Under the pieces are notes generated by a model. That model made no database searches. It saw only the letters and a program-made list of their open reading frames with translations, and was not told the DNA's origin. From Agroathelia rolfsii (taxonomy: Eukaryota > Basidiomycota > Agaricomycetes > Amylocorticiales > Amylocorticiaceae): a stretch of 64,000 nucleotides of DNA. Positions 1-64,000 of this stretch are shown here, piece by piece. Numbering within the stretch: position 1 is the stretch's first letter; every line of letters begins with the position of its first letter. The translations under genes and the position numbers were made by a program. The stretch covers positions 1,922,001 through 1,986,000 of the forward strand of contig JABRWF010000008.1 of assembly GCA_018343915.1 (NCBI GenBank). The letters are read 5' to 3'.

Positions 1-1967
1 CAAAAACGTTTATCCCACACCCCAACGTTCTCGCCGGCCTTGCTTCCAAACTTCTCTTGAAGGACCTCAAACCTCGACCTGTATTCATCCCACCCAACAT
101 ACGCTCCACACATCCTCCTCTTTCCTACAAACGCCGCGCGGCCGTGCAAAACACGATGGTTGTCCATCAGAAGAGCTGTTCCAGGTTTAAGCTGGACCCA
201 ATACTCCAACTCTTTACTCGTCAGCAACTCATTCCAGCGTCTCGCAGCATCATACCAGGCAGAGGTTAGATGCCCTGGTACGACGCGCAAAGCCGCGCGG
301 TCATGGTTATTCCACCGCACGTGGACAAGTTCGCCGAAATCCGTGCTGGCGGTAGCGCTCTCGCTGATTCCATCAGCAGACGCGGGCGTGGTGGACTTGG
401 GCGCGTATTCGAGCGTGGGGCGTGCCACCTTGGGCATGTAGAGCTCTGTCGGCTCGCCCGCGGCGTACCCGACGATGGGCGTCGTGGCTAACATACGGTG
501 CGATTCGGGGTGGCGCTCTTTGAGGTGAGCGGCGACGTTGAAGCCGTCCACGAGGAGAGAATCGCCGCCTGTGCCGTCATGTGATAAGAGATGGAAGAGT
601 TGGAGGCCAGCGGGATCCGTCTAAATGAGAGTAGGGGTTATATACGTCAACTGGGCAAGAAATGAAGATGCGTACAAAGTATGTGTTGTCGGTGTGAGCA
701 GTTAGGGCCAGGGTTGTGTAGGCAGTATCACCTTTGGCCAGGTCAGATGTGAAATCCCAGAAGGTGCCATCTAATAAAGCAGATTCAGAAAAGGAAATCC
801 TTCGCTCATTCAGTAAAACGTGGACGAACATTGGGTTTCTCGGATAAAGCCTATCCGTTTGACCAGTTTCTCGGTGGCCTCGGGTGTCGGTGGAACATTG
901 TTCACGAAGCTGAAGCCGAATTGATTCTAGGATAAAGAGCTCCGTCCGGAGATGTACTTTAACTTGTGGAGTGTTGAGATACGTACGACATTATGTAGCC
1001 ATTTCCAGACACCCTTGTCGCCACTCATGACTTCTTCGTAATCCACCTGTGGTGGCGAATGCGCAACTTTGGCGCCCCATAATGTTTTCCTGCATAAAAA
1101 TCGCAAGTATGAGCGTCGTTTCAGTGAAACGAGTGTTGTAAAGTAATGAATGAAGGAGACGAACTCTGGCTCGGATATCTCTCCCGTATGACGCAAAGGG
1201 GGATTATACGCATTCGTCAAAAGCCATTCCCATGGATATGTGCTAGAATGTCCGTCGGGCCCTTGAACGATGATACAACCTCATCAGCACAATCGAAAAG
1301 AAAAAGTCTTTGACTCATGGTGAAATTCCATACATGTGATTGTTAGACCGTTTTCGTCACCTTTTATCTCTTTCGGCTTGATGTTCGGGTCTATCTAAGC
1401 GGAAATCAAGTCAGCCGAGTTGTGTAATATGTTTGAATGAATGATACGCCGTGCTCCGTACATTGTAGGTGTCCACAAGGCGCTGTTTTGTCACAGGATG
1501 AAAGCACTCGGAGCAGCGGCAATGATCGCGGAGCCAAAGTCCATCACTTTAAACAGACGCCCAACGAGATACATGAGTTTCCAGTGTCCTTCAAGTCATG
1601 GAAGATAATAGAGAAATACATACAAATGAGATCCTCGCAGTTTTTCGTGCGTAGCATCACGAACAAATACACCGGAATCGATCAAAAAGCAAGTTGGATA
1701 TTGATGAGCGGTATTGTCGGATATACTATAGCAGCGGCGAGAAGAGCTAAAGAGTCTGGAGGCAGAAGAGGGTGATACACCATGATTGCCAGCCAGTCTG
1801 AGTGAGCTGGGGTTTGAGAGCGACCCAGATGCCAGTGATGTCTGAAGAGTGTTCGTTAAACGTCTCGATGGATTAGCGATTGTCAGTGTGCCGAATTGGC
1901 GGGAAGGAGAAGGCCTAATTATCCTTGCAGTAGCACTCAGGCTTGTGCAGCAGTTCTTTGCTATCAT
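1..1967 (-). CDS. Trimethyllysine dioxygenase (carnitine biosynthesis), 3' end cut by window edge
   Basis: Predicted 2-oxoglutarate/Fe(II) dioxygenase hydroxylating N6-trimethyllysine, the first step of carnitine synthesis. Read on the minus strand, exons give a zinc-binding-type N-terminal segment (WLRDHCRCSECFHP), then IRETQYGTFWDFTSDLA, AHTDNTYFTDPAGLQLFH with the metal-binding HTD, and the C-terminal DNHRVLHGRAAF with the distal His; these match the TauD/TMLHE family in order. About eight short introns are needed, for example the one separating IRETQ from the YGTFWDF segment. The start at 1967 gives an Arg/Ser-rich, acid-poor leader of about 80 residues, as expected for mitochondrial import; a further in-frame Met lies at 2072. 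Only the last few codons are missing at position 1. Gamma-butyrobetaine dioxygenase is the alternative, but the motif spelling fits TMLHE better. Confidence 0.85.
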
Positions 1968-3109
1968 CGCCAAATGCACTTGTTCTAGATGACTGACTGT
2001 GGAGTCGTTCAAGCTCAAGTCAGCGGAATCATCTTTTGGCTCTGGAGTCCTGGGGACTGAGACATCAGACAATCAGTTGTTTGTTGTCTTGCGTTATTAA
2101 GTAGTGCTACTGCCGACTTGTCAATGGGCTTGTGAAAGCACCAGTGAAGCACAATGATAATCGTGGTTGTGTTCGCAGATGCACGCAATCTGACTCTAAC
2201 TCGGGCTATTGAATTGGGTGGGAAGTTGTATATACTCAAAACTCATTGAAATTGGCAATCAAGCTGCCGTCTAGGAGATACTTATTTCGAGTCGTCGTTA
2301 TTTAATATTCTCTCTTTATTACCGATGCTTGGTAGTATTCCTTATCTATTTGCATGATGTGGGCGATGAGCTGAAGAGGAGATTATAATTTTGTATAGGC
2401 CTTGAAATACCTGTATTGGCTTTCGAAACCAACTTTAATACTATACGTGTTTGTTCTCATTCACTTTGGTACTGTACATGTATAGTTTCTGTCACATGAC
2501 TTTCCTCGGAAGTATCCGTTTTCCCTTCACCGTACGAATTTGTAAATACGAGCAGTTTAGTTGTTATCTTACAGCTGAAGTGCGTTGTTTGATATCAATA
2601 TCTGCCCATTTTATCTCAGTAAAATATTATAGGAGCTACTTCCTAGAGTTGTTATCTTACAGCTGAAGTTAAAATATTTTACTATAAATTTTACAACTTC
2701 TGCGTTCGATCTCGTGACCAACGGCCATAAACTGTGGCGCTGGGCCACGGGATCAAGCGAGAAAAAAGAAACGCAAAGTACTAGATCTGAAGGAAGCAGC
2801 AGTACACACGAACCGACCATCTTACATGCATTTTCCAAGTAATTCTGCCTTCTTCTGTGACTGTAAGAGTAATGCACCGTTACAGCACGTGATGAACCAT
2901 TCGAAGCAAACACCCCATGAGTTTATCGAACAAACATGTATGAGTCTGACACTAGCCTGATGTGACCTTCTTCAACTTGTATTTGTCTGATTACATAGCT
3001 GGTGCATCTTGCTTCTAGAATACGAGCTTCATCCAGACATTATCGATAAGAGAATTTATAAAAATGAAGCGCTCTCACAGCACAATGAGCTCCTCAGACG
3101 CCGATAGGT
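1968..3109. other. Intergenic region between divergent genes
   Basis: AT-rich, with no ORF resembling a protein family. It separates the divergent dioxygenase and kinase genes and presumably holds both promoters. A short motif reading tgttatcttacagctgaag occurs twice near 2560 and 2648, about 90 nt apart. Confidence 0.5.
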
Positions 3110-5960
3110 ATGTCTACACCACTGGCAGACGTTCTGCCAACACAAGCCCATCATGTGTACACGCCATTGAAGACCCGTACTACCACCAGTGCCCTCGATA
3201 ATATCAAGACAACTGTTGCCCATGTCGATACCCTTGTCCGTCAAGAGCTTGCAACTTCCGTGTACATTCATGTGCCACAACTTTTCGAAAACCTGTGCGA
3301 TGCTCGGCCAGCACTTGTCAACCAAGTCTTGAACATGCTACCTGATAATATCTTCAATCATGCTCAGAAGGAGTGGGTAGGGATCAAACGTCGTCCGCAG
3401 GTTGAAGCAGACCTGTACTCAGGATTCATCAATACCACAAATGCCATTCACGAGCTTCTCTGGGAGAACATCGACTCAGGTTGGCTGGAAGACGATGAAA
3501 AGGACGCTCTCATGGCCATAAGAGGACAATGGCTGTCTGAAGCTGACCGCACACCTACACGCTTTTACTACGAGAAAAAGGCAGCAAAGATGAAGCCAGA
3601 TTTTGTCTTTGTGAACACTCCCCCCAGTGCTACTCCCACAGCAGCAAATATGAATGAGAGGCAGGATGACGCTACGACAGATGATGACACATTACTTATC
3701 GATGATGATGATGATGCCGCAACCGATGAAGACCTGTTATCCGCCGAAGATGACGAAGACGATTCAAGCTATAGCTTTGTTCAGCCTCAGGTTGACTCCC
3801 TGGCGGACGCCACCGCAGACGAAACAGACATCAATCAGTCGGCCATTAAACTGTCGTGGCTACGCATTTTGCACCCTGGCGAGGCCAAAAGGGCTGACTG
3901 TGTAGAATCGGCGCTGCTGCAGCTCGCGCGTTATCAGCGTCAGGTCTTTCGCGAGTGCTACGACCGGCGTTTTGTACTAGGCTTCACGCTGACGGGCAAG
4001 TTCGTCACTCTTTACTTGGCCGATAGAGAAGGAGTACTTGGGACGGTACCCATTGATATACACAAGGTAAACTTGCCCATAGGCTTGCTTCACCATTAGC
4101 TCAAACATCTTCCAGGACTACAAGAAGTTCGTGGCATTTGTAGTCAGCCTCGCGATCATGAAGCCTTCAGACAGGGGATTCGATCCCACGATGCTTGCCT
4201 TGCTCAAGGAGAATCCAACTGGCGAACCTGTCACTTCGTTCAGACTTGATGCAGCTGTCAAACCCCATGACTTCCGGTGGGTGATTTCAATGCCGAAGCG
4301 CAATGCAGATGGCACAATGAGTACCACCGAGACGGAGTCATTTGTGTTGTTCGAAGAGATTAACCTGAATCGTGGCGAGGCAGTTCGTGGAAGAGCGACG
4401 CGGATTTGGAGAGCATGGAACAAGTCGGAAATGGATCATGAAGAAGGCCAGAGAAAGGTATGGGGATTTCTCTATGCTTTACTCATCTGTAGCACCTCAT
4501 GAACAATTTGATTTTGCAGATTTATATCGTCAAAGACAGCTGGATAGACAGACGTCGTGTGCTGGAGGGTGAGCTGTATGCAACAATAGGGGACGTGGAA
4601 GGCGTGGCACAGATGCACTCGTACGGCATCGTCCAGAGTACAGGGCAAGAAGATTCGACGGTGAACATCCGAAAGGGGCTTACGCCCAAGTCGCGGCCTG
4701 TTCACATTGATGTCACTCAGACTACTGTCAAGATTGTGAACATGAATGATGATGCGAAGAGGAAGCGGAAGAGGAAGGGGAACCAAGATCAGATGAACCC
4801 ACACTCGCCTAATAAAGGCGGTCTTAAGACCTACCTCGATAACCTCCCTGAAATCAATCAACATGCAAAGTATCACGAGCCCCAGGAGCGCGTTCATGTT
4901 CGCTTGGTAATGAACACGTATGGATGGCTTGCAAGACATGCTGCCTCGTTGAAAGAGCTTGTTGGCGCTTTTCGAGGTGCGATTAAAGGTGAGTTGTTTG
5001 TGATTCCATCGTCATGAGGTTTTGTGGACGATTCTGAACTCGAAGGGCACAGGACACAAGAATGCATATGAGCGCGGTGTGCTGCATCGTGATATCAGTC
5101 CCCAGAACATCCTCATCACCAAAGGCTTTGGGGGTGCCCTCATTGATTTTGACAATGCAATCATGCACAAAACGCATAAAGCCATAGCCACCGATCCGAT
5201 ATCGGTATGTATTGCTTTTGAGTCCCATAATGGTTACCAATCCTCATACATATATATATTCAATCCGATGACTCAGGGCACCCTGCCGTTCATGTCAGGT
5301 GAAATCATTAGAAGGGGTCATCATTTTCCCAATGCCTCTCATAGATTGCCACCAAAGCACGGCGTTCAGCATGACATGGAGGCATTTTTCTGGAGCCTTA
5401 CTTGGATCGCGATGTCAAGGGCAGAACCGGGAACTCGGCGTAAAGAGTTCCGTTGGCACAAAGAGGAAGCAGAGGAAGCAGAGGAATTCCGAATGCTATT
5501 CCGAGAGCTATTCGAGGACAATGTAAGGACTATGGGTACCAGGAAATTATTGATGATTGAGTCTCGGGCACAATATATATTGCTGATCAACACTACTATC
5601 TCGCCGTGGTGCAAGCCTCTCCTGAATCTCCTCCTTACGTTTCACAAGCTCCTATCCACCGCGTATGAATCAAAAGACTTCTCAGGATTGCATGCCAAGG
5701 TCTATCAACTGTTTGACAAAGAATTCCACAAGCTACCCAAGATCGATGAGGGCTACGCCACAGGATATCGGAACGTTATGGCTAGCAGGAGCGTTGCCAT
5801 TCCAAAGACGCAGCCATCGCCGCTCGCTCAGATCACCGAAGACCCGGCAGTAGGAGGTGAAGATAAAGCACCTATACCTGCTCCTCAGATCCCGAAGTGG
5901 TATATGGAGAATGAGACGAGCCCGACACCCGTCTCTAAACGGCTGAAACGTTCGAGTTGA
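3110..5960 (+). CDS. FunK1-type fungal protein kinase
   Basis: Exons 3110-4066, 4116-4457, 4520-4988, 5053-5204 and 5277-5960 join in phase to an 867-residue protein. The C-terminal half has the FunK1 kinase core: the catalytic loop VLHRDISPQNILIT, a DFD metal-binding motif (ALIDFDNA), GTLPFMSGEI in the activation-segment region and HDMEAFFWSLTWIAMS further on. The N-terminal half carries an acidic Asp-rich stretch (around 3690-3770) and the conserved FunK1 segments before the catalytic loop. A basic KRKRKRKG patch near 4755 and the terminal SKRLKRSS look like nuclear signals. An upstream ATG at 3064 is in another frame and would need an extra intron. Function is inferred only as a Ser/Thr kinase of a family expanded in Agaricomycetes. 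A degraded partial copy lies at 15843. Confidence 0.88.
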
Positions 5961-6399
5961 AGCACAAAAGAGTGGAATCGATAGAAGTCTTTTAATATAT
6001 CAGCTTTGATACCTGTGGTATTGTATTACTGTGCCATTAATGGACTGGTATTTTGGATGAAAAATGTCAGTTGTGCTTAGAAGAGATCGTAATACATATC
6101 ACTAGCACGGGCAAATAGTCAGCCAATACCGCCTTGTCAGTGACTTGTCCGTCCTGAGTCCCGTCTTTGTTACAAGAAAACATTATAATATGCCAACCTA
6201 AATGTAATCCTTGAGCTCGAATGTTCAATGCTGAACCGTTGACAAGACTTAAACTTGTTCATAGATTTCGATCCTATGAACTTGTATAGTAAAAAATGAA
6301 ACGACATAGTGTGGGCTTTATTACCAGTCTAGTGCATGCCAGTGATCTATCTACGCACATTGGCTACGTCGCTAAGCAATCAAAACACACACGGGTCTT
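5961..6399. other. Intergenic, AT-rich
   Basis: Downstream region of the kinase gene. I see no coding or repeat structure here. Confidence 0.5.
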
Positions 6400-7050
6400 T
6401 TTTGTTTGGAGGTCCAACTGGTGACTTATATGCAAGTCCACGGAAAAAGAAATTGTACACGTTAAACTGTTTTCATACCAGGTAAGGGAAAAATCATGAC
6501 GGAATGATGATAGCCAAATTGACCAATCTCCTGGGAATGGAAGCAAAAAACAAAACAACCAGGCAACAAGCAAAGATGTTTAATAGTTTCCGTGCCAAAT
6601 GAGAGGGGAAGAGAGTAGAATAGTAATCTATGGGTCATTGACAATTGATAGCGACAGCAAGTATTGTCGGATGCTCTGGTATACGCCTGCTCGCTCGCTT
6701 TCTTCTTCTTCTTAATAATTCAAGCGGTGACCGCTCAAGACTCGACTCGCGGTGCTGCTTGAGGAGCCTGTCGAATGGCTCCTTCTTGCCAACAGACATC
6801 TGGCCGGTGTGGATCGCGGTGTGATAGACACGCAGGAGCGAATCGACGTCGTCAATAAACTGCCTGTGAACGTCGGCGATCTCCTTGCTCTTCGTCGTGG
6901 TGCCCTTGATCTGCTCGTTAGTTAGCGTCAGGCCAAGGTGCTCCATACGCAACTTGACGGCGTTCCAGCCAGTGAGACGGTGCCCAATCTAGACGTAGCA
7001 CGTGAGGCCAAAATATTTTGGCTTAGAAAGACGCTATAAACTCTTAGCGT
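6400..7050 (-). pseudogene. 5'-truncated homocitrate synthase pseudogene
   Basis: On the minus strand the sequence matches the last part of the intact homocitrate synthase at 17121-18655. It reads [20 protein letters not shown], then [20 protein letters not shown] and [16 protein letters not shown]. Similarity continues about 280 nt into the 3' flank (shared tracts such as gtttaacgtgtacaatt), so a transcribed-like 3' end was copied too. Homology fades upstream near 7050. The codon equal to the intact TCG of YVSIGHR is TAG here, and the natural stop is lost. The copy is therefore non-functional. Because the matching part of the parent is a single exon, intron content cannot tell a DNA duplication from a retrocopy. 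Confidence 0.88.
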
Positions 7051-9567
7051 GTGTCTCGTCCAATTCCAAAAAAAGTTCTGCATGATCATGCTTGAATGAT
7101 AAGATATAAATGTAGTTGCAAAGTACTTGTAGCCTGCAAGGTACCTAGCTTACACTGGTACTGTAGTACACATATCCATCTTTGGCATTACTTGATGGGC
7201 AGAGAGTAGCGGTAGCAGTGGATGGGGGGAAAGCGCAAAGCGCTTTTCAAGCCACGGCCAGATAGAAACCTGTGAGAAGAAAGCCGAGCAGCGTTTCCCA
7301 AAAGTGTAGGGGTGCATCAATGCATCGTGCGAGCATCAACCCCCATAAGATCTAGAAGATGTAATCCCTAGATGGTGGTTGTTACTAGCCTACTACAGTT
7401 CTGAGGCAGCCATGGCATCGTCTCAATGCATATCAAAATAGGGTATGAATTAGTGCATAGTTATGATACCCTTTCGCAGAGCACAAAATAAATCGCAGCA
7501 AGGCACAGATTGCACAGGCACAGGCAACGAAACGGCAATTCAGCCATATTATAACATACTAGGCATATGTTCAGCGGCACCAAATCCCAGGAATAAATAC
7601 ATAGGGAGAAAACGGCAATGTAGCCTTGGTAGAAATACCAGGTGCATGCTCAGGTAGCAGCAAAAGCCCAGTAATAAATGCATGGGCAGGAAAGGCAAGT
7701 ATAGCCATGGTATGGAATACCATGGGCACGAGCCTGAGAAAAGTATGGGAATGTAGCCATGGTAGTATCAATACCAGGTGCAACAACAGCAGTAGCAGCA
7801 GTACCTAGATTTGGGCACAGAGAAAGGCATCACAAATGGCTCATCATACAGAGTAAATCTTCAAGTATATTTGTTAAAATACGACGAGCGACGACGATGA
7901 GCAGCGGTCGACACAAAGTATTGTATTCCGCTTGTCTACTTGTACATCGTTGTACGTAGTCAAACGGATAGTAAACAAGAATGTAAACTACCGTAAATAT
8001 AAAGGCAGAATCATGTGACCCGGCACATGGATCATATATTCTAACAATATTCTGGTATTTTGAGCTCTAGGCGTGAATGCATTGAAATAGCGGATGTCTT
8101 CCCGCAGGATTTGGGCATGTTCTATCCGTTTGTCATCTATCGCGGGGCTTAAATTCTTATAATGGTTAGATGATGTGTTGTATTCGCGTGGGCGGATTTT
8201 TTATCCTATCCAGCTAGTTTTCCATCCGATCACATCTATCTATTAAGTCACGTGGATAAAAAAAATGCAAAGGTCATACAGCTAAATACTTTCGAGCTCA
8301 GGTGTAAGCCATATTCTGAGTCCGGCATCTCGGCATTCCACCGATAGACGACGATAGACAATGGTTAATGCCTGAGGGAAGATACCCAGTGAGAGCCAAA
8401 GGCGATGCTGGCGTTTCCAGAAAGAGTGACGTGTGACGTGTGTGAGAAAAGCGAGCCAGCCAGTCACAAAATAAAAGCAAGATAATATTCCGCTTGTCCT
8501 TGTACTTGGACGCGGTGCGCGGATAAACGAATGAAGTAACTACAAAAATCCGTAGCTACATACTACAGTCACGGAGAGCATGACTGTGACTCCGTCACAC
8601 CTATCGAGGCATGGATTGCCCACTCTAACAACGTGAGCCTTGACGCGCATTGCCAAAGATACCGCTTAATGCCGTCGTGCCTCCTTCAGCAGAAAGCACA
8701 ACATTTTTCTTCTGAAAACCCCAGAATGCAAGTGTGACGAAAGACCAACCAGGTGACGCCTTCCAAGTTTGGCGGTCGGATGACATAAGTGACGTCACTG
8801 GTTTCCCTTGGACGAATCCCGATGTTCACTGACGCTCAGCCTGTCGGTGGCACTTATTTTGTGGGGAAACATCTATGCAACTAGATCACAGTACTCATGG
8901 TGCACAAGACCTTAATAGAAAAAAAAGAACCGCCAAGAGGTATGAATGCATTGCAGAATACAACATCAATTGTACAGTCAAAATCCTCCGGCTCGTACAG
9001 ACCAGCCGGCAGCTGAGTGAGTGTTAGGTCACCGTTGGTTAGTTGTCGCTAGAACTTAAACCTGTCTGCACAGCTTATGATGTCAGTTCTGGGCTTCTCA
9101 ATATGATGGCTCCACATAACTCTGGTCATCTATCGTCTCTTCGCTTGCTATAATCAACAATCCGTCAATCGTGTAGCTCACGGGTCTCCCTTCGTTTGAT
9201 TAATGGCATTGTCGAGACGTTCTGAAGACATACAATTCAGAGGTCTCAGCCTCCCCCATCTATGGTCTTCCCGTTATTTTGGTCACGGTGTGGTCCTTTG
9301 CTTTGCAGGCGCATACTTCTGTAGGTCCGAAAATATCTTATCATATATGTGGAAGGGTAAGCTTGCGCATCTGAAGGGTATACTATACCATCAAAAAAAG
9401 TGGACTACGCATAGCACCGACTATGTCCATCAACTTCTAAGCATCAGGCATCAAGTTCTCCTGTCGCGCCTAGTGTACCACATGTTTGACCAAAACCTAT
9501 AAAGCACTACCCACCCCCACCCCCCACCGGTTCATTTGAGCCCATCACATTCGGCTCCCATACCTCC
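7051..9567. other. Intergenic region with no recognisable gene
   Basis: About 2.5 kb, AT-rich, with only short ORFs of no known family. It contains the tandem repeat at 7500-7790 and, at the right end, the promoter of the NLR gene. Confidence 0.5.
7500..7790 (+). repeat. Diverged tandem repeat, unit about 80-90 bp
   Basis: Three to four degenerate copies share the order: aataaat-cat-ggg-ag-aaa-ggcaa, then tagcc-tggta, then aataccaggtgca. The clearest pair starts near 7589 and 7671, with partial copies near 7528 and 7748. There is no coding potential I can support. Confidence 0.6.
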
Positions 9568-12500
9568 ATGCAGTCAACTCCCAACGCTCAAAAGTTTGGT
9601 TTGCGCATCTCAAGTACGAGCAAGCAGTTTAATTCACATATCTCGAGCCACGGTTCTGACTGTTTACACAAACGCACAGACATATCTTGCAGCGGCCTTC
9701 CTCGTGTGGGGATACTGCTGAAGCGCCCTGGATCATTTTTCCTAAAGGCGAATATCGCAGGGGTCACCAGACGGACATATATAGCTGAGCGTTCCAATAA
9801 CCCCTCATGGGAAGACCCGCTGAGTTTGTCAGTTTATGAATCCTTATACTCCACGTTTTGGAGCTCATCACCCCGACAGCGACCTCGAAGGAGATAGCCA
9901 ACTCACAATCCAAGTTATCGACCAACACCGGCCTGGCAAACCAAAGCTAATCGGGGAGCTGATGTCTTCGATTGAGATCGCTGGAGACTTCCAAGATACC
10001 AAAAGTAGGGCCTGGTTATTCTGGTTGATTCCTAAACTCCTCATTGATAGTGCTCTCGTACAGCGTTTCCAGAGCAACCTCTCATCCGCAGAGCGAAGAA
10101 CAATCAGAGGGCTGGTACGGTCAGTTTTACGCTCACACGTCTGAACTACCTCGATGCGTCGACATCGGTGCGCGCACAAACGCAGCTGGCAGGTGCAAGT
10201 GCCGGTCAGATTGAGGGGGAGGCAAAGACGGAAGGTATGGTGGGAGGTTTATCCGAGGCGGACACAAAAATCGAAAAGGCTGCAAAGGTCATCGATATTT
10301 GGAAGCTGCTGCTGGATAAAGTAGAGATAGTGGTCCGGATTGGAAATGAGATAGCCGAGGTAGGCTATGACTTGACTACTGTTTCTATATATATATACAT
10401 TTTACTCAAGTTAATTGACATTCACTCTAGATTCATCCCTACGCTCAAATGGTCTGGTCGGTATTGTCGCCTGCACTAAAGGTGCGTGTTCGAATACATA
10501 AAAGAGTTACATCGTCTGATGATGAGTTACAGGCTATCAAGGGACAAAAGGAAAGAGACGAGATGATTTTAAGACTCGTTGATGCTATGAACGATGCATA
10601 TGATTTCGTGGACCTCACAAAACCCTTACGAGCCGAGGACCTCGGCAACGCTCGCAAGGAAATCATCAAGAAAATGCTTCAACAGACGTACGACTGCGCA
10701 TGGTTTATTCGTGATTACACCTCCCGCGGATTCTGTTAGTTCCCCTTCCTTAGAGCATTTGGCCAATTTACTGATAATATGAAAGTCGGTCGCGCCTTGG
10801 ATGGTATTACGAGTAGCCATGACTCGATCGTGCAACAGTACATCGATACGTTCGGAAAACTCAAGATGTGCTTCCAGGATGGAAGTTCGGTGGAGATTGA
10901 GATCACCATTCGTCGAACACTAGTCATGGTGCAGGAAATTCGTAAGAAGGTTGTTTCAAACTAGTACATAGCCTGTTCTCATGGAATCTAGATGACGATC
11001 AAATACTCAACGATATGCCGTATGCCACGGCTCAACGTCTCGCCAAGGGGTGCTTACCGGGGACGCGCGAGAGGATATTGGAAGAGGTGCTTGAATGGAT
11101 CCATCGTCCTTCTATACCTTCCGAAGAGCCTGAGCCTTGCGTTTACTGGCTTCATGGCGTCGCCGGCTGCGGAAAATCGGCTATCGCGTCTACTATTGCT
11201 CACCGATTTGAGAACATGCAGCGCTGCGCTTGGTACTTCTTCAACGCCTCCAAACAAACTAAATCAGGGCCGGAAAAGATGTTCAGCACGCTTTCACGCA
11301 CACTGGCGGACATGGACGCCAAATGGCGAGACTCTCTAGTGAAGATCATAAAACCATCGCGACGACTGCAGACGACTCTAAACGTGAAGGAACAATTTGA
11401 GAATTTCATGTTGAAGCCGGCGACAGAGTTCAAACCCATGGGACCCATCCTGATTGTCATCGATGCACTAGACGAGAGCGGCTCAAAACAGGATCGTGTA
11501 AAACTTCTGCAGGTTCTAACCCAACTTGGCGAGCTTGGTAGTTCTGGTCACTTCCGATTCCTCATCACATCACGTCCTGAAGACGACATACAAAAGACAT
11601 TCGAAAACAAGCCTTGGGTCATTTGTAAAAACCTTAGCGACACCGACGTGTCCTCGATAGACAGCGATATCCATCTCTACGTTGACGGCCAACTCTCTCA
11701 AGAACCCGAGTTATCGGAGAAATTTGGCAAACAGCCGGTAGATCTCGTTGTCTCTCGCGCAGGGCGTTTGTTTCAGTGGGCCTTTGTTGCGTGCAGCTAC
11801 ATCAGAGGTGTCGGAGAGTCTGGTGTAGATCCTGTAGAGCGCTACATCTATCTTCGCGATGATCCCAAGGATACCCGGTTGGATACGCTCGACGAGCTAT
11901 ACACGAAAGTACTGAAAGGACTGTACGGAACTGGCGAGAGAAACGACAAGATCATGCGATTCCGCAAAGTTCTCGGGAGAATCCTCTCCGCACGAGAGCC
12001 GTTGTCGTTGGATGCACTCACAGAACTGCGGTCAGAGGACGAAGGCGAGCGAGAAATCGAACGGATTCTATGTTCTCTTGGCTCGCTTCTGAAGGGTGTT
12101 GGCCATCACGACCGCCAGGAACCGGTCCAACCGCTCCATGCATCATTTATCGACTTTCTCACTGATCCCGACCGAAGCGAAGATTTTCACGTCAAAGCCA
12201 GGTCAGAAGATGCGGTCTTGGCTCAATCATCGTTGCGAATCATGAATAAGCATCTACAATTCAACATATGCGATCTAGAAACATCCTACGTGCGAAATCA
12301 AGACGTCAAGGACATGGCAAGTCGAGTCCGACGACACATCCCGGAACACCTTTCGTACGCATGCCGATACTTCGCGGAACATCTCAGCGGTCGCGAAGAT
12401 AACGAGGAAGTGGTCGAATCCATCCGTGAATTCTTGTGGAAAAAGCTTCTTTTCTGGTTTGAAGTCTTGGGCTTGTTGAGAAACATCTCACAAGCAATGA

Positions 12501-15112
12501 CGGAGCTGTTGGCGCTGCGAAAGTGGGCTAAGGTATGATCAATCGTTTATAATTGATATACACATACTAAAGAAGAGTTCAATTAAAGAGTAAGCTAGAA
12601 AAGGAAGTAATATCGCTCATAGACGACGCTACACGATTCGTACGAGCATATGGCGGAACGATGGAAATGAGCACGCCACACATCTATCTATCATCCATCG
12701 CATTCATTCCTTCGCATTCACCTCTACGTAGAGCGTACTCAGATCAATACCCCGGTGGGATCAGAGTGGCCTTGGATAATGGACAGCCGGTAACATGGAC
12801 GTCGATGTTATTGCAGATAAACACCTTAGACTCTATCAGCGCGGTTGGGTTCTCGCCCGATGGTACACTCATCGTTTCCGGTTCGTATGATTCAAGTATT
12901 CAGGTCTGGGACGCATATACAGGCCAGTCAGTTGCTGGTCCATTTCAAGGCCATACTAGCTCCGTTACATCGGCGGCGTTCTCACCCGATAGCAAGCTTA
13001 TCGTTTCTAGCTCGGAAGATTCAACTATTCGGGTTTGGGATGCGCAAACTGGCCAGCCATTTTGTGATCCGTTCCAAGGTCACACCGACTCGGTCTCATC
13101 GGTGGGCTTCTCGCCTGATGGCAGGCTCATTGTCTCTGGCTCTCATGACTCGACTCTTCGGGTTTGGGACACGCAAACAGGCCAGCCAGCTGGTGACGTT
13201 CTCCAAGGTCATTCTGGACCGGTCTCATCCGTGGGATTCTCGTCCGATGGCAACTTCATCGTCTCCGGCTCGCACGACAGGACCGTTCGGGTATGGAACG
13301 CGCGCTCAGGCGAGCTGATTGGGGATCCATTTCAAGGGCACGATGACTGGATCTCATCAGTGGGACTCTCTTCCGATGACAACCTCGTTGTTTCCGGCTC
13401 GTACGATGGTACTCTTCGGATCTGGGAGGTGCATACAGGCCGGTCGGTTGGCGATCCATTCCAAGGTCACACTGATGCGATTAGATCTGTTGGATTCTCA
13501 CCCGATGGCAAGTTCGTAGTATCTGCTTCAAACGACAAGACCATACGTATTTGGAACACCCAGACGGGCCAGCCTATCGGAGATCCACTCCAAGGTCACA
13601 CAAATTGGCTCACATCGGTAGCGTTCTCCCCTATTGAAAGCCTCGTCGTCTCTGGCTCGGGCGACGGAACCATTCGGGTCTGGGACGTGCATGCCGACCA
13701 TCTAGTTGGTGATCAATTCAGAGGCCATACTGATTCAGTCACCTCACTTGGATTCTCTCATGATGGAAAACTAATTGCATCTGGCTCGTATGACGAGACC
13801 GTTCGGGTGTGGGACGCTCATACCGGCCAGCTGGTAAGCGATCTACTCCGGGCTGATTCAAGCTCGGTTAAATCTGTTGGATTCTCCCCTGATGGGAGGT
13901 TGATCGTCTATGGTGCTGGTTGGATGCCTCAAATCTGGGACGTGTATGCCGGTCAGCCGGTTGGTGATCCACTCAAGGGTCACACTAACACCGTTACATC
14001 GGTGGGATTCTCGCCTGACGGCAAGCTCATTGTCTCCGGCTCGCAAGACTTGAGTGTTCGGGTCTGGAATGTCCAAACGGGTCAGCCGGTAGGCGATCCA
14101 TTCCAAGGTCACACTAAGGAGGTCACGTCAGTAGGATTCTCTCCTGATGGCAAGCTCATTGTCTCTAGCTCGTATGACATGACCGTTCGGGTCTGGGATA
14201 TACATACGGGCCGGTTGGTTGGTGATCCACTCCGAGGTCATACTGACTGGGTCAGATCGGCGGTATTCTCACCTGATGGTAAGCTCATCGTCTCCGGCTC
14301 AGACGACAAGACTGTTCGGGTATGGGATGTATACACCGGCCAGATGGATGTTGGCCCATTCCAAGGTCATACCGGCGAGGTAGCATCTGTGGGGTTTTCG
14401 CCTGACGGCAAGCTCGTTGTCTCCGGCTCTTGGGATAATACTGTTCGGGTTTGGAATGCGCGCACTGGCCAGCCGGTTGGTGGTCCATTCCAAGGGCATA
14501 CTGATAAAGTCGCATCAGTAAGTTTCTCGCCTGATGGAAAAGTCGTAGTCTCTGGCTCGTATGATTCGACTCTTCGCATATGGGACATGCAGTTTTACAC
14601 TGGTAAATTTATAGACCCATCTTTAATGTCTTTTCTGACGCTAATATCTCTGTTTCGTCTTTAGCATCATTGCTGCCCGGCGATTCTTCTAATTCTTCCT
14701 CATCCATTCACAAGTCCAACAGTCACCAAGATTTTGGGGACTTAGACGACATAGGTATGTAGTTTTCTTGAACACGAATCTTTCTGGCTGTATTCTCATC
14801 TTTTCTTATACGTTCGGCTATTATATTATATCATTTCTCCTGCCCTCTAGGTATTGTGGTGCTAATTCCCTTCCTGACTTTGTCCTGACCACTATCGCTT
14901 CGTTTCTAGTACGGTACACTGACTCATCTAAAATCGATGATGATGGATGGATTTTGGGACCATCCGATAAGCTTCTGTTTTGGGTTCCGCCATTATATCG
15001 TCCGAACCTCTGGAGGCCCAGCAACATCGCTGTTATTGGCCGCAATTCGCTGAGGCTTGATCTAGCGTGTTTTGCTCATGGAACTGATTGGCGCCGATGC
15101 CGAAAGTTATAA
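9568..15112 (+). CDS. C2-NACHT-WD40 NLR-like STAND protein
   Basis: Ten exons (9568-9823, 9864-10004, 10064-10359, 10431-10481, 10533-10734, 10786-10941, 10992-12532, 12589-14602, 14665-14754, 14910-15112) join in phase to 1,649 residues. Residues 1-150 resemble a C2 domain (NPSWEDPLTHHPDSD, LTIQVIDQHRPGKPKLIGEL). An alpha-helical spacer follows, typical of basidiomycete NLRs. The NACHT NTPase has Walker A GVAGCGKSAIAS near residue 422 and Walker B ILIVIDALDESG. Fourteen 43-residue WD40 repeats run from about residue 958, enough for two seven-bladed propellers. The C-terminal tail DDDGWILGPSDKLLFWVP is the one usual in this family. Fungal STAND proteins of this layout act in self/non-self recognition and regulated cell death (HET-E/HET-D type); that role is inferred here. 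Confidence 0.92.
12817..14602 (+). repeat. 14-unit WD40 coding repeat, 129-bp period
   Basis: Each unit is 43 codons, read as H-T-x3-V-x-S-V-G-F-S-P-D-G-K-L-I-V-S-G-S followed by VRVWDxxTGQPVGDPFQG. Thirteen units keep this length. Unit 9 (about 13855-13980) is one codon short and degenerate (YGAGWMPQIWD). DNA identity between units such as 10, 11 and 13 is high, which suggests recent unequal exchange or gene conversion within the array. Confidence 0.9.
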
Positions 15113-15842
15113 TTTCTTCCTGTATTTCATTATTTATCTTTCTGAAAGTATATACTTTTCATATGTTAGGAATAACTTTTGTTTCCAATGTTCTGTTATT
15201 CTCAATTTCATTCATACGCCCTAGCAAATTTTGATCAGAATTACGGTCCCTTGTACCCTTTGTTTACGATTATATCACTTCGACATTGTGGTAATAGTAG
15301 CAAAGTATATTCATGCTTCTTAAAAGTATCCGTAGATCATGTGTTTATTACCCTCAGCCACTCCACTCTCGGGCCTTCATTACGATCTTCTACACCAGAA
15401 TGTTGGAGTTGCAATCCGTGTGTTCGATGCAGTGGATAATTTTAGATTGTACTTTATCTGGCAGATGAAAATGATATTTGTTTGATTGCGTACTACCATG
15501 TACTACGACAAACGGAGATTTTACTTGGGTTGTCTACTGTTATCTGCGATTGGCCCCCTTTCAATATTTTCACATAGAATTTGTAGCAAGAACATATGTT
15601 GAATCCTGAGTGCAATTATAATTCTCCTCAGCGAGCCTTATGAGCATTTCCTGCCAGCATGGAAACTTAAGGGAAACATTGTGTGACTTTATGTCGACGA
15701 AGATGGGTGACGGAATATGGCTAGCATATGATCTACGGACAGTTTCGAGAAGCACGAGCATCAAATATTCGACAATAAGAACGCGTCTCTCCGTGGCCTT
15801 CATAAATTATCGCTATTTGGGCCGTTCAGGGCTCAGTGCTAT
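15113..15842. other. Intergenic between NLR gene and FunK1 relic
   Basis: No supported gene. The 3' end of the NLR transcript lies here. A short stretch before 15843 may be further eroded kinase sequence, but I cannot align it confidently. Confidence 0.4.
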
Positions 15843-16140
15843 TATGAATTGATGATTGACATTTTGATCTCGCTTTGGTGCAAGCTTCTTTCGAATCTCG
15901 CATTTACGTTTCACAGTCTTTTATTGAACAGGTATCAGTCAAAAGACTTTTTGGGCTTGCATGGTAAGACATCTGGACCAATGGAAGTATCTCCGCTTTA
16001 GATGCATGGTCATCGCCGCCCGCTCAGGTTACTAGTCATTTGGACGGTGCAGACATCGAACTTCCTGTTCTTGCCCAACTCACCGGATGCGGCACATAGT
16101 CAACGAGACGAGCCCGGAGTCTGCTTCCCATTCCGGGATA
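15843..16140 (+). pseudogene. Relic of a FunK1 kinase C-terminus
   Basis: The sequence aligns with the last exon of the kinase at 3110-5960. LISLWCKLLSNLAFTFHSLL matches LLINTTISPWCKPLLNLLLTFHKLL, and YQSKDFLGLHGK matches YESKDFSGLHAK. Further on, tcatcgccgcccgctcag and aacgagacgagcccgga match the intact C-terminal codons in order. The frame is broken, and nothing of the catalytic core remains. It sits about 1 kb upstream of the intact homocitrate synthase, just as a homocitrate synthase fragment sits next to the intact kinase. Confidence 0.8.
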
Positions 16141-17120
16141 GTATTGTGAATTTGTGATATGTCGGTGCAATCCGTAATGGACCATTGATGAGTACGGGAA
16201 TCCACTCGTTGGTAGGAGGTTCGTGTGCTTTGGGAATGATACCGGTGGTGTTGTCATGATCAGCGAAGGTTCCATGCATTCTCGGAACTTGCAAGCCAGA
16301 TAATGGGACAATGTTGTGCTTTTCCAGTCAGGCACATAATGACCCGATATGAATGGTGATGTCATTAATGGGCGCGTATACAACCGGGCAAAAAATTTCG
16401 AGAGTAGACATTGCGTTACGCTCGTACCAGATAGGGATAGACATATTGAGATGCAAAATTGGTTATCTACGCTTGTTTCAATCATCGACCAACCTTAAGC
16501 GCCAGTGCAGGTCTTTTTGTTCCAGCGGAATGAGGCACCAGCAACCATGACATTAGATGGCGGCCGCAACATTCGGAAACAACACGCAAATAGAAAAAGG
16601 GTATAACCAATGAAAACAGGTGTTTCAGGTGCTCTGACCGATTATGTATCTACGTTGGTGTTCAAGAGACGATGATTATACGTAACTGAGGGCGTTGTCG
16701 AGCGAGGTCGGAGGCGATTAAAAGCTGGAAAATCGACTGTATCCAAGAGGGATATTTTTCTAACCTGATCACAATTTTTACTCATAGCAATGGTTGAGGC
16801 GCTTGAAAGGAGGTTATTATATATACTTGCAAGAAGAAGGTTCGCTCTTTACAGTCAAGAATCAAACGCAATCACTGGCAAGGCCAACATATGCGGTTTA
16901 CGCCAAGGAGTTTAGTCAAAAGGGCGCGATGGCTCATCGGCTTATGGTCGGCCGAATAGAAAAGCGACATTTATAATAATTTCATGTGACTGAAGATGAC
17001 TCAAATCTACGTGATTAGACCTGCCTTGCTTCTCCAGACTTTTTTCTTCTTATACCACCACCACAGACAATATCTCCTGTACTACATCCTCTTGCTATAC
17101 CCTCATCTCCATATCCAAAA
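16141..17120. other. Region upstream of homocitrate synthase
   Basis: Contains a 149-codon minus-strand ORF (16036-16485) that partly overlaps the kinase relic and matches nothing I know. The right part is the promoter and 5' leader of the homocitrate synthase, with a T/C-rich tract at 17030-17110. Confidence 0.4.
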
Positions 17121-18655
<1,535 letters not shown>

Positions 18656-19664
18656 AAATATTTCTTGCTATCAAGAAGAAGAAAAAAAGTGAGCAGGCGT
18701 GTGTCAGAGCACCCGTCAGTACTTGCTATCGCTATCGATTATCACCCATAGACTATTATCGTACTCTCTTTCCTTCCCATTCGGCACAACAGTTGTTTAT
18801 CTCTCTGCTCGTCGTCTGGTTGTTTTGCTATTTGCTTACTTTCCCAAAATTTTGGCCGATTTGGCCCGTTTCTTTCCGTAATGACTTTTGCTGTAAAAAC
18901 AGTTCAACGTGTACAATTAATCTTCTTCTGGACTCATAAACCATTTGTTGCGTTATACGAATAAGCCAGTGTGTGACCGTCTCTACTAGTCTTGTCAGAA
19001 AAGCAATCTCTTTCGCTCTGAAATAATCACATGATCTATAAACATGAACACTACCCCATACCTTGTTTCAACCATCCGTTTGACGGCGTACGTCGCCGCA
19101 AAACAACACACGGGGATTTATACTGTTGCTGACTTACATTCTTGACTCGCCCCATACTCGACTCGCATCGTATGCTTTAGATGTAGAATTCATCGTGCAC
19201 CAAAAGCGAAGACAAAAATCTTGCTACCAATTCTGACTCTGATCAATCCGAATTGCGTTGACTTGAAGTGCTCAAAGCAACTGAAATGCATTCTTAGAAG
19301 ATATATTTAGTTGCCACAATGCTAGTGATGCATCATTATCATGTTATAAAGTTGGCGGTGTTCAGAGTAGTTGATTATATATAAGTATAATGCGATTCCT
19401 ACTTTTTGTTAATCATGTATCGACCCCACCTACACTATCCCTTTGTAAACGCGGGCGGCGACTATGTCTACGAATTGCCCTAAACTGATTGAAGTTTTGA
19501 TAACGGGATAGAAAATTATCTTTTTGCGCTATTCCTATCGACCATAATTTATGTACACACTAACCAACTCAGTTGTTCCATCGGTGGGATAGGGTATGCA
19601 TTGCATGGTTGTGCTATGCCAGGGATGAAATCAATATCATGTGTTAAAAAAAAGTAACCAAGTA
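18656..19664. other. 3' flank of homocitrate synthase
   Basis: The first 290 nt are the parent of the 3' flank copied in the pseudogene at 6400-7050. The rest is AT-rich, with no feature I can support. Confidence 0.5.
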
Positions 19665-19784
19665 GCCCGACGTGGGGGTCGAACCCACAACCTTGAGATC
19701 GCTAAATCAACCAGTTGATATGCGAGCTGCGTTCACCCAGCTACTCGTAAGAGTCTCACGCTCTACCGATTGAGCTAGCCGGGC
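19665..19784 (-). tRNA. tRNA-Lys (anticodon CUU) with a 48-nt intron
   Basis: On the minus strand the gene begins gcccggctagctcaatcggt (A box) and ends with ggttcgacc (B box) and a 3' half that pairs with the start as a 7-bp acceptor stem (gcccggc/gtcgggc, one G-T pair). The anticodon loop is CTCTTA-A with CTT at 19749-19751. A canonical intron at 37/38 occupies 19700-19747. A T-run for Pol III termination lies at 19646-19653 downstream of the 3' end on the minus strand. Confidence 0.95.
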
Positions 19785-20125
19785 GATATGAGATGTCTAC
19801 TCTTTGCATTTATAGCCTGTAAACTCTTCAAATCACTAATTACGGCTAATACTACTATTTTTTTATTAAATTCCAAGAAGACCATACTGAAAGGAATCGA
19901 TGAGTCAGATTCAAGCAATAATATTCGAACTCAAAACCAGTATTCAAATCAAAAAGGAGTTAATTGAGTCAAGATTGCAGTACAGGGCCGTGGTATTTAT
20001 CATTTCTGAAATTGTGGGAACCAGACACAAGTCAATAAGCAATCACACTCATATGGCAGTAGTTGGAATTACTATACAATTTTGATATGTTTGGTAGCAA
20101 ATTAGCTCATAAAATAGAAGCGTAA

Positions 20126-22070
20126 CTAAGCACTGTCCATTGGATGTAAGGACTCTAGGGGCATATCTTCTGTAGTGGTACCCGCACTATCATCAAGCTG
20201 AAATTTGTGTCGTCGAAATGACGCCCGAAGATTTGAAATAGTGGTTTCATCGGAAACAGAATTGAACTGGGCTCGCAGATTAAGCACTAACCTACATGAC
20301 TTAATGCATGGCTTTAATCAGTATTTTTTTAGGAATGCGGGAAAATAATCTCGGAAAACAGTGTGAGTATTTACACACCAGCACTGAATATGCAGCCATA
20401 AGCCAGCTATAAATTGAAATTCTTAGTGATATAAAATTGTTTGAGATCTTGAATATACTTACGAAATTGCCATCTGATTGATAGCTCGATTGCCCAACAG
20501 AACGTTAAACATAAAATTCAAAAACACTGCAGCTAGGCGGACTATTGATCCATTTTCTTGTGGGGCAGGGATCGTCATTGGAACTTACCAAAAATACTAA
20601 TAGGAAATTTTATGAGATTTATTTCAAATGATTCAGTGATGTGCTTGATACTCACATAAAGAAATATAGTGCTCCATCACGTAGTATGAGAGTGGCTAGA
20701 GGCGTGAACCTTGAATTCTGGTTTTGGAGAGGTCCTACCGGTCTTTTGTCGTGGTTCGGACGATACCAGAGCTTATACAGTGTCAACGTAAAGTAGAGAA
20801 CTTCAACAGCATTAGTCTCAGAGGAGTTTTTTGTACAGAAAGTCTTACAGGAAAGAGCTAATGTGGTAGCCCTATAAATTTATCCTCAGCTGAGTGAAGC
20901 GCAGAGCATTTAAGGAAGAAATCCTAACCAGGATATAATTACAAGTTCCATATGATTGGGTCCGGTAGTTGCAAGACATCCGGGTAGCGGGAAACCAGGG
21001 AACCGTGGGATTGTTACTAGAAACTTGAGGTCAACAACAATTGTTGCTGCACTTATCTAAGCTAGTCATAAATAAGATGCTAAAGAGAACTCAGGAAAGA
21101 GGATATACTGTAGCATCAACTTGATGCCCGATTCAAGATATTAATATCGGGCTTCCGAGGAGTAATAAAAATAAAGCTCACTGATCAAAGCACAAAACAC
21201 AATTACCAAAACTGATAGAGATCTCATAAACAATATAATATGATTCCAATAATACAAACACTTACTTTTTGTGCTACGTCCATACACTGCCCAAATTCGA
21301 AAAGCAAATAAGCTTTCCGCAATCATAGTCGATGCCCACGGTGCATTACTGCGACTTTTATGAATACACACCGGTAGATAGGAATCCGGTGAATAGCCTT
21401 ACAATCCTCTGAACCAGAGCCATGATTTACAGCTTTTTTATCATTAGCCAGGTGTTCATCTTAAAGAGATAGGAATAGTCATACAACTAATTAAAAAGAA
21501 AGGAAGACGTGAGTTGTTTAGCATTATATATTGTTCATTATAAGTAAACGTACTTCTATCGAGATCCTTGTGTTTGTGTTTACTGTCTAACCGTATTAAC
21601 ATTATATCATATATCGTGCATGCATGAGCAAACCAACCAGACAAATACAAGCTATTCATACGGTTAGATTAGTAACAATTATTTCTTTAAGTAAAGACAC
21701 TTGCATGAGGCTTAATAGAATATAATATCTTGATAGAAAATAGAGTATTTTGATGATCGTCCATTTTGACCTGAGTGAATCGTGAGATCATTAGTCCATC
21801 GAAAAATGAGCTTGACGGTCAACCTACCTCCACACGTATTTGACCTGTAAGAAGTACGGAAATCGGTGAGATTATGGAAGACAAAGAGGTTTTTATTCCG
21901 GAAAAGCTACAGACCTCATCTCCAAATGTCAAGGCAATATCGTAAACCAGCCAAGTCAGAGCACCCGCAGAAGCAAGGTTGATGGCAAAGGTGTCAGATA
22001 AATAAGTGAATAATTCCTGGAGAAGGCTTTCGATCTCTGCAGAGGCAGACATAACAGTTATGAAGTGCAC
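20126..22070 (-). CDS. DUF6533-domain multi-pass membrane protein
   Basis: Minus-strand exons spell the order seen in basidiomycete DUF6533 proteins. The N-terminal domain reads GALTWLVYDIALTFGDE, then VKYVWRSKWTIIKILYFLSR, LSGWFAHACTI, then IAESLFAFRIWAVYGRS, ILVIVFCALIS, a conserved FTPLATLILRDGALYFFM near the C-terminus and a last TM segment (LAAVFLNFMFNVLLGNR). The hydrophilic tail ends ...MPLESLHPMDSA at 20126. Many small introns are needed, including a 17-nt exon at 21828-21844. Start is at 22070 or 22052. Exon limits in the middle are not all certain and a defect could be hidden there. The family's function is unknown; seven membrane spans are usual. Confidence 0.68.
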
Positions 22071-23241
22071 AGACGAGCTTTCAGAGCAATATATAGCAGA
22101 CTGCTCTAGTCCTCCATATGGAGCGGTGCAGCGCTTCAGCTAACGATTCATCACCATCAAATGTCAAAACACAACTGATTTTTGCCTGGTGACTTGCATG
22201 ACCAGAATTTTGTGTTGATCGTGGCAATCGCAATCGATGCTTAGTAGGGATGATTGGCATGTGATCAACGGCATATCATGACCCCACACGACCAGGGCGG
22301 ATGTACCAGAAAGCTGAGCGCTGAGAACGGGGCGGAGCGCAGCAACTTATGGATGGGGTTGACTATGCACGATGTTCAGCCAAGTTTGGCCAGTTAACTG
22401 GTGGACCCAACAGTCATAGATCCTAAAATTATAAGGTATAACATTCGTAAAAATGAGTAGCCTCAGCCAGTCAAAGGACACATTCGAATATATCGCTTGC
22501 AATCAGCCTCTGTCAATCGCAGGGTTGTTCCCGAATCATCATCTTGATTACCATCATAAGATAAATCAAATCCTTTAGCACATGATTGAATTCCAAGACT
22601 TTAATGACGATGATCGGGCGAGATGGCTGCAATACCAACTCATCTGACCTGGCTTACGGTGAGTGCACAAGTTTGAGGTGTAACAAAGACGGGTTTTGTT
22701 TTATGATTCGATAGGCGCATGTATCTTCAGACAGTTGAATGAGAGCTTGGTGAAAAGCGAAGTCGGACAATAAAAGATTTGGTCATTGGCAAATTGCACA
22801 AAGCCTTTTTTTTTTTACGCGGGGTTCGAGTCCAACTAAGTAGTGGTTATTGTCCAACTTCGCTTAAGCTGTTATCGAGTGTGATGCTTGAACTGGGAGA
22901 TGAGAAAATAACAAGTCTCCGAGCATCAGTTACCGCGCGCTGAGAGGAATTAATAGGACTTCGTCGGCTCGATCCGATCCAATATTTTAAAACGCGTTTT
23001 GCGTACATGTATTTCTAGTCAGCTCGTATTAATAGTCAATGCTACTTCTTGCTAGGCAATTCAAAAAGGCCATATCAAAAGAAATCAACAAAGCACACAC
23101 AGGTCAGATTTAAAAGACAATTATGGAGGATACATATGCCGTGGGTGCATTTTTTACAGCAAATTAAACAAGCAAGCATTTAAGTACATGAATCGAGGGA
23201 ACATTACCGGCGATCCCTTTCGAGTTATTAGAAGACACAAT
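22071..23241. other. Intergenic with a 19-bp inverted repeat
   Basis: No gene is supported. An inverted repeat, aagcgaagtcggacaataa at 22756-22774 against ttattgtccaacttcgctt at about 22847-22865, encloses a T-run and a tRNA-like B-box motif (ggttcgagtcc near 22827). Confidence 0.5.
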
Positions 23242-26200
23242 TTAGACATACAACCACTTGCCCTGGGCCTCGGCCCAAGCACTCAACTCATGCTTGTCCT
23301 TGCTCTCAAATTCGGCACCAACGAGCTCAGTTGGAGTAGCATCACCCGCCGCTGCCGCGCTGACATCGCTCTCCTCGGGCGGAGTCGCCGGCCTCTGCTC
23401 TAGCTGTTCCCGGTGCTCGCTATACGGCGACAAAATACCTAACCCGCTCCCGCCCACGGTAGTCGTGTATGGCTCGAACCCATCTTGCTGCAGCGCCAAT
23501 ACCAGCTCTTGCAGCGCCGCTGCATCAAAATCGTCCGGCACAAGCGTGACAGCACACCCACCACCGCCGGCGCCGGTGAGCTTCGTGCTGAGCCCAAAGG
23601 GTGCGGCGTGCGTCTTGGCTCTGATCGCCTCCAGCACGGGATGGGACACACCGAGCTGGACAAGATACGCGTGGTTCTCGTCGATAAGCGCACCGAGCGC
23701 CTCAAGCAGCTTCTCGCGCGGCAGCTCCGGGTCAGCTAGTGCGCGTCGGGCCTCATCGGAGATGGTCTGGATCGAGTCGAGGATAGGGCCCACGACTTCT
23801 GGTTTCTGTTTGAAAAATCGAGTAAGCATTGAGCGTCTCTTACTTCCCCTAGTTGAGCGACTTTACCTGCTTCTTGAGCTCCCCAACACCAGCCACCAAC
23901 TTCTTCGTGTCCCTCGGCACCTTTGAATTCGTCAACAAAAACCTCAAACTCTTGAACCCGACCACAGGCTCCATCCCCGCCTTCCTCTTGCCTTCGAACC
24001 CTGCGCGCGTGTACGCCAACGCGCCGCCAAACACTGCGACCGAGTTATCGATCCCGCTCGGGTTCCCGTGCAGGATCTTCTCGGCGACGAACGCCCAGCG
24101 GTTAGCTTCCTCCGCCAGCGTGGGCGGTAGCGCGCGGCGCCCCTGGTGCGAGGTATGCACATGTGCGACGGGCGCCAAGTCCGTGGGGCCATGCGAGCGC
24201 GGGGGTAAAGGCGGGATGCGGATGCGGGATGTGACGAGCAATAGTGTTGTCGCGGTACAGGTGCTGAAGGAGGCGCTGGACCCAAGGCCGGCGCCGACGG
24301 GGAGGGTGGCGCGCGCGGCAAAGTTGAACGCAGGTCGTGCTTGGTACTCGGCGTTGCTGTTAGTACTCGCGACGAGGGTCATGTAGAGGTACAAGAACGC
24401 GATCGCGGCCGCGCGGGCGTGCGGCTGGGCGTGGATTGCGTCCGTGACGGCGCGGGCGGTGATGGCATCCAACAGGCGCTGGTCGAGCGTATCCGCATGG
24501 GCCTGGCCCCGCGGCAAGGGCGTGACAGCGTCCCAGGGAAGTGAGTCGATATCCCACTCGTGCCGGAAGTTGTTGATGTCTGCAAAGTGCACCGAGATCT
24601 TGCCATCGCTTCTAGGGGTCGTCAGTCCGTAACAACGCAGGTCCACGGATGCGGCCAGGGCCGTCTGTACAAAACATTCGTTGAGAATCTCAGAGGTTCA
24701 AAAAGGAGAATGAAGTATGCCACATACAACACCGTGAACGACCGCATGCTCCCCAAACAAAATGACCTTTCCTGGGGCACTGACGAACCATTCCTGGTTG
24801 GCATAAACGACTGCATCGTCGCGGTGTCCATTAGCAAGGCCGAGGTCGTTGTTATCGTTGAAAGCGAGCTTTTCGACCGCACGACTGATGGACTTGCCCT
24901 CGTGTGGAACACGGACATAGGCCTGGCCATATTCAGCAGTGGCGGTGACAGCGCTGGTGATCGCCCCGGCTTCCAAAAGCGCGCGCTCAAGGTCTTCGAG
25001 CAAGTCATCTGAGTCCTCGATTCCTACGCAGAGGCGGATGAGGTCCTCTGGGAGGCCACGAGCGGCACGCGTGGCGGCGTCGATGGACGCATGACTAGGA
25101 GAATAATGAATCTGATCCATTTTTTGTTTATAATTGGGTTTAAATGGATACTTACGACATAACGCAGGGCATGCTGATCAAGGAGTTGACACATCCGAAG
25201 CTAACGCTGATGCCCCATAGCCTCGTTGCGCCCACGATGCGCTCGCTCAGGGCCTTGTCGCCGGTTTCGAAGCTCAGAACGGCGCCGTAGCCGTTGGCAA
25301 TGCGTTCATGCACGTCCTTGCCTGGATGTTTGTCCAAGCCGGGGTAATGTACGACAAAGCCGAGCTTCTCAAGGAGATGCGCGACACGCATCGCGGTCTC
25401 CTGCTGACGATCCATACGGATAGCAAGAGTCTTGACTCCGCGAAGAAGGAGGAAGGAGTCGAAAGGACTGAGCGCGTTGCCGATGGAGTTGACGACGTGA
25501 CGCATGTGCTGAAAGAGAAAACATGATAATATCTGAGAATCGATGAATAAATGAATGAATAAACGGTATTCACAGCAGCCAAATCATCGCGGTTGCACGT
25601 CACCACACCGGCCATGAGATCATGGTGACCACTGAGATACTTGGTGGCGCTATCATAGACGATATCGGCACCATGCTCAAGCGGCCGTTGGAGATACGGG
25701 CTCATCATCGTATTGTCTACCACGATGATCGCATCAGGTGCACGCTCTTTTACGTCCGCGCTGATCTTTGCCAGGTCGGCAATCTTTAGTAGCGGGTTCG
25801 TAGGGCTCTCGAGGAGCACCATGGCAGTCTTGCCTGCGATGATGTGCTGATGCAAATTGGTGGGATTGGTTGTGTCAACATGGTGAACGGTGACACCCCC
25901 ATGGGTTTGAATGTATTTCAACAGGCGGTTGGTGCCGCCATAGAGATCATCTCCGGCGATGACTTCATCTCCAGGTTTGAGGAGGCGGAGAATAATATCC
26001 AGGGCTGCCATGCCAGACGAGACAGTGATGCCATGGGCAGCGGACGATATTTTGGCAATATGGTGTTCTGAAATTTAAACGATTGCGCATAAGCATTTTC
26101 TGACAAACGACGATTGAGACGAGATGTGCAGATTGCAATGCTAACCGAGATGGCTCCTGGTTGGGTTTCCGCTGCGAGAGTAGTCGTAGTCGCCTGAAAC

Positions 26201-26383
26201 GCCTTTAAAGGTAGCGGTTTGGTAGATGGGTACGGAGCTGCTGCCATACTGGTCCTTGTGCTCTGGGTTCGGGTTCTCGACGGTAGCACACAGGGTAGAG
26301 AAGCGATAGGGGGTGCGCTCGCGGACCAAAGGGCTCTCTGGGCCCGGTGTGGGGAGAGCATTTGGAGGGATTATGGTGCTCAT
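23242..26383 (-). CDS. Predicted cystathionine beta-lyase / mevalonate kinase fusion protein
   Basis: Six exons (26383-26146, 26067-25574, 25508-25156, 25094-24728, 24664-23867, 23805-23242) join in phase to 937 residues. Residues 1-405 are a complete Cys/Met-metabolism PLP enzyme of the beta-lyase type: SSGMAALDIILRLLKPGDE, GDDLYGGTNRLL, PLP lysine K222 in DSATKYLSGHHD, and the C-terminal GLPEDLIRLCVGIED. Residues 465-937 are a complete GHMP mevalonate kinase: VSAPGKVILFGEHAVVHG, the ATP loop LPVGAGLGSSAS and LTGAGGGGCAVTL. The 58-residue linker lies inside exon 4, with no stop and no Met. The expected yeast equivalents are STR3 and ERG12. An in-frame ATG at 25120, inside the last lyase intron, could start a kinase-only transcript with a long extension. 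Confidence 0.85.
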
Positions 26384-26628
26384 TGTGGTCGGTGAGCAAC
26401 TTGCTTGTTGGATGCAGCCTGGGGGAGGTCGACCCACACCTGGATAGCATGGCGCTTGCATGCAAATGGCGCAATAAGCCACTTCGGGTCACATGTCCGA
26501 CGGCCGTTGTCTACAATAACATTTGTAAGACCATTAACTAATTAGTCTTATATCATTAGTCTTACCTTTGTTAGCTTTGTAGTCTTGTCTTAGTACCATT
26601 ATACTATACTAGTACTCCCACTATCATC
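26384..26628. promoter_or_regulatory. Bidirectional promoter region
   Basis: Only 245 nt separate the start of the lyase-kinase gene (minus) and the SWC6-like gene (plus), so the two promoters must overlap. No specific binding site is claimed. Confidence 0.5.
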
Positions 26629-27332
26629 ATGGCTCCTCGAAAACAACGTCCGTCATCCGACCATCTCATTCACACCCGTCTCTCACATGTCTGCTCTGCA
26701 ACCTAGCCACCAGGATATCGGCCTCCACCAGCACTGGTAACAGCTACACTGGCTTGTCTGCTGATGTCCTCGCAAAGCGAAACCAGCGCCATCTAGACGA
26801 CCTAGAGGCATCTCTTTCTTCTACTGCAGCATGTCGCGTCCTCTGACGTGCAAAAATGTAGCGCTCAAACTACTCTGATGCCGCTGCCGCCGTTGCCTTC
26901 AACGACGATGACGATGAGACTGGTGACGGCAAGACAGGCAAAGGCCGCGCTCGTCAAGCCCTCTCCGATCAGCGTGCGCGTGAACACGGCGGGAGGAAGA
27001 AAAAGAAATCCACCATGAATGTCAGGTCTGCGATCCTGTACCGCAAGAATCTCGCCACCCTCATCGAAGAATCTGTGCGTCGTTTTGCTCTGTCCTATCT
27101 TGAAATTACTGCTGGAACCTGCTATGAAATCAAGGGCATCACAGATCTACCCCCGGACGCACCGACATATTTAACTGCATTCGCTCCACCTTCCAGCGAA
27201 CCCCCACGCATATTTTGCTCTGTCTGTGGCTACTGGGGAAAATACAAGTGTATGCGCTGTGCTATGCCATTCTGTGATTTGAACTGCCGAGCTATACACG
27301 ACGAGACTCGATGTGAAAGAAGAGTTGTGTGA
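26629..27332 (+). CDS. VPS71: SWC6/VPS71-like zf-HIT protein, possibly disrupted
   Basis: The SWR1-complex subunit SWC6 helps exchange H2A for H2A.Z. Exon 26629-26647 splices in phase to 26707, giving MAPRKQPTRISASTSTGNSY and TGLSADVLAKRNQRHLDDLE. A third part after intron 27075-27134 ends in a zf-HIT domain: FCSVCGYWGKYKCMRCAMP, FCDLNCRAIHDETRC. Between these, the reading frame holds TGA at 26844 and TAG at 26859, seven codons before NYSDAAAAVAFND. I found no GT..AG intron longer than 29 nt that removes only these stops; a 105-nt alternative (donor gtcgcg, acceptor gacag) would skip conserved residues. Either an unusual splice or a damaging insertion is present. Confidence 0.7.
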
Positions 27333-27937
27333 TACACAGTCTAAGAACGATCATCTTTACACTGTTAGGCTATTATTGCAGAAATGTATGACCTATTATC
27401 ATATTTTTCCTGTCGTCGATTAGGCTATCCTGAGCAGATTATTCATGGAAATTCGATCAGTCACCAAAAAAAAGAGCACTCTACTAGAGAAATGCTCCTA
27501 ACAAAGTAACCTGGTAAGCACCGTTCATCCGACTATGATACCTCACATGTGCCTTACACCCAACCTTGAAGCATTTCTTGAGCTTTCGGTTGAGTAACCG
27601 AATCATTTGAAATATTTCACGAAAACCTGCAACGACTATAAAAACTGACTCTAATAGCTATGATTATCATCAGCATCAAGCAATCACATATATCTCAAGT
27701 GACGTGTGTTATCAGGCTCTACTTACGTCTGATATATGTCAATCAGTAGTAACTCTCTTCATTCTACGCCCGCATGCAACTACTCTATTCGTTATATCAA
27801 AGCCCTTCATGCACAGTATCTATGGTAGTGACAGAGATACATTTATAAATTCTAAAGGGGACGGAAAGTCGACTCATCCCGTACAATTACCGGTGCTCGC
27901 TCCCCAGCAGTCACCTGAAACGATAAAACGACCCAGC
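27333..27937. other. Intergenic before terpene synthase pseudogene
   Basis: Contains an A9 tract near 27464 and a TATAAAA-like box near 27637. No gene is supported. Confidence 0.4.
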
Positions 27938-29249
27938 ATGGAAAATTTCCTCACCAAGTCTACGCAAATATACCAAACGTACACGATCCCGGACATGCTT
28001 TCTGTCTGCAGCTTGAAAATCGGAGATAATCCTCATTACAAGGCTGTTGGAGAAGAATCACGTCAATAGATAAATAGTTTCGATGTCTTCAGCGATAGCA
28101 AACGCGCTGATCTCACGTTAAATATGAATTATTAGTCGGAAATAAAATAATTCCTTTCATATTATACCAACTGAATGCAGTGGCCATCGAGTTACTCGCT
28201 TCACATGCCTATCCAGATGCGCCGTATGGGAAGTTGCGACCAAGCTGCGATTTCATCAATCTTCTTATTGTTCTGGATGACATCAGCGACACGCAGAAAA
28301 GCCAAGAGGCCCGATCCACAAGAGATGCATTCCTCAAGGTCTTGAATGATCCTACTTGGAATGATGGCTCCAAGATCGCAGCGATGACCAGAGAGCGAGT
28401 AATGATTAATGATCTCACGTGCTACTATTATCCTCACATATCCGACTAGCCTGCGAGAAAGATTGGTGAAAGATGTCAAACCGCGAACCTGGAAGCGCTT
28501 CTTCGACCAATACACCACATATTTCGAATGTGTTGTACAGGAAGCAAATCTTCGTGCCAAGAATTAGCTTTTCCCCATCTCAGCATACATCGATCTCCGA
28601 CGCGAACCCGGTGGCGCGCGGCCGTGCTTCACGCTAGTTGAACATTCTCTTGAGCTTGAGCTGCCCGACGAATTCTTTCAAAATGAAATGTTCTTAAAGG
28701 TTTACAGGGCGACCGTCGATATGGTCTGCTGGTCGAGCGTAAGGCAGTTCAGTTCTTTCATTTTTCCTCGTCTTTAATAACCATCAACGTCGACGCATAT
28801 CTTAGGATACTATATACTCGTATAACAAGGGACAAGCTGGAGGCCAGAGCACTAGCAACATCATTACTCCTTTAATGCATGAGAAAGGGCTGGGACTCCA
28901 GCAAGCATTAGACGCTGCTAGCGAAAATTTTATCACCCTATACCGCAATTTTACGGAGGAACGTGAGAAGCTCTCTAGGAGCGAATGGGGAACAGAGGCA
29001 GCAGTGTACATCAACAGGATAAGTTATTAGGTATCCGGAAATCTTGTGGTGAGTCTTCAAACATTTCTGGATCCTTGAATATATAGGTATGGAATAATAT
29101 CTCAATTTCAGTGGAGTTTTGAGTCTGGAAAATACTTTGGCCTCAAGCACGAAGAGGTCAGGAGGACGAGACAAGTTGAACTGCTTCCTGTGAAAGAGCT
29201 CGATCGTAAGGAAATCAAACCGGGGGTTATTGCCATTCCGACCAATTAG
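27938..29249 (+). pseudogene. Full-length sesquiterpene synthase pseudogene
   Basis: All five exons of the two intact paralogues can be recognised in order: YTIPDMLSVCSLKIGDNPHY, FINLLIVLDDISD (Asp-rich motif kept), LNDPTWNDGSK, CVVQEANLRAKN, VDMVCWSS, IYSYNKGQ and KYFGLKHEEVRRTRQVELLP. In-frame stops are at 28067-28069 (Trp to TAG), 28565-28567 and 29028-29030 (Trp to TAG). The exon-1 donor GT is lost, the exon-2 donor has become GC, and in the NSE metal-binding motif the Asn is Ser, a codon is inserted and the final Glu is replaced. It is beyond rescue by reading-through. Confidence 0.93.
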
Positions 29250-30590
29250 TGCATAGTATATCATGAATGCTATCAAATCCTAATAAGATGCTCTATTATG
29301 ATGGAGGAAAATGCTCATTGAACTAGACGCTTTGCATATTTTTTTTCGTTGGTAACTATCAAGAATAAATACTTTTTTTATTTGTTGACTCAGATTTGCT
29401 TGCCTCCAACCGATGCACTGTGCCCTAAATGTTACTTGTAGATAATATCATGCACAACTCTCAAGCTTTCAAATCTATTTTCTAAGATAGAACTCGAGGA
29501 CAATCTTAAAGTTTCTTCTGAGTTTCACATCGGAGGTAACAAGACTTTGTGCTGATTCCATCCTCGCGCGTTATAAGCCACAATAAGGTGGCGGAGTGGT
29601 ATAATCATGCCACCGTGGCTGATGGCTTCACCTGCTTCACCTCGTACGCACATGACTGCATATAGTATCTTAACTAACGATTTGCTATAAGTCGCGTGCG
29701 CATATCTTAGTAATTTGAAAATTCACCGGGCAACTGAGATCTCTGTAACATCTTAATCAAGTCCCCTTTTAGGTCATTGAAGTTCAAAATCAGATTTATA
29801 TCACACTAGTAGGAGTTTGATGCCAGTGTCACGATTGCCGCACAGACTGGTTCCGCAGACAGCTCCATCGTTTGTTCTCTTTATTGTTCTTGTCTTCTCC
29901 CTCTCATTCTCACACTTCGTCTAATTTTCTTATCTCTCTACCTTACTCGTCTTTGTTATTCACTAACTAGCATGCTCACCTATAAGTTTTGTCCTTATCC
30001 CATCTTACTAATCTGCTCAATAAAGGTCTCAGTTCTCTGTGGTAGTTCTTCTGTTCGTTCTTTGTACTTGTATCCTTAAATGAACCCTACTGACTCTTTG
30101 TCAAATCAACATCAGTGATCCGCTCTTATTCATGTTCCATGTGATTGTGATCATTCTCGTTCTTGTTCTCGTCTTCCATCTTTTTTCGCTTGCTGTGTAC
30201 TTCCTCCAATGTGGTTCTCAGATTTGAAAATGTTGAATGTTATGTGAGGCCTAATAAGATCAATAAAAGAGTAGAGGAGCTAACGAGCTATGGTTATATG
30301 CCGAAAGTAAGCATAAACAAGGTAATAGTGCTTTGTGCAATTTAATTTGAACAAATGTAATATGGATAATGTAGCTGGGAGCATTCAATGCTTAGCCTTC
30401 CATTTCAAGAAGTGCATTTTTTGCATTATCAATAACCAATCGATTGAAAGTGTATAGTAGTGCTATTTAGTAGGAACTCATACAGGTAGTGTGTAACTTA
30501 CATACAGAATAAAAGTGCGGTACGTATCACATACAGTGTTGTACAGAAGTCACGAGAACTGATACATAAGTCCATTTACTTCTAAGCTGT
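29250..30590. other. Intergenic, pyrimidine-rich in the middle
   Basis: A T/C-rich strand runs from about 29870 to 30190. No gene is recognised. The right end is the 3' flank of the next terpene synthase. Confidence 0.45.
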
Positions 30591-31945
30591 TCAAGCCCGG
30601 ATGGAGACAATACCCGGCTTGATCTCTTCTGCGGCGCCCTCTCCCTCACGTGGGAGCAGCTCGACCGTCCTGGTCTTCTTGATCTCCGCATGCTTCGGTC
30701 CGAGGTACCGGGTCGTCTCGAAGCTCCACTATATGTCCATTTTAGATCATCAGTTTGGAGTATCATAACAGCATGAGAATGCCTCAATTGCGGCAGAGAA
30801 GGATACTTACCGCAATGCTGCCCGAGACCCAATATCCCAAACTATTCACATACAGCTCTGCCTCGGGGCCCCACTTGGCCACCTTGCCACGTTCAGTCAT
30901 GTATGTCTTGAAGAGTTCATTGAAGTGCTTCCCGGCTTCATTCATTGCATCCTGGAGGTTCAGGCCCTTTTCCTTCATGAGCACGGCGATGACGTTATTA
31001 CCCTCCTGCCCTTTAGATTGTTCGAGGTTGTATGAGTATACGTCCTATGAGTAAGAAAGAAAAGAAAAGGAGGTTAGCATAAGAGCATTTGTCAAACAAA
31101 GAGGAATATGAATGATGGGGGCATCTGCTACTCACATTAGACCAGCAGACCATATCCACCACAGCCCAATAGGCCTTCAAAAACGCTTCGTCCTTGAACA
31201 ATTCGTCAGGGAGCTCGAGCCCAAGGCCATACTCAGCCAAGCAACAACATGGGCGCAACGCGCTGTTCTCACGGCGCAGATCGATGTATGCAGGCAAAGG
31301 CAAGATCTTGCCTGCCTCGCGCAGCTCAGCCTCGCGGATCACGCATTCAATGTAGTTCGTGCAGTGCTCCAGGAAGCGGCGCCAGGTACGTGGCTTCATA
31401 GTGCGCAAAAGGCGGGCTCGGAACCTTGATTTTATATTGGCGGTTGGTGGTCAGCTTCTCGTAAGCATGGGACAAGATTATGTGTGCTTACTCTTGAGTC
31501 ATATGAGCGAGCTTGGAGCCATCATCCCAAGTTGGGTCACGCATGACATTGAGGAACGTATCTCCGGTAATGCGTGCGTGCTTGCCGCTCTGCGTATCAC
31601 TGACTTCATCCACGACAAAGAGGAGGTTGACGAAATCACAAGTGGCACGGAACTCTTCGTAAGGGGCGAATGGGAAAGTGCGGGAGACAAGAAGCTCGTT
31701 GGACCCTATTCAATCCATATATTAACTTTGAAAGTAAAAAGCAATGAAATATGCATACATTGAACGAAATCAGCTCGTTTTCTGTCAGTAAAGACATCGA
31801 AGCTGTTAGTCCACTCTCTCGACTCGGCAGCTGCGAGTTTGTAGTGGGGGTTTCCCAGGACTTTCAAGGTACACGGAGTAACCATATCGGGGATTATGTA
31901 TGTACCACGTTTCGCTGTAGCAGGCTCTTGCACGGAGATATTCAT
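30591..31945 (-). CDS. Sesquiterpene synthase, class I (copy A, intact)
   Basis: Exons 31945-31759, 31705-31492, 31424-31136, 31044-30811 and 30728-30591 join in phase to 353 residues. The first metal motif is D95-E96-x2-D99 in [11 protein letters not shown]. The second (NSE) is N230-D-V-Y-S234-x3-E238 in [16 protein letters not shown]. The C-terminal Arg-Tyr pair is present ([10 protein letters not shown]). The enzyme should ionise farnesyl diphosphate and cyclise it; the product cannot be told from sequence. No signal peptide is seen, so it is cytosolic. Exon lengths 2 to 5 (214, 289, 234 and 138 nt) are identical to copy B, showing recent common origin. Confidence 0.93.
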
Positions 31946-33382
31946 CTTGATTTCGAGTTTATGGGGTGTGCGTGAGCTTGTAAGGATGAGATGAAGGGAG
32001 GAGGCGTGTGTGGATGGTGATGATGAGCAAAGGCTGCCTCCGCTGGGGTTTATATACGAACGTTCAATCTCAGGCAATATTAGCAATGGGGATAGTTCCT
32101 TTCAGTGATCGCCAAGCTTGTACGCCCGCACACGAGTTGAGTCAACTAAGTGAGCGTGATGGGTGATGGTGTGTGATGCCCTGCGCAAAGGTCCATAGTC
32201 AGGTCCTTGGAGTAGTCATGATGTGCGGCACGACATCGCTCTATTTCTTTACAATCCCTGAGAGTGCCAATAGTAATGACAGAAATTATTTTTGCGCCGA
32301 TGATTCCCAACAAAGAAGGCCGCAGGGGCTTAGAAGTGCTAGACTTCAGGAACAAACACTGCCGGTGTCGCATGGCCGACGGGTGCAACTACTTTTAGGA
32401 AAGCTGATCATGACAGCTTTTGTTTATGAATCAATCCTGGATGGTCTGCAGAATCCTTTTCCTTCACCTAGAGAGATCCTTCCATTGACAATTCGGGTAT
32501 CTAAGGTTTGCATTTCCAATGATCATGATGTCAGATCTCAGAACAGTCATACCACCCAGCTGCTAAGAAATAAGAAAGCCGATGACCGTTTGGGAAGTGC
32601 TATGTCCGGTTTGTTTGATACGGCTATAGCTTGAGTGTCAACTGTAGAGCGCAACTCGAGCATAGAGAATAGGGAATGGTCTGCGGCCACTGACAGTGGC
32701 AACTCAAAGTCCGGAATGGTGGGCCGCCACAAGGTGATAAATTTGGAAAGAGGTACGCTGCTTCGGAAATATATTTCCTGTGATGAGCGGGGTATGAATC
32801 CGCCGTTATCCATTGCGCACAATACGTCCCAATGAAATGTCCCCATTCGATCGTCGAACAATCTTAATGCCCTGACTATTCAACTTAACCATCACCAGTC
32901 AACATAATCTTGCGTATGCGAAAATGGATATTTCGTCGCATATTAAGATCTATGCATGTAAATTTGAAGTACTAGGCGCATCCAACATCTTGAACTACGG
33001 TGACTAGCGTCAGTGGCACTTGAGTTTGACGCACTCCACATCGACAAATAGTCTTGAATAACCAAGCCACAGATCTGTCTTATCTCGACGCCTTCTTAGG
33101 ACCCTGAACTATCGCAGTCCTGAATCCTGTTCTTACGTGCCAAAAAGGTACTAGTAATTACGCTTTTGTAAAAGTCTGTCGATGCTCGCCTCACTAGAAG
33201 CAGGTCATTAGTAGGCGTTCCGATCCTCACTGGTATCAGTATCTGATCACTTTGCATATGGATATATGGGGAAGACTTGACATAATTATATATACGTTAG
33301 GACACATTTGATATACAGCTTACTAACGCTTCACGTTCGGTTTGGTTAGTCCTAAACCTACTGGTTTTCTCTCTGGTTGCTG
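31946..33382. other. Promoter of copy A and 3' flank of copy B
   Basis: A 153-codon plus-strand ORF (32173-32634) has no recognised family and unremarkable composition; I treat it as chance. No other structure is seen. Confidence 0.45.
32049..32056 (-). promoter_or_regulatory. TATA-like box of terpene synthase A
   Basis: A tatataaa element on the minus strand lies about 105 nt before the start codon. The paralogue has a similar box about 90 nt upstream. Confidence 0.5.
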
Positions 33383-34676
33383 CTAATGGGCTCCGATCAC
33401 CATAACATCTGGTTTTATTTCCTTGCGGTCGAAGCCCTTAACGGGGAGCAGTTCGACGGTCCTGGTCTTCCTCACCTCTTCATGCTTTGGCCCAAAATAT
33501 ATAGGCATCTCAAAACTCCACTGCGATCCAATGATCGATTAGATTTTGGCAAAACGCGATTGTTTGGAGATAAAGCTTACCGCAAGATTCCCAGATACCC
33601 ATGAGCCCAAGCTATTTGCAAATAATTCCACCTCAGGACCCCATGCGGCAAGTTTTCTGCGCTCTTTTATGTATGTCTCGTAGAGACTAGCGAAATGCTC
33701 GCCAGCGGCGTTGATCGCTTCTTGTAATCCCAGGCTTCTCTCCTTCATCAATACAGTCACATAATTGCACTCCCCTTGGCCTTTTGCTTGTTCCATATTG
33801 TACGAATATATGTCCTGTATTGTAGATGTGTTATTATATACCATATGAAGAGAAAGGCGATTCGAAATGGGCTTACATTAGACCAGCAAACCATGTCAAC
33901 CGCTTCCCAATATACTTTGAGGAATGTTTCATCCTCAAATAATTCGTCAGGAAGTTCAAGCCCAAGACAATACTCCAGTATAGTGCAGCACGGCCTAACG
34001 GCACTGTTATCACGGCGCAGGCTGGTATATGCCGTAAGAGGAAGCACTCCTTTCGCTGCCCGAAGATTAACTTCATGTATGACGCTCTCAACATATTTTG
34101 CACACTGGTCTATAAATCGGCGCAAGGTGCGTGGTTTGGCATTCTTTACTAACCGCCCGCGGAACCTATCAATATACAATTAGATAGAGGATAGAGGTGA
34201 TTGAAAAACAATGCTAACTCTCTAGTTAATCTAGCAAGCTTTGAGCCGTCATCCCAAGTGGAATCACGCAAAACCCTGACAAACGTGTCTGCAGTAATAC
34301 ACGCTTCTTTGATGGTCTGAGTATCGCTCACGTCGTCTACAACGAAGAGTACGTTGATAAGATCGCAGCTAACCCGAAATTCATCATAAGAAGCATCGGG
34401 GTATGAGTGTGAAGCAAGCAGCTCAAAAGATGCTTAAGGTAATATGGGATCAGCAATATAAAATATAATATAATAGTATCGCGATAACATACCTAACATG
34501 AAGCTGGTACGTTTCTTATCGCTGAAGAAATCCAAGTTGTCGATCCATTTGCGCGATTCTTCTCCAACAATTTTATAGTTTGGATTATTGCGGACTTGCA
34601 ACGCGCATACGGAAAACAAGTCGGGCAGAATATATGTACGAGACTTTCTCGACAGATTAGAGGTAAAAGTAGCCAT
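33383..34676 (-). CDS. Sesquiterpene synthase, class I (copy B, intact)
   Basis: Exons 34676-34493, 34432-34219, 34165-33877, 33814-33581 and 33520-33383 join in phase to 352 residues. The Asp-rich motif is D94-D95-x2-D98 (VLFVVDDVSD) and the NSE motif is N229-D-I-Y-S233-x3-E237 (CWSNDIYSYNMEQAKG). The position of the C-terminal Arg of the usual Arg-Tyr pair is Ile here (EMPIYFGPKH), unlike copy A. The RY Arg normally helps bind diphosphate, so this may change activity or product. It lies in tandem with copy A, same strand, 1.4 kb apart. The cyclisation product is unknown. Confidence 0.92.
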
Positions 34677-35194
34677 GCTGAACTGAGTTGCAGGATTGCG
34701 TATCCACGGCTGAATGAGAGGTTTATGGATGTTGCAAAAAGCTAGGCCACAGCTGGACCAGCTTATATACTTTGTGAACGGTCGAATGAATAAATCACTC
34801 ATCACGATGAGCAATGCAGCATATGAACGGTACCTAGTTCCACATTGGTAAAGATAGCACCACATGAATATGAACGGATTGAGATAACTACAAGGCGCCA
34901 TGATACTTGCCTGTAGCGCGCTTGGAAGTATAAGCGGAGAATTTTTTTATTAACTTATGATGGGGTAAATTTTTTGTGATTTGAAGAAGGATCAAAGGAC
35001 TGCATATGCAGCCATCCATCCACCGATATAAGAGCATAATAAACAATGGGCTTGCCGGGTAGCCGGAGTCATGAGAGCGACGCAAAAACAAGATGTTTCA
35101 GTTCCAATAGTCGAGATTCCATAGTATCAGGAGCTTGGGTGGCGAATGACTGAGAAGGTAAAGGTATTTGTTACGTCGGAATACTATCTCAAGC
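34677..35194. other. Upstream region of terpene synthase B
   Basis: Holds the promoter of copy B. Nothing else is recognised. Confidence 0.45.
34763..34769 (-). promoter_or_regulatory. TATA-like box of terpene synthase B
   Basis: tatataa on the minus strand, about 90 nt before the start at 34676. Confidence 0.45.
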
Positions 35195-36080
35195 TTCAGG
35201 GTCTGAGCATACATTAATGCTATGCAAGTTCTATGTCAAATAGGGATAGACATTTATCTAGTATCGCTGACAGGCTGTAGTTATAGAATGCTCCGCAGCG
35301 CTTACTATTACAGCAGATAGAGAAATGATAGACGCATCGACAAAAGTTTTGATATCAAGACGCGGTTTCTTGTTTGGGAAACAGGAATTCCTTTTGGAAA
35401 CTGAGTGACAATATTCTGGATGGGGCTTGTGCTCGTCTTGCGTCGCCTGTCTCTTGTCGCTTCCCCTCTGACTTTCTCTTTGTTTTCTCTGTCTTACTGT
35501 GGTCCAGCTGAACGTAAAAATATACTAAGCTTGTAGTAAACAGGACCACCGTTGAGCAAGAATTGGCCTTGTTCTGGAGGGCATCTTGATGCTGCTGATT
35601 TACTGGAGCAAATAGAAAACGTAGGGATACGAGGATCTGGTCAAGCCATGATGGGGGAACACTGAGAAGCAATCAGAAGTTTAATTTAGGGGCTTGTAGT
35701 ACTGTTTTTTTAGTCTACTCACTCCATCAATAAGGATTAGAAACGTGTAGAAGTATATCAAAACATATCGAAACATAGCAAAGCTTAAAAAGTAGTAAGC
35801 ACTTAGTAGTATTAGTACATTAGCTTGTAATATGCTGTAAATGACTTTCAAAAGGGTGATGCAAGCCAAGCACAAGCCCCGCCCATTCACACCCAGAATG
35901 ATGTCACTCGGTTTCCAGAAAGAGTGCCTGTTTCCCAAACAAGAAATCATGTCCCAATATCAAAACTTTTGTCGATGCGTCTATCGTTTCTCTATCTGCT
36001 GTAATGTGCGCTAGATTCTGACAAGCGCCATCAAAAGGAATATGAGGTCGGTAAGATATATATCCATATTCGCCAGTATT
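35195..36080. repeat. Large foldback (inverted-repeat) element
   Basis: The left arm (best part 35306-35455) is repeated in reverse complement at 35840-35999. Shared tracts include gatagacgcatcgacaaaag, tttcttgtttgggaaacagg and ggggcttgtgct. Weaker similarity extends outward to about 35195 and 36080. The loop is about 380 nt and AT-rich. Arms are roughly 85-90 percent identical in the core. No transposase is encoded. It may be a foldback-type non-autonomous transposon or an inverted duplication; target-site duplications were not found. Confidence 0.8.
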
Positions 36081-36277
36081 CTTGTAGGGAATATGCTTAA
36101 AGCATTGAAATGGTTCTGAAAGTTTTATAAAATGAAAGTTGATGTTGAATGACGTCCCTTGGAGTTGTCCAAGTAACTTCAATCGTAGTACTTAGTAAGT
36201 TTTTTAGTATTTCAAGCTAGAGGCAATTGGGATATTACGCTGTCACGTGTGAAACAAGCAAAAGCCTAGCAGCCAGA

Positions 36278-36420
36278 GTTCCCCCGCCGGAAAAATCTTG
36301 GAAAAAAAAAAACTCTCATTTGAACGCCTTCCGAAAAACCTCGCAACTACACGTCGAGCCGCAACCCTGCCGCGGCCATGGCTCATACTTGAACTGCAGT
36401 GTGTAATTTCTGCCATTCGA
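36278..36420 (+). repeat. Dispersed repeat, copy 1
   Basis: Shares gagttccnccg, ttccgaaaaacctcgcaac and aactgcagtgtgt, in the same order and orientation, with 52652-52785, 16 kb away. Non-coding; origin unknown. Confidence 0.65.
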
Positions 36421-36523
36421 CTTTATTTTATCTATCAATTGCGTACGATTCACGAGACTGAGACCATATAGTGAAGCGCAAATGAAAATTTTACAATGAT
36501 GAACAAGTAGTGAAGAATGCTCA

Positions 36524-36785
36524 CTCTCTGGTCATCGCCGCAATCTTGGAGCCGTCGTCCCAAGTGGGATCATTCAAGACCTTGGGGGACGCTTCCCCGG
36601 TGGATCGCACCTCTTTCCTATTTTGTGTATCGGCACGTTCAAATCTATTCACCCAACTGCGCATTTTGGCTGCAACGACTTGATAGCTTGGGTTGCCATG
36701 AATATCAAGAGTAAAAACAGATGACATATCAGGAATTGTGTAGGTGTGCGGCTGAGAGCTGTTCTTGAACTTGGAAATGAGGAGC
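36524..36785 (-). pseudogene. Internally deleted sesquiterpene synthase fragment
   Basis: The minus strand reads SQPHTYTIPDMSSVFTLDIH, then GNPSYQVVAAKMRSWVNRFE (exon 1 of the family), and jumps directly to [20 protein letters not shown] and IAAMTRE, the end of exon 2. The intron and the segment with the Asp-rich motif are missing, and exons 3-5 are absent. It is a fourth member of the local terpene synthase group. Confidence 0.88.
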
Positions 36786-37686
36786 CCTATGTTGATTCTG
36801 CTAGGACATTACGATCTTTACTCAAGAGAGGCTCCGGGTTATAGATATGGGTGCGCATGTGTGTCTTATCATTCCTACAACAACCACCGACCGGTCTGAG
36901 CCAAAGTGATCCGATATTCCGACCTTGAGTTGCGTTAAATGATCCTAATCATCATAATGAACAAAGGGAGTCGCCATGCATCAAGGGCGGAGAACATGAT
37001 GACGTGCACATGCATCAAATGGTGACTCCGGTGGTCTAGATGAAGTTGAAATCCATCATGATCCTTCTTTTTCTTTGTTAGTTCTGTCATTTCTGAAGGC
37101 CACTCAGGCGCTCAGAGCGCCTGAAGTCAGTCATGGTTGATATATATACGTTGATACATTAGCAGGTTGCCTTTTTGCTATTTTGGGCTGGGTAGTAGAT
37201 ACCGATATTCGGGCTGGTATGTCATAAATGTTTAGCTCCCTGCCAACTTGGATGCGCAATCGTAAGTATCGTTTATGTCGGGCTCAAGCTCCTGTATTAT
37301 GATGTCCACTCCTAGTGTATGCTTTGAAATCTGCAATATTAAGTCACTGGCTTTTAAGTTCCTGATTCGGCTAATGTAATACTGTAAACGCATGCTGAGG
37401 GACGGTAAATAGCCTGAGCAGTCAGCATAAATGAACTAGTTCCGCTTGTACATTACTAACTGTATTTGAAGTCAAGGGTTGAAAAAATTGTTGAAACGCT
37501 GAAGCAATATTGAAATAGTTCCGATCAGTGTTCGGAAGCAAAGCACTAATCAGAAGACACGTGATGTGACGAGACGTGGCGCGCAAGTCAAGTGTCTCAT
37601 AGAAACAAATCTTTTCTCAAGGCAACCCACTCCACACTCTACTTATCTCACGGCTCACGACCATACGGCTCTTCTAATATATCAAA
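36786..37686. other. Intergenic before TRAP-alpha-like gene
   Basis: No gene is supported. The right end holds the promoter of the next gene. Confidence 0.45.
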
Positions 37687-38863
37687 TATGCGGTTCCAAT
37701 ATCTCTTCGCAGCTTTGGCTGCTGCTTTAGGCGTTTCTGCCGGTGGGTGCAATGAGAGGTCTCAGTATGTCAGTCAGACCAGAACTAAACAACACAACCT
37801 GGAATGCAACAGTATCGGTCTTTACCTCGGACGAGCCTGACATTTCGGTCACTGCTTCATTCCCGGAGAGCAATCCATTCGGTCGTATGTTTCTCTAGTC
37901 GCGTTCATCATAAAACGTCCAACCTGACTCTACTCCTTAATAGACGTGGTTAACGGCGAGAAGAACTCGCTCAGCCTGGTAATCGAAAATAACTCGGACA
38001 GGAACATCACACTGCTCTCAGCTGCAGGTTCATTCCATGATGTGAACACTGGCAAGACACTGAGGAATGTACGTGCCACCTACAACTGTATTCTCTTGAC
38101 GTAACGTTGACCCTCTTGCATGACCAGACCTCTACACTAAGTTATAACATTCCTCTCATTCAAAACTCCAAGATTGCTCTGCCATACAGCTTCTACAGCG
38201 AGTGAGTCCTCGGAGAGTCGTAATTAATCTTTTACTAATTTCATTACAGGTTCAAGGTATATATGCTAAGTGTATAGTATTGACATACTGTATCTAATGA
38301 TCTGTTTTTAGCCTGGAGAACTCCGTCTGAACATTTGGGTTGACCACACTGTTGATGTCCGTATTTCATGTAGTTTCTTGATTTCGTTACATTCTAATTT
38401 GGTCTTGCATACAGGATGAAAAATACCGTGTTGTGGCCTACGATTCTCTTGTCACCGTCGTTGAGCCCGAAATATCCATTTTTGACCTGAAGCTGTACGC
38501 GAACTGTTTCTTGCTATTTGCATAACACTAACTTAACTCCGAATGAATAGTCTTTCCACCTACTTGATGCTTTTCGGCCTCCTTGGTGGCTTGAGCTACT
38601 TCGCATACTTGACTTACTTCCCCCAGGCCAGCAAGCCAGCTCGCACCAAACCCAGTACATCGGAGATCTCTGCTCCCGTCGGCACGGTCACCGCTACGGG
38701 CGCGGGTGGCTTTGAGGAGAGCTGGATTCCCGAGCACCACTTCAAGAAGCCCAAGGCTATCAACAGGAAGAAGAGCGGTGCAGTCAACAGCGGCGATGAG
38801 CTCAGCAATACCGATGCCAGTGGCACGGAAAGCTCCAAGAAAAAGAAGGGCGGTCGCAAGTAA
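37687..38863 (+). CDS. TRAP-alpha / Irc22-like ER membrane protein
   Basis: Associated with the ER translocon in the TRAP family. The product starts with a signal peptide (MRFQYLFAALAAALGVSAG). A lumenal beta-type domain follows, built from several small exons: DEPDISVTASFPESNPFG, VVNGEKNSLSLVIENNSDRN, LSYNIPLIQNSKIALPYSFY, PGELRLNIWVDHTVD and YRVVAYDSLVTVVEPEISIF. One TM helix (LSTYLMLFGLLGGLSYFAYL) and a short cytosolic tail rich in Lys (SSKKKKGGRK) complete it. This order is that of TRAP-alpha and yeast Irc22. The junction after the signal peptide needs a 31-nt intron, shorter than usual, so that border is uncertain. Confidence 0.82.
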
Positions 38864-39267
38864 TCTGAGCGATTACTGGGAATTTAGGACGCCTTTGTAG
38901 GTCTGGAGGATAGTGATTTACTGGACAACATCAGAGTGAAGATTTATTTGTTTTGGGTCTGCTTTGAAGCTTGTGTTTCACATATGTTCCAGTTTTGAGT
39001 ACCTCATTGTCGAGATCTAATTTAAATGTTTGAATAATGAATGCATTTGGCGGGATACAGTTCAAAAGACAGGTTATGCAGTGTGGAGTACTGATCAATA
39101 TTTTCCGGCGAAGCTAGAGATGTTTTTGATGATCCAACATCGCATCGGCTTTTACAGGATGGCAAGTGCTGGTGCGTCTTTGAATATACTCAGGCCCAAG
39201 CTCCTAGTCTATGAGGTCAATTCAAGCGTAAAATAAGGGTACATATGACCACGGATATATTGAAGCT
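38864..39267. other. Intergenic between convergent genes
   Basis: 3' flanks of the TRAP-alpha-like and complex I genes. No other feature is seen. Confidence 0.45.
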
Positions 39268-39652
39268 CTAGATGTCAATGTGCTTGTACCCCTTCACCTG
39301 AGGGTAGTTGAGTTCATTAGCATCTCCGTGCTCATACATTTACACGTTAAGCCGCCCACTCACCCTGCTATCCCTCATCATGGCAATGTATTTCTCAGAG
39401 AGCCATCTGCAATTTTCGTAGTGGTTAACACCCTCAGTTCTGTGGCATTTCGCAAGTTCATCCGCAACAAGTCGCGCCTCCATAGAGCGGACCCAGTCCT
39501 CGCGCAATTTCTGTTCCCGTTCGCGGAGGCGGGCTTTATTTCATAAGTGCGGGAAAGAGTTTATTATTTTTAGGTTAGTTCCAGGTAAGCCACTAGAGTT
39601 TCGAGATGCGCCTGCCTTTGAGCTGGGAGACTGCAGATTCGTCAATGGCCAT
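39268..39652 (-). CDS. Complex I PDSW/NDUFB10-like subunit
   Basis: Accessory subunit of mitochondrial NADH:ubiquinone oxidoreductase. Minus-strand exons 39533-39364 and 39297-39268 join in phase, giving ARLREREQKLREDWVRSMEA, then KCHRTEGVNHYENCRWLSEK, YIAMMRDSR and VKGYKHIDI at the end. The Cys pair spaced CX12C and the final Gly-Tyr-Lys segment are as in fungal PDSW proteins. The proposed first exon begins at 39652 (MAIDESAVSQLKGRR), but no ordinary GT donor there gives the right phase; a GC donor after SQLK would. The start is therefore tentative. Confidence 0.62.
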
Positions 39653-42117
39653 AGCTGGAGAGAATATGTTTGGGTAATGGAGAGACGGACGAGACGATGC
39701 GGGTTCGGAGCAGCTGCCGTGTCGGGAAACGGGAGATTCTATATTTGGTAATCCTACGGTCTGTTCGCGGCGTGCGTCTCGGGTTGACTTGAACTGTTCC
39801 GAGTCTGTTCAATACTCGCCAGGAAGTCGTTACGGCAAAGCCTGACTACGCCTGGTATAATTCAAAGGCAAAGCTCTTTCAGTCAGACTTCCCCTTTAAT
39901 CCCAACATTATTCCGGCAATACACGTTCGCTAAATTCCTCGATCACAATCTGAGGTCTGAGGCACGGCGCCGCGATGACAGTCTATTAGGCTCTCACATA
40001 CTACTACTGCTGGCTGTCGAGTTTCAATAGCAGCATACGACGGTCTCGGGCAAATGGTAAACGAAGTGTCTAGTGCTTATGCTCATCTTATAGCCAACGA
40101 ATCGTAGCTCGTGCATTGTTGGTTACCTTTCTCATATACCCATCTCCCTAAGGAACTTGAAATCGCGATAATTCCATTTTAATAGCGTGATGCTGTGACA
40201 CTTGCATTCGCCAGTCCTATGGCTTCTCCAGACAGATACGCTAAAGCAATGCACTGGACATCGTCTTAGGATCAGTTCATGACTAACGCGTTGCAAAATA
40301 AAGCGACTGGATGGGGTATTCCTCACCCTGTTCTTATCTATGGACTAGTGCTCGATATCTGCCATCCCTCGTATTCATCTGCACCCATATCTGGGAGTAT
40401 GGCTACACCGTGCTGACGTGAAAAACAAGGTGTTCCGGTACACTAATTTCAATCAATCTTGGTTTCTTAGTATGTAGGCGATTATAGTACAAGACTTTCG
40501 AACTATTGGCTGAATCCTGGTCAAAAACCCGAACCGAAGGCGACAAATATAGCGAAATAATTGGCTGACGAATGTTGGCTGTGTTGGAAACAACCTTGGT
40601 TTGCTCACAACTCTCCAGCTTGGCATACAATTCAGGCCCCCAGCGACTTTAAGAACATGATACCAAATTTGATCTGACGCCATCATCATCATCATCATCA
40701 TCATCGCATAGCATGGCTAATAACAAGTCGAGAATTCCTGAGGATGCACAGCTGAGGCCTGCGGAAGGGGTTGCGTTAGTCACTGCGATTAACAACATTA
40801 CAATAGGAGATAAAGAATTTCGTATGTCTTTTCTCGGACCACTTTTCTTTCAAACACTGATACTATTTCTTCAGCTGCATCAAACTCGCTCAGGCTTGTT
40901 GATGCCCGGATCAATATAGAATCCGTAGATGAGGCATTGCCCGCGTCGGAGGGACTTAGAATAGTGTCTTCTTCGGCAAATACTAGTCACGACAACTTGA
41001 AGTGTGAAAGTATTTACATGTTCTCTTATGCATTGATGCTATTGGCTTAATAATTTCGTTCAATTATGTCCACCACCCTTGTTCACGGTTAGATACGGAC
41101 AACCGACAGGATTAAGTGACCGAATACCCCTCCCTAAGAGTAAACTCAGTCGCAAGAGGTGACGACACAGTAGAGTTGGCCCAAGAGCTGAACAACCTAA
41201 ACACCAAAATCGTTGTTTACGCCGTTTACATCCACTAACCAGCAAGAGATTGAGATTCTGGATCCCGAGATCTGAGTCTGTCGTCTCCATCCCGCTCCTC
41301 AGTGGGTATGAACTCGCGGATATCTTTTCTCAGGCCTGGAATATTGCTGGAACACTTGCGAATCACTCCCACTTAGTAGGATGTCAGCTTCGTCCTATCG
41401 CGAGTGTGTATCTAATAGCACCAGTATTGTCTCTCATACAATCGAGCGCGTCTGGTGACACCTATTTTACATCCAGGTTCTTGTTCCTATTCTCTTTGCC
41501 GATAATCATATCCTTGTTTTTCTCTTCTCTTGATACTACCATTACGGCACCTCTGTAGGACTGTAGCCAGAAATGTTTTTGATCCAATGAAATGAGAAAT
41601 AAACAACCGAAGTAACTTTCCTGATCAAGCTTTGGCTCGAGAACTCGACAGATCTGAGCCTGCTTACCGTACGTTGGTCCTCGTGATATTATTGGTGTCA
41701 TGTCCAACTAAAAGTCAACTTGAATACCAGTGCTTCGTTGTCAGCTTGTTACCGACATGGCACTCACAACTTAATTATCATTCATACCTAGATGATTAGA
41801 TCCGAACATCATTCTCTTCAAAGTTGAGACTTCATATAGCATGAAATGTACCCCAGCATTTTGTGTTTTGTCTTCCCATGCGCCGACCCGAAGACACCGG
41901 CCCGGAGCAAGAGTAAAATCGGAACCAAGCTTGTCATGAGTCAGTCTCATCCGTCCCATTAGCACTGTCACTGTAACAGCTACTACTCCCGGCGAGCAAT
42001 CAACTTCAAGTTAAGATCAATCTGATTGATGCTAAGCGGCCACAAACAAACGGCTTAAAACCAGGTTACCAGCATTGCATGAGGGACATTTCTATCTCAC
42101 ATCGTGAACAAATTGCG
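39653..42117. other. Long region without a firm gene
   Basis: Short possible exons occur: 40713-40818 (MANNKSRIPEDAQLRPAEGV...) with a donor at its end, and 41109-41238 in one frame (VARGDDTVELAQELNNL). I could not join them to a gene or recognise a family; they may be a relic or a small lineage-specific gene. A (CAT)8 microsatellite lies at 40681-40704. Confidence 0.35.
40681..40704 (+). repeat. (CAT)8 microsatellite
   Basis: Eight perfect trinucleotide units directly upstream of a short ORF starting at 40713. Confidence 0.95.
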
Positions 42118-44413
42118 ATGAATCCCCAATGTGCCAAGTGCAAGAGATCTCATAGCACAAGGGACGAAACGTTGCTCACGTGTTGTTACTGCTCAATGTC
42201 TTGGCATAATGGTGAGTACTAGCCCTTAGTAAAACTATTCTATCGAGTCAAACCATCTTATATGGAATTATGTATATATATCATGTTGATGCGTTTTGCT
42301 ACTAGTCTGCCATGTGCCTCGCGTCAGCAACTTAGAGCTCTTGGACTTGATCTACCTGAATCGTCACGAAGAGAAGATCGACTTCACTCGCTGCGGTTGG
42401 AGCTGCAGCAACTGCAAGGCTTTAATTAAGACATCGAGTCCCGAGGTTTGTTGCATTTATAGTTAAAAGTTATAAATATTTTATCACCTCCGTTTTCTTA
42501 GCAATCAACCTCATCTCTGAAAGGCCCTGCTAATACAAGGGAAAACAGTCACCTTTTAAGCTCCTCGGGAAGTGATCGCTCGCAATGGCCTAAACAGACG
42601 GCTCGAAAGGGTGCAACTCGTGATCAATGGCGCATTGACTGGGATGAATCTAGCGATTATGATGATATTGAGACCATGGATCCTTTATTGGGGCGGACAA
42701 AGCAGACCGCTCGGAAGAGCACAACTTCCGATCTGTGGTATACTGATGACGAGCTTAGCGACGGTGATGAGATTGACACTCTGGATTTTGCCTCCAACCT
42801 CATAAAGAAGACGGCTATCACTCCACGGTCCACTAATGAGCCCCATGGCATCTCCGGCAGAGGGGGAATTGAATCCTCCTCAAAGTTGAAGCAGCCCAGC
42901 CCGTCTACTAGCTCTCGGTAAGTACCCCAATGTCCTGCCTAATTCATCGTCGCAGTCGACACTGAAACAAATTATCAATCCAAAAGACCAAAACAGACGG
43001 CTCGAAAAGGTTCAACCTCTGATCCATGGTATACCGAGGACGACGCCGAATTTAGTGGTATGGCTGAAATTGAAGCGATTGCCTTCTCCTCACGTTACGA
43101 CTATCCTCGCTCTCCAGCTGCCTCAAATTTTGATGTTTGTTAGATTTTCGAAACAATGTCACATAGCAGCTTATGATCTTCCTCGCAGTCATATGATGCG
43201 TTGTTTGCTTTGACGAAAGCATTCGAACTGCAATCAATCTCTCCTAATCCGTCACGGTCAGATCACGCGCCAGGGCGCAAAAGACAAACTGCTCGAAAAG
43301 CTTCTACTTCTGTTCGAAGTATGTGGGATGATATATCTCTGATTTCCGTTAGAACACCCGAAATAACTGCTTCATAATTCAGGTTCTCATTCTTGGAGTC
43401 CTACGTCGGTTTCGACTCAAAATAACTCACTACCAATGGTGAGTAAAATCCTCAAATTAGTCGACTATGGGCTGGATTTGAGTTTAAACGCCCATATATT
43501 ATATCATGTACAGGACGCTTCCGTAAGAGATCAACGGACCATTCAAAAAGGCCCTGTACAAAACCGAAATCATGGTGTGTCCGGCGATAGAGCTGGAACC
43601 CAAGCTTTGGACCGTCCTGGCTCCCTCCCTCTCCACCATGGTCCTCCAGTGCAGATGGATTCGCCGGTTTGTTGTATATAATATATTAATATGCGATGAA
43701 ATCTCTTATGTTTCCCCTCACTGTAGCATTCAAGTCCCTCTTGGAACAATTCCTCAAGAGATTTCGGACATTTTTTTTCTGATATGTCAGGACATGCTCG
43801 GGCTCCTTCCGGAAAGAAACAGACAGCTCGGAAGGGTACGAATTACGATTCAGGACCTGCAAAAAATCGTAATACAGTTGCTCAGGTTCATACGATCAGC
43901 TCTCCTCATATGATGCCTGTACAAGCGATTGGAAATGCTGGCGCTCGTGATCCTTGGAGTTCAGATTACTACAACACAACTATCGAGGCGCAGACCATCA
44001 ATTCTCCTTCCACGCGATCCATTCAGACTGCTCGGAAAACTACAACCTCCAATCCTTGGCTTAAGAATACTTCCATCGCAAGCCAACCTAGGACATCAGC
44101 TCCCTTCACAGCTGCCAGAACGGGCTGGGCCAGCGCGCAGAAGCCATCTATGACCGAAGCTAAAACACGCGAAATCCGGAACATAGTTAATCCTGCTCAT
44201 ATCACAAACGATAATCATGATGGCTCCATTGCGTGGTGGGTCAATGCGAGAGAAATGGCCACGTCGAGCACGAATAACTCCGGCTCGCATGCATCAGGCC
44301 CGCGGAAGAAGGGCGGAAGAAAGAAAGGACAGGCCAGACACATCGGCGGTCAAGAGATGGGGAACTCTGGGTTCACTTTTGTCTCGCGGAACTGGGCCTC
44401 CGAAAGAACTTGA
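42118..44413 (+). CDS. PHD-finger protein with six histone H3 tail-like repeats
   Basis: Eight exons (42118-42211, 42306-42445, 42502-42917, 42987-43134, 43189-43318, 43383-43438, 43514-43666, 43727-44413) join in phase to 607 residues. The N-terminus is a canonical PHD zinc finger: C5-C8-C22-C25-H30-C33-C65-C68, with W29 before the His and W63 two before C65. A long, probably disordered middle part carries QTARK six times, at about residues 110, 146, 220, 299, 411 and 479; each is preceded by K, R or I and followed by G, S, G, A, G and T. Copy 2 (42694-42723) reads RTKQTARKST, identical to H3 residues 2-11. The C-terminus has DGSIAWWVNAREM, a basic PRKKGGRKKGQAR nuclear-type signal and GFTFVSRNWASERT, shared with the neighbour at 45027. 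PHD fingers read H3 tails; the role of the mimic is inference. Confidence 0.85.
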
Positions 44414-45026
44414 GCATGAGGCTTCAAGATTTAGCTCAATGCCATAAAGGTCACCGATTGTTCGATGGATGATTTTGTACTACTAGTATACGCATAAAGG
44501 TGTAGCTACTACTCAAAGTGGCATATCACATAGGTATCTCGGTAGCGGCTACTCTAATGGGCACATGGTAGCCGGATGTCATATAGTACGCAACTACTGG
44601 CATCCCTTCGATAGATTGAAGGGAGTTTCCAGCCAGAATTTAACTTTTCTCTCCATGAATAGGGTGACAGAAAAGGAGCTGCGACGCATAGATTGAAAAA
44701 ATTAACAGTGATACCAGGCACAAAGAAAAAGTGAAGTGGCGACAAAATTAGGAGCAAGTGAAGAGAGACGACGCCAGGGAACATAGTGTCCCGCCAACCG
44801 ACGCCAACCGAGGACGCATCGACGTACCGAAGACCATGATGCATGATGCGTGACTGTGTGACCTGTGTGTGACTCTCGGGTGTTATGTGTAGCCACGGCC
44901 AATTTGAATTTTGAACATTTAAATTCTTTTGGAGACTCATTGGCATCAATAGAAACATTATCAATATCTAGCGCTGTTATAGATAATAGCATTCGCCTCT
45001 TTGATCTCGTGCTATCCACAAACGCA
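44414..45026. other. Intergenic between PHD paralogues
   Basis: Presumably the terminator of the first and promoter of the second paralogue. No further feature is seen. Confidence 0.45.
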
Positions 45027-46488
45027 ATGTCCCTTCCATGCATCGCGTGCAAGCAAGCACACAGCACACCAAGGGCATTCTTGCTCACATGTTGCGACTG
45101 CTCGATCACTTGGCATCATGGTCAGTCTCATTGCATGTTGTTGCACAAAGCCATGTTCGCCTACAGCATTCCCTAAATCTGCTCTGTTCAATCTATCCCA
45201 GTCTGTCATACACCACCTGTTAGCAATCAAGAGTTGATTAATATGATTAAAGCTGCCAGTTGCGTTCCCCGTCTACTGCCAACACCGTCGTTCCTGCACT
45301 GTATCATGATAGTAACTGTCCCTTTTTTGAAGCTAAAGGTGAGGTTGATGGGAGTCTAAGTGACTGGAGCTGTAGTAGCTGCAAAGGTTCACATTGAATA
45401 CCACTACAATTGATTAAATTCGCCGAGCTCAACGGACTGGACTAGGGGTTAGTGCTCCCAAGCTAGAATGGCAAACGAATTTAGCGGTAAGTTGACTTGA
45501 GACCCACCGATTAGAGACATTGTGTATTTATTGTCTTTTTGATAGTCAAATCTTACGTCACGGGCTTCTGCGATGCAGGCCAGCCATTTGAGTTATACAC
45601 CCGCCAAACAGTCCAGTCTGACTGCTCGGAAAACCGCAACTTCGGAGCCACAGCATATCTATGAACTCAGTGATGACGATGAAATTGAGGTTATAGATAC
45701 TCTGCCTCCTTCCGCTGTTGCTGCCCAGAACCAACCAAATGAATCGGTTAGTTGTTAGTTAAATCTCCTAAATCAATGAAAAATTAAAACCTCTTTTTCA
45801 GTCAAACCCCGCTCTCAGCACGTATAGCAGAAAGACTATACACCTACCCTCCAGCTCCTTGAGCCATCATTCAACTGGGAGGTCAATTGAGACCTCTCGA
45901 AAGGATGTGTCTCCTGCCTCACTGTTCGCCAATAAATCTGGCGATAGCCCTGAGATTGAGATCATCAAATCTTTTCCTCCCGTATCTGTCAGCTCAACCC
46001 AGGCCGAAGCTGAAGTTCGACGGGAGCATTCCAGTACCGTGGAATTGGAGGTGGAGGATATGTATGGAGAAGAATGGATTGGCCGCAATCAAACGCCTCC
46101 TGACAACGCACCAGTCCAGCCTATCCCAACTCCATCCAGGGGGGCAAGCCACCGTAGTACACCAATACTCAGAGCGGAGGGCGATGAGATTAGACCACAT
46201 ACTGGTCAACGCGCAACACATCCCGAAAACATCATATCTCACGGAACCTGCACAGGTCCCGAAAATGATGGCTCCATAGTCTGGTGGGTGTACACGAGGG
46301 AGAGAGCTATGTATGAGTCGAGCTCAACTGGTTCCACCGCACATGTACGTATAAATAAGACGGGAGGAAGAACGAAAGTACAGGCTAGGCGCCTTCAAGC
46401 CGCTCATCAATATCCAGAGAAAGTTGGGTTCACTTTTGTTCTGAAGGACTGGGTTGTTGCTCGGACTCGAGAATTGTCTGAGGATTGA
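45027..46488 (+). CDS. Second PHD-type paralogue, possibly disrupted
   Basis: Exon 1 (45027-45120) is 94 nt, as in the paralogue, and encodes CIACKQAHSTPRAFLLTCCD with CSITWHH; exon 2 from 45203 gives VCHTPPVSNQELI. The last zinc ligands WSCSSCK (45369-45389) are in frame only if an intron of about 75 nt is removed. Beyond it a TGA (around 45396) sits where the paralogue is open, and the join to exon 3 (45546-45746) does not fit in phase. Exons 45546-45746 and 45802-46488 are clean. They encode one H3-like motif (LTARKTATSEP), an acidic YELSDDDEIEVIDTLPPSA segment, and the shared tail DGSIVWWVYTRERAM ... GFTFVLKDWVVARTRE. Either the 5' part uses unusual splicing or the gene is decaying. Confidence 0.6.
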
Positions 46489-46722
46489 TATAATTAAACC
46501 TGAGCCATGACCAAATCCATTTGCCTTTCATGTTGTGTCATCTAAGCAGAATTTACAAGGATTGCGAGAAGCAGCTGGATTACTGGGCTAAAGCTGGCCG
46601 AAAGTAGCTTGCATAGGCGACTTAGAGTGAGCACTGAGAAAGCCGTAAGACATCAAATGGATCAAATCTCAACAAAATTTAACATCCATGAACATCTCTA
46701 CTAATGACTAAAACATTACAAT

Positions 46723-49700
46723 TCACTGTATTTGAACTATCAATACACTCAAGGACCATGAAAGGCTTTCGTAAGTGAACTTAGAGCCCGTCTTGATCTT
46801 TGAGTATACCGGAATCGCAGCAGTGGGAGTAGCTGGCGTGTTTGCAGTCGTTGCATTGCCAGTGAGGACAACGGAAGTTCCAGTCTCTGAGACGGAATCA
46901 AATGGCAGATCAAAGTTAAGTGCTACACTGTTGTTCCCCACATTGGCAATCTAGAAGCAAGATATGCATGGTTCGGTACTGAATCGTCTTATACCTTCAC
47001 TGGAGTGAAATGTCGTACCTTGATGTAAATCTCATGGGAGCTCGTGTTACTAGTAACACTCCAGAACAACGTCCCATTGGAAGAGGGAAGTGTACTAGGC
47101 AAATACTCGTCTCCAGGATAGATTCCAAAAAGTCTTTGGACGCTAAATAGCATTACCTTAGTCACAACAATACTTGAGTATGAAAGCTACCGCGCACTAA
47201 TAAGAGGTCGAGGGATAAATGCTACCAGCATCAAAACTAATCAATTTTGGCTTCACAATTTGAGCATTGAGATTCTGGGCATATATTATAAGGCATTAAT
47301 GCCATCGCTTATGATAAGACTGATGAACTGACCGTAAGCAAGGGGGCATATGCAGCAGCAAAGATGATGTCAGCATTCCGCTCAAAACCTGTTTTGTAAG
47401 AGCTATACGTATAATGTGCGTGGATAGGACAATCAAAGTACTCACCCGTCATGTAAGCTGCCTCGGAGACACTGCTCTCAATATTTGCGTAGGGAAGTTC
47501 ACCAGCTGCCGCAGTGGAGCTGATGCTCTTGAGTACATTTTTATGATAGAACTATAAAAATTTAATAGCATACACGCAAGCATATTCACCCTGAAAATAG
47601 GTAGTTCCGTTTCTCTAGTGCATAATTTTGCGTGAGAGTTGACGATTTTACAAAGGGACATCGTAATACCTCATAGCTGTCGAACAAAAAGACGTTCGAG
47701 GAGAACCAAGACGCAGATTCGTACACGTGAAGATCCCACTAAACCATTGTTAAATTCATAAAGTGAGACCTAAGGATAGTTTATATCCAAACCTTGAGAG
47801 GAGTTGGGGTCAGCTTTGGACCGGAGGGATAGGACGTAGCAATAAGTTCTGATATCCAAATTGGGTAAGGTTAATTATCTGTGCATGATGATAGGCATAC
47901 GAAGGTCCGGGAAGGCAGCACTGATATTGCCTGCGAAATCTTGCCACCTGTAGGGATAAGTTCCTTGTGCAAAGAAATCTTTTTACAAAACAGTAAGTTG
48001 TACAATTTGAAGGGCATATCAAGCTTTACAATGAACCTTCGTTCCCAATTTCTACGTATTTCAAAGTAAATGGCTCTTGACGACCTAAGGAAGCTCTCAG
48101 CGCAGCTATTGACAGGCATATAAGTTTTTTTTTTCAATTATTCTGAGGGAAGCAAATCAAAAACTTACCCGGCGCACTCTGGGAAGGGTCCCCGACAACA
48201 AAGTTGATTTGATCAATAGCCTGTTGAATGTAAGGCGCAAGCTCGTCCTCCGGTAAGCTTACGCCATCCAATACGTATCCATCCCAAACTAGAGAAAATT
48301 GAATTATAAGAGAATTTGATTAAATGTCCATCTTACCTCCCATGATTGGTTCCATACCGGAGTCCTCACACCAGTATAGGTACTCGAGAAGCCCAAGGCC
48401 ATCAGTATTGATATATCCCCACTATCAAACGTTATAGATGCAAATAAATATCTCATATGGCTTTACTCACCGTGCCGAGACGTCCTAAAAATGGGTGAAT
48501 TAGACTAACTACAGTGCATTTTAGTAGCGCACAAGCATACCTGGTCGATCGACAAGGGGACCAACTGTCGCATTCCATTGCCAACGAGTGCCAGTGCTCT
48601 CACCCTGTTACCATGTATCTTAGCCACTTTCATAAAAGCAGATTCTGGGAATTTCGAACCTCCTATTTATATATATATATAGACTGGGTTAGAGGACTAC
48701 AGAAATCGTCATCAGGAAAGACGCACCAAATTGTTTCCGCCTGGGAATCTCCAGAACTTCGGTTGGGTAGCAATCAAGATCTCTGCAAGATCAATCCGCA
48801 TCCCATTTTCTCGATTTTTGAATGTAGGTGGGAAAAGCGAAAACATCGCAAAGTGGATTTTTTCGCCTGCTGCATCTGGGATTGAGACAGTGAAGCTGTT
48901 GTTTGTTGAACTAGGCGAGCCAGTTGCTTCCAAAGCTAGGTTAACTTGAATCCAGTCCGTTTGACTACCGCTTAATTCGGTAGTGGTAGATCAATATATG
49001 CTTCCAGACTCTCCTGTAAGTGCAATCACCGCTTTCCCGGCGTATTTTGAAGCGCTGGGGAAGCGGTAATAAAAGGATACGTTGTATGTCCACGATGAGT
49101 TAACCTTTATGCCTTTTAAATGTGTTAAGAGCTATCGGGCTAATGATGAAAGAGAAACATTACCCCAATAGCCGCTGTTTGCTATTTAGCAAAAAAGGTT
49201 AGATAAGTGGCCTAACAGGAAGGAGCGACGAAAAACGGACCAAAACCGCTGTATCCGGTGGCACCTGATGGTATGTTTACCTCTAGAGCGTTCGGTAAAG
49301 CTGAAGATACAGCGTCCGCGACAACTGTAATATTTGATCCATTCACGGAAGACCAGGCCGTCAAGGCATCACTGGTGCCGGGTGTCACTTGCTGAAAAGC
49401 GCGATTCTGTAAAACTGGCTCCTTATGTATCAATAATCCGAGATAGCTAGGAAAGCAAAACTAATCTCACGCTCTGCATAAAGCCCACCATCCCCACTCT
49501 GATAAAACAAGTTTAAGACAAAAAAAAAAAAGTTTTACAGCTGAAAGTACTGTACATACTATGCAGTAATCATCAGCGAGACGTTGTAGATAGATTACAA
49601 ACTGGTACTAACTCTGATGTCCTGTTTCACATTTGAGTATGGTTATGATATTTATTCAAGTTATAAATATGATCAGAATATTGGATTTGGCGGAAGGATT

Positions 49701-49857
49701 ACTGTAAGAGATTTACTTCAAACATGTCACCCCATAGCGTAGTTGGGATTGCGTGACTCGCAGTTGAAGATACAGAAACAGTGACCTGCGCGAGGCATGG
49801 ATCGAATATCCAGAAGATCAGGAGCGTACAAAGTGTGCTCAACCAGACGAAATGCAT
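46723..49857 (-). CDS. Secreted GH51 alpha-L-arabinofuranosidase
   Basis: Removes arabinose side chains from plant cell-wall polysaccharides. The start at 49857 gives a signal peptide ([20 protein letters not shown], cut near CLAQ), then [16 protein letters not shown]. Minus-strand exons continue with [76 protein letters not shown] and [20 protein letters not shown]. The acid/base Glu is in LKYVEIGNE, spliced to [20 protein letters not shown]. The nucleophile Glu is in a 39-nt exon (47614-47576) reading [33 protein letters not shown] and a C-terminal beta domain follow. There are at least twelve introns. All key residues are present; I did not fix every border. Confidence 0.88.
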
Positions 49858-51043
49858 GTTATCAAGAGAACGAGTGATGTTACACGAGAGATATAAACAG
49901 GCTAAGGTCGTCGATTCGAAACTGAAGTATTCTAGTACAAAGATAGGCCTATTTATATACATAGGAAAATAGAATAAAAGATAATAAAAAAGTACTTCCA
50001 AGTCCTAATTTTGCACGACTGGAAGGCGGGTGCAGATGGGTGAAATCGTAAATGAGCAATAAAGAAAATCAACGGGTATCGTCACGGGCATAGCACCGTG
50101 CGAGTGTTACAGATCGGCCGATCAGTTACATAAGGCCTTTACAACCATCATTTGCGCATGGTGAGAACTAATGCCTTTTGTATGACAAAAGATGGTTAAA
50201 TATAACGCCATCTTGATACATGCCAGCATCGCATTACAGTTTTTGCATACACCGAATATCTTAGGGTAGCCATGTGGAGGTAATCAGATGACAAGCAGGC
50301 ATCAAAAGCCACGAATTGGTTTAGCTAATTTGGGTGCGGTTGACAAAAAGCAATGAGTCCAGTGGATACTTTCGCGAAGCCGAATATGATATCGTAAGCC
50401 CGTGACTAGACCTCTTCGGCGGAGGGTACATGAATGTACACAAAGAAGTCGAGATGTGACTGTTTCGGATGTATATCGCGAGGATAGCGAGTATCATACT
50501 TGACCGAAAGCAAACTTGCGTATGGCTAGATTAGCCTAGATGTAAGAGGAAAGTGAATACACCGACGAGTCACAACATGTTTGTCTTGCATGCTACGTAC
50601 GGAATACCGTTGATGTTATTAGGGACTTCGGCATGTACTATAAACAGAGCATTGATAGGGCTCCTAACAGATTGGACTGAGGCGGATTGAGACGGATTGA
50701 CTTAATTGAGTGGAGTACAAGTTCAATTGAGTCAATCCGTCTCAATCCGCCTCAATCCGATCCGTTAGGAGCCCTATAGAGCAATCGCCTGAAAAAAAAG
50801 TGCTTGAGCTTGCTAGGCCCAGGGCGGGTGATCCCCATTCCTTAAGTTAATAGTTAGTGGCATTTTCTGTTCACTGATATCAGCCAGTCTACAAACCTAC
50901 TAACATATAATATCACGTTGTAATGATGAGCTATTGAGTATTTGAGAATGAGACATGTCTACGTCATGATAACACAGGCATCATCTCGACACTGTAGCAC
51001 TCTTAGACGCGTAACACTTGCTTGAATCCGTACCATTTGCAAG
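49858..51043. other. Intergenic between divergent genes
   Basis: Holds promoters of the arabinofuranosidase and PAC1-like genes and the palindrome at 50655-50777. Confidence 0.5.
50655..50777. repeat. 123-bp near-perfect palindrome
   Basis: The left arm starts atagggctcctaacag and the right arm ends ctgttaggagccctat-like. The arms are about 55 nt each and differ at only a few positions around a loop of about 10 nt. Inside each arm the 7-mer ggattga is repeated. The flanks agagca before and after (50646 and 50778) could be a target-site duplication. It fits a very small MITE, or a hairpin able to give small RNAs. Confidence 0.85.
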
Positions 51044-52122
51044 ATGGTAGACTGAGCTATTTGATTTGCGTTGCTCGTTTCCCGCTCAATTATCTTTTAG
51101 GATATTATCGATCCGTTAGCCGATTCTGCCCCGCCCCGATACGCCCTAGAGTCTGATGATGAAGAGGACGAATACAATCCGTTGCCTCACGCAGGAAGTG
51201 ACAACGCTTTACCCACCGAAATCAATGTCATGATTCAAGGAAATATCGAAAAGCAGAAGCCCCTTCTAGTTGGATCTGGGGATACTGCAAAGTACTGGGC
51301 TCGGGGATCTCAACTTGGAGAACAGACAGCTGGGGTCTATGTTAATAAGGTTCAGGTAGGTAAAAGTTTTGCTTATATCTGTCACCATATTATCTTGAAT
51401 CAAATTGAAATTTGTCAAGGTCGGACTTGTTTTCAGCCCTACCTGGGCACACGCAACAGTAATCATATCCGAAGTTACAACACGATTGCCTTTATGGGCG
51501 ATGTATAAATATGCGGAGTACGTGGGGCAAGAGTTTCAGCCTACCAGGTATGTAATATTAACACACCCGGATGATCAGAATCAGTGTGATGACAAAGCCA
51601 TAGAATCTCCCTTCTTGACTCTTACGCGGTGCCCGCATATATAACAGATGAGCCACAACCATATCATGAAGCTCCGGTGCGATATCTATCAACACAAGAG
51701 ATCCCTGCTGTAGGTTCCTCTCTGTCGTCTTTGACGCTCAGGGAATTAACTTCTACCTGGAAACTTGGATGAAACAGGATATCATAAAAGCATTTGCACC
51801 ACCCAATCTGGTATCATCCACTGCCGCTGCTTTTGTCTCCTATGCTGCACTTTCTTCCACCCCTGCACTTCTTGTACTTTTGCCTTCGCCTCACATTTCC
51901 TCTCCGGCTCCTCGCACACTTGCCCCGTCTTCTTTCACTCATCTTTCCGAAGATCCTGTACATTGGTCCAAGGATATCATCAACCCCGCACAAACCGCTC
52001 TTTTCGACTTTTTGAAAGTTGATTCCGTACCAGAATGGCAGGCAGATAAAATCAAGACGCAGACCAGTGGGGATCGTAAGATCGGTAGAAGTGAGATTGG
52101 CGAGGGAGGCATGTACATTTGA
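51044..52122 (+). CDS. PAC1-like proteasome assembly chaperone
   Basis: Assists assembly of the 20S alpha ring, together with a PAC2 partner. Exons 51044-51046 (the ATG alone), 51101-51355, 51420-51547, 51604-51709 and 51778-52122 join in phase to 278 residues. The N-terminus is DIIDPLADSAPPRYALESDD, with an acidic stretch; the core contains KYWARGSQLGEQTAGVYVNK, VGLVFSPTWAHATVIISEVT and RLPLWAMYKYAEYV; then come DSYAVPAYITDEPQPYHEAP and FAPPNLVSSTAAAFVSYAAL, and the end reads EIGEGGMYI. I assign PAC1 from the overall pattern of basidiomycete homologues as I remember it, so the family call is moderate. The start codon forming its own exon rests on a good donor (gtagac) and a 54-nt intron. Confidence 0.65.
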
Positions 52123-52651
52123 GGCATGAAGCCCCATACTGACTGAATATTTGAAAGACTTCTATGCGTGTATAATAGGTATATATATGGAATTTGCATA
52201 CGTGTATGCCTCGCCGAGGCGGGTAGGCCGTCCGACCTCAGCATACTCAATGTGGCTATGGTATAACTTTACTCATTCTGTGCTTGTCTATAACCCAAGC
52301 TATGCAACATTACTGGAAACTGTTTCTCAGATATAATGGAGCTTGATCTTTGTATCCGGAATGAGGGATGTGTGGTAGGAATATCAAACTATGATGTAGA
52401 ATAGGAATCATATATGACCCGGAACAGATGTTCACGTAGGCCCGACGTCATGAAAAACACTGGAAACAAAGCATCCAGATGAAAATAGAGCTTGCGGAAA
52501 GCATGGACCCAACATGATGCAAGAGATTTGGCCAGAGAGTGTAACATATTTCCCGATGCATATGCTGAAGTCTCGGCGGCAGTGCCGCGGTACTCAACTT
52601 GTAGTTACTCAAAGTGAAGTCACGGTCAAAGAATGGCCTAATATTTATATC

Positions 52652-52785
52652 GGAGTTCCTCCGCTGAACCAACGTTTTCCGAAAAACCTCGCAACCGCGA
52701 GTTGTGCCATGGAGCGATAGTATGTAGCCACACCCTGGCTCATCCTAAACTGCAGTGTGTGACCTCTTCCACTAGGCATAGAACC
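52652..52785 (+). repeat. Dispersed repeat, copy 2
   Basis: Matches 36278-36420 in order (gagttcctccg, ttccgaaaaacctcgcaac, ctggctcat, aactgcagtgtgtgacc). Spacing between blocks differs by insertions and deletions. Confidence 0.65.
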
Positions 52786-54283
52786 TCCCACTGCCTTGAA
52801 TACACGTACTTTGCTCCCTTTGGCCATTTCCATTTCCCTTCTGTCAAATATGGAACATTTATACGTACATACTTCTGGGTTCACCTATATTTATTTCCCT
52901 CACCTCCAACTTTTGTAAATATTGCTCATATTTCTTGCTCTTCTCTTCCATCTTCCACCCTTTATTACCTACTCGGATCTAGAACCTGTTACCGCAACTT
53001 AGACGCTGGCACCACAACCTGCCGCACGCACAATACCTATATGACACAGCACCTACCACACCTAGCTACACCCCTCTCACTTTAGTCACCTACCACTGCA
53101 TTTCCTGCTCAGAGCCAGGACTCTCCTCTGGACTCCTGTTTGCCTTGGTAGCTGTTGGAATAAATGGGATGAGAAAATGACTTGTATATTCGGTAGATAA
53201 AATGTATCGGTTTTATACATATACGTTAATTGTGAGACATAAGACAAAAGACTAAAAAAGATACAAAAGGAATAATTGTTCTGACGCATACAAAAGTACA
53301 TACTATATTCGTAGCTGTGTATTGTCCTTATTATCCAACAGTAGCATGTCTATAGAAACTAAAATAAATTAATCAAAAAAAGTGAAGTCACGGTACTTTG
53401 AGTTGCCACATCTGCCACACCCATGGTGGCAGTGTTGTCGGAGCTCTAATACTACGGAACTTACAGCAGCGATTTCAAGTTCTGGATATTCCCTCATGAA
53501 AATCACTTTTGCCTACTGAACAACAAATGCATAAAATTTATACTTCTGAAAAAAACTAACATGACAGCATAACTACTATCGCACTTTAATATTTGCGGCT
53601 CAAGTCTAGTAAATTACGTGTGCTTCACAGGATCGAACAGCTTCCGGCGTTCTCGAGCGCGAAAAATCGTAATCTGCCTCCAGGAGACTATAAACGACAG
53701 ACTTTTGGTGTTAACAGGCAGCCTGCTTCGGTACCCATCCATATATGAACCTATACATCCCTACCGTTTTGATTTGATCGCTGGTACTGTCGTAACAATC
53801 CACTGCCAATCGTTTTGAAAGCTCAGCGGCTCAAGGCACACGATAACACGCCCACTAAAAGCATTCTGCTCTTGTGATGGCCGGTTATCTCACTCCAAAT
53901 GGTGTCATTATGACTTCAGTGACTCGATTAGATTCAAACAGAACAGACAAACTGACCTTGGACTCCGAGTCAAAACGGTCAAACATTCAAGTTGTGGTGG
54001 ACCCGCGGACTTCGAACGGAATGAATGGTGAAGAGAGCCTGGTCCAGAAATTGACACCTTTGCCATGGGATCTAACTAGATGGTATTAATTCTACTATAC
54101 TAGTTTGCATAGAACTCTAAGCTAATTCTAGATTGTAATCCATGTAGTGTTAGAAATATTCGACCTACACCCGTTGATTCTTGGGATGCTGTGCACATTG
54201 CTTTATTTTTTAAAAATTGGTTACAGATTGATGCTGTGAGCCCCTGAGTTCCATGTGGTAGGTTAGGGGTGACCCAGTACGTG

Positions 54284-54311
54284 AAAAAAAAAAAAAAAAA
54301 AAAAAAAAAAA
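54284..54311 (+). repeat. A28 homopolymer
   Basis: Twenty-eight consecutive A residues. It could be the tail of an old retroposed sequence or slippage; no flanking duplication was found. Confidence 0.9.
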
Positions 54312-54879
54312 CACGGCTCGTCCTGACTTGAGGAGCCTGAGGCCGGGTGGATGCATGTTTGTAGACATCAATGGCCAAATTTTGGAGCACTTACAAGGAT
54401 TCAAAGTTGCTGGAGCATCGCAATGAACCGTGGCTGAGTGTCTGCATGTCCGAGCCGTGTGCTGGCCAGCCAGCCTGAGGCTGACGAAGGGGTAGCTGTG
54501 GCGAACAAGTAACGGAAGTAAGTGGTTGTCGGAAGCAATGCAAACTTGTTTGCCACTCGATAACGGCGACTTGGGAGATACTACTAGTATGATACGGATA
54601 CGGCTCATTCTCCGAAACATAATGCTTGTGCCCTCCAGGTGTAATTCACCAATCATTATGAAGAACGAGGAAACACTCGCCTCGAGAACATCCAGAGAAA
54701 TACTGGCTGACTACGCATGTTAGTGTCCGCCTCATCCGATCCATATATCTTCTGGTCAGCCGCATGTCAGCAGCGTCATCCATACTGGTAGCTCAGCCGC
54801 CATCCTCGAGGCATATATACATGGACTTGCACGCTGGCTCATTCCCCATCGTATTCCCCAACTTGATCATCCACTCACA

Positions 54880-57567
54880 ATGGCGACCTTCGACTACCCT
54901 TCCCAAGTCCTCCCCCTGCCTCCGCCTTCTGCCTATATCCCTCGCACCTCCTCCCGCCATCACACATCTGCCAATCTCATGGTCCTCTCTTCCACCCAGA
55001 CAGTCGATCATCCACCTTTCCTCAATCATGTGGACTCCAAGACCATCCCGGTGTGGCAGAGCCGTGACGCTGATCCTACGCCACGGCTGACGACCATCGA
55101 CATGAACGCTCCCCGCCAGCTGGTACCGTCGCTGGCAGGTGTGGCCATCATGCAGCCGCCCAAGGCGGTGCTTGCCCCGGCTGCTGGAATCGATGGATCA
55201 TTCCCAATCAAGAGGGAACGGGTGAGGCATAGTACAGCACTTGGTAACGAGAACAGGATGTCGGAATATCAAGAGCGCCACAAGAACACGACACCAAAGA
55301 TGAATATGAAGACCGTTCCAACAGCTGGTGCGTTGCTTGAAACTTCCAACCTTACCTATCATCTGACTTGGAGTTTTTTTTATCTAGCGTCATCATTGCC
55401 GCTGGGCATTGTTTTGACTGATCATAAGCCAGGACTTGCTCAGAATGCACAACCAAAGTCAAATGAAGGTCATGCGCTCACTACCGTGGCTGATGATGCT
55501 GCAATAAGAGGTGAAGATCGTTGCAAGGATCAACTTGGCTTTTCCCGTTCTTTCAAAATCTGATACCATTTCCTCAGTTGCATCGCATTCGCTTGGTGAT
55601 GCTCCTATCGATGCCGAGCCCATCGACGAAGCATCATCTACGCCGAAGGTCATTGGAGTAGCGCTTTCCTTGGAAACTGCTGGCGATGACGGTTGCAAGA
55701 ACATCTGTATGTTTTCTCCCATCAATATTATTCGTATTGAAATCCATTCAGCCACTTCCACAGCACTTGTCGATGCACCCATCGAACAGAATGCAGCCCT
55801 TGATACTACAAGAGAAACCATCACATCTATTAATGCCGGCGTTGGGTGCATCGAAGATAAAGTCAGCCAATTGAGTACGCAGACAGGTGCAGCCGCTGAT
55901 GTGATAAACACTCAGGAAACCGACGAGTTTGTGCCACCTTCTACGGCCCTCTCTCACTCAGTAATCGATCTTAAGGAAGCGATCAAGCTGGTCGCAAGCA
56001 AGTCGTGGGAAATGAAACTCGTGGACGATTACATGAAGTAAGCTCATCTACCAATGTCGAATACCTCACGATCTAACGAATCATGATAGGGATGAAGACA
56101 TTCCCGAACCTGATAAGCACACAGTAGAGGAACTGGGTGTCGCATCTCTACTCACTTCTAAGGGCGCTGGTGATTTTCCCGTCGTAACTGACATCGCTCT
56201 CAGCGTGCCACTCGACGCTGCAGCCATGGACTCTCAGACCACCCCGGCGCCTCTCAAGCCTCATGAAACCCAGACCCACAACACCCGCGATGTCAAGACA
56301 TGGCAGCCATCGTACTGCAGGGCTGGCCCTCGCCCTGGTCCTGGTCCATCACACGCTCCTCCTCCCCGTCGTCGACATGATCACAGGCGAATTATGCAAG
56401 AAATGATGGAAGCAATGGAGAAAGCTGGCCTGGAGGAGCAGCGACGAGCCGAAGAAGCAGCACGACAAGCGGCTGCTGCTGCGGCAGCACGTAAGCCCAC
56501 GTTGAGGAAGTGGGTTCGATCGGTTCTCGAGTTTATCAAGGGTCTTTTACAGCCGGCCAGGCATGAACCTTCAAAATCTGAGATCATTTCCAACGCTGGG
56601 GAGGAGTCAAAGTCGTCACTGAAGGAGCCTGAGTCGGAGAAGCCAGCTCCGAAGCCAGCTACCCTGTGTGTATCCTTCTATCTTCTCTCAAAGCTCGGGA
56701 TCTCTCTAACACTTCTGTAGTGTTGTACCAATGATCAAACTCACTGTATGTAAATATCGCTCCAAGCCACTCCTCAAGTGCAACCAGCGCCTACTTCATC
56801 CCACCTGGCTCACCCAACCGGAACGGCAGCGCCTTACCATACTGATACGCGACGGCGTCAGTCGGTGTCAGGCGACTCGTGATGTGCTGCTGGTTCGCAA
56901 TCTCGGAGCTCACGCCCCCAAGCCACTCAACGATCTCGGACATATCTCTGAGCCCGAGACAGACGGGGACGCGGTGCTGGAAAACCTTGTCGGCGACACT
57001 CATATATCTTTGCCCATCGACAGCAACCCTTCGCCTCTGCCTCCATTAGAAAGCAGCAAATCTTCATCTCCGGAGGCCCACAGCAGTTCATCGACTCTTG
57101 ACCATCATGCCCCTCAAATTAAGCGCGACGGACGTCTGCTTCACCCCACCTGGTTGACGCGGGCAGAACGGTGCAGTGTGGCTGAGAGCACCGAACAAGG
57201 ACTTACTCGGCGCCATGCGACGCGAGAACTGCTGAAGGCACGGGGTCAGAGGGCCGCCAGAGCGGAGTCACTTGACGGGATGAAAGATATCGGCAACATC
57301 GATACGGATACGGACGCATCATCAAAGGACATGGGCGACATCTCTTCCAGCTGCTCTGAACCTGATAGCGGTGCCTTTTCGTCGGATGAGGCTCCTCAAT
57401 CTGATGCTGTTGCGATCGAACCGTCTCCTACCCCTGACGCAGTCGCAACTCCCATGGAGCACTCTGATACAACCGAGCTGAAGACGATGTGGATGAGGAT
57501 GCCGAACAAGGTGCACACGCTGTTCTCGCTTTGCTCTGCGGGATGGCGTCGCGCTGGTGGTGCGTGA
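54880..57567 (+). CDS. Unknown 788-residue protein with duplicated HPTWLT motif
   Basis: Exons 54880-55327, 55388-55510, 55578-55706, 55752-56037, 56090-56665, 56721-56745 and 56788-57567 join in phase, so the gene looks intact. The first 400 residues are Pro/Ser/Thr/Ala-rich and probably disordered. About residues 430-480 form a charged helix with an Ala run (RRAEEAARQAAAAAAARKPT) and an amphipathic segment (LRKWVRSVLEFIKGLLQPAR). Residues about 530-570 and 645-685 are two copies of one motif: RLLHPTWLT, three residues, ER, then G(V/L)(S/T)RxxATR(D/E)xLxxR. The C-terminal part is acidic. There is no signal peptide or TM helix, and I do not recognise the family. Basic and helical segments next to acidic ones would suit a DNA- or protein-binding role, but that is speculation. 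Confidence 0.72.
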
Positions 57568-58598
57568 GTGGGACGGCGACATTTTGGGTAAGCGGGGGAC
57601 GAAGCCGGAACACAGCGAGAGCCTTCGTAGGATTGAGAGACTGCCGCCTGAACTGGCCATTCAGGCAGCAGTGTCGCAATTCTACGACGCTCGGCAACTA
57701 CGAGTGCAATCCCTTGGGCCATCGGGATTGCGCTCGTGGCTATCGAGCACTCGCGGGATCCGATGGCTGCCGTTTGGGTTGGCCACCTGAACTGTAGCTA
57801 TCGGGTCTTGCGATGCTCGGTATGCATGAGCATGATTCTGACGGCCATCAGGATTACGCTCATGCGTATTGTGCCCTCTCGTTTCTGGCGGACGACTCTG
57901 CGACCCAAAGTGGAAGCCTGAACATGGAAATGCATGGATAGACGACTTCATTCAAAGAAACAATCGAGACAATCGCTAGCCTAGGACCCGACTTTGTAAT
58001 ACCGCGCAACTCATCTTAATCGGAGCTCGAGTCCACCTCTGGCGAATCTTTCCTCACGCGTATGACCCAGATTCCATCTTCTTACTTAATCAATCACGCC
58101 CTTCTAGACTATGATCTATTCCTAATATCCTATTCTTTGTATCACCTATCTTTCAGCCTCTCCAACCAGTCTTCCAATCATATTCACGCTCCGTGGGTGC
58201 AACCATTTTTGCGAAACCGTCTCCGCTTCCGATCGTCCATTCCATGATTCGCCCAAATTCCTTGTATCACCATCCTCGGACCTCTGTATGCCTTCTTCGC
58301 ACCCTTCAACCTCCCGCAAGCAAGTCCTCACCATCCTCCGCGATCCTACCATAATTACACGGTATCATGGTTACATAATTCCTTTTCTTTTTAACTCTCG
58401 ATTAATTCCTTTCTCTTGTTTTCTTCAATCTCTTTCCTTCTCTACCTGGTCTCTTCATTCTCCAGTGTCATCTCTCGTCGTTTTTTTTCGGTAATCCCAT
58501 GTTATAAATAACTTATCATATCTTGTATCTTGGTATTTGTGAATGAATATAAAACACATGAAATCTTCTGTTTGAGAAAAGGACTGTAGCCTCCTCAT
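57568..58598. other. Intergenic, GC-rich left part
   Basis: The left 350 nt contain the tandem duplication at 57690-57890; the right part (58060-58500) is pyrimidine-rich. No gene is supported. Confidence 0.45.
57690..57890 (+). repeat. Diverged tandem duplication, about 125-bp step
   Basis: GAcGCTCGG ... GGCCATCgGGATTgCGCTCg near 57691-57733 returns as GAtGCTCGG ... GGCCATCaGGATTaCGCTCa near 57812-57860. Most differences are transitions, with G in the first copy and A in the second. Confidence 0.6.
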
Positions 58599-61165
58599 CT
58601 ATATAACGGCTCTAGGTACAGAAAACCGCTGCTGCAATATGATGAAGCTCAAGATACATAATAACACTCTTGCTCTTTTGTCTAGTCCACCATCGACTGG
58701 AACATCTGGCGATGACCCCAGATAATTTTCCAGCAAACCACCTATAAATGTCCAGTCTGCCCAACCAAGCTGCTCCACGGCCTCTTGCGTCACTCGCTCT
58801 TTTATCATCGTCTGCAGAGGGGTATACGCAGTCTCTGAAGAGGAAGACGGGGAAGGTGCAGCAATGGGCACGTTGTACTGGGACTTCTTGCGCTTATAGA
58901 GCTCCTCCGTCACGAACGGCTTCACAGCCTCGCGCAAGACCCATTTCTCGGTGAAAGCCCATTTTCGAGGTGCAGCGTCTGAATCGGAAGGCTGAAGTTG
59001 CGGCTTGAGCTTAATTGATCTGTGTAAAGGGACGTGATTAGACGACTCGATGCATATAAATACGTTGTGATCATCACATTGACGTACGGAGGTAGAGTAT
59101 TGGCATATTCGCTCAGCTTATGATCGAGGAATGGAGGCCGGCTCTCGATTGAGTTTGCCATCTCCGCTCGTTCGCCGACATAATTCAGGATACCGTTGGA
59201 TAACATAGTGTTCGCAATTGTATACTGTTGGTGATATTAACAATGATATCAGGAGACCAGTGAGCGAAAAACAGCGTACCTGTGCGACTTGCAGAGGATG
59301 CCATTTGCCCGAAATAGCCTTCTCCCTAACCTGAGGAGGGAAACCCTCCGCGACTGTCTTGGCATGGTTGGGCGCACCATATTTGTCCAAGGCCTTGGCA
59401 GGAAAGATGGAGGCAGGCGCACCGGTCGTGGCAAACACGCGATGAGTGCTTATGCCGCCAAGCATGGCCCGCGCCTCCGGTACGTCAGAAAATGACATAT
59501 CGCTGATAGATATGTGATCCTGCGGTGTAGGAATGCTTTCGGCAAACTTTAAGATGCCAAGGCGCTCCGCATCTGAAGGTAATGAAAAGCCTAGGTTGAC
59601 CGAGGCGAGGTCTTGGGCACGTAGGTAGTCTAAGAGTAGGTAGGAATAGCCCGCAAAGACCTCGTCAGCACCTTCTCCTGTTAGGATGACCTATGTATGA
59701 GTGTTTAGTAAGATAATGTGACATGCACAGGCTGTTTTTTTGGACCTTGTATCCTTTTTTTCGGACCAGCTCGGACAGGATGATTTTTCCACATCCATGC
59801 AAGGTGAAAACAGGCTGTTCTGCGTGAATCACTGACTACAGGTGTTAAATGAGACCATTAGGATCCCAAAAAAAAAGTACATATTCTGAAGAGGTTCTCA
59901 CTTTATCAAAATATGCAATCAAATCCTGCTCCTTGGGTTCGACAATGTGCATTTCTGCACCAATATATTCTGCCATTCGTCGAGCATACGGGCCTTCATC
60001 CAGATCCGGTCGGTCTAGATCAATCCGAATGAGACATGATTACTTGCAAACTTTCCTATACTCGCCTGGGAAAGACAATGTAAAGGCCGCCAATTTTGAA
60101 TTCGGATCTTTTTCTTTGAGTAGAGAATTGGCTATTCCAGCTACCGCTGAGCTATCTATTCCACCACTGAGATATACGGCAACTGGAACATCCGATTGGA
60201 GCCGAAGCTTGACAGACTCGACGACTCGCTGTCGAACGCCTTCAATCATTTCTTCCAGTGTCCGTGTCTCGATTACATCAGGCGAAGAATACTCGTGATC
60301 CCAGTAGCGTTGTATGGTGATCTTTCCTGTTCTTCTCACTGTCATCATGTGCGCGGGGGAGAGCTATTAAGTTGTGAGTGGTCACCTTCAAGGTCACCTG
60401 ATCAATGCAATAAGGATCAGGGCACAAACCTTGAAAACACCTTTGAATACAGTACGATCATCGTTGTAATCTCCCATATGCATAACACTCTCAACGTCCC
60501 ATTCTGCCTTCCATCCCATGGGAATCAATGCCTTGATCTCGCTGATGAGAAACAGCCTGCCATCGTATATTGTGTAGTAGAGCGGCTTGACTCCAAACCG
60601 ATCACGGGCAGCAAACAGAAAATCCTTCTTGGAGTCGTAGAGCACGAACGCAAATTCACCGCGCAACTTGGGCAGAAGATTGAGTCCATAGACTTTGTAC
60701 CTTGATAAAAAGAAATAACGTGATGTCATGAGCTAGAACGGTATCATAAGAATTGTGATGAACATACAAATGCACAACGAGTTCCGAATCACAGTTGGTC
60801 TTGAACTGACAGCCCAACGCCTCCAGCTCGGAACGGATCGACGCATAATCGTACAATTCTCCATTGACGACGGCATGAATGCCGTTTTCTTCATCGTGTA
60901 ATGGTTGCTGTCCGCCAGCCAGGTCTAGGATAGACAGGCGAACATGACCGATACCTAGTTGTGTTTCTCAAGAATGAGAATTCTAACCGTTAAAGCACAC
61001 AGCATTTTACTCACCAACACGTCCGTTCTCAGACACGTACGTCCCAGAGGAGTCTGGCCCTCGGTAAGCAATAGTGTTTAGAGCATTCCCAAGTTGGGCA
61101 TTCAGCACATCTCTGGGCTGAGCAGCCTTCTCCTCAATAGCAAAGCAAGCAACGATGCCACACAT
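58599..61165 (-). CDS. Asparagine synthetase (glutamine-hydrolysing), AsnB type
   Basis: Makes asparagine from aspartate, glutamine and ATP. The start at 61165 gives MCGIVACFAI; Cys2 is the glutaminase nucleophile after Met removal. The amidotransferase domain continues with AYRGPDSSGTYVSENGR, GIGHVRLSILDL, VVNGELYDY and KLRGEFAFVLYDSKKDFLFA. The synthetase domain has the PP-loop YLSGGIDSSAVAGIANSL, then AEQPVFTLHGCGKIILSELV, VILTGEGADEVFAGYSYLLL and SIESRPPFLDHKLSEY. Introns are about ten, all short. The CGIVACF start and several insertions differ from yeast Asn1/Asn2 (CGIFA), so this may be a second, AsnB-like enzyme rather than the housekeeping one. It ends VPRAVI at 58599. Confidence 0.9.
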
Positions 61166-62204
61166 GATAATGTACTTGAATGGTGAGAGATTTCAAGATA
61201 TCGGAGCCATCGTTCCAAGCATAAATCCGCCGCTCGAGCATTATTCCGGGCGTATAACGTATAACGGGTAACTATCTATTCGCGAGATCCAGGAATGAAA
61301 CATGTTTTGACGATTTCCATGCCATTTGGTCGTATTTTTCAAGTTGCTCCGTGATTAGCTGGGATCTGATCTTAGGCTGGCCGGAAGCCCGAGGGTTCTC
61401 AGAGTTGACGCCGACATGCTCGGAGTGTTACATATGCGCCGCTATATCGGTGCTTGTAACTTCCAGGCCTTAGTTAGGCATACACTGGCACAACCCGAGG
61501 GTCGGATGTGCATCATGATCAAGCATCAAGATGGCCCTGTAATATTATCGCCGCTGCCATCTGACGATATGAACCAAAATGTCATAGTATCCCACATGAC
61601 CGCCATGATTCATGATCGATGAGAAATGACCAGTGAAGAGATCGATTCAAGGCTTCGTGATTTTCGCATGTACAGGGTGCTTGAGTTTAGCTAAGAAACA
61701 CTGCATGCCAAGTAGGCGCCTTCTGCCCTGATTGAGGCGCTGCTTTCCAATCAACCGCTGAAGTCGGAGTGAAGCTAGGACTCGACAAGAACACCCCATC
61801 TGGACAACGTCAACGGATGATCACCGTCACGGTAATGGTACGATGTCACAGGTATGCTACAACAGCTGCTATAACCATGAGTGACGTAACAAAACCACGT
61901 TTTTCGACCAAACAACCTATATGATTACATGTCCATTCCGCGGGGGAAACCCAAGGAGATAGATATTGATATTCAAGAGGTAAAGACGGACTACAGCACT
62001 ATCACTATACGTAAATGCATTTGAATTTATTCAAGCATCGATGAAGAAGCGTTATCAAAGGGAGACTAGAAGAAACATCTAGTTCGATTGCTTCTAGTAC
62101 ACTACTAGAAGCATGTCATAGAGAGACAAAATTCGCAGACAATACAATATACATGCGTAAATCGTTGAACTGAAAAGTAGCGTTGAACTTGAGGATCAGG
62201 TTCT
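61166..62204. other. Intergenic between asparagine synthetase and P450 genes
   Basis: A 68-codon ORF at 61416-61622 has no known relative. A 10-bp hairpin (gcttctagta-cac-tactagaagc) lies at 62090-62112, beyond the P450 3' end, and could aid transcript termination. Confidence 0.45.
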
Positions 62205-64000
62205 TTATGACAGGCGATTCGCAGCTCTCGTTCTGATCATCGAGATTTTATCGTCGGATAATGGCCGGATATCGCATTGGAATGGTAAGGGGTAGCTGTA
62301 TCAAGATGTTTATTTAGTTCAAGTTTAATTGAACAATCTGAGCTCGAGAAGGCGAGTTGGAAGCTGCGAGACCCTTACCTAACGAGACCACTGGCAAAGG
62401 ATGGAATGATGGGTATCGTCTTTCCGTCCTTGTCTTTTGCGGGAGATATCTCGAAGCAAGCCAGGATGGAGGCTACAAGAACAAAGAGAGAGCCTTCCGC
62501 AAACGCCCGGCCGGGACATAGTCTAATGACGCTTATTTGAACATAAAGAATGGTGGACATATATGCTTGCTCACCGTCGACCGAAACCAAAGATGTAGTT
62601 ATATGGGTCTACAGGAGCAGAATCGTCAAGGAACCGCTCGGGTATGAACGCTTTAGGATCGCCTTTGTCATTGGTCTCCAGGCTGACACCCCTATAGATG
62701 CCTCAAGTCTGAATCACTTTATTACGAAGGATTGAACAAAGAATACGGACCAGACGTTAGGTATCACAGTTGTTCCAGCTGGAATGAAGTATCCTTGTAA
62801 AGAAAGGAAAACTCAGAGACACCGCTAAACACGAGTGGTACGGTAACCCAGATAAATACCTTTATATTCATCGTCCGTGGCCGCACGTCGTGGGATACCT
62901 ATGACAGAATCAGACATCTTTGCTACAGGAAATCACTACTTGAAGACCAAAAAAAAGGAGCCTACCCAGGGGAAGAACTACTTGCCACCTGGTAACTTCC
63001 TTTACCAGGGCAAGAACATACGGGATATCATTGATGTCAGCAACAGTCGGCAGACGCTCGTGACCAATAGCGTGCAAGATGTGTTCACGTGCTGTTTGCT
63101 GTTTCTCAGGATACATTGCCATCAGCATTAAGAAGACGATGATAGTGGCGTATGTCTGATAAATAACGGGAAGAACATTAGCAACGAAACATCAGTATCA
63201 GTGATGGTAGGTGGAGAAAGACTGACGCTTTCGCCTCCAGCTAGCATAATTGAGAGAATGTATTCGTTAGATGGTTTGATGATGGCTGAAATGATGACCG
63301 GGATAGATAAACGCACCTGCATACATGGTACCCGCAGTCCAGCGGACCACATGCTCGAATTCCTCCTGGGTAAAGCCATTTGGCACTGAGAAATTAGAAA
63401 GAACATCCTGCGTGAAGGACGGACGAGCGGTGCCTTCTGCCTGGTTCGGGTAAAAATTCAAAGCCTGCCGAGAGAGAGAGAGAGAGAAACTGACCATCTG
63501 CTGCTTGACATACAGAAACGGCTCCGTAACAAGCTTCTCGATCATCAGCCTTGTTACTTCCCCGTCCTCCCAGAACGTGACAAATGGCACCCACGGACGT
63601 AAGATGTGTCTCACTTTTATCGGGCTCAGTCTAACCCTTGTTCAAAGGCCCGGTTCTAGGTCACTTACGAAAGGGAAATATGTCCACGATGTACTTGCCC
63701 GGGATCATAGCTGCCGTCACTCGGTGCATCGTTTTCTCTGCATGATCAATATACTGTTCCCAATTTCGTAAATATGTTACATGTATAATGAAAGCGATGA
63801 AGAGAATAGCTAACCTTTACATCCGCTTCTTCGGCAGTTAATCCATATGTGATGCCCATTACAAGGCGCCCAGCAGTCCTATGATAGATCGAAGTGGGGT
63901 GAGTAACACTGACCCGATCAATTTCGACGGTTGGTGCCCTACATGCGAACGTGATCACGGAACTCGAGGGGTGTTTCGAGTAGCTCCAGAAGTAAGAGGG
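62205..64000 (-). CDS. Cytochrome P450 (5' part beyond window)
   Basis: Haem-thiolate monooxygenase of the kind common in basidiomycete accessory metabolism. Minus-strand exons, from the window edge: LLELLETPLEFRDHVRMTAG, RLVMGITYGLTAEEADVK, PWVPFVTFWEDGEV, LSNFSVPNGFTQEEFEHVVR with the I-helix motif AGGES, LMAMYPEKQQTAREHILHAI, the ExxR motif in LVKEVTRWQ, AFIPERFLDDSAPVDPYNYI and the haem loop FGFGRRLCPGRAFAEGSL; the end is RTRAANRLS at 62205. All P450 landmarks present in this part are intact. The N-terminal membrane anchor would lie to the right of 64000. The O-methylsterigmatocystin oxidoreductase-like group is likely, but the exact CYP family cannot be assigned. Confidence 0.9.

What the first reader, a model, noticed from the sequence alone, without database searches (positions are those of the whole stretch)
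42118..44413. PHD-finger protein carrying six copies of the histone H3 tail core
The predicted 607-residue protein has a complete PHD finger (C4HC3) and, behind it, six copies of QTARK, the core of the H3 tail around Lys9. One copy, at 42694-42723, reads RTKQTARKST, identical over ten residues to H3 positions 2-11, so chance is unlikely. Copies lie in four different exons and are followed by related S/T-S-D-P-W text. H3-tail mimicry is known from G9a self-methylation sites and influenza NS1; a histone reader with an array of H3-like tails is not something I know. Possible roles: a substrate for an H3K9 methyltransferase, a scaffold for chromodomain proteins, or self-ligand of its own PHD finger. 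The last is weaker, since most PHD fingers need the free H3 N-terminus.
Basis: partly seen in the sequence, partly recalled or inferred. Interest (0 to 1): 0.88.

Follow-up and report, generated by a model that had tools for sequence, protein, structure and literature searches.

The report
Fungal protein with six histone-tail copies
A fungal gene encodes a zinc-finger-type protein that carries six selectively preserved copies of the key stretch of the histone H3 tail, so it may act as a stand-in histone tail for chromatin enzymes or readers, although no experiment has yet shown this.

Summary
The eight-exon model gives 607 aa with six exact QTARK copies in four exons; one, at 42694-42723, is RTKQTARKST, identical to H3 2-11. 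Shuffles predict 0.09 such DNA sites per window.

New: the core is under selection. Over 15 copy pairs, codon positions 1+2 differ in 0 of 150 comparisons, third positions in 36 of 75, while flanks are saturated. Gene 1 has no near-miss copies.

No other relative was found in the genome or in three protein searches, two of them capped.

'Histone reader' is not established: the finger is below Pfam's cut-off and lacks the K4me tryptophan and BAZ2B's Arg2-binding acids, but keeps its acidic wall; the paralogue does not.

Best reading: a multivalent H3-K9 mimic for H3-tail writers or readers. An H3K9 methyltransferase and HP1 were not detected, inconclusively. Function is inference.

The parts
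42118..44413 (+). Gene 1: eight-exon gene, 607 aa; exons 42118-42211, 42306-42445, 42502-42917, 42987-43134, 43189-43318, 43383-43438, 43514-43666, 43727-44413
   Evidence: splice signals and open joined frame; no RNA data
42130..42415 (+). Divergent PHD-type zinc finger (residues 5-68; ligands C5 C8 C22 C25 H30 C33 C65 C68; spans intron 42212-42305)
   Evidence: sequence; sub-cut-off Pfam hits; PDB phmmer MTF2 E 0.009, BAZ2B 0.12, BAZ2A 0.29
42595..42609 (+). QTARK copy 1 (WPKQTARKGAT)
42694..42723 (+). QTARK copy 2: RTKQTARKST, identical to H3 2-11
42994..43008 (+). QTARK copy 3 (RPKQTARKGST)
43285..43299 (+). QTARK copy 4 (RKRQTARKAST)
43820..43834 (+). QTARK copy 5 (GKKQTARKGTN)
44024..44038 (+). 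QTARK copy 6 (RSIQTARKTTT)
44150..44413 (+). C-terminal region shared with gene 2 (DGSI-WWV...GFTFV); no Pfam match, no confident fold
45027..46488 (+). Gene 2: tandem paralogue, tentative six-exon model of 368 aa; keeps zinc finger and C-terminal region
   Evidence: residues 1-40 dN 0.33 / dS 1.5, C-terminal region dN 0.62 / dS 1.7
45618..45632 (+). Decayed repeat in gene 2 (LTARK in SSLTARKTATSEP)

Best explanation
Gene 1 encodes a PHD-like protein whose long middle part (Ser-rich, presumably disordered; not measured) is a multivalent imitation of the histone H3 tail around Lys9. Shown: six copies keep Q5-T6-A7-R8-K9 without exception; the Arg2 and Lys4 positions are each kept in four copies; the S10 position is Ser/Thr in only two while the T11 position is Ser/Thr in five; selection holds the core and lets the flanks drift. 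Inferred: an enzyme or reader that normally grips H3 residues 5-9 (most likely an H3K9 methyltransferase writing K9-like marks, then chromodomain proteins reading them) binds several copies at once, so the protein works as a non-nucleosomal docking platform or competitor for H3-tail machinery, probably in the nucleus. Loss of Ser10 in four copies would remove the phospho-switch there.
For: Core invariance with synonymous divergence: pN 0.000 against pS 0.588 over 75 codon pairs. No 3/5 or 4/5 copies in gene 1, 1.5 three-of-five expected by shuffling. QTARK and its overlapping words are the only 5-mers seen more than once in gene 1 (top 8 listed). The chromodomain of Cbx3 buries six residues, whose H3 counterpart is QTAR(K9me3)S (PMC3325965, passages). 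All six copies fit the EHMT mimic pattern [ASGNLKEC]RK[SVTRQNMLKEAGR] (PMC10611923, section 17). Precedents of K9-mimics methylated and read: G9a/GLP automethylation sites bound by HP1, blocked by phosphorylation of the next residue (PMC9768651, passages); ATF7IP read by MPP8 (PMC6172828, abstract). Four intact H3 genes of this genome encode the same ARTKQTARKSTGG tail.
Against: Only 2 of 6 copies have S/T after the lysine, against the ARKS/T motif; Q and T are not required by Cbx3 (KKARKS and HRARKT bind), so HP1 alone does not explain their invariance. Pre-SET 0 matches, chromo shadow 0, a Clr4 query matched SET1-like loci only; the six SET hits are two SET1-like and three SMYD/SET5-like genes, named from recalled motifs; NHSCxPN patterns gave the same loci plus one broken frame. 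These searches go exon by exon over few candidates, the tool states that searches do not show absence, and they also missed SET2, which I recall as near-universal in fungi. The EHMT pattern is loose (8230 human proteins match). Copies 1 and 5 lack Arg at the R2 position. One genome only. The paralogue does not keep the motif. Disorder and nuclear location were not measured.
Confidence: 0.42

Rival explanations
1. Self-ligand: the repeats bind the protein's own PHD-like finger (or that of a partner molecule) and tune its binding to real H3 tails, as the H3-like linker of BAZ2B does; several copies raise the local concentration.
For: PDB neighbours of the finger include BAZ2B and BAZ2A. By that alignment E17 and D16 sit at the acidic wall E1944/E1943 of BAZ2B, a patch described as interacting with K4 and Q5 and able to salt-bridge R8 (PMC5415848, passages and section 6); Lys4, Gln5 and Arg8 positions are kept in 4, 6 and 6 copies. 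Gene 2, with decayed repeats, has R16/A17 there. BAZ2B linker autoinhibition is published (PMC5663869: abstract, section 8, first part of section 13).
Against: The Asp pair D1950/D1953 that binds Arg2 is C23/S26 here, and D1950 is also the residue that the BAZ2B linker engages; internal copies have no free Ala1 N-terminus; the covariation is one pair of genes; the alignment is weak (E 0.12).
Confidence: 0.18
2. Phosphorylation sites or a basic localisation motif: the repeats are R-K-x-S/T sites of a PKA/Aurora-type kinase (consensus recalled) or a nuclear localisation array, and the likeness to H3 follows from a shared kinase or from chance.
For: R-K-x-[ST] holds in 5 of 6 copies, and K or R precedes 5 of 6.
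Against: Does not explain invariance of Q, T and A or the four R2-like residues; copy 1 has Ala at the phospho-site.
Confidence: 0.14
3. Decoy for chromodomains of retrotransposon integrases, reducing heterochromatin-targeted insertion.
For: 150 chromodomain hits were scored out of 291 candidates; the one locus scanned carries integrase plus chromodomain. 18 of 29 listed C8 hits lie in C8:1.588-1.832 Mb, 90 kb from the window and about 132 kb from gene 1. A fungal MAGGY chromodomain binds H3K9me2/3 (PMC3350952, passages).
Against: 10 of the 12 domains read (the 12 best hits) have His at the first cage position; it needs methylation of the repeats, which is unshown; location may be coincidence.
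Confidence: 0.06
4. A minisatellite-like recent expansion without function.
For: Repeats within one gene, with no other such array found in the genome.
Against: Flanks between copies are saturated while the 10 first and second codon positions of the core are identical in all six; spacing is irregular (36, 74, 79, 112, 68 residues).
Confidence: 0.04

Closest known systems
BAZ2B PHD and its histone-mimicking linker (PMC5663869)
   Same: PHD-type finger followed by a segment resembling the H3 tail; the finger is among the five solved sequences matched; acidic wall kept
   Different: The BAZ2B linker is only loosely H3-like (ASGQTLKIKK...), one lysine-rich stretch followed by a bromodomain; its Arg2-binding acids are not in this protein; common descent of the mimics is not shown
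G9a/GLP automethylation sites, ATF7IP K16, LIG1 K126, CDYL1 K135 (K9 mimics; PMC9768651, PMC6172828)
   Same: Non-histone lysines in H3K9-like sequence, methylated and in some cases read by chromodomain proteins
   Different: One or two sites per protein as far as I saw or recall, sharing mainly A-R-K (G9a HRARKT; the others recalled); here six copies of the exact five-residue core in one protein; methylation unknown
Influenza NS1 H3-mimic (named in the PMC5663869 discussion; details recalled)
   Same: H3-like short sequence in a non-histone protein
   Different: Viral, single copy
Gene 2 in this window
   Same: Zinc finger, acidic stretch, C-terminal region (39% identity over the aligned C-terminal region)
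   Different: One LTARK and one ETSRK instead of six QTARK; acidic wall of the finger lost

Membership tests
PHD finger | C4HC3 zinc ligands with W two residues before the seventh ligand (signature recalled) | tested here: met
   C5 C8 C22 C25 H30 C33 C65 C68, W63 (translation)
PHD finger | Score over the curated Pfam cut-off | tested here: not met
   Gene 1: PF00628 10.4 against 24 bits, PF23004 17 against 27. Gene 2: 51-residue N-terminus 19.9 against 24, whole model 14.6
PHD finger | Cross-brace fold | not tested
H3K4me-reading PHD | Conserved Trp of K4me readers (rule from PMC5415848; its place, third of C-x4-H, recalled) | tested here: not met
   S28 in gene 1, T28 in gene 2
Acidic-wall PHD binding H3 (BAZ2A/B type) | Asp/Glu at the E1944 column | tested here: met
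   E17 (and D16) by phmmer alignment; not met in gene 2 (A17)
Acidic-wall PHD binding H3 (BAZ2A/B type) | Asp pair binding Arg2 (D1950/D1953 of BAZ2B) | tested here: not met
   C23 and S26
H3K9 mimic (EHMT motif) | [ASGNLKEC]RK[SVTRQNMLKEAGR] | tested here: met
   6 of 6 copies: ARK followed by G,S,G,A,G,T; the pattern is loose
H3K9 mimic read by chromodomain | ARKS/T | tested here: inconclusive
   2 of 6 copies (rule from PMC3325965)
H3K9 mimic read by chromodomain | Lysine methylated and bound in the cell | not testable with these tools
   needs mass spectrometry and binding assays
H3K9 machinery in the same organism | SUV39/Clr4 enzyme and HP1 encoded | tested here: inconclusive
   Pre-SET 0 matches, chromo shadow 0, Clr4 query SET1-like loci only; searches are insensitive to split exons

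The most novel reading that the evidence does not exclude
A fungus has built a dedicated soluble array of H3 tails: a multivalent, non-nucleosomal H3-K9 surrogate that collects or competes for H3K9 writers and chromodomain readers (possibly including integrase chromodomains of its own retrotransposons), freed from the Ser10 phospho-switch in four of six copies. Arrays of exact histone-tail mimics in one cellular protein would be a new form of chromatin regulation.
Probability: 0.3. Interest if true: 0.88.

Novelty: new variant of a known kind. Interest (0 to 1): 0.72.

Why it matters
Known cellular histone mimics are, as far as I know and as far as the papers I opened show, mostly one or two sites that share chiefly A-R-K with H3. 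A protein that keeps six exact Q5-K9 cores under selection, beside a PHD-like finger, gives a natural multivalent H3-tail surrogate with built-in variation at positions 2-4 and 10-12. It makes two questions directly testable: which H3-tail binder demands all of QTARK rather than ARK, and whether cells regulate heterochromatin proteins by titrating them with off-nucleosome tails.

Tried and rejected
Recent duplication or minisatellite: rejected by flank saturation. Ascertainment bias of the selection test (copies chosen because exact): checked by listing all partial matches; gene 1 has none at 3/5 or 4/5. The neutral figure of 5e-10 assumes a star tree and is not used as a probability. Recent copy of an H3 gene: rejected, 8-10 of 30 bases differ between copy 2 and each of four H3 genes for the same ten residues. 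Homologues elsewhere: three protein searches gave none at E up to 1 or 10. Searches scored only the 7991 and 7973 candidates sharing most words, one search scored 2339; how many fungal proteins that database holds was not established. Other copies in the genome: all 9 matches lie in the two genes (6 candidates scored). Homologous chromosome copy of the region: among the 30 listed matches of 36000-52000 none falls in gene 1 or gene 2 (the flanks have scattered matches of 64-86% identity); for 15000-31000 other contigs show only pieces under 200 bases, C8 itself longer ones. Fold of the C-terminal region: mean pLDDT 47.8, so no fold search was made. Secreted effector: the N-terminus (MNPQCAKCKRSH) shows no hydrophobic signal by eye; no predictor run. 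Print searches for such an array, listings only: 20 of 47 papers listed; 40 of 247; 20 of 54; 18 of 18; 4 of 4; 15 of 125; 12 of 27; none listed shows one in title or abstract start. They cover open-licence papers only.

Full report
What is there. The window lies at C8:1922001-1986000 of a 37.67 Mb, 8-contig assembly. A fungal protein kinase domain (Pkinase_fungal) and short introns mark it as fungal; basidiomycete is my guess from recalled gene content. Six exact QTARK copies sit at residues 110, 146, 220, 299, 411 and 479. The window holds 6 matches to the codon pattern against 0.09 expected, 0 of 100 shuffles reaching 6.

Genome background. With one further codon constrained, 22 sites exist in the whole assembly and 12 for the reversed control. 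I read all 22: 6 gene 1, 4 intact H3 genes with ARTKQTARKSTGGKAPRK, 1 H3 gene that I read as split by an intron after K4, 1 in an open frame of at least 566 residues that runs to the edge of the fetched locus (ARVKQTARKA; no Pfam match), and 10 in frames with nearby stops, of which three read QTASK. So the motif is at about chance level outside H3 and gene 1.

Selection on the core. Six copies give 15 pairs. At codon positions 1 and 2 of the core 0 of 150 comparisons differ; at third positions 36 of 75 do. Upstream (-4 to -1) the values are 61 of 120 and 44 of 60; at -10 to -5 they are 132 of 180 and 63 of 90. Nei-Gojobori counts give pN 0.000 and pS 0.588 in the core, and pN 0.732 / pS 0.737 at -10 to -4. 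Because the copies were recognised by being exact, I looked for inexact ones: gene 1 has six 5/5 matches and none at 4/5 or 3/5. This is what strong constraint predicts and a drifting repeat does not. Around the core, Arg stands at the H3 R2 place in 4 of 6 and Lys at the K4 place in 4 of 6. The S10 place reads G,S,G,A,G,T and the T11 place A,T,S,S,T,T. Flank identities to H3 total 13 over six copies, P 0.0002 against random residues of the same composition, but five of the 13 come from copy 2, and the copies are not independent of one another.

Origin. Copy 2 and four H3 genes encode the same ten residues with 8-10 of 30 bases different, mostly at third positions. The mimic is therefore convergent or old, not a recent capture.

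The paralogue. About 0.6 kb downstream lies gene 2 (about 45027-46488). Its first exon has the same length (94 nt) and phase and encodes the same finger start; the C-terminal region is 40% identical (E 8.9e-9). A six-exon frame can be drawn (368 aa), but one 20-nt exon makes it tentative. It has one LTARK and one ETSRK. Between the genes dN/dS is about 0.2 for residues 1-40 and 0.36 for the C-terminus, with near-saturated dS, so both look constrained at the ends.

The finger. Ligand spacing fits C4HC3, but Pfam scores are below cut-off. In the PDB five sequences match at E up to 1: MTF2 PHD (E 0.009), BAZ2B (0.12), BAZ2A (0.29), 1wev (0.36) and KDM5A (0.71). Using the BAZ2B numbering given in PMC5663869 and PMC5415848, E17/D16 match the acidic wall E1944/E1943, while the Arg2-binding D1950/D1953 are C23/S26. 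The Trp of K4me readers is S28 (its place recalled). Gene 2 has R16/A17 at the wall. So gene 1's finger is not a standard K4me3 reader, and is at most a partial match to the unmodified-H3 readers.

Mechanism. The H3 counterpart of the peptide buried by the Cbx3 chromodomain is QTAR(K9me3)S (PMC3325965), and R-K is the constant part of the EHMT2 substrate motif (PMC10611923). An array of QTARK is therefore best read as a multivalent stand-in for that part of H3. Two facts temper this: only 2 of 6 copies have S/T after K, and known mimics show that Q and T are not required by Cbx3 (KKARKS and HRARKT bind), so a binder that demands Q5 and T6 as well would explain the invariance better. The acidic wall of BAZ2-type fingers is described as touching K4, Q5 and R8, hence the self-ligand model keeps a real share. 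Host machinery: the six SET hits (10 candidates scored) come from five genes, two SET1-like and three SMYD/SET5-like by recalled motifs; NHSCxPN patterns found four of these and one broken frame; Pre-SET, chromo shadow and a Clr4 query gave no H3K9 enzyme or HP1. These searches are insensitive to split exons, so absence is not shown.

Context. 150 chromodomain hits were scored out of 291 candidates. The one locus scanned (L048) shows integrase plus chromodomain. Of 29 listed hits on C8, 18 lie in 1.588-1.832 Mb, 90 kb from the window and about 132 kb from gene 1. Of the 12 best chromodomains, 2 have Tyr and 10 His at the first cage position, with W and Y kept (cage positions after PMC3350952). 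This allows, but does not support strongly, a decoy role.

Verdict. Observation confirmed and strengthened; interpretation partly supported; function inferred. No array of this sort was seen in the listings of seven literature searches. Papers opened: PMC5663869 (abstract, section 8, first part of section 13), PMC5415848 (passages, section 6), PMC10611923 (abstract, section 17), PMC6172828 (abstract), PMC9768651, PMC3325965 and PMC3350952 (passages).

Noticed in passing
   Followed up: yes
L024 around 1501 (C8:1036315): An open frame of at least 566 residues contains ARVKQTARKA, 8 of 10 residues as in H3 1-10; no Pfam match.
   Followed up: partly
42730-42790 and 45650-45700: Acidic stretches after repeats (DDELSDGDEIDTLD in gene 1, DDDEIEVIDTL in gene 2) resemble SUMO-interacting motifs (recalled pattern, not tested).
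   Followed up: no
C8:1587909-1832276 (outside window): Cluster of 18 chromodomain hits (of 29 listed on C8), centromere-like, 90 kb left of the window.
   Followed up: partly
whole assembly: Paired hits suggest C1/C2 and C4/C5 (reversed) are homologous or duplicated chromosomes; the two window stretches searched show no such partner.
   Followed up: partly
17669-18655: Homocitrate-synthase-like frame, pieces of which recur on C8 (83% at C8:1918662; over its end 81% at 2022062 and 78% at 1928435, the last inside the window).
   Followed up: no
10946-14664: NACHT frame followed by a WD40-repeat frame (13 stretches), a common type of fungal NLR-like gene.
   Followed up: no
40814-41050 and 55508-56041: Two frames share a TISS-AS-SL... 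text and look like copies of one unknown gene.
   Followed up: no
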